55,787 nucleotides of DNA, taken from the NCBI GenBank assembly GCA_005772855.1, contig SXIK01000047.1, positions 1 to 55,787 of the forward strand, written 5' to 3'. Positions 1 to 55,787 of the stretch are shown in pieces (the stretch's first letter is position 1; each line of letters opens with the position of its first letter). This DNA is from Planctomycetia bacterium (GTDB taxonomy: Bacteria > Planctomycetota > UBA8108 > SXIK01). A program made the position numbers and the translations under genes. The notes under the pieces are model-generated. The model did no database searches. It saw only the letters and a program-made list of their open reading frames with translations, and was not told where the DNA came from.

Positions 1-2
1 CC

Positions 3-248
3 CCTGGGGATACCGCTTCGAAGCACTCTCGGCGTCCACCGCGTAAATGCTTGCCAAGTCCTTGGCGATGGACAGCCGTCTTCGTACACGCACTGCGACA
101 GGCGATCTGCCCGTCGCCCGGGCTTGTCGCGCTGATCGAGGCGACCACCAACGGCGAGCTTGATCGCGCTCTCGATGATGGGCGACGTGCCCGCATCCTC
201 CAATCAGCGCGCCTGCAAGCGTTGCTAAGACGATGGATATTAGGTTAA
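3..248 (+). CDS. Possible 3' end of an unidentified gene cut by the window edge
   Basis: One forward frame is open from the window edge to a TAA at 246-248. Its last 45 or so residues look protein-like, with an ALIEA/GELDRAL stretch and an Arg-rich end (LLRRW). I do not recognise the family. A second forward frame also ends in a short plausible tail near base 45 (after FEALSAST), so the true reading frame is uncertain. The next supported gene starts at 458, so bases 249-457 appear to be an intergenic leader with no clear motif. Confidence 0.2.
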   Translation, partial: PGDTASKHSRRPPRKCLPSPWRWTAVFVHALRQAICPSPGLVALIEATTNGELDRALDDGRRARILQSARLQALLRRWILG

Positions 249-457
249 CGACTATGCGGACCCTCCCCCACGAGAGAAATGGGTGGCGTCTTTGGGCAGT
301 CTATTTCCCGGATGGATCCAAGATTCGACACACTGACCCCACCCACGCGCGGTGCACGACCTCCTCGCTTGAGCCTCAGGCCCTGGCAGGAAGCAGGCCC
401 GTGCCAAATTACGGTGGGAAATTGCTCAAGATCGCCTCCCTCAGCCTGAGTTCCAAT

Positions 458-1135
458 ATGTGCCCCAATCCAGAATCCAGATCACCAACATCCGCCGAGG
501 AGACCCTCACACGGTTCAGCACGCCCCAGGCTGCCGCCAAGTATGCCCGCTCACTCGGTGGCACGGCGACGCACGCGCGGGAGCTGCGCTCGATCTCGAA
601 CGCTCTCAAAGCCGTTCCGGCTCAATCGCTCGTGCTCGATCTCCCCTGCGGCACAGGTCGGCTCTTGCCTGCACTTGTCTCGTGGGGCTTTCGCGTGACG
701 GAAGCCGACTCCTCCCTCCACATGGTGGAGCACGCCCGGGACCTTGCAAGAAAGCAGGCGCTCAAGACCGCCGAAACCTTCGTCGTTGCAAGTGTCTTCG
801 AGACTGGATTTCCGGACGCTTCCTTCGACGCTGTGGTCTCAAACCGACTCTTCCACCACTTCCGGGAGAGGGAAGTACGTCGCAAGGCGCTCTCCGAGCT
901 ACGGCGAATCTCTCGAGGGCCCATCGTGGTGTCCTTTTTCTCCACACGTTCCATCGATGCGGTTTATTTCCGGCTTCGCAACGTGCTCCGGGGCAAAGCG
1001 CCGACCGATCGAATCCCCATTTCTCCTGCTGACTTCGAGGAGGACGCACGCGCCGTGGGACTGAAGGTTGCCCGATGGATCGCGCCGAGGCCCTGGGTCT
1101 CGAAGCAGCACTATGCCGTTCTCCTGAGAAGCTAG
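458..1135 (+). CDS. Class I SAM-dependent methyltransferase (type 11 fold)
   Basis: Cytoplasmic methyltransferase of about 225 residues. Motif I is LDLPCGTGRLLPAL (DxxCGTG form, SAM binding) near residue 60. An acidic residue at the end of beta-2 follows (VTEADSS). Motif II/III lies around DAVVSNRLFHHF and motif post-III around ISRGPIVVSFFS. This is the Methyltransf_11 arrangement of a small-molecule, lipid or quinone-type enzyme; the substrate cannot be read. The open frame extends upstream to 233, but the segment before Met-458 is low in protein character, so I prefer ATG 458. The next gene, a damaged LPS-kinase-like gene, begins 30 bases after the stop, so the two may form a small envelope-lipid or LPS-modification operon. 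That role is inference. Confidence 0.82.
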   Translation: MCPNPESRSPTSAEETLTRFSTPQAAAKYARSLGGTATHARELRSISNALKAVPAQSLVLDLPCGTGRLLPALVSWGFRVTEADSSLHMVEHARDLARKQALKTAETFVVASVFETGFPDASFDAVVSNRLFHHFREREVRRKALSELRRISRGPIVVSFFSTRSIDAVYFRLRNVLRGKAPTDRIPISPADFEEDARAVGLKVARWIAPRPWVSKQHYAVLLRS

Positions 1136-1164
1136 AACCTGTCGATCCTTTCCGCTGTACTGAA

Positions 1165-1877
1165 ATGCTCCACCGGCTCCTGAAGAACCTTTCGCAGGAT
1201 CAATTTGAGGATCTGACGCGTGACGCCAAAGTCATGACGAGTGACCGTGTCGGACCGAAACTGCTCCGCACGACCGACGGGCGATGCGTGAAGCTTTTCC
1301 GACGCCGTCACCTGCTGACTTCTGGCCTACTCTTCCCGCCAGCGCTACGTTTTTATCATGCTGCGCGGCGGTTGGCTCGGCTCGAAATTCCGTCGGTGTC
1401 GGTGGAGGGCGCCTACCGGGTACCCGCCCTCGCACGCCACGTCGTTGTCTATGGGGAGCTTGCGGGAACCACCCTTCGCGAAACAATTCTCGATCCCTCT
1501 CGAAGCGAGGCGACACTTCAGGACCTGGCGCGCTTCCTGGCGCGTCTTCACCGCTCGGGCGTTTACTTCCGGGCGATCATTTTGGCAACGTGCTCGTGCG
1601 CCCGGAGGGCGGCCTCGCCCTCCTCGACATTTCTGAGTGCCGGTTCCGGCCGTGGAGACTCAGCCCCGGCCTCCGCGCCCGTAACTGGAAGCCTCTCTTC
1701 TCGAAAGAGGAGGACGCAGCTGCGCTTCAATCCTTCGGGCTCGAACGTTTTCTCGCGTCTTACCTCCAGTCGAGCGGACTCGAGGGCAAAGTACGGCGTC
1801 GATTTCTGACTCTGCTGGCCCGGATCCGGCCTGAAATGCGAGCACCGGTGGAGGCGATGGGCAAGGAATCCGACTGA
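1165..1877 (+). pseudogene. WaaP/KdkA-like lipopolysaccharide kinase, frameshifted near 1570
   Basis: The gene is readable only by joining two frames. The frame from ATG 1165 gives the N-lobe and runs through a LARLHRSGVYFR motif. A different frame then carries on with DHFGNVLV, LALLDISECRF and LSPGLRARNWKPLF. In the WaaP/Kdo-kinase (toluene-tolerance-protein-like) family these segments are contiguous: LHR-x-G-x-YFR, then H-x-GN as the catalytic loop, then the Asp of L-x-DI as metal ligand. The join therefore lies within about 1565-1576 and needs one extra base. Without it, translation runs out of frame to 1809. The upstream methyltransferase stop is 30 bases away. Either the gene is genuinely inactivated or there is a single-base error in the assembly. 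The likely ancestral role is ATP-dependent phosphorylation of LPS-core sugar at the inner membrane. Confidence 0.7.
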
Positions 1878-1893
1878 CGCTTCCAGGCAAGGC

Positions 1894-3222
1894 CTACGGT
1901 CTGGGCCCGTCGGGCAGGAGAAGCTCGTTGGCCTTGGTTGCCGAAATCTCGAGATCTGTCCCGGAATCCCACGCGCTCGGCGGCCTCGCACCCGAGGCAT
2001 ACAAGGACTCCATGGGCTCCCAGACGGCGTCGACCCGATCGCTGAAGAGATCCCCTATCAAGAGGTCGGTGACCTTTCCCTTGAGCTCTGGATAGTTTCG
2101 TACGAAGTTACCAAAGCTGAAGCCGTTGTAATACTCGCACACGAGCCGCCGCATCCGGTCCACGCCCTTGTTGAAGGCCCCCCCCCACCGGCCAAGCTGG
2201 GCGGCCGAGAGGTCCCCGGCCTGCAGACCATCCGCGACAGCATCGGCCGCCATCTCGCCCGATCGCAGCGCCAGGAGCACGCCGGATGAGTAGAGCGGGT
2301 CGAGAAACCCGAAGGCGTCGCCCACCAACACCCAACCGTCACCGGAGACCTCTCTGGAGCGGTAAGAGTAGTCCTTCGTGGCAAAGTAGCCCGTCACTCG
2401 CCGCGCCCCGGACACTCGATCCTTCACCACAGGACACTGCTCGACCTCCTCGTTGTAGGTCTCTTCGTGCTTGCCACGCCGCTGGAAAAGGTAGTCGAAG
2501 GGGGCGACGACTCCGACGCTCACGCGATCCTGGTGCAGAGGAATGTACCAGAACCACCCTTGCTTGCCAGGAGTCTGGATCACGATGGTCGCGCCTTCGT
2601 CCCGGCCGAGGTCACGATAAGCTCCTTCCCAGTAGGTCCAGATCGCGCCCTTGTTGAGCACAGGATCCCAGATTCGAAGCTTGAGCTTGTTTTGTATCAA
2701 ACCGCTCTGACCAGTGGCGTCCACGACGACGCGAGGCCGAACCTCACGGACGCCCTCGGGCGACTGGACCTTCACCCCCACCGCGCGGTTGTCCTCGAAC
2801 AGAACATCGAGCACGCGTGCTCCCTCGTGAACCTCAACTCCGTGCTCTCGAGCGTTCTCGAGCATCATCTGGTCGAACTCACTTCTGACGACCTGCCAGG
2901 TCTGCGAGCACTCGTGCGGCTTGTTCTCCGAGAAGTAAAAGGGCGCAGAATGCCGTCCGTTGGCGCTCACGAATTGCACGCTGTGCTTGCGCACAAAATG
3001 GCTTCTCTTGAGCTTGTCGAGCATGTTAAGGCGCTGCAGCACCCAGTAGGTCTCGGGAATAAGTGATTCACCGATGTGAAACCTCGGGAACCGCTCTCGC
3101 TCGAAGAGTTGCACTCGATACCCGCGCTGCGCGATGAGGGTCGAGACGGTGGAGCCCGCCGGACCACCCCCAATGACGACGACATCCGGGTGGGACTTGA
3201 AGGAGGCAGTAGAGTCTTGCAT
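1894..3222 (-). CDS. FAD-dependent oxidoreductase, flavin halogenase-like
   Basis: A 442-residue flavoprotein of the PHBH/geranylgeranyl-reductase/halogenase superfamily. The N-terminal Rossmann motif is GGGPAG at residues 18-23, followed by an FAD-ribose acidic residue (LFERERFP) and the HIGESLIP segment. Residues 223-228 are WFWYIP, which matches the WxWxIP signature of FADH2-dependent halogenases. Lys79, in FVRKHS, sits in the region where the catalytic lysine of halogenases falls. The second FAD motif is VLVGDAFGFLDPLYSSG. These features suggest a phenolic- or CmlS-type halogenase, but related reductases and hydroxylases also occur with GWFWYIP, so the reaction is not proven. It follows the MarR gene with 38 bases between them, probably as one transcript. 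Confidence 0.88.
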   Translation of the reverse strand: MQDSTASFKSHPDVVVIGGGPAGSTVSTLIAQRGYRVQLFERERFPRFHIGESLIPETYWVLQRLNMLDKLKRSHFVRKHSVQFVSANGRHSAPFYFSENKPHECSQTWQVVRSEFDQMMLENAREHGVEVHEGARVLDVLFEDNRAVGVKVQSPEGVREVRPRVVVDATGQSGLIQNKLKLRIWDPVLNKGAIWTYWEGAYRDLGRDEGATIVIQTPGKQGWFWYIPLHQDRVSVGVVAPFDYLFQRRGKHEETYNEEVEQCPVVKDRVSGARRVTGYFATKDYSYRSREVSGDGWVLVGDAFGFLDPLYSSGVLLALRSGEMAADAVADGLQAGDLSAAQLGRWGGAFNKGVDRMRRLVCEYYNGFSFGNFVRNYPELKGKVTDLLIGDLFSDRVDAVWEPMESLYASGARPPSAWDSGTDLEISATKANELLLPDGPRP

Positions 3223-3260
3223 CAGTTAGGTCCTGTGAATTTCGTTGTGCCCTACTTGAG

Positions 3261-3752
3261 TCATCGCCACTGACTGTTCTCACTCTCATGGGGTTCACGA
3301 GCGGCCTTCAGGAGCACGCAAAGTCGCTTCAAGTCCGCGGCCGCCATGTGACCCAGTTGCCTCGCATGGCACTCCTCAAGTGGCTGGGCGATTTCGTCAA
3401 GCAACGCAACTCCCGGGCGGGTGATGGTAATCCGCACGATACGACGGTTGTTGGCCGGGCGCTCCCTCAGAATGAGGGCACGCACCTCGAGCTTGTCAAG
3501 CATCCGCGTGATGTCAGGCGCCCGCGAAACAAGCCGATTTGCAAGCACGAGCGTCTGCAAGCACCCGGGGTGCTCGGCCCGCAGGAGCCGAAGCACGTTG
3601 TACTGCTGAGGTGTCAGATCGTACCGAGCGAAGATCTCGTCCTCGAGAATTCGAAGCCGATCATAAGTCCTCCAGACATTGAGGAAGACCTCCTGCTCGA
3701 GCGAATCGAATCGAGCTGTGCGGCGTGTGGTACGCGGCTTGACGATGAACAT
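3261..3752 (-). CDS. MarR-family transcriptional regulator
   Basis: A winged-helix regulator of about 163 residues with the MarR layout. A dimerisation helix (EVFLNVWRTYDRLRILEDEIF) is followed by the YDLTPQQYNVLRLL helix. The recognition segment is LANRLVSRAPDITRMLDKLE, and a wing rich in Arg follows (RERPANNRRIVRITIT). The open frame continues to a TTG at 3788, but ATG 3752 (MFIVKP) starts closer to the conserved domain. It lies just upstream of the halogenase-like flavoprotein on the same strand and probably autoregulates that pair in response to a small phenolic ligand. The ligand is inferred from the family, not seen. Confidence 0.85.
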   Translation of the reverse strand: MFIVKPRTTRRTARFDSLEQEVFLNVWRTYDRLRILEDEIFARYDLTPQQYNVLRLLRAEHPGCLQTLVLANRLVSRAPDITRMLDKLEVRALILRERPANNRRIVRITITRPGVALLDEIAQPLEECHARQLGHMAAADLKRLCVLLKAAREPHESENSQWR

Positions 3753-3933
3753 GTCACAAGGATACTCTGCCCAACAATACTTGTCCAAACAGAAGATTTT
3801 GGAGCCAATCGCCTTGGGGGTCTCAGCAATGCCCTATCCATCACGGACCCGAACCCGTATCCAGCGTGGATTTCACCTCGCACTCAGCTTACTGTATTGA
3901 CCTCATTTCAAATTTCTCAATTTCAAGAACTCC

Positions 3934-5643
3934 ATGAGCCGATACTCCTCTGCGCGACTCATCGCCCTTCTCGCCATGACACCGCCATTTTCGACCACTT
4001 TCTGTTCCCCACTCGAAACGAGCACTGACCCCGTGAGCGCGGCCCGTCAGTTTGTCCTCCAGCACGACTCGATGATACGTCCCCTCGAGAAGGCCATGAA
4101 CCTGGCCTGGTGGAATGCGAACACCACCGGCCGGGACGAGGATTTCCACGCCAAGGAGGAGGCGCAGAACAAGATCGACGCCGCGCTGGCCGACCCTGCC
4201 CGTTTCGCCGAGTTGAAGCGTACCCGTGAGATCCTCAAGAAGAAGGCGGGCATCGATCCACTCCTCGAGCGCCAGATTGAGGTTCTCCATCTCCAGTACC
4301 TCGAGAAACAAGTGGATCCCTCGCTGCTGAAGGCCATGGCTGCCAGATCGAACGCCGTCGAGAAGGCTTTCAACGTCTATCGCGCCAGGGTTGATGGCAA
4401 GGAGATGAGTGACAGCGAGGTGCGCAAGGTCCTGAAGGCGTCAAGGGACTCGGTCTTGCTTCGCAAGGTGTGGGAAGCCTCGAAGGCCGTGGGCGTGGCC
4501 GTCGAAAGCGACTTGAAGGAACTGGTATGCCTGCGCAACCAGGCGGCGAAGCAGCTTGGGTTCAAGAACTTCCACGCGATGATGCTCGAGCTGAATGAGC
4601 AGAAGCAGGAGAGCGTGATCGCCCTCTTCGACGAGATCGACGAGCTGACTGGCGAGCCTTTCCGAACCATGAAGGCCGAGATCGACGCGAAGCTGGCAAC
4701 GGCCCATGGCATCTCTCCTGCCTCCTTGAGACCCTGGCACTACCAGGACCCCTTCTTCCAGGAGTCGCCGTCGATCTACCAGACTGACCTCGATTCCGCC
4801 TTCAAGGAGGCTGACATTCTGCAGCTTTGCCGGCAGTTTTACGGGTCCATTGGACTTCCCATCGACGACGTCATCGCCCGCAGCGATCTCTACGAAAAAC
4901 CCGGGAAGAGCCCCCACGCCTTCTGCACCGACATTGACCGGGAAGGTGACGTGCGCGTCCTCGCCAACATTGTCCCGAACGAACGCTGGATGAGCACCAT
5001 GCTTCACGAGCTCGGCCACGCGGTCTACTCGAGCAAGAACATCCCTCAAAGCATGCCCTACGTGCTTCGCTCGGAAGCACACATCCTGACCACGGAAGGG
5101 ATCGCGATGCTCTTTGAGAGGTTCTCGTCGAAGGCGGTATGGCTCTTGGCTCACGGCGTCAAGATCGCGGACTCCAAGGCCTTCGAGGACACCGCAGTGC
5201 GCATGCGCCGCAATCGGCTCCTTATCTTTGCCGCATGGTGCCAGGTCATGCTCCGCTTTGAGAAAAGCATGTATGAAAAGCCCGAGCAGGACTTGAACCA
5301 GCTCTGGTGGGACCTGGTCGAGAAATACCAGCTCCTCAAACGTCCCGAGGGCCGCAGCGCCCCGGACTTCGCCAGCAAGATTCACATCGTGAGCGCCCCC
5401 GCGTACTACCACAACTACCTGATGGGGCAGCTCTTCGCCTCGCAACTCCACGCCACGATCTCAAGCGAGGTCTTGAAAGTGGCTCCGGCGGCCGCCAGCT
5501 ACGACGGCCACCCGAAGATCGGTGAATTCCTCAAGCTAAGGGTCTTCGCCCCGGGCCGATCCCTTCCGTGGAACGACCTGACCCGGTTTGCCACAGGCGC
5601 AGAGCTCAACGCGAAGGCATTCGCAGCCGAGATTGGGCGATAA
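3934..5643 (+). CDS. M2-family (ACE-like) peptidyl-dipeptidase
   Basis: A 569-residue zinc metallopeptidase. The zinc site is HELGH at residues 358-362, and a downstream Glu in the TTEGIAM segment is the likely third ligand. The N-terminal helical region, with AWWNANTTG, resembles the AxWxYxTNIT region of angiotensin-converting-enzyme-type (M2) peptidases. LRNQAAKQLGFKNFHAMML also fits that family, and the length matches bacterial M2 members. The first 25 or so residues are moderately hydrophobic (LIALLAMTPPFS), so export is possible but not strongly signalled. The expected role is removal of C-terminal dipeptides from oligopeptides. It is transcribed away from the MarR gene across a 180-base gap. 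M3 (thimet-like) is the main alternative family. Confidence 0.88.
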   Translation: MSRYSSARLIALLAMTPPFSTTFCSPLETSTDPVSAARQFVLQHDSMIRPLEKAMNLAWWNANTTGRDEDFHAKEEAQNKIDAALADPARFAELKRTREILKKKAGIDPLLERQIEVLHLQYLEKQVDPSLLKAMAARSNAVEKAFNVYRARVDGKEMSDSEVRKVLKASRDSVLLRKVWEASKAVGVAVESDLKELVCLRNQAAKQLGFKNFHAMMLELNEQKQESVIALFDEIDELTGEPFRTMKAEIDAKLATAHGISPASLRPWHYQDPFFQESPSIYQTDLDSAFKEADILQLCRQFYGSIGLPIDDVIARSDLYEKPGKSPHAFCTDIDREGDVRVLANIVPNERWMSTMLHELGHAVYSSKNIPQSMPYVLRSEAHILTTEGIAMLFERFSSKAVWLLAHGVKIADSKAFEDTAVRMRRNRLLIFAAWCQVMLRFEKSMYEKPEQDLNQLWWDLVEKYQLLKRPEGRSAPDFASKIHIVSAPAYYHNYLMGQLFASQLHATISSEVLKVAPAAASYDGHPKIGEFLKLRVFAPGRSLPWNDLTRFATGAELNAKAFAAEIGR

Positions 5644-5653
5644 ACCGGAGAGG

Positions 5654-6742
5654 CTACGCCAGGTAGCCCTTGATCATCTCCAGATACCGCTTGCAGACGG
5701 CGCGCATGTCGCCCTGGTACTTGTCCTGCTCGATCGAGAGGTAGCCGCGGTAGTTTGCCATCTTGAGAGTGTCCACGATCGCCTTGAAGTCCATGACACC
5801 CTCGCCGAAAAAAACAAAGCTCCGCATCTGAGCATCAAGGTCCCGCATGTGGACATTCATGAGATGGGCCTTCACCTTGTGGATTGCCATGGGCGGGTAC
5901 TCCCGGCCAAGAAGCGTCCAACCCGTGTCGAGGTTGTATCCCAGGTCCGGGTCGCGAATCACATCCCAGAGCCTCAGGAAACTCGATGAGTCCGCCAGCA
6001 GGCAGTGAGGGTGGGGCTCCACGGAAAGCTTGAGTTCAAGCTTCTTCACTCGCTCAAGGCAAGCCTGGGTCGTGTCGACGTAAACCTGCCAGACCCTCTC
6101 CCAGTCGAAGCCCTTGGCGATCCCGATGTGGAACTTTTCCCCGGGCTTCGGGTTCGAAAGGTCGAAGTAGCGCGGTAGATAACCGCCCGGCCCAGTGAGC
6201 TCTCGCGCCCACGGCGCAACGAGGTTAATCCTGGGCGCACCAAGCTTCTTTCCGATCACGCAGCCGGCCTCGAAGAAGTCGAGGTTCTTCTTCCGCTCCT
6301 CGGCGTCAAGGCTCGAGAGTCCCTCGACGACGGACTCGAAGATAGCGAACTGCGTCAATGCGAGCTTGTGTTTTTCAAGTCGGCTGCGGAGATCCCCGAT
6401 CTTCTTGTCGGTCCAAAAACTCTTGATGTCCTCCCGGGCAAGCAGCACCAGCTCCGTGCCCTCGAAACCGATGTCGCCGATTGTGTTGATGGCATCGGTA
6501 GGATCCTCGCCACGCTTGAAGCTGTGGAGGCACCAGCTCACGCAACCGATCTTGGCCCGCTCGGAGGCGGCCGCCAGTGACGGAGTGGGGAGAAGAGGGG
6601 CGGCGGGCACGGCCTTTTCCGACGGCGCCTTCTCCGAAGAAGTTTTTTCCTCGCCGAATGCGAGCGGCACCGATCCCAGGGTACAAGCGGCGCCAACAGC
6701 CTTCACGAAACCCCTGCGTGTGATATCAAATTTGCCTTTCAT
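5654..6742 (-). CDS. Tat-exported TIM-barrel sugar isomerase/epimerase-like protein
   Basis: A 362-residue protein of the xylose-isomerase-like TIM-barrel (AP_endonuc_2) family. The N-terminus is a twin-arginine signal ([16 protein letters not shown]), so it is exported folded. Barrel motifs include [29 protein letters not shown] (metal-ligand Glu and His), [16 protein letters not shown] and GYLSIEQD. These acidic and His residues make the usual divalent-metal site. The substrate is unknown; these proteins are common in Planctomycetota-like genomes as inositol- or keto-sugar-related enzymes. The start ATG overlaps the stop of thiC (ATGA), so it is translationally coupled to a thiamine gene and would fall under TPP control. 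There is no evident biochemical link. Confidence 0.87.
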
Positions 6743-8442
6743 GGCGTTACGCTACCGGCCCCGGAAAGGAGACTCTTCTGCAGCGTCTCAGCCTCCCTGG
6801 GGTCGGCAACATTGTCGGAGTGGCAGACGGCTCTCTCTCCCTTGTGGGCCAGCTTGTGAATCCCGGCCGGCGTAAGAACGCCTCGCTTACTCAGGATCTC
6901 TTGCTGCGCAGCAGTCAGCTCCTTCGAGCGGACCGGCAAGCCCCGGCTGTACCCCTCGGCCTTGCCGGATGAGAACTCCACGATCTCCTTCGAGATCCGA
7001 ACCGAACACCAGTCGTGTCCGCACATGGCACAGAAATCAGTGTCAACGTCGAGGTCCTCGTCGTGATACGCACGAGCGGTGTCGGGGTCAAAGGAGAGCT
7101 CGAAGTGCCTCTCCCAGTTGAGAGCTGCGCGCGCCTTCGTGAGCTCGTCGTCGCGATCCCGGGCGCCGGGGATCCCCAGCGCCACGTCCGCGGCGTGGGC
7201 CGCGATCTTGTAGGCGATGCATCCTTGCTTCACGTCGTCCTTCTTCGGAAGGCCCAGGTGCTCTTTCGGCGTAACGGAGCAGAGCATCGAGGCTCCGTGA
7301 TAGCCTGCCTGCGTGGCGCCGATGCAGCTCGTGATGTGGTCGTAACCCGGGAAAATATCGGTCACGAGTGGGCCAAGTACATAGAATGGGGCGCCGTGGC
7401 AGATTCGCCGCTGGAGCTTCATGTTGTACTCGATCTGGTCCAGGGGGACGTGTCCGGGTCCCTCGATCATGACCTGCACGCCCTTCGCCCACGCACGCTC
7501 GGTGAGTTCGCCCAGGGTGCGCAACTCAGCGAGCTGCGCTTCGTCGGTAGCATCGGCGAGCCCACCAGGCCGCAGGCCATCCCCCAGGCTGAAGGACACA
7601 TCGTACTGGCGCATGATGTCGCAGATTTCGTCGAAGATCTCGTACATCGGGTTCTGCTTGCGATGAGTCAACATCCATTTCGCCAGAAGGCTTCCGCCAC
7701 GCGACACGATGCCGATCAAACGCTTCTGAATCAGGTGCAGGTGCTCCCGGAGAACACCGGCATGGATCGTGAAGTAGTCGACACCTTGCTTTGCCTGGTG
7801 CTCGAGGCCTTTCAGAATCAGGTCGTGCGTCAGATCCTCGATCCGCCGACCGATAATCATTGAGTAGATTGGAACTGTGCCGATCGGGACCGTGGAGTTG
7901 CGAAGGATCGCCTCGCGGCAGGCGTCGAGGTCGCCACCCGTTGAAAGATCCATGATGGTGTCGGCCCCCCAGCGTTCGGCCCAGCGGAGCTTCTCGACCT
8001 CCTCGTCGGTGCTCGAGCTCACGGGCGATGCGCCCATGTTGGCGTTGATCTTGGTCTTCGACGCCCGCCCAATGCACATGGGGTCCAGAGAGTAGCTCAG
8101 GTGAACCTTGTTGGCCGGGATGATCATGCGTCCCGAGGCCACCTCGGCTCGCACTTGCTCCGCCGTCAAGTGCGGCTCCCGCTCGGCAACTCGACGCATC
8201 TCGAGGGTGACCACCCCGGCTCTCGCGTGCTCGAGCTGCGTCACCGGCGTACGCCCGGGTTCATTGGGCCAGTCCATTGCGGTCACCCGGGACGGAGCGG
8301 GCATGCCAGGGGAGTCGGGCGAAGAAAAGGAGTAAGGGCCGCCGAGGTTCGGCTTCCTGGCAAAACTGCCAGGCGAAGTACCCTCACGACGAGTGGAAGG
8401 ATTCCCACCGATAGGAGGAAGCTCAAATGTAGATTCAGTCAC
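6739..8442 (-). CDS. thiC: Phosphomethylpyrimidine synthase ThiC
   Basis: Radical-SAM enzyme that converts aminoimidazole ribotide to hydroxymethylpyrimidine phosphate in thiamine biosynthesis. The 567-residue length is normal. Typical blocks are present: [10 protein letters not shown]-like ([11 protein letters not shown]), [81 protein letters not shown], and the C-terminal cluster motif CAMCGHDWC (CxxCx4C) near residue 475. The start is GTG at 8442, preceded by a good Shine-Dalgarno (GGAAAGG) about 8 bases upstream. A TPP riboswitch lies in the leader. The gene is coupled by ATGA to the downstream Tat-exported TIM-barrel gene. The N-terminal 60 residues are more variable, as is usual in ThiC. 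Confidence 0.97.
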
Positions 8443-8551
8443 TGTGCGCCTTTCCGTGAAGTCACAACCATAACAACCGGAAGCGCCACCGAGCGATCAG
8501 GCGCGGGCGAGCCGATCGGGCCAGGCCACTCCTGGCGGGAACTTTGGCCAG

Positions 8552-8631
8552 CGCTCGCATTCCCTACGCCGGTACGATCCGGTTCAGGTTCCAAGGGTCT
8601 ATTCTCAGCCTCCGGGGAGGCACCCCTAGCG
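8552..8631 (-). promoter_or_regulatory. TPP riboswitch (THI element) upstream of thiC
   Basis: Read on the minus strand, the conserved TPP-aptamer blocks occur in order: GGGGTGCC, GGCTGAGA, ACCCTTGGAACCTGAA, CCGGAT, then ACCGGCGTAGGGAA. Outer CGCT/AGCG segments can close helix P1. It lies about 110 bases upstream of the thiC GTG. The following segment has GGCCA/TGGCC arms around a CCAGGAG, which could form an alternative hairpin as expression platform. Thiamine pyrophosphate binding would turn off thiC and its coupled neighbour. Confidence 0.94.
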
Positions 8632-8648
8632 ACAAACTAATAAGCAGT

Positions 8649-8677
8649 AGGGTAGGAGCCTGGGAAATCGAGATCAA
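8649..8677 (-). promoter_or_regulatory. Possible sigma70-type promoter for thiC
   Basis: On the minus strand a TTGATC (-35-like) is followed 17 bases later by TACCCT (-10-like), placing a start point about 10 bases before the TPP riboswitch. The spacing is ideal but the -10 match is only moderate, so this is a weak call. The rest of 8678-8889 shows no gene that I can support. Confidence 0.3.
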
Positions 8678-8889
8678 GGGAATTGTGAGCGAAACACTTT
8701 TCCTGACCAGAATTGTGGTAACTACGCACCGAGAGCGTGAGCCATGTTCTCCTCGCGGCGGAGCAAGACCCTACTCGCTCCGCTCGGGCAGCGAGCCTTC
8801 ACGTTCTTTCCGGAGAAACGGAGCAGCCCCTGGGAAACTCTGGCGGGAATCGCGACGGGAAGGTGACACCCCAAATCGTGCCGAACCAC

Positions 8890-11178
8890 CTAAAATCTGA
8901 GCGTCACACCCACCTTGGCGGTAAGATCCGACTGGATCCACGTGAGGTCACCGCCGTCCCTGTCGATATTTTGGTTAAGAACCAGGAAAGCCTTGGTCCC
9001 TGGGCGGAGCTCCCAGGTTATCCGGCTCTGGAAGCCGACCGCGTCGGAGATATTGTCATACTGGAGGAAGTTGCTCCAGCCAAGGTCGGGCGTCAAGCTC
9101 GCCTGGATTCGCACGGAGGCGAGGCGTGTGTCAAAGTCCCCTTGCGGTAGTTGGATCCTGTTCAGCGAGTACCCAAGCTGAAACACGAGATAACGAATCG
9201 GCTTCAAATTGATCTCCGCTGAGTAGCTCTGCTTCGTCCCGTCGTAGAACTCCCCCAAGCCGTAGTCGAGCTCCAGCGCGATCGTTCGCTTCGAGGCGGT
9301 TTCAAAACCAAACTGATACTCGGGCCACCAGTAATCGCCGGGGGGAATGATGACACCGGGTGAAATCTCGAAGGGCTCCACGGGCGAGTCGAATTTACCG
9401 AGTACTTTTGCGTAGACGGAGTCCCCGCTATGGAAGCTAACCAGTAGCGGATAAATGATGTGGGAGGCAGTCTCAAGCCTGTCCGAGAGGTCCGTGTAAT
9501 GGCTGTTCAAGTAGACGAAGTAGAGCTGGCGAACGGATTCGATCGCTCTTGGCCGAGGCCTGTACCTGAAGGAGCTCAAATAGGCCCGCACGCCCTTGCG
9601 GGGCAGAAAGCCAAGAGCGGGATTGAAGTCCTCTTCAACCTGGTAAAACTCGGCACCCACGCTGTAAAGATCGTCCCCCAAAGACAGGTTTGAGCCAAAG
9701 GACTTGTTGTCAGCATTCGCCATACCTTCGGTAAAGCTTCCCAACAAGAAGGCATTGCCTTGCAACACATCGCCACCCCAGAGCTTCGAGGTGCGGTAGC
9801 CAACATCGGTGCCAACGGTAAGATTCTCGCTCTCCGAGTTGGGATCGCCGTGCGTCGCGATGAGTCCAACAGAGGACTGCTCGAGGACGTTCTTCGAGAC
9901 TCGGCCGACGAAAGCATTCTTCATGTCGAGGCCATTGTTTTCCTCGAGCAGTGCGTCCACCACGCCGAGATTGAAACCGCCCACTCGACCCGTAAGCTTT
10001 CCGGCCGCCACGATGGGCACAATTTCGCCCGAGGAGCTCAGGCCAATGCGCCGGCTGAAGAAAGGTAGCACGGGTGATGAGTCGCTGAGCCCGCCGAAGC
10101 TGAAAATTCCCGAGTCCTCGAGAAAGAAGGCCCGCTTTTCCGGGAAGAAGAGGGGAAATCGCGACAGGTTGATCTGGCGAGCGTCCACTTCGGTCTCGGC
10201 GAAGTCGGTATTGTAGCTCAAGCTCGACGTCAGGTTCGGCGTGATGCGGTAGCGAAGGTCCGCGCCGAATTCTGACGTGAAGTCGCTGTCCTGCTGGTCA
10301 TTCTGATAACTGTAGCGCCCCAGCACGTACGGTATCATGTCCAGCCCCACGCCCTGTTGGAGCCCCTTCAACCCAGCAAGATTCCCCGCCTCGGAAACGT
10401 TGTAGGTAGCGATCTCGGGCCTCGATGACATCCATCGATCCTCTTGATTCAAGCGACTGATGCCTCTGAGTAGGTTAAAACCCCAGGTCTCGATGCCTGG
10501 ATCGAAGCTCACGGTCTTGAAGGGAATGGCCATCTCGGTTTTCCAACCTTCGGAATCGATTGTGGAAGCGGCTACCCAGATGCCGTCCCAACTGGTGTTC
10601 TCGTTGACATTGTCGCTGATCAGCGCATCGCCACGAGCTCCATTGGGGTTGACGATAAACTGGTAGCCGTTCCTGCGGTCGAGGAAGGTGTCGATCGCGA
10701 TAACGACATGGTCGTCCGACTCGATACTCCCATCGTGAACCATCTCCAGGGCCACGATCTCGCTTGGACTCGGATCATGGCAAGCAACCCCGACATAAAG
10801 GAACTCCGAGTCGTAAACGATTCGAAATTCGGTGCGGAAGCTTGGCTCGACTCCCTGGTAGGGAAGAATCTGGAAGAGCGGTCCGCCGTCTTCGGCCACT
10901 TTCCAACATTCATCGTTGAGCCGGCCATCCACCAGGGGACCGTTTTCGACACGCACCGCGGTAATGGTACGCAGTTGATCAGCCCACGGGCTCTTCCGCA
11001 GCTCCTGCGGGACCGGCTCCTTGCGCAAAACCTCCGACTTCTTGCGAGTTTCGCCGGGAACGCGCGGAAGTTCGAGTGGCTTGGGAACGTCACCGGCGGG
11101 AAGAATGGACGCACAGCACCAGGCCATGGCACCGAGCAGGAGTGGGATCGTTCTTTCGGGGGGCAGCACCGAGGCCAT
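8890..11178 (-). CDS. DUF5916-type outer-membrane protein with N-terminal CBM9-like domain
   Basis: About 762 residues. Starting at ATG 11178 (MASVLPP) gives a signal peptide with a hydrophobic core LLLGAMAWCCASIL. Residues 80-260 or so form a CBM9-like beta-sandwich (VDGRLNDECWKVAEDGG, VYDSEFLYVGVACHD, DDHVVIAIDTF, YQFIVNPNGARGDAL). The C-terminal 480 residues carry DUF5916 features (FPLFFPEKRAFFLEDSGIFSFG, FFSRRIGLS) and amphipathic strands, ending in the aromatic KVGVTLRF typical of outer-membrane barrels. The family probably binds or admits carbohydrate, but no enzymatic activity is established. The gene stands alone, convergent to nothing close by and divergent from 11623. The open frame reaches 11274, but the extra 32 residues lack signal character. 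Confidence 0.85.
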   Translation of the reverse strand: MASVLPPERTIPLLLGAMAWCCASILPAGDVPKPLELPRVPGETRKKSEVLRKEPVPQELRKSPWADQLRTITAVRVENGPLVDGRLNDECWKVAEDGGPLFQILPYQGVEPSFRTEFRIVYDSEFLYVGVACHDPSPSEIVALEMVHDGSIESDDHVVIAIDTFLDRRNGYQFIVNPNGARGDALISDNVNENTSWDGIWVAASTIDSEGWKTEMAIPFKTVSFDPGIETWGFNLLRGISRLNQEDRWMSSRPEIATYNVSEAGNLAGLKGLQQGVGLDMIPYVLGRYSYQNDQQDSDFTSEFGADLRYRITPNLTSSLSYNTDFAETEVDARQINLSRFPLFFPEKRAFFLEDSGIFSFGGLSDSSPVLPFFSRRIGLSSSGEIVPIVAAGKLTGRVGGFNLGVVDALLEENNGLDMKNAFVGRVSKNVLEQSSVGLIATHGDPNSESENLTVGTDVGYRTSKLWGGDVLQGNAFLLGSFTEGMANADNKSFGSNLSLGDDLYSVGAEFYQVEEDFNPALGFLPRKGVRAYLSSFRYRPRPRAIESVRQLYFVYLNSHYTDLSDRLETASHIIYPLLVSFHSGDSVYAKVLGKFDSPVEPFEISPGVIIPPGDYWWPEYQFGFETASKRTIALELDYGLGEFYDGTKQSYSAEINLKPIRYLVFQLGYSLNRIQLPQGDFDTRLASVRIQASLTPDLGWSNFLQYDNISDAVGFQSRITWELRPGTKAFLVLNQNIDRDGGDLTWIQSDLTAKVGVTLRF

Positions 11179-11622
11179 ATGAATACCTTCGAGACGGAAG
11201 AGAATAAAGACATTACACCCTGGAGTGGAAAGCCGTCTGGGCCATGATTGCGGCCCCCAGGAGCAAGGCAGCAAAGATCAACGGCGTTGCCTCGCACAGC
11301 TCGGCGCGCGCACGGGTAGGACAGGCTGCCGAAGTCTGGGCAACGAAGAATGTCCTCCCGCACCGCGATGGACAGAGACTCCACTGTCACGAGCGATTCT
11401 GTTCGGGATTCCAACAAAAAAAGCTCTGAAATAGAGCTTCGAGCTGCAACTTCTCTCATTTTGGAAGAGACCCTTGAATCGTCTTTGACTTCCTGTTAAA
11501 GGCCTATCCGATCGTTGCAGTGGTCCAACGATTTTCGGGAAAAAGAGGAACGGGTCTCCTGACCTGCGTGAATGCTGCCGTGATTGCGGCTTGCACCTCG
11601 CAGCCTTTTAAAAGAGGGAAGA
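11179..11622. other. Divergent intergenic region, no gene seen
   Basis: This is 444 bases between the DUF5916 barrel gene (minus) and the dockerin-like gene (plus). Only overlapping shadow frames of low protein character occur. A 10-base perfect palindrome CTTTTAAAAG at 11605-11614 sits immediately before the ribosome-binding site AGAGGGAAG of the gene at 11623. It may be a hairpin or operator or simply A/T-rich leader. No convincing promoter hexamers were picked out. Confidence 0.4.
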
Positions 11623-12300
11623 ATGAACCCAAGTATTTTTCGGATGGCATCGTGGAAATTTGCCGGCTCCGGGCTGGCGCTGATCGGCGTGAGTGCGATG
11701 CTCCTGGCGCCACTCGTATCAACCCGTATCAAGGCGGCAGACCTGAATCCGATTCTCGGCGTTGACTGGATTCCCGGCGACTGCGACCAGGACGGAAAGA
11801 CAGGACTTGCCGATGCAATTCGGTTGATTGGCTACCTTTTCCACGGGCAAATCAAATCGATTTGCGCTCCGCTTTGCGATTCAAACGGCGATTCGCGTAT
11901 TGACGCGGCAGATCCAGTGCGGCTCTTGAACTTCCTTTATACTAGCTCGTGGCTTCGACCGTATGCCCACGACCCCCGAGAAGTCTGCGACCGCCTTGAC
12001 AACGATTGCGATGGAATCGTTGATGAGAACTGTGTTCCGCTGCCAGATGCAACGGTCACCCTGAGCTGGGATGAAGTCACTCTCGACGTTCAAGGGAAAC
12101 CGGAGAAGATTCTGGGCTATCGCATTTACTTTGGCGAGACTCCCGGGCGTTACCCGCACGTCCTCTACGTTGGCAAGGTGATCACCCATCAAGTCAATGG
12201 CCTCTTCGCAGGCAAGACGTACCATTTCGCCGTATCCGCTCATGACGCGTCTGGCAACGAAAGCGCGCTTTCCAGCCCTGTTTCTTCCACGGCGAAATAG
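11623..12300 (+). CDS. Secreted dockerin-like / MopE-motif / Fn3 protein
   Basis: A 225-residue exported protein. After a signal-anchor-like N-terminus (WKFAGSGLALIGVSAMLLAPL) comes a two-repeat dockerin-like module at about residues 45-110: PGDCDQDGKTGLADAIRLI with a second DSNGDSRIDAADPVRLL. A CDRLDNDCDGIVDENC segment then matches the putative metal-binding motif associated with MopE-type copper-binding proteins (CDGxDNDCDG). The C-terminal 85 residues are a fibronectin type III domain (GYRIYFGETPGRY, YHFAVSAHDASGNES). ATG 11623 has the Shine-Dalgarno AGAGGG. Unlike the other module carriers in this window, its dockerin-like module is near the N-terminus. The function is unknown, probably cell-surface attachment or metal binding. 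Confidence 0.82.
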   Translation: MNPSIFRMASWKFAGSGLALIGVSAMLLAPLVSTRIKAADLNPILGVDWIPGDCDQDGKTGLADAIRLIGYLFHGQIKSICAPLCDSNGDSRIDAADPVRLLNFLYTSSWLRPYAHDPREVCDRLDNDCDGIVDENCVPLPDATVTLSWDEVTLDVQGKPEKILGYRIYFGETPGRYPHVLYVGKVITHQVNGLFAGKTYHFAVSAHDASGNESALSSPVSSTAK

Positions 12301-12350
12301 CGAGCCCCGGCTGTCGTTTCAGGAAGGGTGTTCAAGTTTCCTGCTGCGAT

Positions 12351-13079
12351 TCACTGGAACGCACAGGCAGCACCCGACGCGGCGACCTGTAGCGTGAGGT
12401 TGTCGAGCCCGTGTTGAGAACATGCCTCGACGAGTGTGCCCACGACCGCAATAGCCACTGCCGTCCCCAGGACTCCTTGCAGGGTGGGAAACGGCTCAGC
12501 AGCCTCGAACCACAGCACGATCGCGGAAGCCATGAAAGCAGCGATGAAGACCGCGGCGCTCCCCTCGAGCGAGCGCTCGCTCCGCACCCCCACTCCCAGG
12601 CTGGGCGCGCAGTAGTGGTGCCTTCCGAAACGAATTCCGATCGGCTCAGCAATGGCGTCTGCAAAGCCACTGACAGCAAAGCCAACAGTGCTGAATCGGC
12701 CAAAGAGCGCCGTTGAAAGGATCCCTCCCACCGCCGTCGAGACAAAGGGCAAGACTATGTAGAGCGAACGTCTCGGCGCATCCGACTCCCGAGCCAGGGC
12801 TTCGTAGAGTGCACACCCTTCACCGAGACCCAGAACAAGGAGCACGTAAAGCCCCACAATGCCTCCGAGAAGGTTGACCGCCTCGAAGCCAAGGCGGTGA
12901 GAGAGAAACGCGGCCGCGGAGAAAATCGTGAAGTGAAAGATCTTTCGGGTATCCCCCGTCCTGAGGCCGTGTCGAGCCTTGAGCCAGCCCGAGATCGCTC
13001 CAGCCGACAGCACCAGAGCCGCAAGGCCAGGGGCAAGCCAGAGGCAGGTCTCAAGACCCGGTAGCGTTGGGGACCACAC
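12351..13079 (-). CDS. Phytol/dolichol kinase-like CTP-dependent membrane enzyme
   Basis: A 242-residue polytopic membrane protein with about seven hydrophobic segments. Motifs fit the SEC59/VTE5 polyprenol kinase and CDP-DAG-synthase-like superfamily: RKIFHF after the first helix, GFADAIAEPIGIRFG (acidic residue plus G-x-FG), SERSLEGSAAVF (the KSxEG block, here RSLEG), and VEACSQHGLDNLTLQ (the xxExxxxxxxDN block). It probably phosphorylates a long-chain prenol at the inner membrane, feeding isoprenoid or quinone recycling; the substrate is inferred. It is divergent from the giant subtilase gene, and the Pho box in between could affect both. The N-terminal ATG at 13079 starts directly in a membrane segment, as is usual for the family. 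Confidence 0.78.
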   Translation of the reverse strand: MWSPTLPGLETCLWLAPGLAALVLSAGAISGWLKARHGLRTGDTRKIFHFTIFSAAAFLSHRLGFEAVNLLGGIVGLYVLLVLGLGEGCALYEALARESDAPRRSLYIVLPFVSTAVGGILSTALFGRFSTVGFAVSGFADAIAEPIGIRFGRHHYCAPSLGVGVRSERSLEGSAAVFIAAFMASAIVLWFEAAEPFPTLQGVLGTAVAIAVVGTLVEACSQHGLDNLTLQVAASGAACAFQ

Positions 13080-13263
13080 GGGTCACGAGTATACTCCGAC
13101 GCTGCAGGAAACGCGCTCCGAGGCGTCGCTTCTCAAGAGTTTTCACCTACGTGACAACGTTGGAACTCGTCGAGCTGAATTGCCGTTGTGGGAATTGGCT
13201 CGCTCACGCGAAGAATTATCCTCCATGGGTGTTGTCATTTTTCTTCTTTGAGCTAACGGCTAA

Positions 13264-13281
13264 CTGTCATCTAACTGTCAT
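13264..13281 (+). promoter_or_regulatory. Pho box (PhoB/PhoP operator)
   Basis: Two exact CTGTCAT heptamers separated by CTAA (11-base period) reproduce the classical Pho box layout, CTGTCAT-N4-CTGTCAT. A third CTAA follows at once. A CACAAT at 13296-13301 could be the -10 element, about 14 bases after the box, as in PhoB-activated promoters where the box replaces the -35. This would put transcription start near 13308, downstream of the TTG at 13307 and upstream of the GTG at 13385, supporting the latter as the subtilase start. The rest of the 13080-13384 gap shows no gene. Confidence 0.6.
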
Positions 13282-13384
13282 CTAACCATCCAGGCCACAA
13301 TGGCTTTTGCAGAGTTCGGTTCGAGCCCTAAAATCAGCGACTTGTTTTTTTCTCCCCACTTCACCAGAGAGAGTAACAGGTAGC

Positions 13385-16300
13385 GTGAGCCTCCATCTCC
13401 CGAGAGCAGCGGGCTTCTTGGCCCCCCTGACCATTTCCCTGGGCTTGTGCCTGGAAACATTGTGCGCACAGGCCGACGGTCCATCGGTGCGCCTGGACGG
13501 ATATGACTATCGTCCTGGCCGCGATTCGGAGTCGTCTGCCGCGCTCTCGGAGGGTCCAGGCCTCCTGTCCGAACGGCGACTACTCTGCCTCGTTGAGCTC
13601 GCCGACTCGACCAGCGAAGCGAGGCTGAATGCGTTACGTGCCGTGGGCCTCGAACCGCTCCAGTACCTGCCCGAGCGTGTCTTCCTCGTTTTCGGGCCCG
13701 CCTCGTCCCTCGCCCCCGCGAGGCAGCTCCCCTTCGTCCGCTGGGCCGGGGCCTTTCCGCCAAATCTAAAGCTCACTCCAAAGCTCCAGAGCGTCGTTCG
13801 GGACGCAGCTTCCGGCGAACCGCCCGGCGCTTCAAAGCTCGACGTGATCCTTCAGCTCTTTGATGTCGGGGACTCCAGGGAGCTGCTTCACTTTCTTCAG
13901 CAGGCCGGTGGCCAGAAGCTGTGGGTTTCTCGGCCGGCCCGCCGGGTGCACGTGCGAGCGCTGGTTGCAAGCAGCCTGCTCTCCGGCCTCGCCCGCTGGC
14001 CATCGCTCTTCCGCATCGAGGAGTTCCCCGACATCACGCTCAAGAGCGAACGGGCTCTTGTTTCGTCCACCGGCGCCTTCCCACCCGAGGACCTGTGCGT
14101 TCTGCCGGGTTACGACGCCTGGCTCGAGCGAAAGGGCATCCGCGGACAGGGCAAAGTCATCCACTTGATGGACGACGGAGTGGAGCGGGGGAATGCAAGC
14201 GGCCTTCCTGGGACGGCCCACCCAGACCTTCTCGGAGCCATCGCGGACGTCGACAACGCGACGAGCGACCCCGAGGCCGACAGCCGATCGGGCCACGGAT
14301 CACTCAACGCCAGCCTCCTTGTGGGGCGTGCGGCAACTGGAGTCCGCGACTTCGACGGCTTTCGATTCGGCATCGGCGTGACCCCTCTGGCCTCCGTCTT
14401 CGCGACCAAGATCTTCAACAACTTCGGACGTTTCGAGACTGGCCCACACACCTTCACGGACCTCATCGGCAAGGCCTCTCAGAGGGGCGCGCTCGTTAGC
14501 TCAAACAGCTGGGGAGCCAGCGTCTTCGGGGCGTATGATGCTCTCTCGGTCGAATTCGACGCTCTGACCCGAGACGCCAGCGCTGCGCCCGGACTTCAGC
14601 CCATGACCTTCGTTTTTGCGGCAGGCAATGAAGGAGACGACGTGCCTGGTGGCTTCGAGACCATCTCCAGCCCGGGCACGTCAAAAAACGTCATCTCCGT
14701 CGGCGCCTCTGAGAGCTGCGATTCGGAAGCCATCGATGGTTGCGGAGTGGGTCCAAAGGACTCGAATTCGATTCGCGATGTGCCGCAGTTTTCAAGCCGT
14801 GGCCCCAACGCCGATGGCCGCCTTGCGCCCGTCCTGGTTGCCCCCGGCACTCACATGATCGGCGTTGCGTCGAGCGCCGTGGACTACGACGGCGCTGGCA
14901 TTTGCGATCCCTTCTGGCCCCTGGGTCAAATCCTCCACGCTCGCGGCTCCGGGACCAGCCACGCCTGCCCGCTCGTGGCAGGCGCCGCGACGCTCTTTCA
15001 GGAGTGGTTTGCGGCCTACACGGGATCGCAGGCTAGCCCTGCTCTTGTCCGGGCCGCTCTGACTGCCGCAGCCCGTGATCTCGCCGGCGGCGAGGACGGG
15101 TACGGCGGCCAGCTGGATCCAGTTCCGAGCAGGATGCAGGGCTGGGGACGGCTATCGATGGATGCTCTCGTCCCCGACAAGAATACAACACCAGAGGCGC
15201 TACACTTCGACGAGGAGGTTGTCCTTTCGGACAACGAGGACACGTGGGACACGGTCGTCTTCCCCATCCACGCCGGCAAACCGGTGCGGATCGCGCTGGC
15301 CTGGAGTGACCCTCCCGCAGTCCCGGGCGCCAGCCCAACCCTCGTCAACGACCTCGACCTCGAGGTCGAGTCCGCGGGAAAGCTTTACCGTGGCAACAAC
15401 CTCCAGAGGGGCAGTTCGGTGCCCGATGGCGCGGCCGACCAACTCAACAATCTCGAGTGCGTGCTTCTCGAACGCCCTGGCCCGATGCTCAGGATCCGTG
15501 TCAAGGCTACCGCCATCAATGGCGACGGCGCGCCCGGGGGCGATTCTACCGACCAGGACTTCGCGCTTGTTGTTTACGGCGGAACACTCCAGAGCTCACG
15601 TGGCGTCGTGAGCTTTCGTCGCGGCACCTACGCCTGTGACTCCCTTGTCGGGCTCAGAGTGTCCGATCTCGATCTCAAGGGGAGACCGTCTGTACAGGTC
15701 GCAGTGTCGAGCAATACCGCGGCACAGGGAGTCGTGGCGTCGCTCACCGAGGTGAGCCCTGGCACGGGCGTTTTCGACGGAGCGATCCAGCTCGGGAAGG
15801 ATGTGAGCCACCTCTTCGCAGCCAACGGAAGCTTACTCACCGCCCGATACCTGGATGCCGACGACGGCAACGGGGCTGCCACGGAATCAACTAGCACGGC
15901 GACTGTGGACTGTCTGCCTCCTACCATCACAGGCGTGACCGTTGGTGAGCTGACGGAGTCGACCGCATCCGTCTCCTGGACAACAAGCGAGGACTCGATC
16001 GGAACCCTTCGCTACGGCACCGAGTGCGTCGCGCTTCACTCCGAGGTCTCCTCTCCACGGCGATCAAGATCACACTCCCTGACGCTGACCGGCCTGCCCC
16101 CAGGATCACGACAGTTCTTCACCTTGCAAGCAACCGACACCGTCGGCAACACGACGTCCGACGATCAGGCCGGCGCGTGTTACAAATTCTCCGCGTCCTC
16201 GAGCGTCTGCAGTTTCCAAGACGATATCGAGCCAGCTCCGATGCCCGGCTGGACTCACCAGGCCGCCCAGGGTCCGGATGATTGGGCCCACGTGCAGTTT

Positions 16301-19300
16301 GGCGGGTCACACAGCCCCCGACGCGCGTGGCACTCGCCGGGATTCGACGGCTTCAAGGACGCCTCGCTCGTCACGCCACCGCTCGAGATCGAGCCAGGCG
16401 ACAGCCTCATATTCTGGCACACGTTTCAGCTTGAAAACGGCTACGACGGCGCCGTGCTCGAAGTCTCCGCCAATGGCGGCGCCACCTGGAACGACCTTGG
16501 CCCCTTCATCACTCAAGGAGGCTACTCGGAGATCATCAGCGGCAACCCACTCGGTGAACGCATGGCCTGGACCGGGCAGCGCACAGGGGAGATGACGAAA
16601 GTCAGGGTCGACCTCTCAACCTGGGTAGGCGCAGCACGGCTGATTCGATTCCGGGTCGGATATGACGCCTCAAACTTTGAGGGTTTCGGCTGGTACGTCG
16701 ATGACGTGATGGTCTGCCGTTCACTCAACAAGCGGGCAACCCTGTCGCTGAACCGCAAGGTCTACCGCTGCGGTGACCCCGTGCATGTGCGCGTCTCCGA
16801 CCTCGATCTCGTCAACGCTTCATCGACCGAGGTGAGAGTCTCAAGCGCCTTCCACCCGGAACCCGTCACAGTCCAACTTCGCGAGAAGACGCCCGGTACC
16901 GGCGTGTTCACTAAAGACGTGATTCTGAGCGCTGGTGCGGGAGGCTTCCCCGGGGTCGATGGCGATGAGATCCTCGTGAGCTACCGTGACGCTGACGACG
17001 GTACCGGGACGGGGCCGGCGCTGATAGTTGAGAGGGCAACAGTCGACTGCAAGGCGCCAATCATCTCTCACGTCCGCTTCCTCGAGCTTCTGGACGACGA
17101 GGCGACCCTCGCGTGGGAGACTGACGAGCCTGCGATTGCGGAGGTGACCGCCGGTCCCACCTGCACGGATCTCCCGATCCGGGCGTTACTCTCCATGGGA
17201 GGCACATCGCATGCGCTCACGCTCGGCGGGCTCGACTCGGCAGTCCTCTACAGCTTCAAGATCAAGGTCAGCGACGAGGCAGGCAACGTGACCATCGACG
17301 ATGCCGGCGGCACCTGCCGCCAGTTCCGCCCTGCCTCCGTCTGCACCCGACGCTTTGACTTCGAGGATGGCGCCCCCGGCTGGGCGCACACAGCGGCCAT
17401 TGGCAAGGACGCCTGGCGGCTCGAAACGCCGCAGTTCGTACGCTCGGGACCCACTGCGTGGGTAATTCCAGGATTGGAGGAATTCGCCGATGTTGCCCTC
17501 AGCTCTCCCCCTTTCCTCGTGCTCCCCGGCTCATGGCTTGCTTTCTGGCACACCTACGATTTTGAGAGCACGTTTGACGGCGGCGTGATTGAGGCCTCCG
17601 AGGACGGAGGCTCCACGTGGAAGGATCTGGGCCCGCAAATTCGCCGCGGTGGTTATACGAGCGTCCTCGTCCCGCCGAATCCACTCGCGGGCCGCCGGGC
17701 GTGGTCAGGAGGCGTGATCGGCCCACTGGGTCGTGTCGTCGTTGACCTCGGCCCATGGGCCGGACGCTGGCTCCAGGTGCGATTTCGCGTCGTCAGTGAC
17801 GCCAGCGTGGCGGGTGCCGGCTGGATTGTCGACCATGTGGAAGTCTGCCAGGCAGTACGGGAAGATGCGCACCTCGGCATGGACCGCGAGTCTTACCGCT
17901 GCGAGGACAAAGTTCGACTCCAGGTGCTCGACACGAGCCTGATCGGGCAGGGCGCCGTGCAAGTCCTTATTGCGAGCACGAGCGAGCCCATCCCGGAGGT
18001 AATCCAGCTCGCAGAAAGAGCCCCTGGTAGCGGTGTTTTCGAGGGCGAGGTGAGCCTCGATTCCGTGGACAGGCCACGAACGCTTGTCGTCAAGAGTGCG
18101 GACGCCATCCGAGTCTCGTACGCGGACGAGAACGACGACTCCGGCAATCCTCGCGAGCTGGTGGTGGTTGCCAGTGTCGACTGCAAGCCGCCTCAACTGA
18201 GCGATATCACAGTGGCCGAGCGGACCTCGAGCAAGGTGGTGATCACCTGGAAAACGGACGAGGAGTCCATCGGGCAAATCTCCGTGGGATCGTCCTGCGA
18301 CGAGTTGAGCCGCGTCACCCGGGAACGGACACCCACGAAGGAGCATCGACTCGAGTCGCGGGGGCTTCCACCCGGTACGGCCCACTTCTTCCGCGTCGAG
18401 GCGATGGACAAGGCCCAAAACGTCGTCACGGAGAGCTTGCCGGAAGGCTGTCGCGCTTTCAGCACGCTCGTGAGGTATGCGGAGTTCGAGGAGACCGTCG
18501 AACCAGCGCCTCAAGGCGGTTGGGACACAGCCGCAAGGTGGCGTGTGCTCGAGAGCCCGTTGGCAACCACACCTTCCCACGTTTGGGGCATCGAGGGAGT
18601 GCGCCAGAAAGATGATGCATCGCTCACGACACCTCCTTTCTACCCGCACGCCAACGGCATGCTTGAGTTCTGGCACTCCTTTGGATTTGCAAGCGGCCTC
18701 ACAGGAGGTGTCGTGGAAGGTTCGAAGGACGGCGGGGAGACCTGGATCGACCTCGAGCCCGACATCCTCGAAGGTCCCTACTCCTCCTTCATTCTTGCGG
18801 GAAACCCGCTCGAAGGCCGCAGAGCCTGGACCGGCGGCCAAGTGGGGCCGATGTCCAGAGTGCGCGTCTCGCTACGCTCGCTTGTAGGCACCGAGGCCCT
18901 CGTGCGTCTGCGCTTTGCTTCGCAGGGAATCGGCGACGAAGGATCCTGGCTCGTGGATGATCTCCGAATCACCCAGGATGTCGCCGAGTCGGCATTTGTA
19001 GGTTTTGGCAGCTTGGCCTACAACTGCACGAGCAAGTCCACCGTGCAGCTTGCCGATTTGAATCTCACCGGGACGGGTGTTGCAATGGCGAGGGTCTCCT
19101 CGACGTCCCAGAGGGAACCGGTGCTCGTCCAACTCTCCGAAGCGACTCCGGGCTTTTTCCGTGGCCAGGTGCAACTTGGCCAGGAGCCCTCACCGGGTGT
19201 CGTGCGGGTGGAGGATGGCGATACGCTCAGGATCTTGTTCGAGGATCCGACTGGCAACAACGGACAGGCGGCTCCTGTAGAAGGCTTCGCTCGAATCGAC

Positions 19301-20386
19301 TGCACGCCGCCCGCCGTAAAGAACCTGACGATCGTTGGAAGCGGAGTTTCCAGCGCGCAGGTGCTCTGGGAGACCACCGAGCCTGCGCGGGGACATGCTC
19401 TCCACGGCGCAAGCTGCGAACGCCTGGATCGCCTGGCGCCAAGCTCAAGCGTGAAGACCACCCACTCGGCACTCCTGCGTGGCCTCGAGCCCGAGACCGA
19501 CGTCTTTGTGACCATCCGCGTCAGAGACAACGCGGGGAATGAGGGGGCCCTTCAGGATTGTATCAAGCTCTCCATTGAGCGGATTTGCCAGTTCGAGGAC
19601 ACGCTCGAACCGCCGCGAGACGGTTGGATGCACACCGCCTCGTTCGGCCCGGATGACTGGGAGATCAGGGAGTTCGACCGTTCCCACAGTCCGAAGAGAT
19701 CCTTCCATGGGCCCAACAGAGGCCAACCAAAGGACGCGGCGCTCGTGATGCCACCCGTCGACATCGAGCCCGGCTCGGCGCTCTCTTTCTGGCACACTTA
19801 CGAGCTCGAGGAGGGGTTTGACGGCGCCGCAATCCAGATCTCTACAGACCAGGGCGTGACGTGGGCAGACCTGGGACACGAGATCTTCGAGGGCCACTAC
19901 ACGGGCGACATCTTTACGCCCGAAGGCCCCTTGCCCGGCTGGACAGGGGGAACCCTACAGAAAATGAGCAAGGTGAGCGTTTCCCTGGACCATTACGTCG
20001 GAGCAGCGCGCCGGATCCGTTTTCGAATCGTCTGCGATGATTCCTTGGGAACGCCGGGCTGGTATATCGACGATGTGTTGATGTGCAGCTTCAAGGCTCA
20101 CCCGGCGGCTCCGAGCTTCGCACGTGGAAACTGCAACGCGGACGGCAAGATTGACCTCGGCGACGCCATCTTTGTCCTCGACCATCTATTCAAGGGTGGA
20201 TCCGCGCCCGTCTGCCGCAGCGCTTGCGACTCGGACCACAACGACACCATCAACCTCTCCGATGCCGTTTTTCTCCTCAACCACCTCTTCCGCGGCGGCC
20301 GGCCGCTCGATCCGCCCGTGGAATGTGCGCCCGATCTCGCCCCTGGCCAGGTGGAGTGCGCCGCGCCAGCATGCCTGGCCCAATAG
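13385..20386 (+). CDS. Giant secreted subtilisin-like protease with four tandem modules and C-terminal dockerin-like domain
   Basis: About 2333 residues from GTG 13385, which opens a clear signal peptide (FLAPLTISLGLCLETLCAQA). A propeptide-like region of 200 residues precedes an S8 peptidase domain with the triad Asp263 (LMDDG), His304 (SGHGS) and Ser525 (GTSHAC), plus the oxyanion Asn of FAAGNEGDD. A proprotein-convertase-like beta-sandwich follows (VFPIHAGKPVRIALAWSDPP). Four repeats of about 370 residues come next, each an Ig-like domain, an Fn3-like domain and a jelly-roll (MAM-like) domain ending in WYVDDV. The last 75 residues are a dockerin-like pair (NCNADGKIDLGDAIF and DHNDTINLSDAVF). 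The frame opens to TTG 13307, but GTG 13385 gives the better signal. A Pho box lies about 100 bases upstream. Expected to be a cell-surface or released protease. Confidence 0.9.
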   Translation: MSLHLPRAAGFLAPLTISLGLCLETLCAQADGPSVRLDGYDYRPGRDSESSAALSEGPGLLSERRLLCLVELADSTSEARLNALRAVGLEPLQYLPERVFLVFGPASSLAPARQLPFVRWAGAFPPNLKLTPKLQSVVRDAASGEPPGASKLDVILQLFDVGDSRELLHFLQQAGGQKLWVSRPARRVHVRALVASSLLSGLARWPSLFRIEEFPDITLKSERALVSSTGAFPPEDLCVLPGYDAWLERKGIRGQGKVIHLMDDGVERGNASGLPGTAHPDLLGAIADVDNATSDPEADSRSGHGSLNASLLVGRAATGVRDFDGFRFGIGVTPLASVFATKIFNNFGRFETGPHTFTDLIGKASQRGALVSSNSWGASVFGAYDALSVEFDALTRDASAAPGLQPMTFVFAAGNEGDDVPGGFETISSPGTSKNVISVGASESCDSEAIDGCGVGPKDSNSIRDVPQFSSRGPNADGRLAPVLVAPGTHMIGVASSAVDYDGAGICDPFWPLGQILHARGSGTSHACPLVAGAATLFQEWFAAYTGSQASPALVRAALTAAARDLAGGEDGYGGQLDPVPSRMQGWGRLSMDALVPDKNTTPEALHFDEEVVLSDNEDTWDTVVFPIHAGKPVRIALAWSDPPAVPGASPTLVNDLDLEVESAGKLYRGNNLQRGSSVPDGAADQLNNLECVLLERPGPMLRIRVKATAINGDGAPGGDSTDQDFALVVYGGTLQSSRGVVSFRRGTYACDSLVGLRVSDLDLKGRPSVQVAVSSNTAAQGVVASLTEVSPGTGVFDGAIQLGKDVSHLFAANGSLLTARYLDADDGNGAATESTSTATVDCLPPTITGVTVGELTESTASVSWTTSEDSIGTLRYGTECVALHSEVSSPRRSRSHSLTLTGLPPGSRQFFTLQATDTVGNTTSDDQAGACYKFSASSSVCSFQDDIEPAPMPGWTHQAAQGPDDWAHVQFGGSHSPRRAWHSPGFDGFKDASLVTPPLEIEPGDSLIFWHTFQLENGYDGAVLEVSANGGATWNDLGPFITQGGYSEIISGNPLGERMAWTGQRTGEMTKVRVDLSTWVGAARLIRFRVGYDASNFEGFGWYVDDVMVCRSLNKRATLSLNRKVYRCGDPVHVRVSDLDLVNASSTEVRVSSAFHPEPVTVQLREKTPGTGVFTKDVILSAGAGGFPGVDGDEILVSYRDADDGTGTGPALIVERATVDCKAPIISHVRFLELLDDEATLAWETDEPAIAEVTAGPTCTDLPIRALLSMGGTSHALTLGGLDSAVLYSFKIKVSDEAGNVTIDDAGGTCRQFRPASVCTRRFDFEDGAPGWAHTAAIGKDAWRLETPQFVRSGPTAWVIPGLEEFADVALSSPPFLVLPGSWLAFWHTYDFESTFDGGVIEASEDGGSTWKDLGPQIRRGGYTSVLVPPNPLAGRRAWSGGVIGPLGRVVVDLGPWAGRWLQVRFRVVSDASVAGAGWIVDHVEVCQAVREDAHLGMDRESYRCEDKVRLQVLDTSLIGQGAVQVLIASTSEPIPEVIQLAERAPGSGVFEGEVSLDSVDRPRTLVVKSADAIRVSYADENDDSGNPRELVVVASVDCKPPQLSDITVAERTSSKVVITWKTDEESIGQISVGSSCDELSRVTRERTPTKEHRLESRGLPPGTAHFFRVEAMDKAQNVVTESLPEGCRAFSTLVRYAEFEETVEPAPQGGWDTAARWRVLESPLATTPSHVWGIEGVRQKDDASLTTPPFYPHANGMLEFWHSFGFASGLTGGVVEGSKDGGETWIDLEPDILEGPYSSFILAGNPLEGRRAWTGGQVGPMSRVRVSLRSLVGTEALVRLRFASQGIGDEGSWLVDDLRITQDVAESAFVGFGSLAYNCTSKSTVQLADLNLTGTGVAMARVSSTSQREPVLVQLSEATPGFFRGQVQLGQEPSPGVVRVEDGDTLRILFEDPTGNNGQAAPVEGFARIDCTPPAVKNLTIVGSGVSSAQVLWETTEPARGHALHGASCERLDRLAPSSSVKTTHSALLRGLEPETDVFVTIRVRDNAGNEGALQDCIKLSIERICQFEDTLEPPRDGWMHTASFGPDDWEIREFDRSHSPKRSFHGPNRGQPKDAALVMPPVDIEPGSALSFWHTYELEEGFDGAAIQISTDQGVTWADLGHEIFEGHYTGDIFTPEGPLPGWTGGTLQKMSKVSVSLDHYVGAARRIRFRIVCDDSLGTPGWYIDDVLMCSFKAHPAAPSFARGNCNADGKIDLGDAIFVLDHLFKGGSAPVCRSACDSDHNDTINLSDAVFLLNHLFRGGRPLDPPVECAPDLAPGQVECAAPACLAQ
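15608..20092 (+). repeat. Four tandem ~1.1-kb coding repeats in the subtilase
   Basis: Approximate units are 15608-16720, 16735-17852, 17870-18978 and 19000-20092. Each begins with a Y-x-C-x5-V/L-x-V-x-D Ig-like start (TYACDSL, VYRCGDP, SYRCEDK, AYNCTSK) and a PGTGVF-like turn. Each then has a DCxPPxI hinge into an Fn3-like domain (W-x-TxE/D) and a jelly-roll with the sequence FWHT/S, the DGGxxW-x-DLGP loop and a final W-x-V/IDDV. Units diverge at protein level, so they are old duplications, not recent DNA repeats. Unit 4 lacks part of the PGTGVF turn (PGFF). Confidence 0.85.
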
Positions 20387-20432
20387 GGTAACCAGAATTG
20401 ACATGGCAAGGACGGATCCGGGCTTGAAGCTT

Positions 20433-21500
20433 TCACTTCCGGGAATCGTCACGCCGAGGCAGCGTGAGGCCTCGCGTCGACACCCGGTCACCCCTCGTGA
20501 TCGGCCCCCTGGCCTCGATGGTCTCCCGCCTCCCGTTTTCGCAGACATAGACCCCAAACCCTCCCCGCTCCAGACGCATTGGATCCCCGATGACCCTCGC
20601 CAGAGGCTCGCCAGGGGAGAGTTTCTCGCCCGGCGAGATTCTCTCGAGGGCGAGATAGGCGAGTCCTGGCTCGAGAGGGTCCAGGCCGAGGGGATCAGCA
20701 ATCTCGCGTACGACTCCGGGCACGTCCCAGCGAAATTTGAAGTGACACCAGGGGCGGTCACGAAGCCGAAGGAGCGGACAGGAGAGCTGATGCGTGCAAG
20801 GTGCGAGAACGCGCCAGGCGCCAGACGCCAGAACCCCCTCATGGGCCTCCAGCAAGCTCCTCCCCGGTCCGCGTAGCGCGGGCTCAATCACCAGGAGGAC
20901 GCTCCCCGGCTTGAGCCGCTCCGCGAGCCGATCCAGCAATGCCTTGGAGGGTGATTCTCCTCTGGCCCCCGCCTCGATCTCGTTGAGGACCATTGCCAGC
21001 CAGACCAGTGTCGGGCGCGGGAAAAGGGGCAAGGATGGAAGGCGAAGCGCTTTCGTCGTGATTCTCGCCGAGCCTGGCGCGGCGCTTCGCTCGAGCAATA
21101 CTCGAGCCATCTTCAGAGCGGAGCGGCTCTTGTCGAAAAGCCAAAACGAGCGTTCAACTTCAGGCGGTAGGCCATGAAGGGACGCAAGGCTGGCGCTGCC
21201 GAGGCCAGCCCCAAGGTCGGCGACGTCCCGAAGCTCGGAGAGCCTGGGGTAGACGCGCAGCACGTCGGCAAGCACCCAGGAAGCCCGTGCGACGTTGAGA
21301 GGGAGGTGATAGCGCAGGTAGGCCGTGCGAAGCTTGGGTGTGTCAAGGTAGAACGACCCATGAAGTCCCGATCGCTCGCCAGTGAAGAGGCCAAAAAGCT
21401 CGGAAAGCGCACGCACTTGCTTCCCCAGCGGCACTGGAATACGGGCAACCTCCTCCTCCAGAGCACGGACCAGGGCGGAGGGTGTCGTCAAGCGGGTCAA
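20433..21500 (-). CDS. Rsm22/METTL17-family ribosomal small-subunit protein (methyltransferase-like)
   Basis: About 355 residues. A methyltransferase fold is shown by VADLGAGLGSASLASL (motif I), LFDKSRSALKMARVL and LVWLAMVLNEI. The family hallmark is a set of four cysteines that binds an Fe-S cluster in METTL17. Here they are APCTHQLSCP (Cys-x5-Cys), PWCHFKFRWDVPG, and a C-terminal VYVCENG after RVIGDPMRLERGG. Members assist assembly of the small ribosomal subunit. The reading frame continues upstream to 21812 inside the preceding regulator gene. The first conserved residues follow a TTG at 21500, 20 bases after that gene's stop, so TTG 21500 is my choice; a start slightly further up is possible. 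Probably cotranscribed with the two signalling genes upstream. Confidence 0.8.
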   Translation of the reverse strand: MTRLTTPSALVRALEEEVARIPVPLGKQVRALSELFGLFTGERSGLHGSFYLDTPKLRTAYLRYHLPLNVARASWVLADVLRVYPRLSELRDVADLGAGLGSASLASLHGLPPEVERSFWLFDKSRSALKMARVLLERSAAPGSARITTKALRLPSLPLFPRPTLVWLAMVLNEIEAGARGESPSKALLDRLAERLKPGSVLLVIEPALRGPGRSLLEAHEGVLASGAWRVLAPCTHQLSCPLLRLRDRPWCHFKFRWDVPGVVREIADPLGLDPLEPGLAYLALERISPGEKLSPGEPLARVIGDPMRLERGGFGVYVCENGRRETIEARGPITRGDRVSTRGLTLPRRDDSRK

Positions 21501-21519
21501 TGGAATGAAAGTTGTCTCC

Positions 21520-22257
21520 TCAACCCTGCACCTCAAGGGCGGCCTTACGGACAAGCTCAACACCGTCGCGCTCGAGAGCGTGCTCATCAAGGACAACCCC
21601 GAAACGCTCGAGTCCGTGGCCATGAGACAAGGAGCCTGCGAAGACCACTGGAATGCCCTCCGAACGGAGCCTCTCGAGTTGCGAGATGCGAGGGGGCACC
21701 GACTCGACGTCGTAAAGAACCACGTTGGGAAAGCCCTCCTGCGCCGACGTAACCGCAACCTCGGCATCCGAGTGGGTCCGCACCGAGAGGAGACCGGTCC
21801 CGCCCACGTCACAGAGAGTCTTCAGCCACACGCCGCCAGTGTGGGGCCAGCCAGCGCGATTCGTCACCACATGCGCGCAAGCCGCCCTCTTGCCTTGAAG
21901 GTTGCGGAGCAGAAAGCGGCGAAGCTTGCGCAGGCTGTAGGGCTTGGGCAGAAACTCCTCCAACTCGCCCTTTTCGGCTCTACTCAGGAGAAACTCGCCC
22001 GGGTAAGCACTCGTGAGGCAAATTCTCTTTTGTGGATCCAACGATCGCAGCTTGCGTAGACAGTCCAATCCGTTCATACCCGGCATGTCGTAATTGACCA
22101 GCACGAGGGCGTAGGATTCTGGTGATCTCTGAAACTCTTCGATACATTCACGTCCATTCGAACAACAGCGGGCCTCGAGGCCCAAGTGCTCGAGGAAAAA
22201 CGACAGGGCGTCCCGAATCAGCTCTTCATCGTCAGCGCAAAGAACTTTCTGGGTCAT
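21520..22257 (-). CDS. Atypical response regulator, receiver lacking the phosphoacceptor Asp
   Basis: A 245-residue protein. The N-terminal receiver has the acidic pair Asp9-Asp10 (CADDEEL), the Thr/Ser switch (ICLTSAY) and the Lys of FLPKPYS. At the phosphoacceptor position (four before the MPG proline) it has Asn55 instead of Asp (VLVNYDMPG; the Asp at 57 is two residues off). The C-terminal half (SDAEVAVTSAQEGFPNVVLYDVESVPP, IPVVFAG) looks like a second, degenerate receiver. ATG 22257 has a good Shine-Dalgarno (GGGAGGCAAGGA) and overlaps the kinase-like gene by 26 bases. No DNA-binding domain is present. It probably works as a protein-protein adaptor independent of standard phosphorylation. 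Confidence 0.82.
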   Translation of the reverse strand: MTQKVLCADDEELIRDALSFFLEHLGLEARCCSNGRECIEEFQRSPESYALVLVNYDMPGMNGLDCLRKLRSLDPQKRICLTSAYPGEFLLSRAEKGELEEFLPKPYSLRKLRRFLLRNLQGKRAACAHVVTNRAGWPHTGGVWLKTLCDVGGTGLLSVRTHSDAEVAVTSAQEGFPNVVLYDVESVPPRISQLERLRSEGIPVVFAGSLSHGHGLERFGVVLDEHALERDGVELVRKAALEVQG

Positions 22258-23107
22258 TCCTTGCCTCCCCTCGGGCACCTGAGCGATCCGCTCGCTCCGA
22301 GACCGTGCTCACAACGCGCTTCATGTCAAGCACCAGGTCCGTCAGCGCAGAGCCGACCACCTCGTCTGCGGGACGCGCGGAGGTCGAGATCCCGGCGCGC
22401 GAGCCTCCGTGCGCGAGGGGAAGCCAAAGATTCAAGGTCAGTCCGCGCCTTGAATTCCTCGCGTCGACGAACGCTTCAAGCTCTCCAGCGGAAGCCTCAA
22501 GAAGCCCACGGGCAGAGTCCAGCACGGCGTCTGGAAGGGCTCGAAGCGTTCGGCCCTTGAGTCGGATCTCAAGCAGCCCCTTGCCGCGCTGCGCGGATTC
22601 ATCCACAGAGATCTCGAGAATGAGCGGATCCAAGGTTGCGTTCTCCGCCTGACGAAGAAGCTCCTCGGCGCAACTCAGGGCCGCCGTGAAGGTGTCCCGC
22701 ACCTGGGAGGTGACCCAGACGGAATGAGGCAGCGTGAAGACTTGGATTTCAACGCAGGGTCCATGAACCGCCTCTAGCGCACGCCACACATCCTTCGCAA
22801 GGCTGTTCAAGTCCGTGGCGATGGGCCCGCCCCATTCACGCTGTGCCAGATACGACTGAAGCTTGCTCGTCAAGCCGGAGGCACGCAAAGCGCACTCCTC
22901 GACTCGCAGCAGCTTGGTGTCCGCCGGATGGCGCTTTCCGACCTTTTGACGAGCCATGCCCACGAGCGCCAGGGTTGCTTGAAAGAGGTTATTCAAGTCA
23001 TGCAACACCCCCTGCACAACCGCCTGGCTGGCTTCGGGCCCTGTTGGCCCCTTCAACTCTGCTCTGGAGCCCCCTTGGGCCGTTTGACCCTGTGCGTTTG
23101 CCGACAT
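22232..23107 (-). CDS. Degenerate histidine-kinase-like protein (DHp domain, no clear ATPase)
   Basis: A 291-residue soluble protein. An H-box-like segment VLHDLNNLFQATLALVGMA near residue 36 and a following helix form a DHp-type dimerisation hairpin, as in NtrB- or hybrid-type kinases with HDLNN. The region where the N, G1 and G2 ATP-binding boxes should be (TAALSCAEELLRQ, ISVDES, LPDAVLDSARGLLEAS) lacks the Asn and glycine motifs, so catalytic kinase activity is doubtful. A histidine phosphotransfer or scaffold role is more likely. ATG 23107 has a perfect AAGGAGG leader. The stop overlaps the start of the Asp-less receiver gene, so the pair is made together. Confidence 0.72.
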   Translation of the reverse strand: MSANAQGQTAQGGSRAELKGPTGPEASQAVVQGVLHDLNNLFQATLALVGMARQKVGKRHPADTKLLRVEECALRASGLTSKLQSYLAQREWGGPIATDLNSLAKDVWRALEAVHGPCVEIQVFTLPHSVWVTSQVRDTFTAALSCAEELLRQAENATLDPLILEISVDESAQRGKGLLEIRLKGRTLRALPDAVLDSARGLLEASAGELEAFVDARNSRRGLTLNLWLPLAHGGSRAGISTSARPADEVVGSALTDLVLDMKRVVSTVSERADRSGARGEARNDPESSLR

Positions 23108-23590
23108 GGAAACATCCTCCTTGAGAGCTCCCGTGTGAGCGCCTCAGCTTTCGCAGAAAGTTCGTCGCGTGACTCGCGAAGCCCTCCAGCCGAAGAAGTA
23201 TACGCAAGACCACCGGAGCCTCGAAAGGGAAAAATCAGTCTTCGGGCAGGCCGCAGACTCGCAGCTTCGTCTCTCCAGCACGAAGGACCTGCAAGGGATT
23301 CGGTCAAGGGCTTGCCGATGGGTTGAACCAGTCCCCACAGAAAGCGCAGACTTCTTCGAGAGGTGTTCGCGCCAGATCCTGGCAAAGACACTGAATTTCG
23401 TGGCTTGAATCGATTGGCGCCGTACTATTGTCCGCCACTGCGTCCACGGGACGACGACACACCGGCCTGCCAAGCGTCTCAAGTCCCGCAGATGATAAGC
23501 CTCGCCGGATGAAACCGACAAACGTAGGTCCCGCAGGAAGCCAAGTAAACCGTAAGAATCAGGCAGGCGCAGGAGTTTGAAGCCATCCAC
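23108..23590. other. Intergenic region, no supported gene
   Basis: This is 483 bases between the kinase-like gene (minus) and the exported Lys-rich protein (plus). A 148-codon minus-strand frame fills the gap (23144-23590). It has no recognisable motif and no ribosome-binding site I can defend, so I treat it as chance. An AGGAG at about 23570 sits 15 bases from the ATG of 23591, which is too far to be an ideal Shine-Dalgarno. Confidence 0.4.
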
Positions 23591-24085
23591 ATGATATTCC
23601 GTAATCTTCTCGTGGCGACATCGATAACCGTTGTGTTCGGAGTCTCCTCCCTTGGTGCGGAGACCGGCCAGGGCAAAGGGACCGGGAACCAGGCACCGGC
23701 AGCCGATAAAGAATCGCGGAAAGCAAACCAGTCGAAGAGCAGCCAGGACAGCACCAAGACGTCCGATGACGCCACCGCAGGCGAGTCCTTCAGCGTCGTT
23801 CAGATTGACAACACCGCGAAGGTCGTGAAGACCTCCGAGGTCGCCGCCCTCAGGGATAAAGTCAACGAGGACTACAAGAAGGCCCTCCGGGCCTACGAAG
23901 ACGCCCGAAAGGCTGCCACCAAGGCCAAGAAGAAGCTCGGCGAGACCAAACCATCCAAGCCAGTTTTCAAAACGCTCTACACGGCCCTCAAGTCGCAGGA
24001 TGATGCCAACGCCAAGTGCGACAAGGAAGTTCAGCGGATCGAGGTCAAGAAGAAGAAGGCGAAGGAAGCGGCGAGCAACAGGTAG
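23591..24085 (+). CDS. Small exported Lys-rich coiled-coil protein, unknown function
   Basis: A 164-residue protein with a clean signal peptide (NLLVATSITVVFGVSSLGAETG). A low-complexity Ser/Lys/Asp linker follows. Then comes FSVVQIDNTAKVVKTSEVAALR and a Lys/Ala/Glu-rich helical segment (YKKALRAYEDARKAATKAKKK) predicted to form a coiled coil, ending KKKKAKEAASNR. I do not recognise a characterised family, but short exported proteins with a VVQI-x6-VVK-S-E segment followed by Lys/Ala helices feel typical of planctomycetal genomes. Nothing here suggests catalysis; a periplasmic structural or nucleic-acid-binding role is possible. It is monocistronic. Confidence 0.72.
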   Translation: MIFRNLLVATSITVVFGVSSLGAETGQGKGTGNQAPAADKESRKANQSKSSQDSTKTSDDATAGESFSVVQIDNTAKVVKTSEVAALRDKVNEDYKKALRAYEDARKAATKAKKKLGETKPSKPVFKTLYTALKSQDDANAKCDKEVQRIEVKKKKAKEAASNR

Positions 24086-24710
24086 GCCCTGGCCTCGCCA
24101 TGTTCAGGGAGCGTGAGACGCCAGCTCGCTCGCTTTTTTGGCTGGACCCTCCCCACGCCCCTCGCTATCCTCAGCCCGCATTGGTGTGGTGATTGAAGAC
24201 TTTGTTTGTCCGTTTCTCCCTCCACGCAGGTCTTATGCCTCTTCGCAAGAGGTCGAAACAGCCGCAGAGGTCAGGCTCCATATGACCGCGTTTTGCGCAA
24301 AAAGCGTTGGATGCCTGGAGGGTCGAGGTGTCGAAACCGGGGGAGCTGAGGAAACAAAGATTGACCCGATAGGAGCAAGGTCAGGTGGTCCCTGGCTCCG
24401 CCGCGTCGCCTGCGGCGACTCTGGTCATTTCCGTCTCGCAGCCCGTTCCCAAAACTTGGCGCAAGAAGGTCTCCGGCCTCGCCTCCGAGAGCATCCTGCG
24501 CAGCGTGTTCAAGGCCTGGTGTGCGTGAAGCATCGAACGCGCTCACCACTCAGGGCCGCAGGAGGACTCTTGGCGTTATCTTGAACGGATCGGTGACGTT
24601 TTGAGTCGTTGGTCTGAACGCGTCTCGTCAAGTAGTGTCGAGAGAGCTCCTGGAGGCCGTGGTTTCAGGATTCGCTCGCCACACCCAGGGCATTGTGGAA
24701 GGCGGACAAA
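24086..24710. other. Long intergenic region upstream of the kamA operon
   Basis: This is 625 bases with no recognised gene. Frames on both strands (for example 24138-24584 plus, 24271-24549 minus) lack protein character. It contains the possible 47-codon ORF listed separately and several GC-rich inverted arms (for example CGTCGCC/GGCGACT around 24404-24420). The leader is long enough to hold an untranslated regulatory RNA for the kamA operon, but I could not match it to a known riboswitch. Confidence 0.4.
24385..24528 (+). CDS. Possible 47-residue basic small protein
   Basis: A GTG at 24385 preceded by AGGAG (9-base spacing) opens 47 codons ending in TGA at 24526-24528. The product would begin VPGSAASPAATLVISVSQ and end in an amphipathic, basic stretch (KTWRKKVSGLASES, then FKAWCA). 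The frame is closed by a stop just upstream of the Shine-Dalgarno. There is no recognisable family, and the size makes chance likely. Listed only because start, spacing and composition agree. Confidence 0.2.
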   Translation: MVPGSAASPAATLVISVSQPVPKTWRKKVSGLASESILRSVFKAWCA

Positions 24711-26312
24711 ATGAAATCTGAAGTACATGGCGGCTCCTTCAGCAAGCCTGAGAAGCCAGCATCACTCGCCGTAACCAGCCGTGAGGGCCGATCTTCGGCG
24801 GACGAATCGGGTAATGCCCCTTCGGAGGCAGAAAAGCCTCCGCAGCCAGCCGCGCAATTTGCGGCTACCGTGAGCGTGGTCGAGGCGCCCGAGCCCAGAA
24901 GCTTGCCCCTCCTCAGGGAGAACGTCGCCCCTGAGGACTGGGCGGACTGGCACTGGCAGATGCGAAACAGGATCCGTGATATTAACCTGCTCAAACAGTA
25001 CCTCCCCGGCCTCACCCGACTCGGGGAGCTCGAGAAGGTAATCGTGCGTTTCCCTCTCGCGATCACACCCTACTACCTTTCTCTGATAAGCGACGGTGAC
25101 ACCTCGGACCCCGTCTTCCTCATGAGCGTGCCACGCTCCGAGGAACTCTTGAATCCCCTCGAATTGCCCGATGATCCCCTCGATGAGGAGGCCGACATGC
25201 CGGTGCCGGGGCTCACGCACCGCTACTCGGACCGGGCGCTCATTGTGATCAGCGAGATTTGCCCGATGTATTGCAGGCACTGCACTCGTAAGCGCTTCGT
25301 GGGCGTGGAGGAGTCAGCGATCTCGGCAGATCGGCTCGCAAGTTACCTCGACTACATCCGCAACCATCCCGAAATCAAGGACGTGATCATCTCGGGCGGC
25401 GATCCGTTGAGCCTCACTGACAAGTCGATCGAGCGAGTCCTTCAAGGCCTGCGGTCCATTCCAAGCCTCGAGATCATTCGGATCGGGACACGCATTCCGG
25501 TCCTCATGCCCCAGAGAATCACGCCAGCGTTCTGCGACATGATCCAGCAATATCACCCCCTGTGGATCAACACACACTTCAACCACTCAAACGAGGTGAC
25601 GCCCGAGGCCGCTGCCGCGTGCGATCGCCTGATCCGCGCCGGAGTGCCGGTAAACAACCAGGCCGTGCTGCTGAAGGGGATAAACGACGACCCCGAGGTC
25701 ATGCTGCAGCTTTGCCGGGCCCTCTTCCGGGCTCGGGTGCGCCCCTACTACATTTACCAGTGCGACCTCACTCGCGGGGTCGAGCATTTCCGAACGCCCA
25801 TCAGCAGGGGCATCGAGATCATGGAGTACCTTCGTGGTCGACTGGGCGGCCTCGCAATTCCTCAGTTCATCGTCGACGCCCCGCATGGCGGCGGAAAGGT
25901 GCCCATCGGGCCCAACTACATCGTGAGTGTCTCCCCGACGCACACCGTGCTTCGAAACTACGAGGGATTGCTCGTGTCCTACCCGGAACCCGTGGCGCAC
26001 TCGACGCTGACCGTCGGCCGCAAGAAAAAGGAACGTTCCTGCCGGGGGGGCATTGCCGCCCTCGCCGCAGGCCAAGAGGACGCCATCGTGCCCGAGAAAT
26101 CCACCCGCATCGCGCGGCGTCGCTCGATCGCTCACGGCAAGAGCGCCCGCTTTCGCCCCGAGGGCTACAAGCAGAAGAGGCTACTTGCGGATCTGGTGGA
26201 TATGACCCCACCCGACTCCAGTGGCGAGAACAAGAACGGGAGCAAGCGTAACGGCGGATCGAACGGGTCACAGCCCAACGGCAAGGGACGCGGTGCGGCG
26301 CCCCGAGGCTGA
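24711..26312 (+). CDS. kamA: Lysine 2,3-aminomutase (radical SAM, PLP)
   Basis: A 533-residue enzyme expected to interconvert L-lysine and L-beta-lysine. The radical-SAM cluster motif is Cys184-x3-Cys188-x2-Cys191 (ICPMYCRHCTRKRF). GGDPLSLTD is the SAM-binding GGE-like motif. PLP Lys396 lies in APHGGGKVP, and the two acidic residues that read the lysine side-chain amine are retained (CDLTRGVEHFRT and the Asp of VDAPH), which favours lysine over glutamate as substrate. A Ser/Glu-rich N-terminus and a basic, Asn/Gly-rich C-terminal tail of 90 residues are additions. ATG 24711 has the Shine-Dalgarno GGAAGGCGG. The stop overlaps the next start (TGATG). EF-P beta-lysylation (EpmB) is an alternative, but no EF-P genes are here. 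Confidence 0.9.
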   Translation: MKSEVHGGSFSKPEKPASLAVTSREGRSSADESGNAPSEAEKPPQPAAQFAATVSVVEAPEPRSLPLLRENVAPEDWADWHWQMRNRIRDINLLKQYLPGLTRLGELEKVIVRFPLAITPYYLSLISDGDTSDPVFLMSVPRSEELLNPLELPDDPLDEEADMPVPGLTHRYSDRALIVISEICPMYCRHCTRKRFVGVEESAISADRLASYLDYIRNHPEIKDVIISGGDPLSLTDKSIERVLQGLRSIPSLEIIRIGTRIPVLMPQRITPAFCDMIQQYHPLWINTHFNHSNEVTPEAAAACDRLIRAGVPVNNQAVLLKGINDDPEVMLQLCRALFRARVRPYYIYQCDLTRGVEHFRTPISRGIEIMEYLRGRLGGLAIPQFIVDAPHGGGKVPIGPNYIVSVSPTHTVLRNYEGLLVSYPEPVAHSTLTVGRKKKERSCRGGIAALAAGQEDAIVPEKSTRIARRRSIAHGKSARFRPEGYKQKRLLADLVDMTPPDSSGENKNGSKRNGGSNGSQPNGKGRGAAPRG

Positions 26313-28312
26313 TGCGCATCGCATTTTGTCACAACCTGAAGACAACCGACTCGCTCGAGGAAGCCGAATACGACACCCAGACGACGGTCGATCGGCTTCG
26401 TCGCGCCCTCGAATCCGGTGGACACGACGTGCGGATGGTCAACATGAACGGCTCGGTGGCCGGCATTGTCGCCCGTCTCGAGTCCATGCGTCCGGAGTTG
26501 ATCTTCAACACCACCGAGGGACGTGGCGGACCACTCCGCGAGGCTTTTTTCCCCGCGCTCTTCGAAACGCTGAAGCTGCCCTTCACGGGTGGAGGCTCGC
26601 GCTGTTGCGCGCTCACGCTGGACAAGCTTGCGACCCTGCGCGGAGTCGCTGCTGCGGGAGTGCCCACGCCACGCTCCCTGGTGGTTGCACAGGGGTCCCA
26701 CGGGATATCACGAGCCGAGCTTGAACAGTTGCGATACCCGTTGATCGCAAAGCCCAACTTTGAGGGCTCCAGTATCGGGATTTCCTCGAGGAGTGTCGTG
26801 TGGGATCTCAAGGAGCTCGAGGAGCTCCTGAAGGACCTCCTCCGCGACTTCCCCGACGGCGTGCTGATCCAGGAATTTGTTCCCGGCCGCGACGTCACTG
26901 TGGCCTTCCTCGAGGCGCTCACACCGTCGATTCTCAGCCCCACGGGATACACCTATCTCAACTCGGCCGAGAACCCTCACAACATCTACGACTACCGCCT
27001 CAAGAACGAGGCTTCCGAGAAGGTACAGGTCGACAGGGACCCGCACCTCTCACCAGAAACATTGGAAAACATCCGGACGTGGGCCGAACGAAGCTCCAAC
27101 GCACTGCTGGTGCGTGATGTGGGCCGCTTCGATTTCCGGGTCGCCGCCAACGGAGACGCTTACTTCCTGGAGGCCAACGCGCTTCCTAGCCTCGAGGAAG
27201 GGGCAGGCTTGCTTCTCGCCGCCGAGCAGCGCGGCCTCGGCTACGATGAAGCCATCCTCGCGATTGTCCAGTCGGCCGCTCGAAGGCACGGGCTCGCAAC
27301 CGGGAGCCCCAAGCCGTTGCGTCCCGGGCTGCGATTGGGACTCACCTTCAACCTGAAACGCACCGACGCAAGGGCTGACGACACCGAGGCCGAGTTCGAC
27401 AACCCCGGCACCATTGCTGGACTCAAGTCGGCTCTTGAAGATCTGGGACACGAGGTCGTGGAGCTCGAGGCTCTGAAGGATCTGCCGATTCGCCTGACCG
27501 AGTCCGGAGTGGATGCTGTCTTCAACATCGCCGAGGGTCGTGCGGGCAGAAACCGAGAAGCTCACGTGCCATCTCTTTGTGAATTCCTGGCCATCCCCTG
27601 TACTGGCTCCGACGCCACCACGCTCGCAATCGCGCTTGATAAATCGCTCGCAAAGCGCCTCCTCGTGCAGGCCGGTGTTCCAACCTCCCGGTTCCAGCTC
27701 TTCACCACGGGCGACGAGCCACTCGACACGGCGCTCCGGTTTCCACTCATCGCGAAGCCCAATGCGGAGGGCACCTCGAAGGGCCTGGACGAGCGCTGCG
27801 TCGTCGAGACCGAACCCGCCCTCCGCGAGGTCGTACGCCGTCTCGTCAACCGCTATCTCCAGCCAGTAATTGTCGAGGAGTACGTCTCGGGCCGGGAGTT
27901 CACCGTGGGCCTCGTCGGATGGCCTCGTCCCACAATTTTACCTCCCATGGAGGTCATCTTTCTTGATCGAGACGTTCGACACCCTGTCTACGGTTACGAG
28001 CTAAAACTGGACTTCAACCCTCGCACCCGCTTCGAGTACCCCGCCAGGGTCAATAGGAGAGAGCTGGAACGCCTTGGCTCGGTCGCGCTGCAAGCCTTCG
28101 ACACACTGGGTTGCCGTGACGTGGCCCGAATTGATTTCCGCTTGCCAGAGGACGGCGTGCCTCGAGTCATCGAGGTGAACCCCTTGCCGGGTCTCAGCAA
28201 GGGCTTCAGCGACCTTTGCCTGGTTGCTGAGGGGGCCGGGATGTCCTATGAGTCCTTGATCCATGAAATCCTCAAGGGCGTCTTGCAGCGCCGAGCCTGG
28301 AGTGTACTGTGA
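26312..28312 (+). CDS. Tandem ATP-grasp protein, two D-Ala-D-Ala-ligase-like halves
   Basis: A 666-residue fusion of two related ATP-grasp ligases. Half one (1-325) opens RIAFCHNLKTTDSLEEAEYDT and carries IFNTTEGRGG, LIAKPNFEGSSIGI, LIQEFVPGRDVTVAF and the metal-binding RFDFRV/FLEANALPS. Half two (335-660) repeats the order: GLTFNLKRTDARADDTEAEFD, VFNIAEGRAGRNREA, LIAKPNAEGTSKGL, VEEYVSGREFTVG, RIDFRL/VIEVNPLPG. Both halves keep the Lys, Glu and Glu-x-Asn ligands, so both may be active. Family members activate a carboxylate as acyl-phosphate and join it to an amine. Coupling to kamA by TGATG suggests beta-lysine as an amine or acid substrate. This is inference; the two halves could add two residues in sequence. 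Confidence 0.88.
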   Translation: MRIAFCHNLKTTDSLEEAEYDTQTTVDRLRRALESGGHDVRMVNMNGSVAGIVARLESMRPELIFNTTEGRGGPLREAFFPALFETLKLPFTGGGSRCCALTLDKLATLRGVAAAGVPTPRSLVVAQGSHGISRAELEQLRYPLIAKPNFEGSSIGISSRSVVWDLKELEELLKDLLRDFPDGVLIQEFVPGRDVTVAFLEALTPSILSPTGYTYLNSAENPHNIYDYRLKNEASEKVQVDRDPHLSPETLENIRTWAERSSNALLVRDVGRFDFRVAANGDAYFLEANALPSLEEGAGLLLAAEQRGLGYDEAILAIVQSAARRHGLATGSPKPLRPGLRLGLTFNLKRTDARADDTEAEFDNPGTIAGLKSALEDLGHEVVELEALKDLPIRLTESGVDAVFNIAEGRAGRNREAHVPSLCEFLAIPCTGSDATTLAIALDKSLAKRLLVQAGVPTSRFQLFTTGDEPLDTALRFPLIAKPNAEGTSKGLDERCVVETEPALREVVRRLVNRYLQPVIVEEYVSGREFTVGLVGWPRPTILPPMEVIFLDRDVRHPVYGYELKLDFNPRTRFEYPARVNRRELERLGSVALQAFDTLGCRDVARIDFRLPEDGVPRVIEVNPLPGLSKGFSDLCLVAEGAGMSYESLIHEILKGVLQRRAWSVL

Positions 28313-29682
28313 AACCCATGAGAATGGGCTTCAAGGGTTGGATCGGGTTGACCCTCCTTCTTGCCGGATGTGTGCCTTACGAGCCTCGCCCCCTTGATCC
28401 TGAAGACGAGTGGCGGCGCCTGGAGGGTTTGAGTCTCGACAACCTCAAGTCTCAAGGTGGGGCCAGCGGGATTGGGAACAGCGACCTGCCACCCTTTGAC
28501 TATTCCAACGGTCTCTCGAGCGATGAAGCCGCGAGCCTCGCCGTTGTATTGAATCCAGCGCTCCGGGCTTTGCGGCTCAGGGCGGGGATCGCGGACGCGC
28601 AGATCATCGACGCAGGCGTTCTCCCGAATCCCGAGCTCGATACGAAGTGGCTCTTGCCCACGAACGCCGCCGCATGGAAGGGGGAGGTCAATGCAGCCAT
28701 CGACCTCACGCAGCTCCTGCTGCGTCGGGGGCTCGAGAAGGAGCGTGCGCGCATTCGTGCCGAGGAGATCCGCTGGGACATCGCAGCCGAGGAGTGGAAG
28801 GTGGCGGCCCAGGCAAGGCTGGCCTGGGTCGATCTCATCTACGCCGATGAGGCGCTCACAGTCTTCAAGGAGACGCGCCAGATCCTCGCGCGCACGCTCG
28901 AAGGAGTGGAGGACCGCCGAAAGGCTGGCGACTCCAGCACGCTCGAAACGATCCTCGCAGAGACGGACCTCGCCGAGGCCGACCGTCAGGGTGTCCGCCT
29001 GCGGAGCATGCGCAGAATTACGCTTCAGTCGCTCAATACGCTCCTGGGGCTTCCGCCCCATCAAGACGCACGGATCGAGAAGCCTGCGAGTCCGCTCCTC
29101 TATGCGCCAACCCAGATCGACAGGTCCAGCCTGTTTGACCACCTGTGGCAGCGGCGCCCGGAGCTACTCGCAGCCGCAAAAGCCCACGAGGGAGCCGAGC
29201 GGGAGCTTCAGATCGCCTGCAGAAAGCAGTTTCCCGGCTTGAGGCTCGGCCCGAGCTTTGAGCGGGACGGAGGCAAGGACTTGTTGGGGTTCAACGCTGC
29301 GCTTGAGATTCCCATCTTCAACAGAAATCACGGCCAGATCGCCGAGAAAGCCGCGCTTCGAGACGAAAAGCTCGGCCTGTTCGAGGCAGAGCTCGCGGCA
29401 GCCCGTGCGGATCTCGAGAGCACCTTGACAATTCTCGAGGCCTCCGAGTCGGAGCTCAGGATCCTGTTCGAGGAGCTAGCCCCGCGCCTGGCACGGATGC
29501 TGGACCTGACCGAACGTGCGCTCAGGGCCGGGGAGGTGAGCCTCTTCGAGCTCCTCACAATGCAGCGGCGCCTTCTCACGTCACGTGCCGGGGTGACAGA
29601 GTCCCTTCGCGACTTCCACCGCGCCAGGATCGAAGTGGAGCGTGCGGCGGGGCCGAAGCTGGCAAAGGATGGTCCGCCATGA
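28309..29682 (+). CDS. TolC-like outer-membrane efflux lipoprotein
   Basis: A 457-residue outer-membrane factor. A lipobox (LLLAGC) after a short signal predicts lipidation at Cys near residue 22. The body is alpha-helical with the internal two-fold repeat of OEP proteins (LNPALRALRLRAGIADAQI, NPELDTKW, and later RPELLAAAKAHEGAERELQIACRKQFPGLRLGPSFER, GFNAALEIPIFNRNHGQI). The GTG start at 28309 overlaps the ligase stop by four bases. No RND, MFP or ABC exporter partner is adjacent, which is unusual. It may serve the product of the two upstream enzymes, using an inner-membrane partner encoded elsewhere. Confidence 0.87.
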   Translation: MKPMRMGFKGWIGLTLLLAGCVPYEPRPLDPEDEWRRLEGLSLDNLKSQGGASGIGNSDLPPFDYSNGLSSDEAASLAVVLNPALRALRLRAGIADAQIIDAGVLPNPELDTKWLLPTNAAAWKGEVNAAIDLTQLLLRRGLEKERARIRAEEIRWDIAAEEWKVAAQARLAWVDLIYADEALTVFKETRQILARTLEGVEDRRKAGDSSTLETILAETDLAEADRQGVRLRSMRRITLQSLNTLLGLPPHQDARIEKPASPLLYAPTQIDRSSLFDHLWQRRPELLAAAKAHEGAERELQIACRKQFPGLRLGPSFERDGGKDLLGFNAALEIPIFNRNHGQIAEKAALRDEKLGLFEAELAAARADLESTLTILEASESELRILFEELAPRLARMLDLTERALRAGEVSLFELLTMQRRLLTSRAGVTESLRDFHRARIEVERAAGPKLAKDGPP

Positions 29683-31799
29683 ACGCGATTCCGATTCTGC
29701 TCGTCGTCCTTTGCCTTCTCTCGCTGGCCTACCGCTTCTACTCCGCGTTCCTGGCAGCCAAGGTCCTCGTGCTCGATGACTCCCGCACGACGCCAGCCCA
29801 TCGGTTCAACGATCACCAGAACTACCACCCGACCAACAAGTGGGTCCTCTTCGGACACCACTTCGCGGCAATCTCGGGCGCGGGCCCCCTCGTGGGGCCT
29901 GTCTTGGCGTGCCAATTTGGCTATTTCCCGGGTCTTCTTTGGCTGGTCTTTGGTGTCATGCTGGGCGGCGCAGTACAAGACTTCACCGTCCTCGTCGTCA
30001 GCATACGCCGGGGAGGCCGCTCGCTTGCCGAGATTGCGAGGGAGGAGATCGGCCCCGTGGCAGGCCTTGCGGGAGCCATCGCAATCCTTTTCATCATCGT
30101 CAACGCGCTTTCCGGTCTCGGGCTCGTGGTCGTGAAGGCGCTGGGGGGCGAGGAGCACGACTATCCCACAAACTCCATCATCACGCAAAGTGACTCTGCG
30201 AGTGGGCCGATTCGGCTTGTCTCAAGCGGCCCCGACGAGGCGATCTTCGAAGTTCCGGGACCTTCCGTTCTCGTTTTTACCGACCCGAAATCACAGAAAC
30301 AAACCGAGATCACCTCGACAGAAAAAGTTGTGATTGTGGCTCCGCTCGATTCGTTCGCTGACGCTCGACCCCACCTGCCTCAAGGACGAACATTCCAGCT
30401 GCCGCCCAGGTCCGTTCGGCGCATCGAGGGTAGCTCCTGGGGCACGTTCACCATCGCGTGTACGGTGCCGATCGCACTCCTCGTCGGGCTCTGGATGTAC
30501 AAGATCCGAAAAGGCAGGATCGTCGAGGCTTCGCTGATCGGCGGCGTGGCCGTGCTTGTCGCCACGTGGGCAGGACAGTTCATCCCGGGGCACGCCTTGC
30601 TGGGGCCAATGTTTTCGCTGTCGCGTAATCAAGTGACGCTCGCGATCGCCGTCTACGGCTTCCTTGCCAGCGTTCTACCCGTCTGGCTCCTCCTGTGTCC
30701 TCGTGACTACCTCTCTAGCTTTCTCAAGATCGGCACGGTGGTCGCGCTCGTCCTCGGGACCCTCGTGGTGAACCCGAGGCTACAGATGCCCGCCTTCACC
30801 ACATTTATCGACGGCGGCGGACCCATTGTCCCCGGCAAGCTCTTCCCTTTCGTCTTCATCACGATCATGTGCGGGGCGATCTCGGGCTTCCACGCGCTCG
30901 TCTCGTCCGGCACGACGCCGAAAATGATCGACAGGGAGTCGCACGCCCGGCTAATTGGTTACGGCTCGATGCTGATCGAGGGTCTTGTGGGCGTTCTGGC
31001 CCTCATCGCAGCTGCAAGCCTCAACCCAGAGGACTACTTCAAGATCAACGTCGACCTCGCGAAGCAGCCGCAGTTCGAGGAGCAGATCGCCGCAGTGTGC
31101 AAGCTCGCTGGAAACCTGCCAAGCGAGCTAGGCCACTTCGAGGAGGCGACCGGCGAGCAGCTTCGCGGACGCTCGGGAGGAGCCGTCAGCCTGGCGGTAG
31201 GCATGTCGAAGATCTTCTCCGCGATGCCGGGCTTCGAGCGGAACTTGATCGCGTTCTGGTACCACGTCGCCATCATGTTCGAGGCTCTCTTCATTCTGAC
31301 CACCATCGACACCGGGACAAGGATCGCTCGCTTCCTTGTGCAAGAGCTGGTCGGCAAGGCCTGGCCCCAATTCGGGAGACCCGGCTGGCTTCCCGGCGCG
31401 GTGCTCTCGACGGCGCTCGTCGTCCTGGGGTGGGGCTATTTCATCTGGACGGGCAACATCGACACGATCTGGCCCATGTTCGGCATCGCAAACCAGCTCC
31501 TCGCCGTGGTCGCCCTGTGTGTCGTTACCGCTGTCCTCTTCAACACCGGTCGCGGACGCTACGCATGGGTCTCTCTCGCGCCCCTGGCGTTCGTGCTCAC
31601 AACGACGACATCCGCGGGCGTGCTCCTGATGGAGCGCTTCTGGCTCGCGGCACGCGCCCAGGGCGTCTCTCCAGGCGACGCGTTCAAGTGGAACCTCAAC
31701 CTGGCTCTCACGGTGATCATGCTGGCCCTCGTCGGCGTGATCTTGATCGTCTCGATCCGTCGATGGCTCAACCCGCTGCAGAGTAAGAACCGGGCTTGA
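29679..31799 (+). CDS. cstA: CstA-family peptide/pyruvate transporter
   Basis: A 706-residue inner-membrane carrier with about 16 hydrophobic helices. CstA motifs: FNDHQNYHPTNKWVLFGHHFAAISGAGP-type block near residue 50, GPVLACQFGYFPGLLWLVFGVMLGGAVQDF, FPFVFITIMCGAISGFHALVSSGTTPKM, FEALFILTTIDTGTR and WPMFGIANQLLA. These are hallmarks of carbon-starvation-induced peptide uptake carriers. Between the early helices it has a soluble insertion of about 80 residues (165-250; DPKSQKQTEITSTEKVV and neighbours). ATGA overlap with the tolC-like gene completes a four-gene translationally coupled operon. In context it may take up the peptide-like product or its precursor. Confidence 0.92.
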   Translation: MNAIPILLVVLCLLSLAYRFYSAFLAAKVLVLDDSRTTPAHRFNDHQNYHPTNKWVLFGHHFAAISGAGPLVGPVLACQFGYFPGLLWLVFGVMLGGAVQDFTVLVVSIRRGGRSLAEIAREEIGPVAGLAGAIAILFIIVNALSGLGLVVVKALGGEEHDYPTNSIITQSDSASGPIRLVSSGPDEAIFEVPGPSVLVFTDPKSQKQTEITSTEKVVIVAPLDSFADARPHLPQGRTFQLPPRSVRRIEGSSWGTFTIACTVPIALLVGLWMYKIRKGRIVEASLIGGVAVLVATWAGQFIPGHALLGPMFSLSRNQVTLAIAVYGFLASVLPVWLLLCPRDYLSSFLKIGTVVALVLGTLVVNPRLQMPAFTTFIDGGGPIVPGKLFPFVFITIMCGAISGFHALVSSGTTPKMIDRESHARLIGYGSMLIEGLVGVLALIAAASLNPEDYFKINVDLAKQPQFEEQIAAVCKLAGNLPSELGHFEEATGEQLRGRSGGAVSLAVGMSKIFSAMPGFERNLIAFWYHVAIMFEALFILTTIDTGTRIARFLVQELVGKAWPQFGRPGWLPGAVLSTALVVLGWGYFIWTGNIDTIWPMFGIANQLLAVVALCVVTAVLFNTGRGRYAWVSLAPLAFVLTTTTSAGVLLMERFWLAARAQGVSPGDAFKWNLNLALTVIMLALVGVILIVSIRRWLNPLQSKNRA

Positions 31800-31853
31800 G
31801 AGATTGCAATGCCGGGACCCGCGCGGCCTGTAGCTGACCCGAAGTGCCTGGCC

Positions 31854-32558
31854 TTACTTGATCTGCAACAGCTCGATCTCGAAGATCAGGGTTGCGTGGG
31901 GACCGATTTTCGCCCCGGCGCCGCGTTCACCATAAGCCAAGTCGCTTGGAACGAAAAGCTGCCACTTGGAGCCCACGTTCATGAGGAGGAGGGCCTCTGT
32001 CCAGCCCTTGATCACCCCCTTCACGGGGAACTCGGCGGGCTCATTTCGGCTGTAAGAGCTATCAAACTCGGAGCCGTCAATGAGCGTCCCGCGGTAGTTG
32101 GTCACGACGGTTTCGGTGTCCTTCGGCTTCGGACCCGTTCCCTCGGTGAGCACCTTGTACTGGAGCCCACTCGGAAGCGTGATCACTCCAGGCTTCTTCG
32201 CGTTTTCGGCGAGGAACTGCGCACCTTGACCCTTGTTCTTCTCGGTAGCCGCATTTCGAGCCTGATCCTGAAACTCCTTCAACACCTTTTCCGTCTCGTC
32301 GGGTGCCAGGAGCGTCTTGGCTCCACTGGCGGCGTCTTGCATCCCCTGTGACAGGATCTTGAGGTCAAAATCAAAACCGTTGGACTTGATCCAGTTGCCC
32401 ATGTTGAGACCCATGGCGTAGCTGGCTTTTTCCTTCAGGGTCTTCAGTTCCGCGCCCGGCGAGGCTTCAGGGGCAGCAGTCTTGGCAGCGTCGGCAGCGA
32501 TGCAGGCAACGCAGACGAGCACGCCGAGGGAAGTGAGTATTGTCGAGTGGGACTTCAT
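31854..32558 (-). CDS. Exported FKBP-type peptidyl-prolyl isomerase (Mip/FkpA-like)
   Basis: A 234-residue periplasmic foldase. ATG 32558 (MKSHSTILTSLGVLVCVACIAADA) gives a signal peptide and has GAAAGG eight bases upstream. An N-terminal helical dimerisation domain follows (KASYAMGLNMGNWIKSNGFDFDLKIL, then QGAQFLAENAKKPGV). The FKBP domain starts at LPSGLQYKVLTEGTG and contains VTNYRGTLIDGSEFDSSY, FPVKGVIKGWTEALLLMNVGSKWQLFVPSDLAYGERG and a final LIFEIELLQI. The active-site Tyr, Phe, Trp and Asp are kept. It catalyses prolyl cis-trans isomerisation and helps fold envelope proteins. It is convergent with cstA (55-base gap). The open frame extends to 32855, but the extra part overlaps no signal sequence. 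Confidence 0.93.
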   Translation of the reverse strand: MKSHSTILTSLGVLVCVACIAADAAKTAAPEASPGAELKTLKEKASYAMGLNMGNWIKSNGFDFDLKILSQGMQDAASGAKTLLAPDETEKVLKEFQDQARNAATEKNKGQGAQFLAENAKKPGVITLPSGLQYKVLTEGTGPKPKDTETVVTNYRGTLIDGSEFDSSYSRNEPAEFPVKGVIKGWTEALLLMNVGSKWQLFVPSDLAYGERGAGAKIGPHATLIFEIELLQIK

Positions 32559-32767
32559 GGCAAGCCTTTCGGGCAAAAAAGTTGATTTGGGGGCCACAAA
32601 CAAGCAGCAGATTGTACTGGCAGTCCTCATTTTTCCGAGAGAAAACACCCATCCGGAAATCACGACAACGCAAGCGAGAATTTTCTCATGGTTTCGCACG
32701 GGGGCAATGTCAGGAGTGGACGCTGCCGTTGGGGCCAAGAAGCCAACCTCCCTGTCGGGCCAGGGTC

Positions 32768-32920
32768 CTAGGTTCCCTCGTCGCCGGTATCCGTCGTCGA
32801 GGGCGCATGGAGGCGTCCGGCCGTTCGCGGCTTCGCAAGCACCTTGAAGAAGCAAAAGACAAGAAGGCCCAAGACGAATCCGTTCGATGCCAACATGAAG
32901 ATCCAGCCACCTGGGCTCAT
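32768..32920 (-). CDS. MetS-like small subunit of the NSS symporter
   Basis: A 50-residue protein with one transmembrane helix (IFMLASNGFVLGLLVFCFFKVLA) and a short basic and polar tail. Its ATG overlaps the stop of the NSS symporter gene (ATGA). Single-helix proteins encoded immediately after NSS transporters are known as the small subunit of MetP-MetS-type methionine/alanine importers, and position and topology fit. The exact family was not verified by alignment. Confidence 0.65.
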   Translation of the reverse strand: MSPGGWIFMLASNGFVLGLLVFCFFKVLAKPRTAGRLHAPSTTDTGDEGT

Positions 32921-34542
32921 TGTTTTTCCTCGGAGAAGTCGGGAAGCTCTTCGGGGCCGGACGTGTCGCGGGTCTCGGCCCCCCAACGCATTCCGGCGAT
33001 ATGGACCAGAATCAGCAGGAAAATCGCGATGACCCCGATGAGGAGGACGCCAAGGAGTGGAACTCCACCCTCTCCCAGCTGCTCCACGTAACCCGGCAGG
33101 CTCTTGTAGGCCCACATCCCAAAGACTACCAGCAAGTAAGTCGGGGTAATGTACCGAATCACGAAGGTAAAGATGCGAGGCAACCGCATCTCAGCGCCTT
33201 GCTGGGCAAATCGATGGCCCTTTTCCGCCCCGAACACCCACGCGTAGAGGATCACCTGAAGCGTCGCGAGCACGTAGATCAAGGCCGTACCAGCCCAGAA
33301 GTCCAGGGTGTCCAGTGCCACAAGGCCTTTCGAATAGAAAATCACGAACAGGGAGCCCAGCCCCGTGATCATGCCCAGAATGGCCACCGAGGCCCTTCTT
33401 CCAAGATCGAGCCCCTCTTCAAAAAACGCGATGGCCGGCTGAAGCATCGAGAGCGAGCTCGTGATCGCAGCCAAGAAGAGCATGAAAAACCAGATGAACC
33501 CGAAGAACGCGCCCCCGGGCATGTGGAGGAAAACGACGGGCAAAGTGTTAAAACCGAGGCCAAACGTCCCCCCCACTGTGCCTGCAGCGCCCAGGAAAAT
33601 GAAGGCCGCCGGGATCGTGATCAAACCTCCCAGGCAGACCTCGAAGAACTCATTGGTGGCGGACGCCGTGAGCCCGGAGAGGACGACATCGTCTCGTCGC
33701 TTCAGGTAGCTCGCATAGTTGATGATGACACCGAAACCGACCGAGAGGCTAAAGAAGATTTGCCCCGCGGCTTTCATCCAAACCTCCGGATCCGCCAGCG
33801 CCGAGAATACCGAATCGCCCGGCTTGAGCGGTTTGGGCTCCCACATGTAGGCAAGTCCGCCCAGTACGTTCTGATCCGGAAGCGAGGGGTCCGGCGTCCC
33901 GAGCGTCAGGACCCGCACGAGCACGATCAGCGCGCAGATGGCCATGGCCGGCATGGCCCAGGTGCAGAACTTCTCGATGCCCTTTGAGAGGCCGCGGTAA
34001 ATGAAGAAAAAATTTACGGCAAAAGTAATCAGCCAAAACACGACACTGACGTGCAGCTTTCCGTCCAGCATCAGCCCGTCTTGATCCGATCCCACGAAGT
34101 CGGCGAAGAACTTCTTGCTCTCCTCCGCCCATTTCGTGGGATCCTCTCCAAGGTTGATTTCACCCATCAGGTAGGAAAACGCGTATCCCAGGCACCAGGA
34201 CTCGATGTACACGTAGTACATGTAAATTACGACCGGGATGAGGAGCCCCAACACCCCCAGGTAGCGCCAAATGGGCCGGCGACCGAGCACTCCGAAGATC
34301 GCGGGGCACGAGTTAAACCCAAAGAGCCCTCCGTACTTGCCCATGCTCCACTCGGCCCAGCAAATCGGGATCCCCAGCAAGAGCAAGGCGCAGAAGTACG
34401 GGATCATGAACGCGCCACCCCCATTTCCCGCAGCGAGACCCGGGAATCTCAGGAAGTTCCCGAGCCCAACGGCCGAACCCGCCACCGCGAGAATCACACC
34501 GAGCCGTGAGGCCCAGGCTTCCCTGGGCCGCTTGCTTGCCAT
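32917..34542 (-). CDS. Sodium:neurotransmitter symporter family (NSS) transporter
   Basis: A 541-residue secondary transporter with 12 membrane segments, LeuT-fold. The N-terminal signature is WASRLGVILAVAGSAVGLGNFLRFP with the GNGGGAF unwound TM1 region that binds Na+ and substrate. GGLITIPAAFIFLGAAG and SSLSMLQPAIAFFEEG mark the later NSS helices. It probably imports amino acids with sodium. ATG 34542 follows a perfect AAGGAG. It begins 27 bases after the coiled-coil membrane protein gene and ends in an ATGA overlap with the small subunit, so it may be the tail of the PspA/AAA/ABC operon. The substrate cannot be read. Confidence 0.92.
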   Translation of the reverse strand: MASKRPREAWASRLGVILAVAGSAVGLGNFLRFPGLAAGNGGGAFMIPYFCALLLLGIPICWAEWSMGKYGGLFGFNSCPAIFGVLGRRPIWRYLGVLGLLIPVVIYMYYVYIESWCLGYAFSYLMGEINLGEDPTKWAEESKKFFADFVGSDQDGLMLDGKLHVSVVFWLITFAVNFFFIYRGLSKGIEKFCTWAMPAMAICALIVLVRVLTLGTPDPSLPDQNVLGGLAYMWEPKPLKPGDSVFSALADPEVWMKAAGQIFFSLSVGFGVIINYASYLKRRDDVVLSGLTASATNEFFEVCLGGLITIPAAFIFLGAAGTVGGTFGLGFNTLPVVFLHMPGGAFFGFIWFFMLFLAAITSSLSMLQPAIAFFEEGLDLGRRASVAILGMITGLGSLFVIFYSKGLVALDTLDFWAGTALIYVLATLQVILYAWVFGAEKGHRFAQQGAEMRLPRIFTFVIRYITPTYLLVVFGMWAYKSLPGYVEQLGEGGVPLLGVLLIGVIAIFLLILVHIAGMRWGAETRDTSGPEELPDFSEEKQ

Positions 34543-34569
34543 CTTGCTTCTCCTTACAGAGTTACTGTC

Positions 34570-35523
34570 CTACTGCGTGGCCTTGATCGTCTGACTGCGA
34601 AGCAGCTCCGGCACGTGCTCGTCGAGCATCTCAATACCAGTGGCGAACCGTAGATCCGTCATCGTTTTCTCGGTGCTCATCATGCTGGAGGCGACTTGGT
34701 CCACCTGGCCCGAGATGAAATCGGGCTCCTGCCGATTGACGCCGAGCTCGCTGAGCGACCGGATCTTGCTTTCGAGCCGGTCGATCTCGAGCCCGACAAG
34801 CTCCGCGTTGTCGCGAGCCTTCTCAAAGTTACCGAGGCGCACCTTGCACGTCTCGACGTTGTCCTCGAGCGCCTTGCGCACCTTGTGCATATGCGGGTCC
34901 TGGATGTCGGCCGGAATCGACTTGAGCCGCCCATCAATCCGATCCGCCTCCTTACGCACCTGGTCCATGCTGGTCTTCTCGAGGAACTTGCCGAGCGAGT
35001 GTTGCGTGTAGAGAAGCCGCAGGAAGATCCAGAGCAGCCGGTCAAGCCCTTGAAGCTGGAGCGACTCGAGCGGGGGCGGGGAAGTCGCCTGGACCGGGTC
35101 CTTCATGGCCACCGAGAGTCGCCGAAGCTCGAGGCAACGGTCGCGCAATGCCTCAAAGCGTTGCAGTGCGGCGGACGGAAGGCTCTTGACGATTTGCTGC
35201 AAGATCTGTTCAGCGCTCTGGAAGCCATCGCCGCGAGTCACCTTGGCCTCTTGCGCCTCGACGTACCGCTGGTACTTCGGATGAGTGCCAAGCAATCCGA
35301 CGTAGGCGATCTCCCCCGCCAGCACCAGCGGCAGGAAAAACTCGGGCTTGCCGGTCAAGTAGGCAAACACCGAGGCTCCCCCGAAGAAAAGGAGGTTCCA
35401 CCGGTTCAGGAATGCTGACTGCAGGTACTTGCCGAGGGTCACTTCCAAGCTGCTCGATAAATTCGCTGTGCCGGATTGATTTCGCTGTCCGTGATTCCGA
35501 TTCCGACCCGGGCGAGCAAGCAT
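34570..35523 (-). CDS. Coiled-coil membrane protein of the PspA/ABC cluster, unknown
   Basis: A 317-residue protein with a short basic N-terminus and two adjacent membrane segments (LLFFGGASVFAYLTG, PLVLAGEIAYVGLLG), then a 230-residue cytoplasmic helical region. The C-terminal part is strongly coiled coil (RKALEDNVETCKVRLGNFEKARDNAEL and IDRLESKIRSLSELG). I do not recognise a named family. It starts 46 bases after the ABC ATPase gene. Its topology suits a membrane-bound partner or receptor for PspA-like filaments or the AAA motor; that is inference from context. Confidence 0.8.
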   Translation of the reverse strand: MLARPGRNRNHGQRNQSGTANLSSSLEVTLGKYLQSAFLNRWNLLFFGGASVFAYLTGKPEFFLPLVLAGEIAYVGLLGTHPKYQRYVEAQEAKVTRGDGFQSAEQILQQIVKSLPSAALQRFEALRDRCLELRRLSVAMKDPVQATSPPPLESLQLQGLDRLLWIFLRLLYTQHSLGKFLEKTSMDQVRKEADRIDGRLKSIPADIQDPHMHKVRKALEDNVETCKVRLGNFEKARDNAELVGLEIDRLESKIRSLSELGVNRQEPDFISGQVDQVASSMMSTEKTMTDLRFATGIEMLDEHVPELLRSQTIKATQ

Positions 35524-35569
35524 TTTGGATCACCCGGACTCACTCCATCTCGCGTGAGAGTCCCAAAGT

Positions 35570-36487
35570 CTAACCTTTCGTCGCCTGCCTTTCCCCTTCA
35601 ATCCGGATGATGAGGTCGCGGATGGACGAGACCGCGTCCTGAAACCCGGGCTCCCGCTGCATGTCCCTCGAAGGTCTCCTCGACGGTTCAAGGCGCATCT
35701 CCTTCAGGATCGTTCCGGGAGAGTTCGAAAAGATGTGCACACGATCACTCAGGAAGACCGCCTCCTCGATCGAATGCGTGACAAAGAATACGGTAGCCTC
35801 GGCATCCCGCCAGAGCTCCAGCAGGAGGTCTTGCATGCTCATGCGAGTCAGCGGATCAAGGGCCCCGAAGGGTTCGTCCATGAGGATGATGCGAGGCTTC
35901 AGGATCAAGGTGCGGGCGATAGCGACGCGCTGACGCATGCCGCCAGAAAGCTCGTGCGGGTACTTTCTCGCGTCCTTCTCGACGTTCAGGCCAACCTTGC
36001 GGATCCAGTGGCGCCCGCGGACCTCTCGCTCCGAGCGCGGGACACCGTGGCATTCAAGCCCGAATGCGACGTTGGAGAGGACCGTGCGATGGTCGAAGCT
36101 CGTGTAGTCCTGAAAGACCATTCCGCGGTCGGCGCCAGGGCCCATGACTCCCTTGCCCAGCACGCTGACCGAGCCGGAGGTCGGCGGGTGCTGAGGCTCA
36201 AGGCCCGCGATCAGACGAAGGACGGTGCTCTTTCCGCATCCGCTCGGACCCAGGATTGAGATGAACTCGCCCTTTCCGTGAAGGTCATCCACGACGAAGG
36301 AGACGTCCCTGATCGCCGTGAACGCATTCGGCTTACCTGCGTTGTAGGTCTTGGTGACATTACAAAAATCGACCACACGGGGTCCAGCGATGGCCGTGGG
36401 AACACGGCCCGACTCAATGACATCCCCCATTCCTGTTGCCTCGGCGCCTGGCTGCGCTGGCTGACCGGAAGCTGCTGCCCCTTTCAT
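35570..36487 (-). CDS. ABC transporter ATPase, NrtD/TauB/SsuB type
   Basis: A 305-residue nucleotide-binding subunit. Walker A is GPSGCGKST, the Q-loop is VFQDYTSF, the signature is LSGGMRQRVAIA, Walker B is ILMDEPFGALD and the H-loop is VTHSIEEAV. All are intact. An extra 35-residue Ala/Gly/Pro-rich N-terminus precedes the core. The start ATG 36487 overlaps the permease stop (ATGA). A longer open frame reaching 37066 is only the shadow of the permease gene. It energises import by the adjacent permease and the membrane-anchored binding protein. Confidence 0.93.
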   Translation of the reverse strand: MKGAAASGQPAQPGAEATGMGDVIESGRVPTAIAGPRVVDFCNVTKTYNAGKPNAFTAIRDVSFVVDDLHGKGEFISILGPSGCGKSTVLRLIAGLEPQHPPTSGSVSVLGKGVMGPGADRGMVFQDYTSFDHRTVLSNVAFGLECHGVPRSEREVRGRHWIRKVGLNVEKDARKYPHELSGGMRQRVAIARTLILKPRIILMDEPFGALDPLTRMSMQDLLLELWRDAEATVFFVTHSIEEAVFLSDRVHIFSNSPGTILKEMRLEPSRRPSRDMQREPGFQDAVSSIRDLIIRIEGERQATKG

Positions 36488-37293
36488 GCACCCCCCCGGC
36501 CATTGCGGTGAGAGAAGAGCTGGCATTGCACCCAGAAGAGACTTCGGTCGATGGCGTAGGCAATCAACGGGATCAGGAGCAGGACCAGGATCGTGTGGGC
36601 CTTGGGCCCCCGCCGCTGGGACAGATTGATGATCTGCCCGAGTCCGCCGGCCTCTCCCTCGAGCTGCACGCTCTCGACGAGCATGATGTAGCCAAACGCG
36701 ATCCCGAAGAGAACCCGTAGCGAGTTGAAGATGGACGGCAAGGCCAGGGGAAAGAGGACCTTGGAGATTACCTGCCACCTCGACGCACCGAGCGTGTAGG
36801 CCGTGTCGACATAGTGGCCTCCGACATCCTTGATGGCCTGAGTAGCATCCACCATCACAAAGGCCACGCAGGCAATGAATATGAACATGATTTTTTGAGC
36901 CTCGCCAATCCCGAAGAGCGCAAAGGTTAGCGGGATTACAGCCGCAAGCGGGGCATTGCGGCCAAAAAGCGTCATGGGCAAGAAGAACGCCTCGATGCGG
37001 GTGAAGCAGCCGCACAGTACGCCCAACGAGACGCCGACCACCGCCGCCAGCGCAAATCCAAGACACACGCGCCAGAGGCTCGCAGCAAAGTTGCGGGTGA
37101 GCGCACGATCAAACCAGAGCGATGGAAAGGTCGCCAAGGTCTCGGATGGACTCGTGAGAACGAGGGGACTCAGGATGCGCTCCTCGTTTTCGCCGCGAGT
37201 GGCGTACCACCAGACGCCCAGAAAGAAAAGAGCGCAAGCCGCTCCACAAATAAGCGTCTTCCAGTACGGTATCTCTTCGCGGATCTTGAACAT
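36484..37293 (-). CDS. ABC transporter permease, NrtB/TauC/SsuC type
   Basis: A 269-residue inner-membrane protein with about six membrane segments. The first is ICGAACALFFLGVWWYA. The coupling (EAA-like) loop is YVDTAYTLGASRWQVISKVLFPLALPSIFNSLR, and LLVGV-like helices and FGIAFGYIMLVESVQLEGEAGGLG match the nitrate/sulfonate/taurine importer group. Its ATG starts right after the TGA of the binding protein (TGAATG), and its stop overlaps the ATPase start. The imported substrate is not evident. Confidence 0.92.
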   Translation of the reverse strand: MFKIREEIPYWKTLICGAACALFFLGVWWYATRGENEERILSPLVLTSPSETLATFPSLWFDRALTRNFAASLWRVCLGFALAAVVGVSLGVLCGCFTRIEAFFLPMTLFGRNAPLAAVIPLTFALFGIGEAQKIMFIFIACVAFVMVDATQAIKDVGGHYVDTAYTLGASRWQVISKVLFPLALPSIFNSLRVLFGIAFGYIMLVESVQLEGEAGGLGQIINLSQRRGPKAHTILVLLLIPLIAYAIDRSLFWVQCQLFSHRNGRGGA

Positions 37294-39042
37294 TCATTGC
37301 TTCTCGGCAGAATAGACCTTGACCTCGACACGGCGGTTTCTGACGTGGTTGAGAGGGTCCTCCTTGTCGACGGGGACATCCCAGCCCTTACCCTCGGTCG
37401 AGAATTGGTTCGGGTCGAGCTTGGGGTACTTGCGCACCAGGGCCTCCTTCACGGCACTCGCCCGCTGCGCGGAGAGTTGCTTGACGAGGTCCGCGGAGAC
37501 CTGCCCCCTCATCGAGGCGTCCGTGTGACCCACAATCACGATCCGGGCCATGCCGAATTTGCCCACGAGGTCACCGATGCCAACGAGTACGTTCTCCACG
37601 TTCGGATCGTAAAGCTCCTCGACTGCCTTGCCGTTCACTTGCTTCAGGACCTTCTTGCTGAGGTCCCAGCTGTTCGGGAAAAACTGGATCACCACGGTGT
37701 TCGTGAGGATCTCGTCCGACTCGCCTCGAATCTCGCCAACCGTCTTCGGCGTGAACGCAATCTGATACTCATCCTTCTGGGACGAATACTTTGGCTCCTT
37801 GCCGAGCTTCTCGATGAAAGTGAAGTCCATCACCTGGTCGAAGGAGACCGGCGAGTGCTTGATGCTGTTGACCCTTCGATAAAGGTAGTAGCTCTGGCGC
37901 CAGACCCGCTCGAAATTCGCGGGGTTGTTCGCATTCATGAAGAATTGGTAATTCTCGGCCCAGTTGGTGTTGTGGGCATCGGCGAACATGTTGATGGTGT
38001 CGGTGGCGGGGATTTGATATCCCTGCGCCATGAGATCGGCACAGCGCTGCTTCTTCGCGGGATCCTTGAGCTGCTCCATGCCCTCGAAGATACCCCTGAC
38101 GAGAGACTCGATGATCCCCGGATGGTCCTTGGCGAAGTCGGCTCGCGCGAACCAAACGTCCGCGATCAGCTTGTTGGCCGTGGCGGTCGTCACAAGCAAC
38201 TCGTTGCCCGAGACTTTCGACAAGTTGTAGATGTCTGGCGCCCACGAAACGGCGGCGGCGAGGTCGCTCTTGGAGTTGAATGCCGCTGCGGCCTGAAACG
38301 CGTCCTCGGTGAACACCATGTTCACCTCGGCCGGCTGCACTCCACCAGCGACGAGCATGTTCAGCGCGAAATAATGGGACGGGGAGTTCTGCGCGAGCAC
38401 CAGCTTCTTTCCGCGTAGGTCGCTGACGGTCTTGACCAGGCTCTTGCGGACAATGATCCCGTCGCCCCCATTCGACCAGTCCACCTGCTGGTAGATCCGG
38501 GGCATCACGCGTGAGTCCCTTGGCCTGCCAGTCGCGTCGACGATGCGTTCGAGGAAGAGGGGCACCATGTCGAGGGTTGCCCAGCCGATGTGGATGTCGC
38601 CGGTGGAATAGGCATCCTGCATGGTGATCGGGTTGTCGATCAAGACCAGTTCGATCTTGAACTCCTTGCCGTCGGGCGTCTTCCAGACCTTGGCGCCCTT
38701 GAAGCCGTCGTTCGCGAGGATGATGGGTCCCCAACCTGCCCACACGTTGAGAGCGAAGCGCACGGTGTTGTCCACCATCGGCTTGTACGCCGCCGTGCCC
38801 TTGATCTCCGGGAGCCTTTCTGTCGGCCTGAAGCTGTACTCCTTGACGGTCGTAACGCTGTTCGAGTCGGGTGCCTCACTCGGGATGCTGATCGGCTCGC
38901 TCGCCTTGCCCGCCACGCCCTGGCCTCCCTGCGGCCCTCCTTTCGGCGCCAGGACGTCCATCTTCATCACCGCGAAGGTGATGAGCCCTCCGACGACAAG
39001 GAACAGCGCGATGTAGAACGGTGCTTTGGGTTGTCCAGGCAT
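37294..39042 (-). CDS. Membrane-anchored NMT1/NrtA-like binding protein fused to an OmpA peptidoglycan-binding domain
   Basis: 582 residues. One N-terminal membrane anchor (FYIALFLVVGGLITFAVM) is followed by a linker. A periplasmic-binding domain of the NMT1/THI5/NrtA kind covers about residues 85-430 (VRFALNVWAGWGPIILANDGF, IDNPITMQDAYSTGDIHIGWATLDMVP, LRGKKLVLAQNSPSHYF, VSWAPDIYN). The C-terminal 120 residues are an OmpA-like domain: IVIVGHTDASMRG, LSAQRASAVKEAL, then the Asn-x2-Asn/Arg block HVRNRRVEVKVY that binds meso-diaminopimelate. A substrate-binding protein fused to a peptidoglycan anchor is unusual, and it would fix the ABC importer to the cell wall. The next gene (the permease) follows without a gap. 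Confidence 0.9.
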   Translation of the reverse strand: MPGQPKAPFYIALFLVVGGLITFAVMKMDVLAPKGGPQGGQGVAGKASEPISIPSEAPDSNSVTTVKEYSFRPTERLPEIKGTAAYKPMVDNTVRFALNVWAGWGPIILANDGFKGAKVWKTPDGKEFKIELVLIDNPITMQDAYSTGDIHIGWATLDMVPLFLERIVDATGRPRDSRVMPRIYQQVDWSNGGDGIIVRKSLVKTVSDLRGKKLVLAQNSPSHYFALNMLVAGGVQPAEVNMVFTEDAFQAAAAFNSKSDLAAAVSWAPDIYNLSKVSGNELLVTTATANKLIADVWFARADFAKDHPGIIESLVRGIFEGMEQLKDPAKKQRCADLMAQGYQIPATDTINMFADAHNTNWAENYQFFMNANNPANFERVWRQSYYLYRRVNSIKHSPVSFDQVMDFTFIEKLGKEPKYSSQKDEYQIAFTPKTVGEIRGESDEILTNTVVIQFFPNSWDLSKKVLKQVNGKAVEELYDPNVENVLVGIGDLVGKFGMARIVIVGHTDASMRGQVSADLVKQLSAQRASAVKEALVRKYPKLDPNQFSTEGKGWDVPVDKEDPLNHVRNRRVEVKVYSAEKQ

Positions 39043-39210
39043 TTTGTGATCTCAGTCCTTTCAATTGCGTTCAGACACACGAGCCAGGATGCGCTTCTCC
39101 TGGAACTCCGCCAACTCCGCCTCGAGCGATACCGAAACTGAACTTCGGTGCCGCTTTCCAGATGTGAGCGCGGCGCCAACAAGCCAGAGACCCAAAGGCT
39201 GTCAACACTC

Positions 39211-39591
39211 TCACCCCCGGAAGGCCGTTCTTGGCCTGGCCTTCTGCATGGAGCTCAAGATCTGCAGGATGTCGTACGCCGTCAGCTCGCAGAGGAGCTG
39301 CGTGACTTTCGCATGTGTCGGATCGTCGAGCGCTGGCTCAACTTCTTTCATGAGCTTCACGAGTCGGTCTTCCTGCGCCTTCACCTCTGCGTCATTGACC
39401 TGGCCGTCGGCGAGCGCCTCCAGGAAGGAGGCGAGCTGCCGGGCGTAGCCGTCAATCAATGGGGCTCCGGACTTGTCGTCGAACCATTGGATGCGCTTCG
39501 TGGAGCTCTTCACCACGGTGGTGCCTCGCGACGCTGCTTTCGCCCTGGCCGTGGGTCCCTTGAAGGCCTTCTTCGTTTTCTTCTTCGCCAT
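39211..39591 (-). CDS. 126-residue protein of the PspA/AAA cluster, unknown
   Basis: A small soluble protein. The N-terminus is very basic (AKKKTKKAFKGPTARAKAASR). The rest is helical and acidic (FLEALADGQVNDAEVKAQEDRLVKLMKEVEP, LLCELTAYDILQIL). ATG 39591 lies five bases after the AAA ATPase stop, so it is cotranscribed. I do not recognise a family. Its position between the AAA gene and the anchored binding protein suggests an adaptor between motor and transporter; that is inference. The 168 bases downstream of it hold no gene. Confidence 0.75.
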   Translation of the reverse strand: MAKKKTKKAFKGPTARAKAASRGTTVVKSSTKRIQWFDDKSGAPLIDGYARQLASFLEALADGQVNDAEVKAQEDRLVKLMKEVEPALDDPTHAKVTQLLCELTAYDILQILSSMQKARPRTAFRG

Positions 39592-39596
39592 CTTAT

Positions 39597-41408
39597 TCAC
39601 TCTTCGAGGACTTGCCGAATCGCCACCATGCGCTCCTGCAGCCGGGATCGGCCATCCGGTTGCTGCACCTTCGTCTTGAAATCCGGCGGGAGGAAGCTGA
39701 GCTGCGTGCACTCGAGCACCGCCGCAAGCTCCTGAAGCTCCTTTTCAAGCCCCTGCGCCGACGGAATAAACTCCGTGAGTGCCTCCTCAAGGTCCTTCCT
39801 CTGGACGTCCTCCCTCCTCGCTGTCAACGCTCGCCTCCTCGCTGTAACGACGATACTCTCGATGTCGGCCCCGCTCAGCCGCCGATCCGCAGGCAGGCTC
39901 GGGAGTTGCTCCCTCGTGATGTTCACCTTGTTCTTGCGCGCCATCGACAGGAACATGCTTGCCACCTCGGCCTCATCAATTGGGTAAAAGAGTGGAATGT
40001 GAACTTCCGCACGGCCCTGGCGCTTGATATCGATTGGAAGCAGATCCGGTCGACACGTCAGCAGCATCCAGACGATCTTTCCCCTGTAGCGGGTGTCCCC
40101 CATCTGGCTCGCAATCATGCTAAAGACCCGGCTCGAGGTGCCAGAGTCGCCTTCCGCCTGCCGATTCCCGAGCGCGGCATCGGCCTCGTCAATAATAACC
40201 ACGACCGGCCCGAGCGACCGCAGCACGGTCAGGACCTGCTCAAGGTTGCCTTCCGTCTCGCCCACATATTTTGAGCGGAAGTTGCGGAGCTTTACACACG
40301 GGATGGCCATCGAACCGGCATAGCACTCTGCAAGGAAAGTCTTTCCCGTCCCCACCGCGCCGCAGAAAAGGTAGCCCATCGGGGCCGAATCGAGCTTCCC
40401 ACGCACCAGGAGATCAGCATCTTCTCTCAGGCGAGCCTTGGCGGCATCTTGGCCCACGACCAGGTCGAGCGTGTGCTCGGGCTCGACGAACTCGAGGAGT
40501 CCCCGGCACTGCCGTTCGATCATCGTCTTCTTGATTTTCCGAAATCGCTCGGCGTCAATTCGTAGGCCCGAGCGCTTCGCCTGCGACAGGAGAACGTTCA
40601 AGCCAACGAGGCTGAGGCCGTTGGAGACCTGTGCAAGCTCCGTCGTCGAGAACTCCGCCAGTCGCGCAAGGTCGCCCCCGGCTTTTTCGCCGTCGGTAAA
40701 CCATCTGGAGAAGCTTTCCCGCTCGTCCCGACCCGGCATCGGGATCTCGATCGAGGCCACGTGTGGGCTCTGCACGAGCCGCTCGTTGACCTCGGAGAGG
40801 CGATCGGCGACCAGCACAAAGGCCATGTTGATGCGCTTGATGTAGGGGTTCTGCGCCCAGCTCAGAAAGCGAACCAGGTTCGAGCCTTGACCGCGAGCGA
40901 GAGAGTCAATGTCTCCCGACGGTACGAGGTATTGCGCGTAGTCAAAGAAGATCCCGAGCGATTTTCGTTTCGTCGGATCCTCTTCAAGAAGGCACGCGTC
41001 GATGAATCGGTCAAGCCACAGGAGTAGCTTCTCGGTGTCACGCGGCCAGCTCGATGGCTCCCCAAGCCCTGGAGCCACTTGCTGAATCATGGCCTTCAAG
41101 CGCCCGGCATCGCCGCCAGCCTGGGGACGTATACCCCGGGCAAGGTCGTGCTCAAGAATGACATCCCAGGAGCCAAAGACCTGGCCCGCCAGAAACTCCG
41201 AGAGACTCACGTAAGTCTCCACCTCGCCACTGCCCACCCCCGGAGTGACCGTACGGACAAGGTCGTGCACATTTCCGTGCAGCACAAAGACACATGTCGT
41301 TCCAGAAAAATAGAGGTTTGCAAGCTCGCGAGCCCAGGGTGGGAACCCGACGGGCAACTCGGCAACAAGTCCGCTGTCGCCGAGAGAGCCTGTGGAAGCG
41401 CCGCTCAT
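39597..41408 (-). CDS. AAA ATPase, Ycf46/Vps4-like, with degenerate N-terminal AAA domain
   Basis: 603 residues. The C-terminal AAA domain (about 320-560) is complete: Walker A GAVGTGKT with Lys356, the pore loop KYVGETE, Walker B VVVIIDEADAALG, and sensor and Arg-finger region around LTCRPDLLPIDIKRQGRAEVHI, then a C-terminal helical lid (RRLSGADIESIVVTARRRAL). The N-terminal 300 residues resemble a second AAA domain without Walker A (VFVLHGNVHD, then IFFDYAQYL and FVLVADRL), the layout of Ycf46-like ATPases. It sits 48 bases after pspA. By analogy with Vps4 and ESCRT-III it may remodel or disassemble PspA filaments; that is inference. Confidence 0.88.
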   Translation of the reverse strand: MSGASTGSLGDSGLVAELPVGFPPWARELANLYFSGTTCVFVLHGNVHDLVRTVTPGVGSGEVETYVSLSEFLAGQVFGSWDVILEHDLARGIRPQAGGDAGRLKAMIQQVAPGLGEPSSWPRDTEKLLLWLDRFIDACLLEEDPTKRKSLGIFFDYAQYLVPSGDIDSLARGQGSNLVRFLSWAQNPYIKRINMAFVLVADRLSEVNERLVQSPHVASIEIPMPGRDERESFSRWFTDGEKAGGDLARLAEFSTTELAQVSNGLSLVGLNVLLSQAKRSGLRIDAERFRKIKKTMIERQCRGLLEFVEPEHTLDLVVGQDAAKARLREDADLLVRGKLDSAPMGYLFCGAVGTGKTFLAECYAGSMAIPCVKLRNFRSKYVGETEGNLEQVLTVLRSLGPVVVIIDEADAALGNRQAEGDSGTSSRVFSMIASQMGDTRYRGKIVWMLLTCRPDLLPIDIKRQGRAEVHIPLFYPIDEAEVASMFLSMARKNKVNITREQLPSLPADRRLSGADIESIVVTARRRALTARREDVQRKDLEEALTEFIPSAQGLEKELQELAAVLECTQLSFLPPDFKTKVQQPDGRSRLQERMVAIRQVLEE

Positions 41409-41456
41409 CGAGCGTGATCCGGGCGTGGAGGGTGGGAGGAGCCCGAATCCACTTTT

Positions 41457-42218
41457 TTATGCGTTCTCCTTCGAGGCCCGCCTCGACTTTGAAGCCGGGC
41501 CGAGCGCCTTCACCTCTTCCTTCACGCCCACCGTGGCGGGCGTGACGAGGCCCATCTGCACCTCGAACTCGCGCAGCGCTTGATCTGCCATCACCTTTTC
41601 CATCGCCTGCTCGCGCTTGATATCGGCGATTCCTTCGCCCGAGAGGTCGGCGGCGACGCGGGCCTTGGCGCGATTGAGACCGATCTTCTCCTGAATAACC
41701 GTCTCGATCTCGCCAAAATCGGTGGTGACGTCGAACTTGAAGCTGCTGGCGAGCTTCGCCATCTCCGCCTCGGCCTTGCTCATCTTGATTTCGGCGTCGT
41801 ACTTCTGAATCTTTTCGCGGACCTGCCCGAGCCTCGAGCTCGCATGCTTGATCTTGTCGAGGTTGTTCGTGTAGGCCTCCTCGTACATCGCGAGCTGGCC
41901 TTCGTTCTCGGAGAGCTGCTGCTTCGCCTTTTGAAGCTCAAACGCAAACTTCGCCGCCGTGTCGCGGTCACCCGCCTGCAGGTAAGCCTTCACCTTGCCT
42001 TCGAGGTTCGATACGTGCGCCTTGTCATTGGCAACCTGCCGGGACACACGCTCAACGAGCGCACGGTACTGCTCCAGCCCTTCCCTGCCCTCCTTGAGCT
42101 GTGCGACTGCGCTGTCGTATTCGTACTGCATTTGCGCAATTGGATCGGAAGTCCAGAAGTAGTTGGCCAGCTTGTTGATCTGGGCCCTCAGGGTTCGCCA
42201 GAGTTTGCCGAGAATCAT
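41457..42218 (-). CDS. pspA: PspA/IM30 (ESCRT-III-like) membrane-remodelling protein
   Basis: 253 residues, nearly all helical. The N-terminal amphipathic helix and the family block INKLANYFWTSDPIAQMQYEYDSAV are followed by a long coiled-coil hairpin (VSRQVANDKAHVSNLEGKVKAYLQAGDRDTAAKFAFELQKAKQQL) as in PspA/Vipp1. The C-terminal tail (VGVKEEVKALGPASKSRRA) is basic. PspA maintains inner-membrane integrity under stress and belongs to the ESCRT-III superfamily. It is the first gene of the long minus-strand cluster, so its promoter lies in the 212-base gap shared with the phosphatase gene. No pspF, pspB or pspC is present, unlike the enterobacterial system. Confidence 0.92.
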   Translation of the reverse strand: MILGKLWRTLRAQINKLANYFWTSDPIAQMQYEYDSAVAQLKEGREGLEQYRALVERVSRQVANDKAHVSNLEGKVKAYLQAGDRDTAAKFAFELQKAKQQLSENEGQLAMYEEAYTNNLDKIKHASSRLGQVREKIQKYDAEIKMSKAEAEMAKLASSFKFDVTTDFGEIETVIQEKIGLNRAKARVAADLSGEGIADIKREQAMEKVMADQALREFEVQMGLVTPATVGVKEEVKALGPASKSRRASKENA

Positions 42219-42430
42219 CCACGCACCGTGCCTTTCCGAGGATCGCCTCTCCGGGGGAGAGGAAGTGTGTCTTGGCGACCTTTTGACTTGGATTCAGCCC
42301 TGTCTATACACTGCCCCAGAATCGCTGTCAATTCCGGCAGAAAAGCTGGTATTGTTGAGGTCACATGAGCAGGGTGGCCGGGCAACGTGCAAATTTCTGC
42401 GGCGGCCGCCACCGGGGGGGAGGAGAAGCA

Positions 42431-43918
42431 ATGACGATTCAAGCTAGTCCGAGGGCCTGCCTATTTTTCGCTTTCGGGCTCGCCCAAGCAGCCATTCAGG
42501 CCCGGGCGGCGGAGCAGCCAAGACTCACGAGGGGCCCGTATTTGCAGGCCCTCCAGCAAGATTCCGTGATCATCCTCTGGGAGACCCACCTGCCCAGCCT
42601 CGGTCGAGTCCGCTATCAGCTCGATGGCGGTCCCGAGATCGTCGTGAATGAGACACAGCCGGTTCTCGCGCACCAGGTGCGACTGGATCGTCTCCCCGCG
42701 GGTTCGTTTCACCTCTACCAGGTCCTTGACGGCAACAACGCGCTCCACGACAACATTTTTCGATTTCGCACGGCGCCGCCTTCTCGATCCGACCCGGTGA
42801 AAGCAGTCGCCTTCGGTGACAGTGGCCTCGGCAGCCCGAATCAGAGGGACGTCGGTAACCTCATTCGATCGCTAGATCCGGATCTTCTGCTCCACATGGG
42901 CGATCTTTCCTACACAGGTTCGCTCGACGATGTGCTGTTCTCCGCTTACCCCGAGCTCCTTGCCCAGAAAGCCTTCTACCCCGCCCGGGGAAATCATGAC
43001 ATGCACCACGATTGGCGAGCTTACTTTCCGCCTCCGAATGAGAACGACGATGGCCGGGCGAGCTACTATTCCTTCGACTGGGGCTGCGCCCATTTCGTCT
43101 GTTTCGACTCCAACTCGGACACTCTCGCCCAGGGGGGCCGCCAGCTCAAGTGGGTGGACGAGGATCTGGCCCGGGCCAAGACCGCCGGATCCAGGTGGCT
43201 TGTGCTCTACTGCCACGAGCCGCCCTTCACTGTGGGCAACTACGGGGAGGCGCCCGACGTGGTCAACACCCAGCGGAAGACTCGCATCTTGATTCCGCCG
43301 CTGGCTGACAAGCACCAGATCGACCTCGTAATCTCGGGCCACGATCACAACTACCAGCGAAGCCATCCGGTTCGAGAGGATGCCATCGTCGATGCGTGGC
43401 AATCACCCGAGTTCATCTCCCCCGGGGGCACCGTCTACATTGTGACGGGAGGCGGTGGCGTCACGCTCTACAGGGAGGACCCAAGGGCAGACCACCGGTT
43501 CACCGAACGCTTCGTGTTTGCGCATCACGCCGTAAGCCTTTCGATCACACCGGAAAAGCTTTCCGTGGAGGCGATATCACCCGCGCTCGGACGCATCGAC
43601 GCCTTCTCGATCGCAAAAGAAGGCGCTCGGCCCGAGTACCGCTTTGTCCGGGGCGACGCTGACTCCGACGGCAAGGTCAATCTGACCGACGCCATCGGTA
43701 TTCTGAGGCACCTGTTCCTCGGCAAATCACTCGAGTGCTCGAGCCTTTCGGCGGTTGTCGCCGACGCTAACGCCTCGGGCAGGGTTGCGATCGACGACGC
43801 CATGCACATCCTCAATTTCCTTTTCCTCGGCGGGCCGGCACCGGCCTCGCCGTTTCCTGAATGCGGCAAGGACACCGCCGCCGACGGCCTTGGCTGCACG
43901 CCCAACGGCTGTCGATGA
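42431..43918 (+). CDS. Secreted purple-acid-phosphatase-like metallophosphoesterase with dockerin-like C-terminus
   Basis: 495 residues from ATG 42431, preceded by GGGAGGAG. A signal peptide (CLFFAFGLAQAAIQARA) and an Fn3-like N-terminal domain (LTRGPYLQALQQDSVIILWET) come first. The metallophosphoesterase domain has GDSG at 129, GDLSY at 157, GNHD at 187, a YCHEPP block and GHDHNY at 303, the dimetal ligands of purple acid phosphatases. The last 90 residues are a dockerin-like pair (GDADSDGKVNLTDAIGIL and DANASGRVAIDDAMHIL). It probably releases phosphate from organic esters outside the inner membrane. Half-sites resembling a Pho box lie upstream (CTGTCTATACACTG at 42300-42313), but the match is weak. 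Confidence 0.92.
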   Translation: MTIQASPRACLFFAFGLAQAAIQARAAEQPRLTRGPYLQALQQDSVIILWETHLPSLGRVRYQLDGGPEIVVNETQPVLAHQVRLDRLPAGSFHLYQVLDGNNALHDNIFRFRTAPPSRSDPVKAVAFGDSGLGSPNQRDVGNLIRSLDPDLLLHMGDLSYTGSLDDVLFSAYPELLAQKAFYPARGNHDMHHDWRAYFPPPNENDDGRASYYSFDWGCAHFVCFDSNSDTLAQGGRQLKWVDEDLARAKTAGSRWLVLYCHEPPFTVGNYGEAPDVVNTQRKTRILIPPLADKHQIDLVISGHDHNYQRSHPVREDAIVDAWQSPEFISPGGTVYIVTGGGGVTLYREDPRADHRFTERFVFAHHAVSLSITPEKLSVEAISPALGRIDAFSIAKEGARPEYRFVRGDADSDGKVNLTDAIGILRHLFLGKSLECSSLSAVVADANASGRVAIDDAMHILNFLFLGGPAPASPFPECGKDTAADGLGCTPNGCR

Positions 43919-43924
43919 TGCCGG

Positions 43925-46900
43925 CTACTCGGCGCAGACGCTGTCGCAGCCCTGGAACTCAACGCAGCCGATTCCGGCCGCGTGAGGCAGGCCCCGTTGG
44001 AAAAGGTAGGTGAGGCCGAGCAGTACGTCGGCGACGTTCACGGAAGCGTTGCCATCCCAATCCAGGACACGTTGGTTGGCAGCATCCTCCAGCCCCTTGG
44101 CGCTGCAGGGGCCATCTAGGAAGCCGCCAAAGAGCATCTGCAGCATGCGGATTGCGTCGGTCACATTGATCTTGCCATCGCGGTTCGAGTCGCCGGGAAC
44201 AGCTCCGAGCTTGCTCAAACTGTCCGCCTTGCCGGGACTGCCGCCCACGGCGGAGCTCAAGCCCCAGCGGGCGGCTTCGCCCAGCGTGCTGGCGTCACCG
44301 AGCGGATCCTTGTTGACGATCGAGTGGCCAATACCTTTCGCCTCCGGATACCAATTCCCGTCGTATTTGAAATCGAAGATCTTCTGCTCAAAGTCGCCCC
44401 TGAGTGCGAGAAACTCGCCCACGTCTGAAAGCGCTCCTTCGAAGTCCCCAGCAACAAGGAACCCCTCCGAACCGTAGCGGGCTGCGAACGCAATACGGTC
44501 CCGTGTCACAAGGACCCGTTCACCCGGCTTGAGGCTCGGCACCGCGACTCCGTCAAAGGTGAAAGCGATACCCTTTGTGAAGGTGATCCCCGCGAGGGAA
44601 AGAGGCTCCGAACCAATGTTCATGAGCTCCACAAACTCCATCCGAGTCGTGTTGAACTTCTTCCCTGGATCTTCCTCCGGGGTGGGCGGGGCCGGAAAGT
44701 ACATCACCTCTGTAATCGTGATGGTCGGAATCTTCGTGTAGTACTTTGCTTCGACCGGGCTGCTCCAGATTCCATCCTCGACAAGACGGGCCCTGGCCAC
44801 AATCCGGGTCTGGCCCTGGATCGTGACCGGATCGGAATAGATGCTTGCGGTTGGAGCCGGGTCTCCGCCGAGCGCCCTTGGATCCGACCCATCCAGCGTG
44901 TAGTAGATTGTGGCGGGCCTGTTGACTGAGAGCTTCACCTGAGAGCCAGGGTTCACGAAGCCCGCGGGCGGATCGAACTCGGGACTCCCGGCGAACTCCG
45001 AATCGATCCAGTCGGCCCGGGTCGCCAGCCAGTTCTTCAGGTGGTCGACCTCGCCCTGAAAGCCGCCAACATGCCCCTCAAGTTCCGGCCAGCGCTTCAC
45101 GTTGCGATCCGCCGCGCCACCGGAGCTCAGCTCGATGGCCCAGGCATCAATCTGGGCCAGAATATTCGCTGTTGCCAGCGGACCCTTCCTCAGTTCTCGC
45201 CAGCGACCCTTGTAGGCGAGGTTCCAGGGCGTGTTGGACAGGGGCGGGCTGTTGTTGAAGAGTAAAGAGTACCAACTTCCGCTTTCTCCGGATGCAAAGT
45301 ACTGGGTGCCACTGTTGTTGGCGTTGTGGTATCCCAGCGGGTCCGAGGAGCGGTCGTCATCGGCGAATCCCCCCATGGCGCGGTCAAAATCCCAAACGGG
45401 TCCCATGACAAGCGGACCATTGCGGTCCTTGTAGAAGTAGGCGCTCAGGCGGAAAGCATCTACATTTTTTGTATACCAGCAGAGAATGTGGTGATCAATC
45501 CATGCCGTAAAGTCTATGTAATCGTTGTCCTCTTGACGCCCAATCTGTGGGTTCAATGAAGCCACCATCTGGTCCAGGAACCTGCGTATGTAGGCCCTCT
45601 GCGCCGGCACCGTACCACTGGGATGAGCCAGGACGAGGTCCGGATACCCCCCGCCCGCAATGGTAACCTCGTCCCCGTCAACGTTGTCGCGCTTCAAAAT
45701 GTAGCCCCCCGTGACCTCGGGTTCGGACCTGTCGCGAGGCAGGAGACTGGTGATGTTGATCCTTTCAGGGCTCTGTTTCATTCTCTCCATGAAGGCGTAG
45801 GTACCGAAATAATGCGTTTCGGTCAGCGGGCCTTTCCCGGGATTAAAAAAGCACTCAACATACTTCGTCCGGGCCGCGTAGCGCCCGCACTCCCGGCTCA
45901 TGAAATAGGCGACTGGATTCCTCATGTTGATGCGGTCAAAGATGTCCCCACCAAACATGACAAAGTCTGACTCTCTCGGAAAACCGAAGATATTGACTTG
46001 CTTGTCCTCTCCTTGAGCGTCATTGATCTCGAGGTTGAACCCAAACTTTGGCAAACCACAGGTGCTCCGGCCGCGCTGACGGAACTGCATGGCGCTGGAG
46101 AGCTCGGGCTCATCGATCATCACTGCGTTGCCGTCCTTGCCGGGAGTGATTATCAGAACATGCCCTCGTGAGTAGTCTGCGCCACAAGCCCCGATCCCAT
46201 TACCCAGGGCCAAGACAACCACAAGAGGCAGGTTGGAGGTGAACGCGGCGACCTTCGGATCGGCGATAACAAACGTGTTGCGCTCCGTGGGCCCAGGCGC
46301 CATTCCTTCCTTGAATACTCGAGCGGTAATCCGCACGGCGCCCTTCACTGCGATGGGAGCGGAGTAGAGGAGCGACGTCTCGCGTGGAGTGCTGCCGTCA
46401 ACTGTATAGCGAATTACTCCGCCGGGTAGATCTGTAAAAAGCTCCACCTGGCGGGAGTCGACGTACATGCCGCTCGGGAGCGAAAACGTGGGCTTGGGCG
46501 CCGCCTCGGGAAACCCTTTGCCATTCTGTCTTCCGGGTGTCGACACAGGAAAGTACCAGCGAACTTCCGGTCGGAATTCGTCGAGGTCCACCGCCTCCAT
46601 CTCGGGCAGCAGGAAGAAGTCCGAGTCGTCCGTCGAGACGTTGAGACCCTGGATCGCGAGAATGTTCTCGCCTACCTTGAGGCCTCCGAGCACGTTGGAA
46701 ATATCAAACTCCTCGAACTCCTGGGCCCCATGAGCGCCGGTCGCGCTGGAGCGCCAGTCGATCGTCTGGGGGGCGTTCGCGCTGCCGACAACTTGCCCAT
46801 TCACATAAGCCACAAAGCCGTCATTGTAACGCACCCTTAACTTCAGAACGTCGATCTTCGCTGGATCGGCAACGTCGAAGGGAACGCGAACAAAAATGCT

Positions 46901-47554
46901 GGAGTTCACATTTCGCATTTCGGCAGCCACGTCAGTTTTCACAAGCTCGAGCTCATTCGACGACACCCCGTAACCGATCGCCGTCGTGCCCTTGCGCCAG
47001 GACGAAGCATCAAAGTCGAGCAGAGTCCAACCGAGACCCAGGTCTCCGGAGCTGGGCACCGACACGCTGGCGGGAGCACCTACCTTCAGCACCTCAAAGG
47101 AGGCGGAGCCCGTGCCGACTCCATAGGAGACATCGGGCTGCTGAGGTGGGTAATTCTCCAGGCTCGAGACGATCGTCGTTCCATCCTGGGCGACCAAGTA
47201 GATCGAGTCGCCACTCTCTGCCAGCTTGAAATTCGTATGCAGGGCAAGGGTGGGGTCGACCAGGTTCTTCCCCGAGCAAAACACGAGCAGGAACCGCCCG
47301 GGCTCGAGACTCACTGCCGGAAACTTCCATTGCCTGGGCTCCTGGATGTCATCCGTCAGGTAGTAGCCGTCCAGGCTGACCTCGGAATCGCCCAAGTTGA
47401 ATAGTTCTACCCAGTCCGGCGAGTCGCGTTCCTCGTCGCGCAAGGCGTTGACGTTGTTCGCCATGAGCTCGGTCAGGATGACCCCTTCAGCCGCGCTCAA
47501 GGGACCAAAAGAGAGGAGAATCGATGACGCAAGCAACAAAGGTCGCAATTTCAT
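43925..47554 (-). CDS. CotH-kinase-family surface protein with lamin-tail and chitobiase-like domains
   Basis: 1209 residues from ATG 47554 (AGGA eight bases upstream), with a signal peptide (LRPLLLASSILLSFGPLSA). Domains in order: lamin-tail domain (VILTELMANN, PDWVELFNLGDSEVSLDGYYL), a beta-sandwich, a chitobiase C-terminal-like domain (GGVIRYTVDGSTP), the CotH kinase-like domain (GGYILKRDN, HHILCWYTKNVDAF, GPVWDFDRAMGG), a second chitobiase-like domain (IYYTLDGSDP), a second lamin-tail domain (RMEFVELMNIGSEPLSL) and a dockerin-like pair (GDSNRDGKINVTDAI, DWDGNASVNVADVL). CotH kinases phosphorylate extracellular proteins in spores; the target here is unknown. It is convergent with the phosphatase gene (6-base gap). 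A 12-bp dyad lies 100 bases upstream. Confidence 0.9.
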   Translation of the reverse strand: MKLRPLLLASSILLSFGPLSAAEGVILTELMANNVNALRDEERDSPDWVELFNLGDSEVSLDGYYLTDDIQEPRQWKFPAVSLEPGRFLLVFCSGKNLVDPTLALHTNFKLAESGDSIYLVAQDGTTIVSSLENYPPQQPDVSYGVGTGSASFEVLKVGAPASVSVPSSGDLGLGWTLLDFDASSWRKGTTAIGYGVSSNELELVKTDVAAEMRNVNSSIFVRVPFDVADPAKIDVLKLRVRYNDGFVAYVNGQVVGSANAPQTIDWRSSATGAHGAQEFEEFDISNVLGGLKVGENILAIQGLNVSTDDSDFFLLPEMEAVDLDEFRPEVRWYFPVSTPGRQNGKGFPEAAPKPTFSLPSGMYVDSRQVELFTDLPGGVIRYTVDGSTPRETSLLYSAPIAVKGAVRITARVFKEGMAPGPTERNTFVIADPKVAAFTSNLPLVVVLALGNGIGACGADYSRGHVLIITPGKDGNAVMIDEPELSSAMQFRQRGRSTCGLPKFGFNLEINDAQGEDKQVNIFGFPRESDFVMFGGDIFDRINMRNPVAYFMSRECGRYAARTKYVECFFNPGKGPLTETHYFGTYAFMERMKQSPERINITSLLPRDRSEPEVTGGYILKRDNVDGDEVTIAGGGYPDLVLAHPSGTVPAQRAYIRRFLDQMVASLNPQIGRQEDNDYIDFTAWIDHHILCWYTKNVDAFRLSAYFYKDRNGPLVMGPVWDFDRAMGGFADDDRSSDPLGYHNANNSGTQYFASGESGSWYSLLFNNSPPLSNTPWNLAYKGRWRELRKGPLATANILAQIDAWAIELSSGGAADRNVKRWPELEGHVGGFQGEVDHLKNWLATRADWIDSEFAGSPEFDPPAGFVNPGSQVKLSVNRPATIYYTLDGSDPRALGGDPAPTASIYSDPVTIQGQTRIVARARLVEDGIWSSPVEAKYYTKIPTITITEVMYFPAPPTPEEDPGKKFNTTRMEFVELMNIGSEPLSLAGITFTKGIAFTFDGVAVPSLKPGERVLVTRDRIAFAARYGSEGFLVAGDFEGALSDVGEFLALRGDFEQKIFDFKYDGNWYPEAKGIGHSIVNKDPLGDASTLGEAARWGLSSAVGGSPGKADSLSKLGAVPGDSNRDGKINVTDAIRMLQMLFGGFLDGPCSAKGLEDAANQRVLDWDGNASVNVADVLLGLTYLFQRGLPHAAGIGCVEFQGCDSVCAE

Positions 47555-47653
47555 GTCAATTCCTGACACTACAAGTGTCTTCGATACGCCGCAGATCGGC
47601 CTGGACAAGACCAGGCCGCCATGCAGCCAACCACAGCTCAAAAGAGAGAATGA

Positions 47654-47692
47654 AGTATAGTTTCACTGCCAGGGAAATTCTGAAACTATACT
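47654..47692. repeat. 12-bp perfect inverted repeat in the cotH upstream region
   Basis: AGTATAGTTTCA at 47654-47665 and its exact complement TGAAACTATACT at 47681-47692, separated by 15 bases. It lies 100 bases upstream of the CotH gene and 224 bases before the divergent VCBS-like gene. It is A/T-rich in GC-rich surroundings and has no U-tract, so an operator or a stem in the leader RNA is more likely than a terminator. The rest of the 47555-47915 gap holds no gene I can support. Confidence 0.6.
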
Positions 47693-47915
47693 CCGCACAG
47701 CCACAATGGAGACATCCTGGCCAACGCTCACCCACTACCGGCGCCGGAGGCGCGCGTTGCGGGAGGGAGGTCGTCCCACCTCCGCGATGATTATAGTGTT
47801 AAACGTACCCCCGGAAAGGCTCCGCAACAAGGACCGAAGTGAAAGCCAAACAGGGTGAGGGAAATGGACGGGGGGAGGAGACCGGCGCCTCGTCCCATTG
47901 CTTCCCCTGGCATTG

Positions 47916-48464
47916 ATGCCCGACAATGCTGCCATGCAACAGCAAATAGGCTTCGGCCTTGGCCTCCTGGGACTCGGAGCACTGACCTACTGGCTTGGAC
48001 CCCGTCCCGTGTTCGAGCCTTGGGTCGCCGAGGATCTCTCACCGGCTCGAGCGCAAGCGCTCGGCCTTGAGGGATCGCTCGGACCCTTGTCGGACGGACC
48101 CTGGGAGCGGCTGGAGTCCGATTACCGCAGTGCGCACCCGGTTGCTGGCGGTCTTCCACGATCGGGCACACCGGCCGTGCTCCTGGACGTGGACTCTGAC
48201 GGTGACCTCGACTTCTTCGCGGCCCGGGCTCTCGAGACGACCATCGGCCCGGCGAGCGCGGTACTTTTCATGTGGCAGGACAGCCGTTTCCTTGATATTT
48301 CGCAATACCTCGGCTCTGCGTTCACGCAGCCCCGTATCGTGGTACACTCCTGGGCCCGTGACGTCAACCAGGACGGTCGGGTTGATTTGTTGCTCGAGCT
48401 CGAAGGGGGCGGACGAACCGTACTGTGGAACCGATTCGAGCAAAAAAACGGGTTCGCGAAGTAG
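47916..48464 (+). CDS. VCBS/FG-GAP-like protein with an N-terminal membrane anchor
   Basis: About 182 residues. A hydrophobic N-terminal segment (IGFGLGLLGLGALTYWLG) acts as signal or anchor. Two calcium-binding FG-GAP/VCBS motifs are seen: LLDVDSDGDLDFFAAR and ARDVNQDGRVDLLLELE, 60 residues apart, as in truncated beta-propellers of planctomycetal secreted proteins. ATG 47916 and ATG 47934 are both possible, and neither has a strong ribosome-binding site. No catalytic residues are visible. It may bind calcium at the surface. Confidence 0.65.
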   Translation: MPDNAAMQQQIGFGLGLLGLGALTYWLGPRPVFEPWVAEDLSPARAQALGLEGSLGPLSDGPWERLESDYRSAHPVAGGLPRSGTPAVLLDVDSDGDLDFFAARALETTIGPASAVLFMWQDSRFLDISQYLGSAFTQPRIVVHSWARDVNQDGRVDLLLELEGGGRTVLWNRFEQKNGFAK

Positions 48465-48611
48465 AAACGCGCACGGATTGCCGTGAGCTTCCTTCTCGCG
48501 AGAAGCCCTGACCGCGAGCTCTCCTGGGTGGAGTGTTAGCCCATTGTTAGCAAGGGATCTCCAGGTGCTTTGAGGCTGGCCTGGGGCCCTTCATCCCGAG
48601 CTCGCCTCACG

Positions 48612-49547
48612 TCACGAGCCCTGCCGTCGCCACGGACATGGAAGATGGAGCCGGTCAAGCTTCTCCTCGAGCTCCTGTCGCTCCCGGTTCGTCTTCAAAC
48701 CCCCAGGTCCTTCCTCGAGCCAGCCGAAGCCTTTGGCCAGCGCGCTTGCACCGGCAAGATCTCCCTTCGTGGCTGCTTGAACAATCTGGATCTCAAGTCT
48801 CGACAGTTGCAACGACTCAAAGCGGTAGTCCTTGAAGGCCTCCCAGGTCAATGGGCACCACCGTTTCACAATCTCCTCGCCGATCACGCAGGCGTAGGAA
48901 CGAATCTCCTCCTGCGCATGCAAGTCCATGCGGAGGGCAAGAAAGTGGAGGAGGTTGTGGAGATCAATCTTCCAGTAGGCTTCGGTGTAGGTCGAAAGCG
49001 GCAGGTCCTTGCGCGCCTGCTCGCGTGCCACGCCGGATCGAAGTCGCTCCTCGTAGACCCTGCGTGAGTGCTCAAGAAGCTCTTTCTCCTTTTCACTCAA
49101 CGAGGCGCCGAAGCCGACGTTGAGAAAACCCTCGCTCCCCTGCCGGTTGCCAACTGACTGCGATCGCCATTCGCCCGGCGCTGTCGTCTGTGCGGCGTCT
49201 ATGGCCACGGAGTACCGGGTGCTATATTCATTCACCGAGGCCATGCGGTGTCGAATCCACTGCCGCCAGCAGTCCATGGGGACGCGGACATGAAGCTTGA
49301 GCTCGCACATCTCGAACGGCGTCGTGTGACGGTGACGAAGGAGGTAGCGGATCAGCCCGCGGTCCTCCTGCACCCTCTTTGTGCCGGCGCCGTAGCTGAC
49401 ACGAGCCGCCTGAACGATCGAGGCGTCAGAACCCATGTAGTCGACCACCCGCACAAAACCATCGTCGAGCACCCTGAAAGCAACGCCAAGGATGCTGTCG
49501 AGCTCCTCGACGCGTATTCGTTCCAGCCTCTCTGCGTTTTGATTCAT
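48612..49547 (-). CDS. thyX: Flavin-dependent thymidylate synthase ThyX
   Basis: 311 residues. The ThyX motif RHRMASVNEYSTRYS starts at residue 99, and an earlier RHRHTTPFE block at 71-79 positions FAD and dUMP. The C-terminal region DLHNLLHFLALRMDLHAQEEIRSYA is also typical. It makes dTMP from dUMP using methylene-tetrahydrofolate and FAD. The length is slightly more than the 220-260 usual for short forms, because of N- and C-terminal extensions (an EGPGGLKTNRERQELEEKL tail). It is flanked by short gaps (147 and 236 bases) with no partner gene. Confidence 0.96.
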   Translation of the reverse strand: MNQNAERLERIRVEELDSILGVAFRVLDDGFVRVVDYMGSDASIVQAARVSYGAGTKRVQEDRGLIRYLLRHRHTTPFEMCELKLHVRVPMDCWRQWIRHRMASVNEYSTRYSVAIDAAQTTAPGEWRSQSVGNRQGSEGFLNVGFGASLSEKEKELLEHSRRVYEERLRSGVAREQARKDLPLSTYTEAYWKIDLHNLLHFLALRMDLHAQEEIRSYACVIGEEIVKRWCPLTWEAFKDYRFESLQLSRLEIQIVQAATKGDLAGASALAKGFGWLEEGPGGLKTNRERQELEEKLDRLHLPCPWRRQGS

Positions 49548-49783
49548 GGCTCCACCGTTGGGCTCAAGGAGAGCTCTTCTGCGCCATCAAAGGCCCCGAA
49601 CTCTACTCGCCTTCGCCCTTCTTGTCGATGCCCTGACTGATCTGGGTCTACAGGTTACTCGCCACGAATGTCCAGGAACGGACTCACAGCCTCCGCGGGT
49701 GCATGCGCTCCCCTCTTCGCCGGGCCATGCCACCGCATCGGAGAACCGCCAGGAGCAGCGCGCTCCGTCCGTCCATTCGGGGC

Positions 49784-51979
49784 CTACGATACACCCATCT
49801 CCACGGGATCCAGTGCTTCGACAGAGGCCTCTCGGTGCTTCAGGTGCTCGTCCAGGTCAAACGGCTTCTTGAGAAGCTCCGCGACACTTGCCGCCGACAA
49901 GGGCCTGCTGATCCAGTAGCCCTGAGCCTCGTCACAGCCGTGGGACTTCAAATACTTCAATTGCTGGCTCGTCTCCACTCCCTCGGCCACCACTCGCAAG
50001 TCAAGGCCGTGCGCCAGGGCGATGAACGATTTGACAATCGCCTGAGCGCGTGGGCAGGTCGTCAGGTCCCGAATGAAGGAGCCATCAATCTTGAGCTTCG
50101 AGAATGGCAGATCGCGCAGGTGTCCGAACGACGAGTAGCCCGTTCCAAAGTCGTCCATCGTACAGATAACCCCCATGTCCATGAGGCTGCGCACCTTCGT
50201 TACGCACTCGGCAATATCGTTCATCACCACGGCTTCGGTGAGCTCGAGCTCGATCTTGTCGGGCGACACCTGGGTCTGTCCCAGCATGGAAGCAACCAGG
50301 CTCACGAAGCTTTCCTGATGAAAGAACTGATTCGAAAGGTTGATGCCCACGGAGGTCAGATTGGCAACGCCAGACTCCCAGGCTCTGATCTGACTGCACG
50401 CTTCCTGGAGCCCCCAGGTGTCAATTCGCCTCAAGAGCCCCGAATCTTGAGCCGCCTGCGCAAAAGTTGCTGGCTCGAGAAGACCCAATTCGGGGTGGCG
50501 CCACCGCAAGAGCGCCTCCAGGCCGAGGCCCTTTCCCGTCACAAGATTCACCCGGGGCTGGTAGTAGAGAAGAAACTCCCTGCGTTCAATTGCCTTGTGA
50601 AGGCTGCTTTCCATCGCCAGGCGCTCAAGAGCGAGCTTGTTCGTGGCCTTGGAATAGTAGCGATAGTTATTCTTGCCGCTTGCCTTGGCCTCGTACATCG
50701 CCGTGTCGGCGCTCTTCAAGAGGGCTTCCATGTCCTGGCAATCACTTGGGTATAGCGATATTCCAATGCTTGCCGTCGTGAAAACTTCGCGGCCGTGGAT
50801 CTTGATGGGCTGTGCAACGGCTTTGAGGATGCGCTCCGCCACCTTGGCGGCATCCTCCGCATACTTGATGCGAGTCAAGAGGACGGCGAACTCGTCGCCT
50901 CCGAGCCGGCCCACTTGAGCCGACTCGGCGCCGTCGTCTTGCATCGGCAAGCGCGCAGTGTCCGCACCACGAACCACGGAGTTGAGGCGTGTTGCCACTT
51001 CCTTCAACAGAGCGTCTCCGAACGCGTGGCCCAGGGAGTCGTTGATTCGCTTGAAGCGATCGAGGTCCAGGAACATGACAGCCAGGAATTCCTTGTGACG
51101 TTGCGCCGTCCGGATGGCCTGGGCCAGGCGGTCACGAAAAAGCGCGACGTTGGGCAGCAGAGTGAGGCTGTCGTGGCATGCGAGAAACTGAATTCGCTTC
51201 TCCGCCGTCTTTCTGTCCGTAATGTCCTGAATCGTACCGAAAATTCGGCCTTCGCGGCGGAGAACGTCGACATCGAGCTGCCCTTGAAAATGAACACAAC
51301 GTTCCTCGCCGTCGACACGGCAAATTCTGTGGTCCAGTGTCAGAGGTAGTCCCTCGCCAGACGCTGCGATGGCCCGAATCACCGTATCGCGGTCGTCCGG
51401 ATGTACAAGTTCAAGGAAGACTTCTCGCTGGAAGCCGACGGGCTGCGGGCCGAGACCGAGAATCCGAAAGAACTCGGTCGAACCCTGCATCTGATTGCTC
51501 GTGACATCAAGCTCCCAGTTTCCAATACTGGCAAGCCGTTGCGCATGCGCCAGTACGCTCTCGCTTCTGGAGAGACGCTGCAACCAGGCGCTCGCTCGTA
51601 AAATGTATCGAACGCGATGGGCGAGGAGCACCGCATTGAAGGGCTTGCTGATGAAGTCCGTCGCACCCACCTCGTAAGCCTTGTTGATGGAATCCACGTC
51701 TTCAAGGCCTGTCATGAGGATGATCGGCACGGTTTCTCCGCCAGAAGCCATCCGAAGCTCGCTGCAGGCGCTGAACCCGTCGCGTCCTGGCATGAGGACG
51801 TCCATGAGCACCATGCTGGGATGAGACTCACGAAAAGCCGTGATGGCTTCGTCGGCGCCCGGTGCTTCCTCGACGACATATCCATGGCCTTCAAGCGCTT
51901 CGCGCGCAAGGAAGCGCACGGTGGCGTCGTCGTCCACCACCAGGATTCTTGAAGTGTTCCCTTGTGCTGGTGTCTTCAT
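49784..51979 (-). CDS. REC-PAS-GGDEF-EAL cyclic-di-GMP enzyme
   Basis: 731 residues. Receiver at 1-125 (ILVVDDDATVRFLA, phosphoacceptor in MVLMDVLMPGRDG, FISKPF). A PAS domain with PAC follows (residues 150-275; GNWELDVTSNQMQGSTEFFRILGL and GRIFGTIQDITDRK). The GGDEF domain has an intact active site (GRLGGDEFAVL; also LDLDRFKRINDSLGHAFGD). The EAL domain keeps EALLRW, INLSNQFF, ELTEAVV, DDFGTGYSS, KIDGSFI and AEGVET, so both synthesis and hydrolysis of c-di-GMP are possible. Its ATG overlaps the stop of the upstream hybrid kinase (ATGA), so the kinase probably phosphorylates this receiver. Confidence 0.95.
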   Translation of the reverse strand: MKTPAQGNTSRILVVDDDATVRFLAREALEGHGYVVEEAPGADEAITAFRESHPSMVLMDVLMPGRDGFSACSELRMASGGETVPIILMTGLEDVDSINKAYEVGATDFISKPFNAVLLAHRVRYILRASAWLQRLSRSESVLAHAQRLASIGNWELDVTSNQMQGSTEFFRILGLGPQPVGFQREVFLELVHPDDRDTVIRAIAASGEGLPLTLDHRICRVDGEERCVHFQGQLDVDVLRREGRIFGTIQDITDRKTAEKRIQFLACHDSLTLLPNVALFRDRLAQAIRTAQRHKEFLAVMFLDLDRFKRINDSLGHAFGDALLKEVATRLNSVVRGADTARLPMQDDGAESAQVGRLGGDEFAVLLTRIKYAEDAAKVAERILKAVAQPIKIHGREVFTTASIGISLYPSDCQDMEALLKSADTAMYEAKASGKNNYRYYSKATNKLALERLAMESSLHKAIERREFLLYYQPRVNLVTGKGLGLEALLRWRHPELGLLEPATFAQAAQDSGLLRRIDTWGLQEACSQIRAWESGVANLTSVGINLSNQFFHQESFVSLVASMLGQTQVSPDKIELELTEAVVMNDIAECVTKVRSLMDMGVICTMDDFGTGYSSFGHLRDLPFSKLKIDGSFIRDLTTCPRAQAIVKSFIALAHGLDLRVVAEGVETSQQLKYLKSHGCDEAQGYWISRPLSAASVAELLKKPFDLDEHLKHREASVEALDPVEMGVS

Positions 51980-53862
51980 GGCACCGGGCTCCCCGCCAGT
52001 GCCGGCGCGATACGGCCAAACTCTTCCACGATCTCTTCCATGATCAGTTCGAGATCGCTGCGACTTAGGCTGGCCGCTGTGGATTCCAGCTTCCGGGCAA
52101 GCTGGCTCAGCTCCGTGGCACCGACATTGGCGCTGCTCGACTTGAGCGCGTGAGCGACATTTCGTACTCCGACCACATCTCCAACGCCTCCAGCAGCACG
52201 GAGAGTCTCGAGGAGCTTGATCGTCTGAGCCTGGTAGGTTTGAAGCATCTTGGCGAGCACGTCGGGTTTGTCTGGACGCTGCAGCTGCCGAATGACATCC
52301 AGCGCTTTCGGGTCGAGCAACCCGACACCCTTCGAAGCGCTCGTGCAAACATCCCCGGTTTTCTCCAGCAGTGACGCGTCGCACACTGGCTTGACTTCAA
52401 CTGGGCAGAGCCAGCGCTCCAGAAGCAAGCCCATTTGCGACTTGTTGAACGGCTTCGAGAGGTAATCGTCCATGCCAGCCTTCAGGCACCGTTCTCGATC
52501 GCCGCTCACCGCATGCGCGGTGAGTGCAATAACAGGAACTCGAAATCGGGGCTGACCCGCAGACGATTCCACAGACTTGGCTTCTCTTTCTCGAATAACC
52601 TTGACCGTCTGAAATCCATCGAGAACGGACATCTGGCAGTCGAGAAAGATGAGGTCATACTTTGACTTCTTCGTGGCTTCGATGGCTTCTTGGCCGTCCT
52701 GGGCTATGTCGACCTTGAGTCCGAAAGACTGAAGAATCAGGGAGGCGAACTCCTGATTCAAGGGGTTGTCTTCAGCGAGCAAGACCGAACCATTGAAGAC
52801 TCTCTCCCCGCGAACGGATCCGCGGGCAGACAGGTCGGCAACTCTATCCCCGCCGCCTTCTCGCAGCAGTGATTTGCGCTCCACCATGTTTGCGATGCAC
52901 TGGTAGAGATTCGATTTCCGGAGCGGCTTACAAAGACAGGCGTCGATTCCGGCCTCTTCAGTCTCCGACGCATCATCCACGTCTGCAAGCGAGGAGAGGA
53001 GAACCAGCTGGGGTTGGCCCAGGAGAGGCTCCTTTTTGATCATCTTGGCGAGCGCGATTCCATCGACCTCCGGCATCTGCCGATCCAGGATCACGAGCTG
53101 AAAGCGCTCGCCGTGGCTTGCGGCGACACGTGAGAGCTCCAGAGCTTCCCGGGCGTTTGATGCAGCCTGGCAGTGTACTTGCCATGAAGCGAGCTGACCT
53201 TGAAGGATCTCTCGGTTGGTCGCGTTGTCGTCCACGACGAGCACCCGGAGCTTCCTGAATGACCCGATGGGCTCTTCCCTGCTGCGTGTTTGATTTGCCG
53301 ACTTTTCAAATCGAGCAGTAAACCAGAAGGTGGACCCCTTGGCCGGTTCACTCTCCATTCCTATTTGCCCACCCATGAGCGCACAAAGCTGCTTTGCGAT
53401 GGCGAGGCCGAGTCCCGTGCCCCCATATTTTCTCGAATGCGAAGAATCGACCTGGTTGAAAGCGCGAAAAAGCGATGCCTGCGCTTCAGCCGGCACACCA
53501 ATGCCCGTGTCGCGCACCTTGAAACGCACTATCGCGAAATCGGCGCTCTCTTCCTCCAACTGAATACTGACGATGACTTCCCCTGTTTGCGTGAACTTCA
53601 CGGCGTTCCCAACGAGGTTCGCCAGGATTTGCCGCAAGCGGCCCGGGTCTCCACGCACCGTGGAGGGGGTCGCTGGCCTCACGAGACAGGAAATTTCGAC
53701 CTTCTTCATGGAAGCCTGCGCGCTGAAGAGCTCGACGATATCCTCGACCGTCTCGACCAGATCGAACTCTATTTTCTCAAGCTCCAGTTTCCCGGCTTCA
53801 ATCTTCGAAAAGTCGAGAATGTCGCTCATGACGTTCAGCATGGCCTCCGCGGAACGTCGCAC
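51976..53862 (-). CDS. Hybrid histidine kinase, C-terminal part (ATPase-REC-REC-HPt)
   Basis: 628 residues in the same frame as the gene just upstream, opening at a GTG 18 bases after that gene's TAA. It starts inside the second DHp helix (SAEAMLNVMSDILDFSKIEAGKLEL). It then has the HATPase domain (LRQILANLVGNAVKFT, DTGIGVP, GGTGLGLAIAKQL), receiver 1 (VLVVDDNATNREI, LVILDRQMP), receiver 2 (VLLAEDNPLNQE, IFLDCQMSV, YLSKPFN) and an HPt domain (VAHALKSSSANVGA). All key residues are intact. It is almost certainly the severed 3' part of one hybrid kinase gene; independent translation from the GTG is possible but would lack the H-box. The stop overlaps the c-di-GMP gene start. Confidence 0.88.
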   Translation of the reverse strand: MRRSAEAMLNVMSDILDFSKIEAGKLELEKIEFDLVETVEDIVELFSAQASMKKVEISCLVRPATPSTVRGDPGRLRQILANLVGNAVKFTQTGEVIVSIQLEEESADFAIVRFKVRDTGIGVPAEAQASLFRAFNQVDSSHSRKYGGTGLGLAIAKQLCALMGGQIGMESEPAKGSTFWFTARFEKSANQTRSREEPIGSFRKLRVLVVDDNATNREILQGQLASWQVHCQAASNAREALELSRVAASHGERFQLVILDRQMPEVDGIALAKMIKKEPLLGQPQLVLLSSLADVDDASETEEAGIDACLCKPLRKSNLYQCIANMVERKSLLREGGGDRVADLSARGSVRGERVFNGSVLLAEDNPLNQEFASLILQSFGLKVDIAQDGQEAIEATKKSKYDLIFLDCQMSVLDGFQTVKVIREREAKSVESSAGQPRFRVPVIALTAHAVSGDRERCLKAGMDDYLSKPFNKSQMGLLLERWLCPVEVKPVCDASLLEKTGDVCTSASKGVGLLDPKALDVIRQLQRPDKPDVLAKMLQTYQAQTIKLLETLRAAGGVGDVVGVRNVAHALKSSSANVGATELSQLARKLESTAASLSRSDLELIMEEIVEEFGRIAPALAGSPVP

Positions 53863-53880
53863 GTTGACAGCAAAGTGTTT

Positions 53881-55453
<1,573 letters not shown>

Positions 55454-55725
55454 CGTGCCGCCCCTACCAAGTTCGCTCCTGAAAGAGGCCAGCGGACGGG
55501 GGGACACAGCTCCCTGGACATGCCGGTCGCACGCTTCGAGTGCGCCTCCAGGCCAGCCTCTCGGGAGCCTCGAGCCTTCGCAGGCACCGATAGCGGATGA
55601 GCGCTGGCCAGGACGTCCCCGTCCTGGCCGCGAGCAATATCCTGACTATACCTCGCGCGCCCACACATGAGACATTCCGAATGGGCAGAGGAAGACCATC
55701 TCAAGTCTGCTGCTCGTTTCTGCTG

Positions 55726-55770
55726 GTGGGGGAGGCGGACCCTCCCCCACGTCGGCCGCGACACGCGGCC
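55726..55770. repeat. Two adjacent GC-rich inverted repeats near the window end
   Basis: GTGGGGGAGG at 55726-55735 pairs exactly with CCTCCCCCAC at 55741-55750 (5-base loop). GGCCGCG at 55754-55760 pairs with CGCGGCC at 55764-55770 (3-base loop). Neither is followed by a T-tract on either strand, so they do not look like a standard terminator. The region 55454-55787 otherwise shows no gene that I can support. Confidence 0.55.
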
Positions 55771-55787
55771 TCTCCCTCCTCGGCGCC

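Follow-up and report, generated by a model that had tools for sequence, protein, structure and literature searches.

Bacterial operons that join an ESCRT-III-type protein to a solute transporter have been outlined before. Ravi et al. (2024, mSystems; PMC11237479) describe operons that combine PspA/Snf7 with an AAA protein, an ABC ATPase, a permease and a PBPB-OmpA protein that binds solute and peptidoglycan (example OGG56892.1). The AAA protein there has two AAA copies, the N-terminal one being inactive, and the authors infer that ATP drives a remodelling of the membrane in connection with solute transport, stating as unknown how PspAs that have no associated AAA work. The window that we analysed, the whole 55,787-nt contig SXIK01000047.1 of a Planctomycetia bacterium, holds all the components of this operon class (PspA, double AAA, ABC ATPase, permease and PBPB-OmpA). 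The original prediction had taken the combination for a system that could not be named. This did not survive the comparison, since the same gene combination is given in PMC11237479; this kind of system is thus already known as a prediction, and the window locus is a full-length member of it. The main text of that paper yielded no co-occurrence numbers, p126, ABC-less form or tail motif, and what we can add to it is the co-retention of the genes when they are scattered, p317 as a putative bridge, a clade that lacks the ABC genes, and a motif in the PspA tail. The "Snf7 homologs with a TM segment" of the same text may be our p317, although our profile comparison detects no similarity of p317 to PspA. 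A literature search, with subscription journals and preprints outside its reach, found no experimental work on the module.

Parts of the module also resemble other known systems. Like ESCRT-III/Vps4 (CdvB/CdvC) of archaea and eukaryotes, it has an ESCRT-III-fold filament protein, an AAA with the Vps4-like pore loop SKYVGETE, and a tail motif on the filament protein that is a candidate handle for the AAA. Unlike in ESCRT-III/Vps4, the AAA carries a degenerate AAA module and not a MIT domain, it is nearest to Afg2/CDC48, and there is a coupling to an ABC importer and to peptidoglycan. With the classical Psp systems (PspFABC, LiaFSR, ClgR-PspA-PspMN) the module shares PspA as a membrane-associated stress protein, but it has a wall-bound receptor and an AAA motor instead, and no PspB, PspC, PspF, Toastrack or LiaF domain was found by Pfam in the run or in the scanned immediate flanks. 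The SBP, permease and ATPase are of the same class as those of the NitT/TauT importers (NrtABCD, TauABC, SsuABC, TIGR03427), whereas the module SBP is fused to OmpA, is anchored at both ends, and has NCBIfam scores far below the equivalog cut-offs.

Table 1. The seven genes of the run, with positions in the window.
Gene	Position	Strand	Length	Features
PspA	41457..42218	-	253 aa	ESCRT-III/Vipp1 superfamily; N-terminal amphipathic helix alpha0; C-terminal tail ...KALGPASKSRRASKENA
Double-AAA ATPase	39597..41408	-	603 aa	Degenerate AAA-like N-terminal module (~1-310); C-terminal AAA with intact motifs
p126	39211..39591	-	126 aa	Basic N-terminal tail and three-helix domain; orphan
SBP-OmpA	37294..39042	-	582 aa	N-terminal TM anchor; NitT/TauT-type solute-binding domain ~85-400; OmpA domain ~480-576
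ABC permease	36484..37293	-	269 aa	NitT/TauT type; EAA-like loop AYTLGASRWQ...FPLALP
ABC ATPase	35570..36487	-		Intact Walker A GPSGCGKST, signature LSGGMRQR, Walker B ILMDEP, H-loop TH
p317	34570..35442	-	probably 290 aa from GTG 35442 (relatives); 317 aa if ATG 35523	Two-TM hairpin and long helices

The run occupies 34570-42218 with all genes on the minus strand, in the order of Table 1. All seven open reading frames were found where the original prediction had placed them, and Pfam and NCBIfam assign five of the seven proteins (PspA_IM30; AAA; NMT1 and OmpA in one protein; BPD_transp_1; ABC_tran). Two of the starts are refined: the ABC ATPase most likely begins at ATG 36487, where it overlaps the stop of the permease by 4 nt (ATGA; the open frame extends to 37066), and p317 probably at the GTG that gives 290 aa and not the 317 aa predicted. 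The intergenic distances are 48 nt (PspA-AAA), 5 nt (AAA-p126), 168 nt (p126-SBP), 0 nt (SBP-permease), -4 nt (permease-ABC) and 46 or 127 nt (ABC-p317). A promoter and terminator scan gave 3 promoter-like sites where 1.6 are expected, none of them inside the run on the strand of the genes, and terminators no more often than expected. The PspA of the run is the one PF04012 match in the source genome (a 5.0-Mb assembly of 244 contigs, the window being contig 9). A metallophosphatase lies upstream and an SNF symporter downstream, on the same strand and 27 nt past p317; the latter was considered as an eighth member and rejected, as it is not kept in relatives. Given that an all-against-all ORF comparison of the neighbourhoods found no widely conserved gene besides the seven, both flanking genes are probably outside the module, and conservation stops at PspA and p317.

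The seven-gene set is a conserved unit. Six further Planctomycetota contigs (L002-L006, L008) have all seven genes with order and strand unchanged, and one more (L007) has the module without the AAA and p126. The search of genome contigs behind these loci detects close relatives alone, and all its matches are from Planctomycetota, the nearest being MAGs. Of 392 Planctomycetota genomes, 45 have SBP-OmpA (counted as full-length matches to a broad alignment), 40 have p317, and 35 have both where 4.6 would be expected (hypergeometric p 2e-35, phylogeny ignored). A few matches of 140-221 bits (e.g. G032, G106, G118, G309), apparently other SBPs, are excluded from this count. By genome family (99 families, counted by hand) the numbers become 20, 18 and 16, against 3.6 expected for both (p 6e-13). 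A PF04012 match is present in 37 of the 45 SBP-OmpA genomes and 35 of the 40 p317 genomes, compared to 101 of 392 overall. Of the 48 genomes in which SBP-OmpA or p317 occurs, 41 contain a close relative of the AAA, and the other 7 have no AAA match. Looking at the closed, single-contig genome G313, all seven families are found at three distant loci: SBP and permease at 8.50 Mb (L052), p317 and ABC ATPase at 0.34 Mb (L095), and PspA, AAA and p126 at 0.57 Mb (L096). Other sampled members of its family (f29) have neither SBP-OmpA nor p317. As G313 retains the seven families unlinked, linkage alone is no explanation for their co-occurrence. The neighbourhood and phylum-wide comparisons thus place the set in genomes other than the source genome, with PspA and AAA found together with the ABC genes there, and the conserved order and co-occurrence bear out the claim that the genes form one system.

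The loci vary in their arrangement. Those with ABC genes read PspA-AAA-p126-SBP-perm-ABC-p317 (the window type), PspA-SBP-perm-ABC-p317-AAA, or PspA-SBP-perm-ABC-p317 with the AAA elsewhere; those without read PspA-SBP-p317-AAA, PspA-AAA-p317-SBP, or PspA-p317-AAA with no SBP nearby either. Same-strand adjacencies were counted by lineage, each of the seven loci of the close-relative search being taken as one lineage, and are SBP-perm 21, ABC-perm 21, ABC-p317 19, AAA-PspA 15, AAA-p126 13, PspA-SBP 12, AAA-p317 9, SBP-p317 4 and PspA-p317 3. The AAA does not adjoin PspA in L007, L069, L070, L074 and L075.

The PspA scores 52 bits against PF04012 (PspA_IM30; cut-off 33.9), and its positions 1-187 match by profile 7o3w/6zvr, structures of Vipp1/PspA (E 5e-9 to 6e-8). 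In the linker after the core, the module PspAs carry the motif [KR]x[LMI]G. A P usually comes next, most of the motifs lie 15 residues or fewer from the C-terminus, and some of the proteins terminate exactly in KTMG. The motif is matched by script in 40 of 43 subfamily PspAs, the true count being about 39: the matches of L055 and L078 lie inside a helix, the L067 motif is further in, and L007 has DRLGP. L055, L078 and L092 have another kind of tail, RQ(K/R)I(A/S)E. Among the controls, one of 15 generic Planctomycetota PspAs with a subfamily score <40 has the motif, and so do 3.7% of shuffled tails. An ESCRT-III-fold protein to which an AAA or an adaptor docks would be expected to carry a short linear motif behind a flexible linker, like the MIM motifs, and by this analogy the tail motif is a candidate docking site for either. 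It is common to the clade, however, and could stem from ancestry instead of function.

The AAA ATPase (Pfam AAA, 77 bits) has in its C-terminal domain Walker A GAVGTGKT, Walker B VVIIDEAD, the aromatic pore loop SKYVGETE and the arginine-finger region RQGR. The last two are kept across the AAA alignment, which at the motif level is the mark of an active AAA of the Vps4/CdvC kind. Its best PDB relatives are Afg2/CDC48 (E 1.5e-31), and its N-terminal 310 residues have a weak profile match to CDC48 AAA domains (E 2.5e-5). No MIT domain is among the profile matches listed for the N-terminal region, and Pfam gives AAA domains only. The description of this protein as Ycf46/Vps4-like can therefore be kept as a family resemblance, but its nearest solved relatives are others and its N-terminal part is degenerate AAA-like, which agrees with the inactive N-terminal copy described in PMC11237479. 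For p126, AlphaFold predicts helices at 45-62, 67-87 and 90-118 (pLDDT about 85 within the helices and 69 for the whole protein). Searches of Pfam, NCBIfam, the PDB by sequence and Foldseek were all without a match, and the idea of a known adaptor or MIT-like protein was dropped. This gene is absent from many module loci.

On the envelope side, the permease (BPD_transp_1, 58 bits; SaoP/TauC/NrtB-like by NCBIfam) and the ABC ATPase (ABC_tran, 96 bits; TauB-like) complete, together with the SBP, the parts of a NitT/TauT importer, an EAA-loop permease and an ATPase with all its motifs included. The substrate equivalogs (nitrate, taurine, sulfonate, urea-type) score far under their cut-offs, the best being TIGR03427 with 68 bits against 334, and the assignment of a substrate to the SBP was rejected. 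The SBP-OmpA itself (Pfam OmpA 37 bits, NMT1 31 bits) matches TauA 6ssy (E 3e-11) and OmpA 3td3 (E 7e-14); its solute-binding domain is of the TauA/SsuA type and its TM anchor has no lipobox. When aligned with 3td3, R527 (LSxxRA) of the OmpA domain is invariant and D508 (HTD) nearly invariant in 29 divergent homologues. The conserved Asp and Arg of OmpA-like domains bind the diaminopimelate of peptidoglycan.

A maximum-likelihood tree of 58 SBP-OmpA sequences splits into clade I (38 rows, the window included) and clade II (20 rows) with support 100/100. A permease and/or ATPase lies within 6 kb in 29 of 37 clade I loci, 4 of the 8 misses being within about 0.4 kb of the locus end, and in 0 of 19 clade II loci, several of which are near contig ends; the permease and ATPase profiles used derive from clade I systems. 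At E 1e-20, five genomes that carry clade II (G114, G141, G146, G184, G205) gave no permease relative, in G131 a weak match is located on a different contig, and near L077 there is an ABC-like match of 203 bits, below the ABC threshold used and with no adjoining module permease. The complete PspA/p317/AAA set is retained in two clade II loci, and another four have p317, either accompanied by PspA or not. In L078 a PspA-like gene, SBP-OmpA, p317 and AAA are packed with gaps of <50 nt, leaving no space for ABC genes, and the ABC-less operon of L083 is packed about as tightly. Each clade has its own conserved cleft-like motifs (NVWAGW, DWSNGGDG and QNSPS in clade I; EYAGYAG, SRGADG and QFTEADFF in clade II). 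Many clade II genes stand alone, and three of the clade II genomes (G141, G146, G184) have no PspA, p317 or AAA match, so SBP-OmpA can exist outside the module. A clade II receptor that keeps its pocket, its wall anchor and its PspA/AAA/p317 partners and has no transporter is best read as a putative sensor. The ABC-less operons argue that the job of the receptor is not uptake alone; the original prediction had left it at transport or signalling, and they strengthen the signalling side.

The remaining member, p317, has no Pfam or NCBIfam family. AlphaFold (pLDDT 83) gives helices at 13-29, 32-52, 122-155 and 182-236. Both flanks of the TM hairpin are net positive on average and the loop is neutral, and by this predicted topology the ends and the long helices should be cytoplasmic. 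As a PspA/ESCRT-III paralogue it was rejected at the profile level only, the comparison with PspA giving a probability of 2.8%; with Foldseek no PDB match is significant, the best (E 0.06) being BAR-type coiled coils, with no ESCRT-III among the matches listed. Nor does p317 resemble a known adaptor. It is the member that is found beside the envelope genes as well as beside the filament genes, its neighbours being ABC, AAA, SBP or PspA, which fits the role of a bridge.

Taken together, we give a probability of roughly one half to the reading that this is an ESCRT-III-like module wired to a wall-anchored receptor/importer, which is solute-responsive and through p317 controls PspA polymers that are turned over by the AAA. 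The SBP-OmpA would sit with its N-terminal helix in the inner membrane and its OmpA domain on peptidoglycan, presenting the solute-binding domain, and in the window form it would feed an apparently intact NitT/TauT-type ABC importer. With its two TM segments and cytoplasmic helices, p317 would connect this envelope part to PspA, which would polymerise on the cytoplasmic face of the membrane. The double-AAA ATPase, often with p126, would bind the exposed [KR]x[LMI]G(P) tail, extract subunits and turn the filaments over, and the output would be a local stabilisation or remodelling of the membrane set by solute occupancy and/or the state of wall and membrane. We infer the formation of a complex, PspA as the substrate of the AAA, p317 as an adaptor and the solute as the signal. 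A more specific form, a solute-gated bacterial ESCRT in which the SBP-OmpA receptor, with or without the importer, acts via p317 to switch the assembly and AAA-driven disassembly of PspA filaments that bear their own C-terminal docking motif for the AAA, is a tentative proposal that we would not bet on.

Other readings of the same genes put the weight elsewhere. The system could be primarily a nutrient importer, with PspA, AAA and p317 merely protecting or organising the membrane patch of a wall-tethered importer, which is near to the proposal of Ravi et al. (2024; PMC11237479). In its favour, the motifs of permease and ATPase are well conserved and seem fully functional, and the pairs that adjoin most often are SBP-perm, perm-ABC and ABC-p317. 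This is hard to reconcile, however, with a clade II in which all 19 loci are without an adjoining permease or ATPase, two of them with the full PspA/p317/AAA and four with p317, and with the five genomes that have no permease match at E 1e-20, and we hold this reading to be unlikely. Alternatively, the AAA and p126 could be an assembly or quality-control chaperone for a p317/ABC complex, PspA being a membrane scaffold and not a substrate. In agreement with this, the closest solved relatives of the AAA are the Afg2/CDC48 unfoldases, and its gene has p317 as a neighbour in 9 families/lineages and p126 in 13. Yet the AAA adjoins PspA more often (15) than p317, it does so where no p317 or SBP is nearby (L096, L098, L100), and the PspA tail motif is conserved, thus we regard a chaperone of this kind as rather improbable.

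The SBP-OmpA could also be a mechanical tether that gauges the distance between wall and membrane, its solute-binding domain being vestigial. While homologues with complete ends do have the inner-membrane helix and the peptidoglycan-binding domain, with the invariant R527, the clade-specific conservation of the cleft-like motifs is not expected of a vestigial pocket and makes this a long shot. Least credible by far is a chance neighbourhood of unrelated operons, for which one could cite the gaps of 168 nt (p126-SBP) and 46-127 nt (ABC-p317) and the loci that have no p126; against it the order is conserved without conserved flanks, the families co-occur, and they are retained together when scattered in G313. 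Compared to what was outlined before, our sequence-based additions would shift the weight from a transport accessory toward a wall-anchored, solute-responsive control of PspA.

The Planctomycetota have an unusual membrane architecture. If the solute-gated form were true, the module would be a transmembrane signalling path from a periplasmic solute and the cell wall to an ESCRT-III polymer. It bears on how PspA/Vipp1 polymers disassemble without a general Vps4 and on the signal that they answer, and as the module offers a genetically linked AAA together with candidates for the docking motif and the receptor, this becomes a question that can be tested directly with seven genes.

The sodium symporter of SNF type that starts just past p317, the two-TM helical orphan-family protein of the module, does not keep this adjacency to the module in relatives. 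The plus-strand run possibly specifies a small-molecule pathway; its radical SAM gene is lysine-2,3-aminomutase-like, and its 666-aa protein has two ATP-grasp regions, the C-terminal one of D-Ala-D-Ala-ligase type. An outer-membrane efflux protein is also encoded there. The two very large proteins, the S8 peptidase and the CotH/LTD protein, are probably secreted.

Features of the window
Feature	Position	Strand	Remarks
S8 peptidase with fn3 domains	13307-20386		2359-aa frame
Tight gene run	24693-29682	+	radical SAM, ATP-grasp, outer-membrane efflux
SNF-type sodium symporter	32917-34542	same as p317	start 27 nt past p317
PspA C-terminal motif	41457-41520		[KR]x[LMI]G(P)
CotH/LTD protein	43925-47641		1238 aa

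This C-terminal motif is kept in the PspA subfamily of the module, with tails at loci L002-L101 in other Planctomycetota. In the divergent tails of L055, L078 and L092 it is replaced by RQ(K/R)I(A/S)E, and the PspAs of L055 and L078 miss the cut-off of the Pfam profile PF04012.

Compact operons at L078:5520-10815 and L083:8039-12932 combine PspA, p317 and the double-AAA ATPase with a clade II SBP-OmpA (solute-binding plus OmpA domains) and have no ABC transporter. At L078 a gene judged by eye to resemble one for a von Willebrand-A protein lies upstream of PspA. Within the module of genome G138 (L064:7463-11011), the SBP-OmpA genes are duplicated in tandem. Genome G106 has three distant SBP-like genes, a permease and an ABC ATPase in a single cluster (L115, contig C97) and, elsewhere (L137), a module-type PspA with the tail KTIGP; this set is possibly a further variant of the module.
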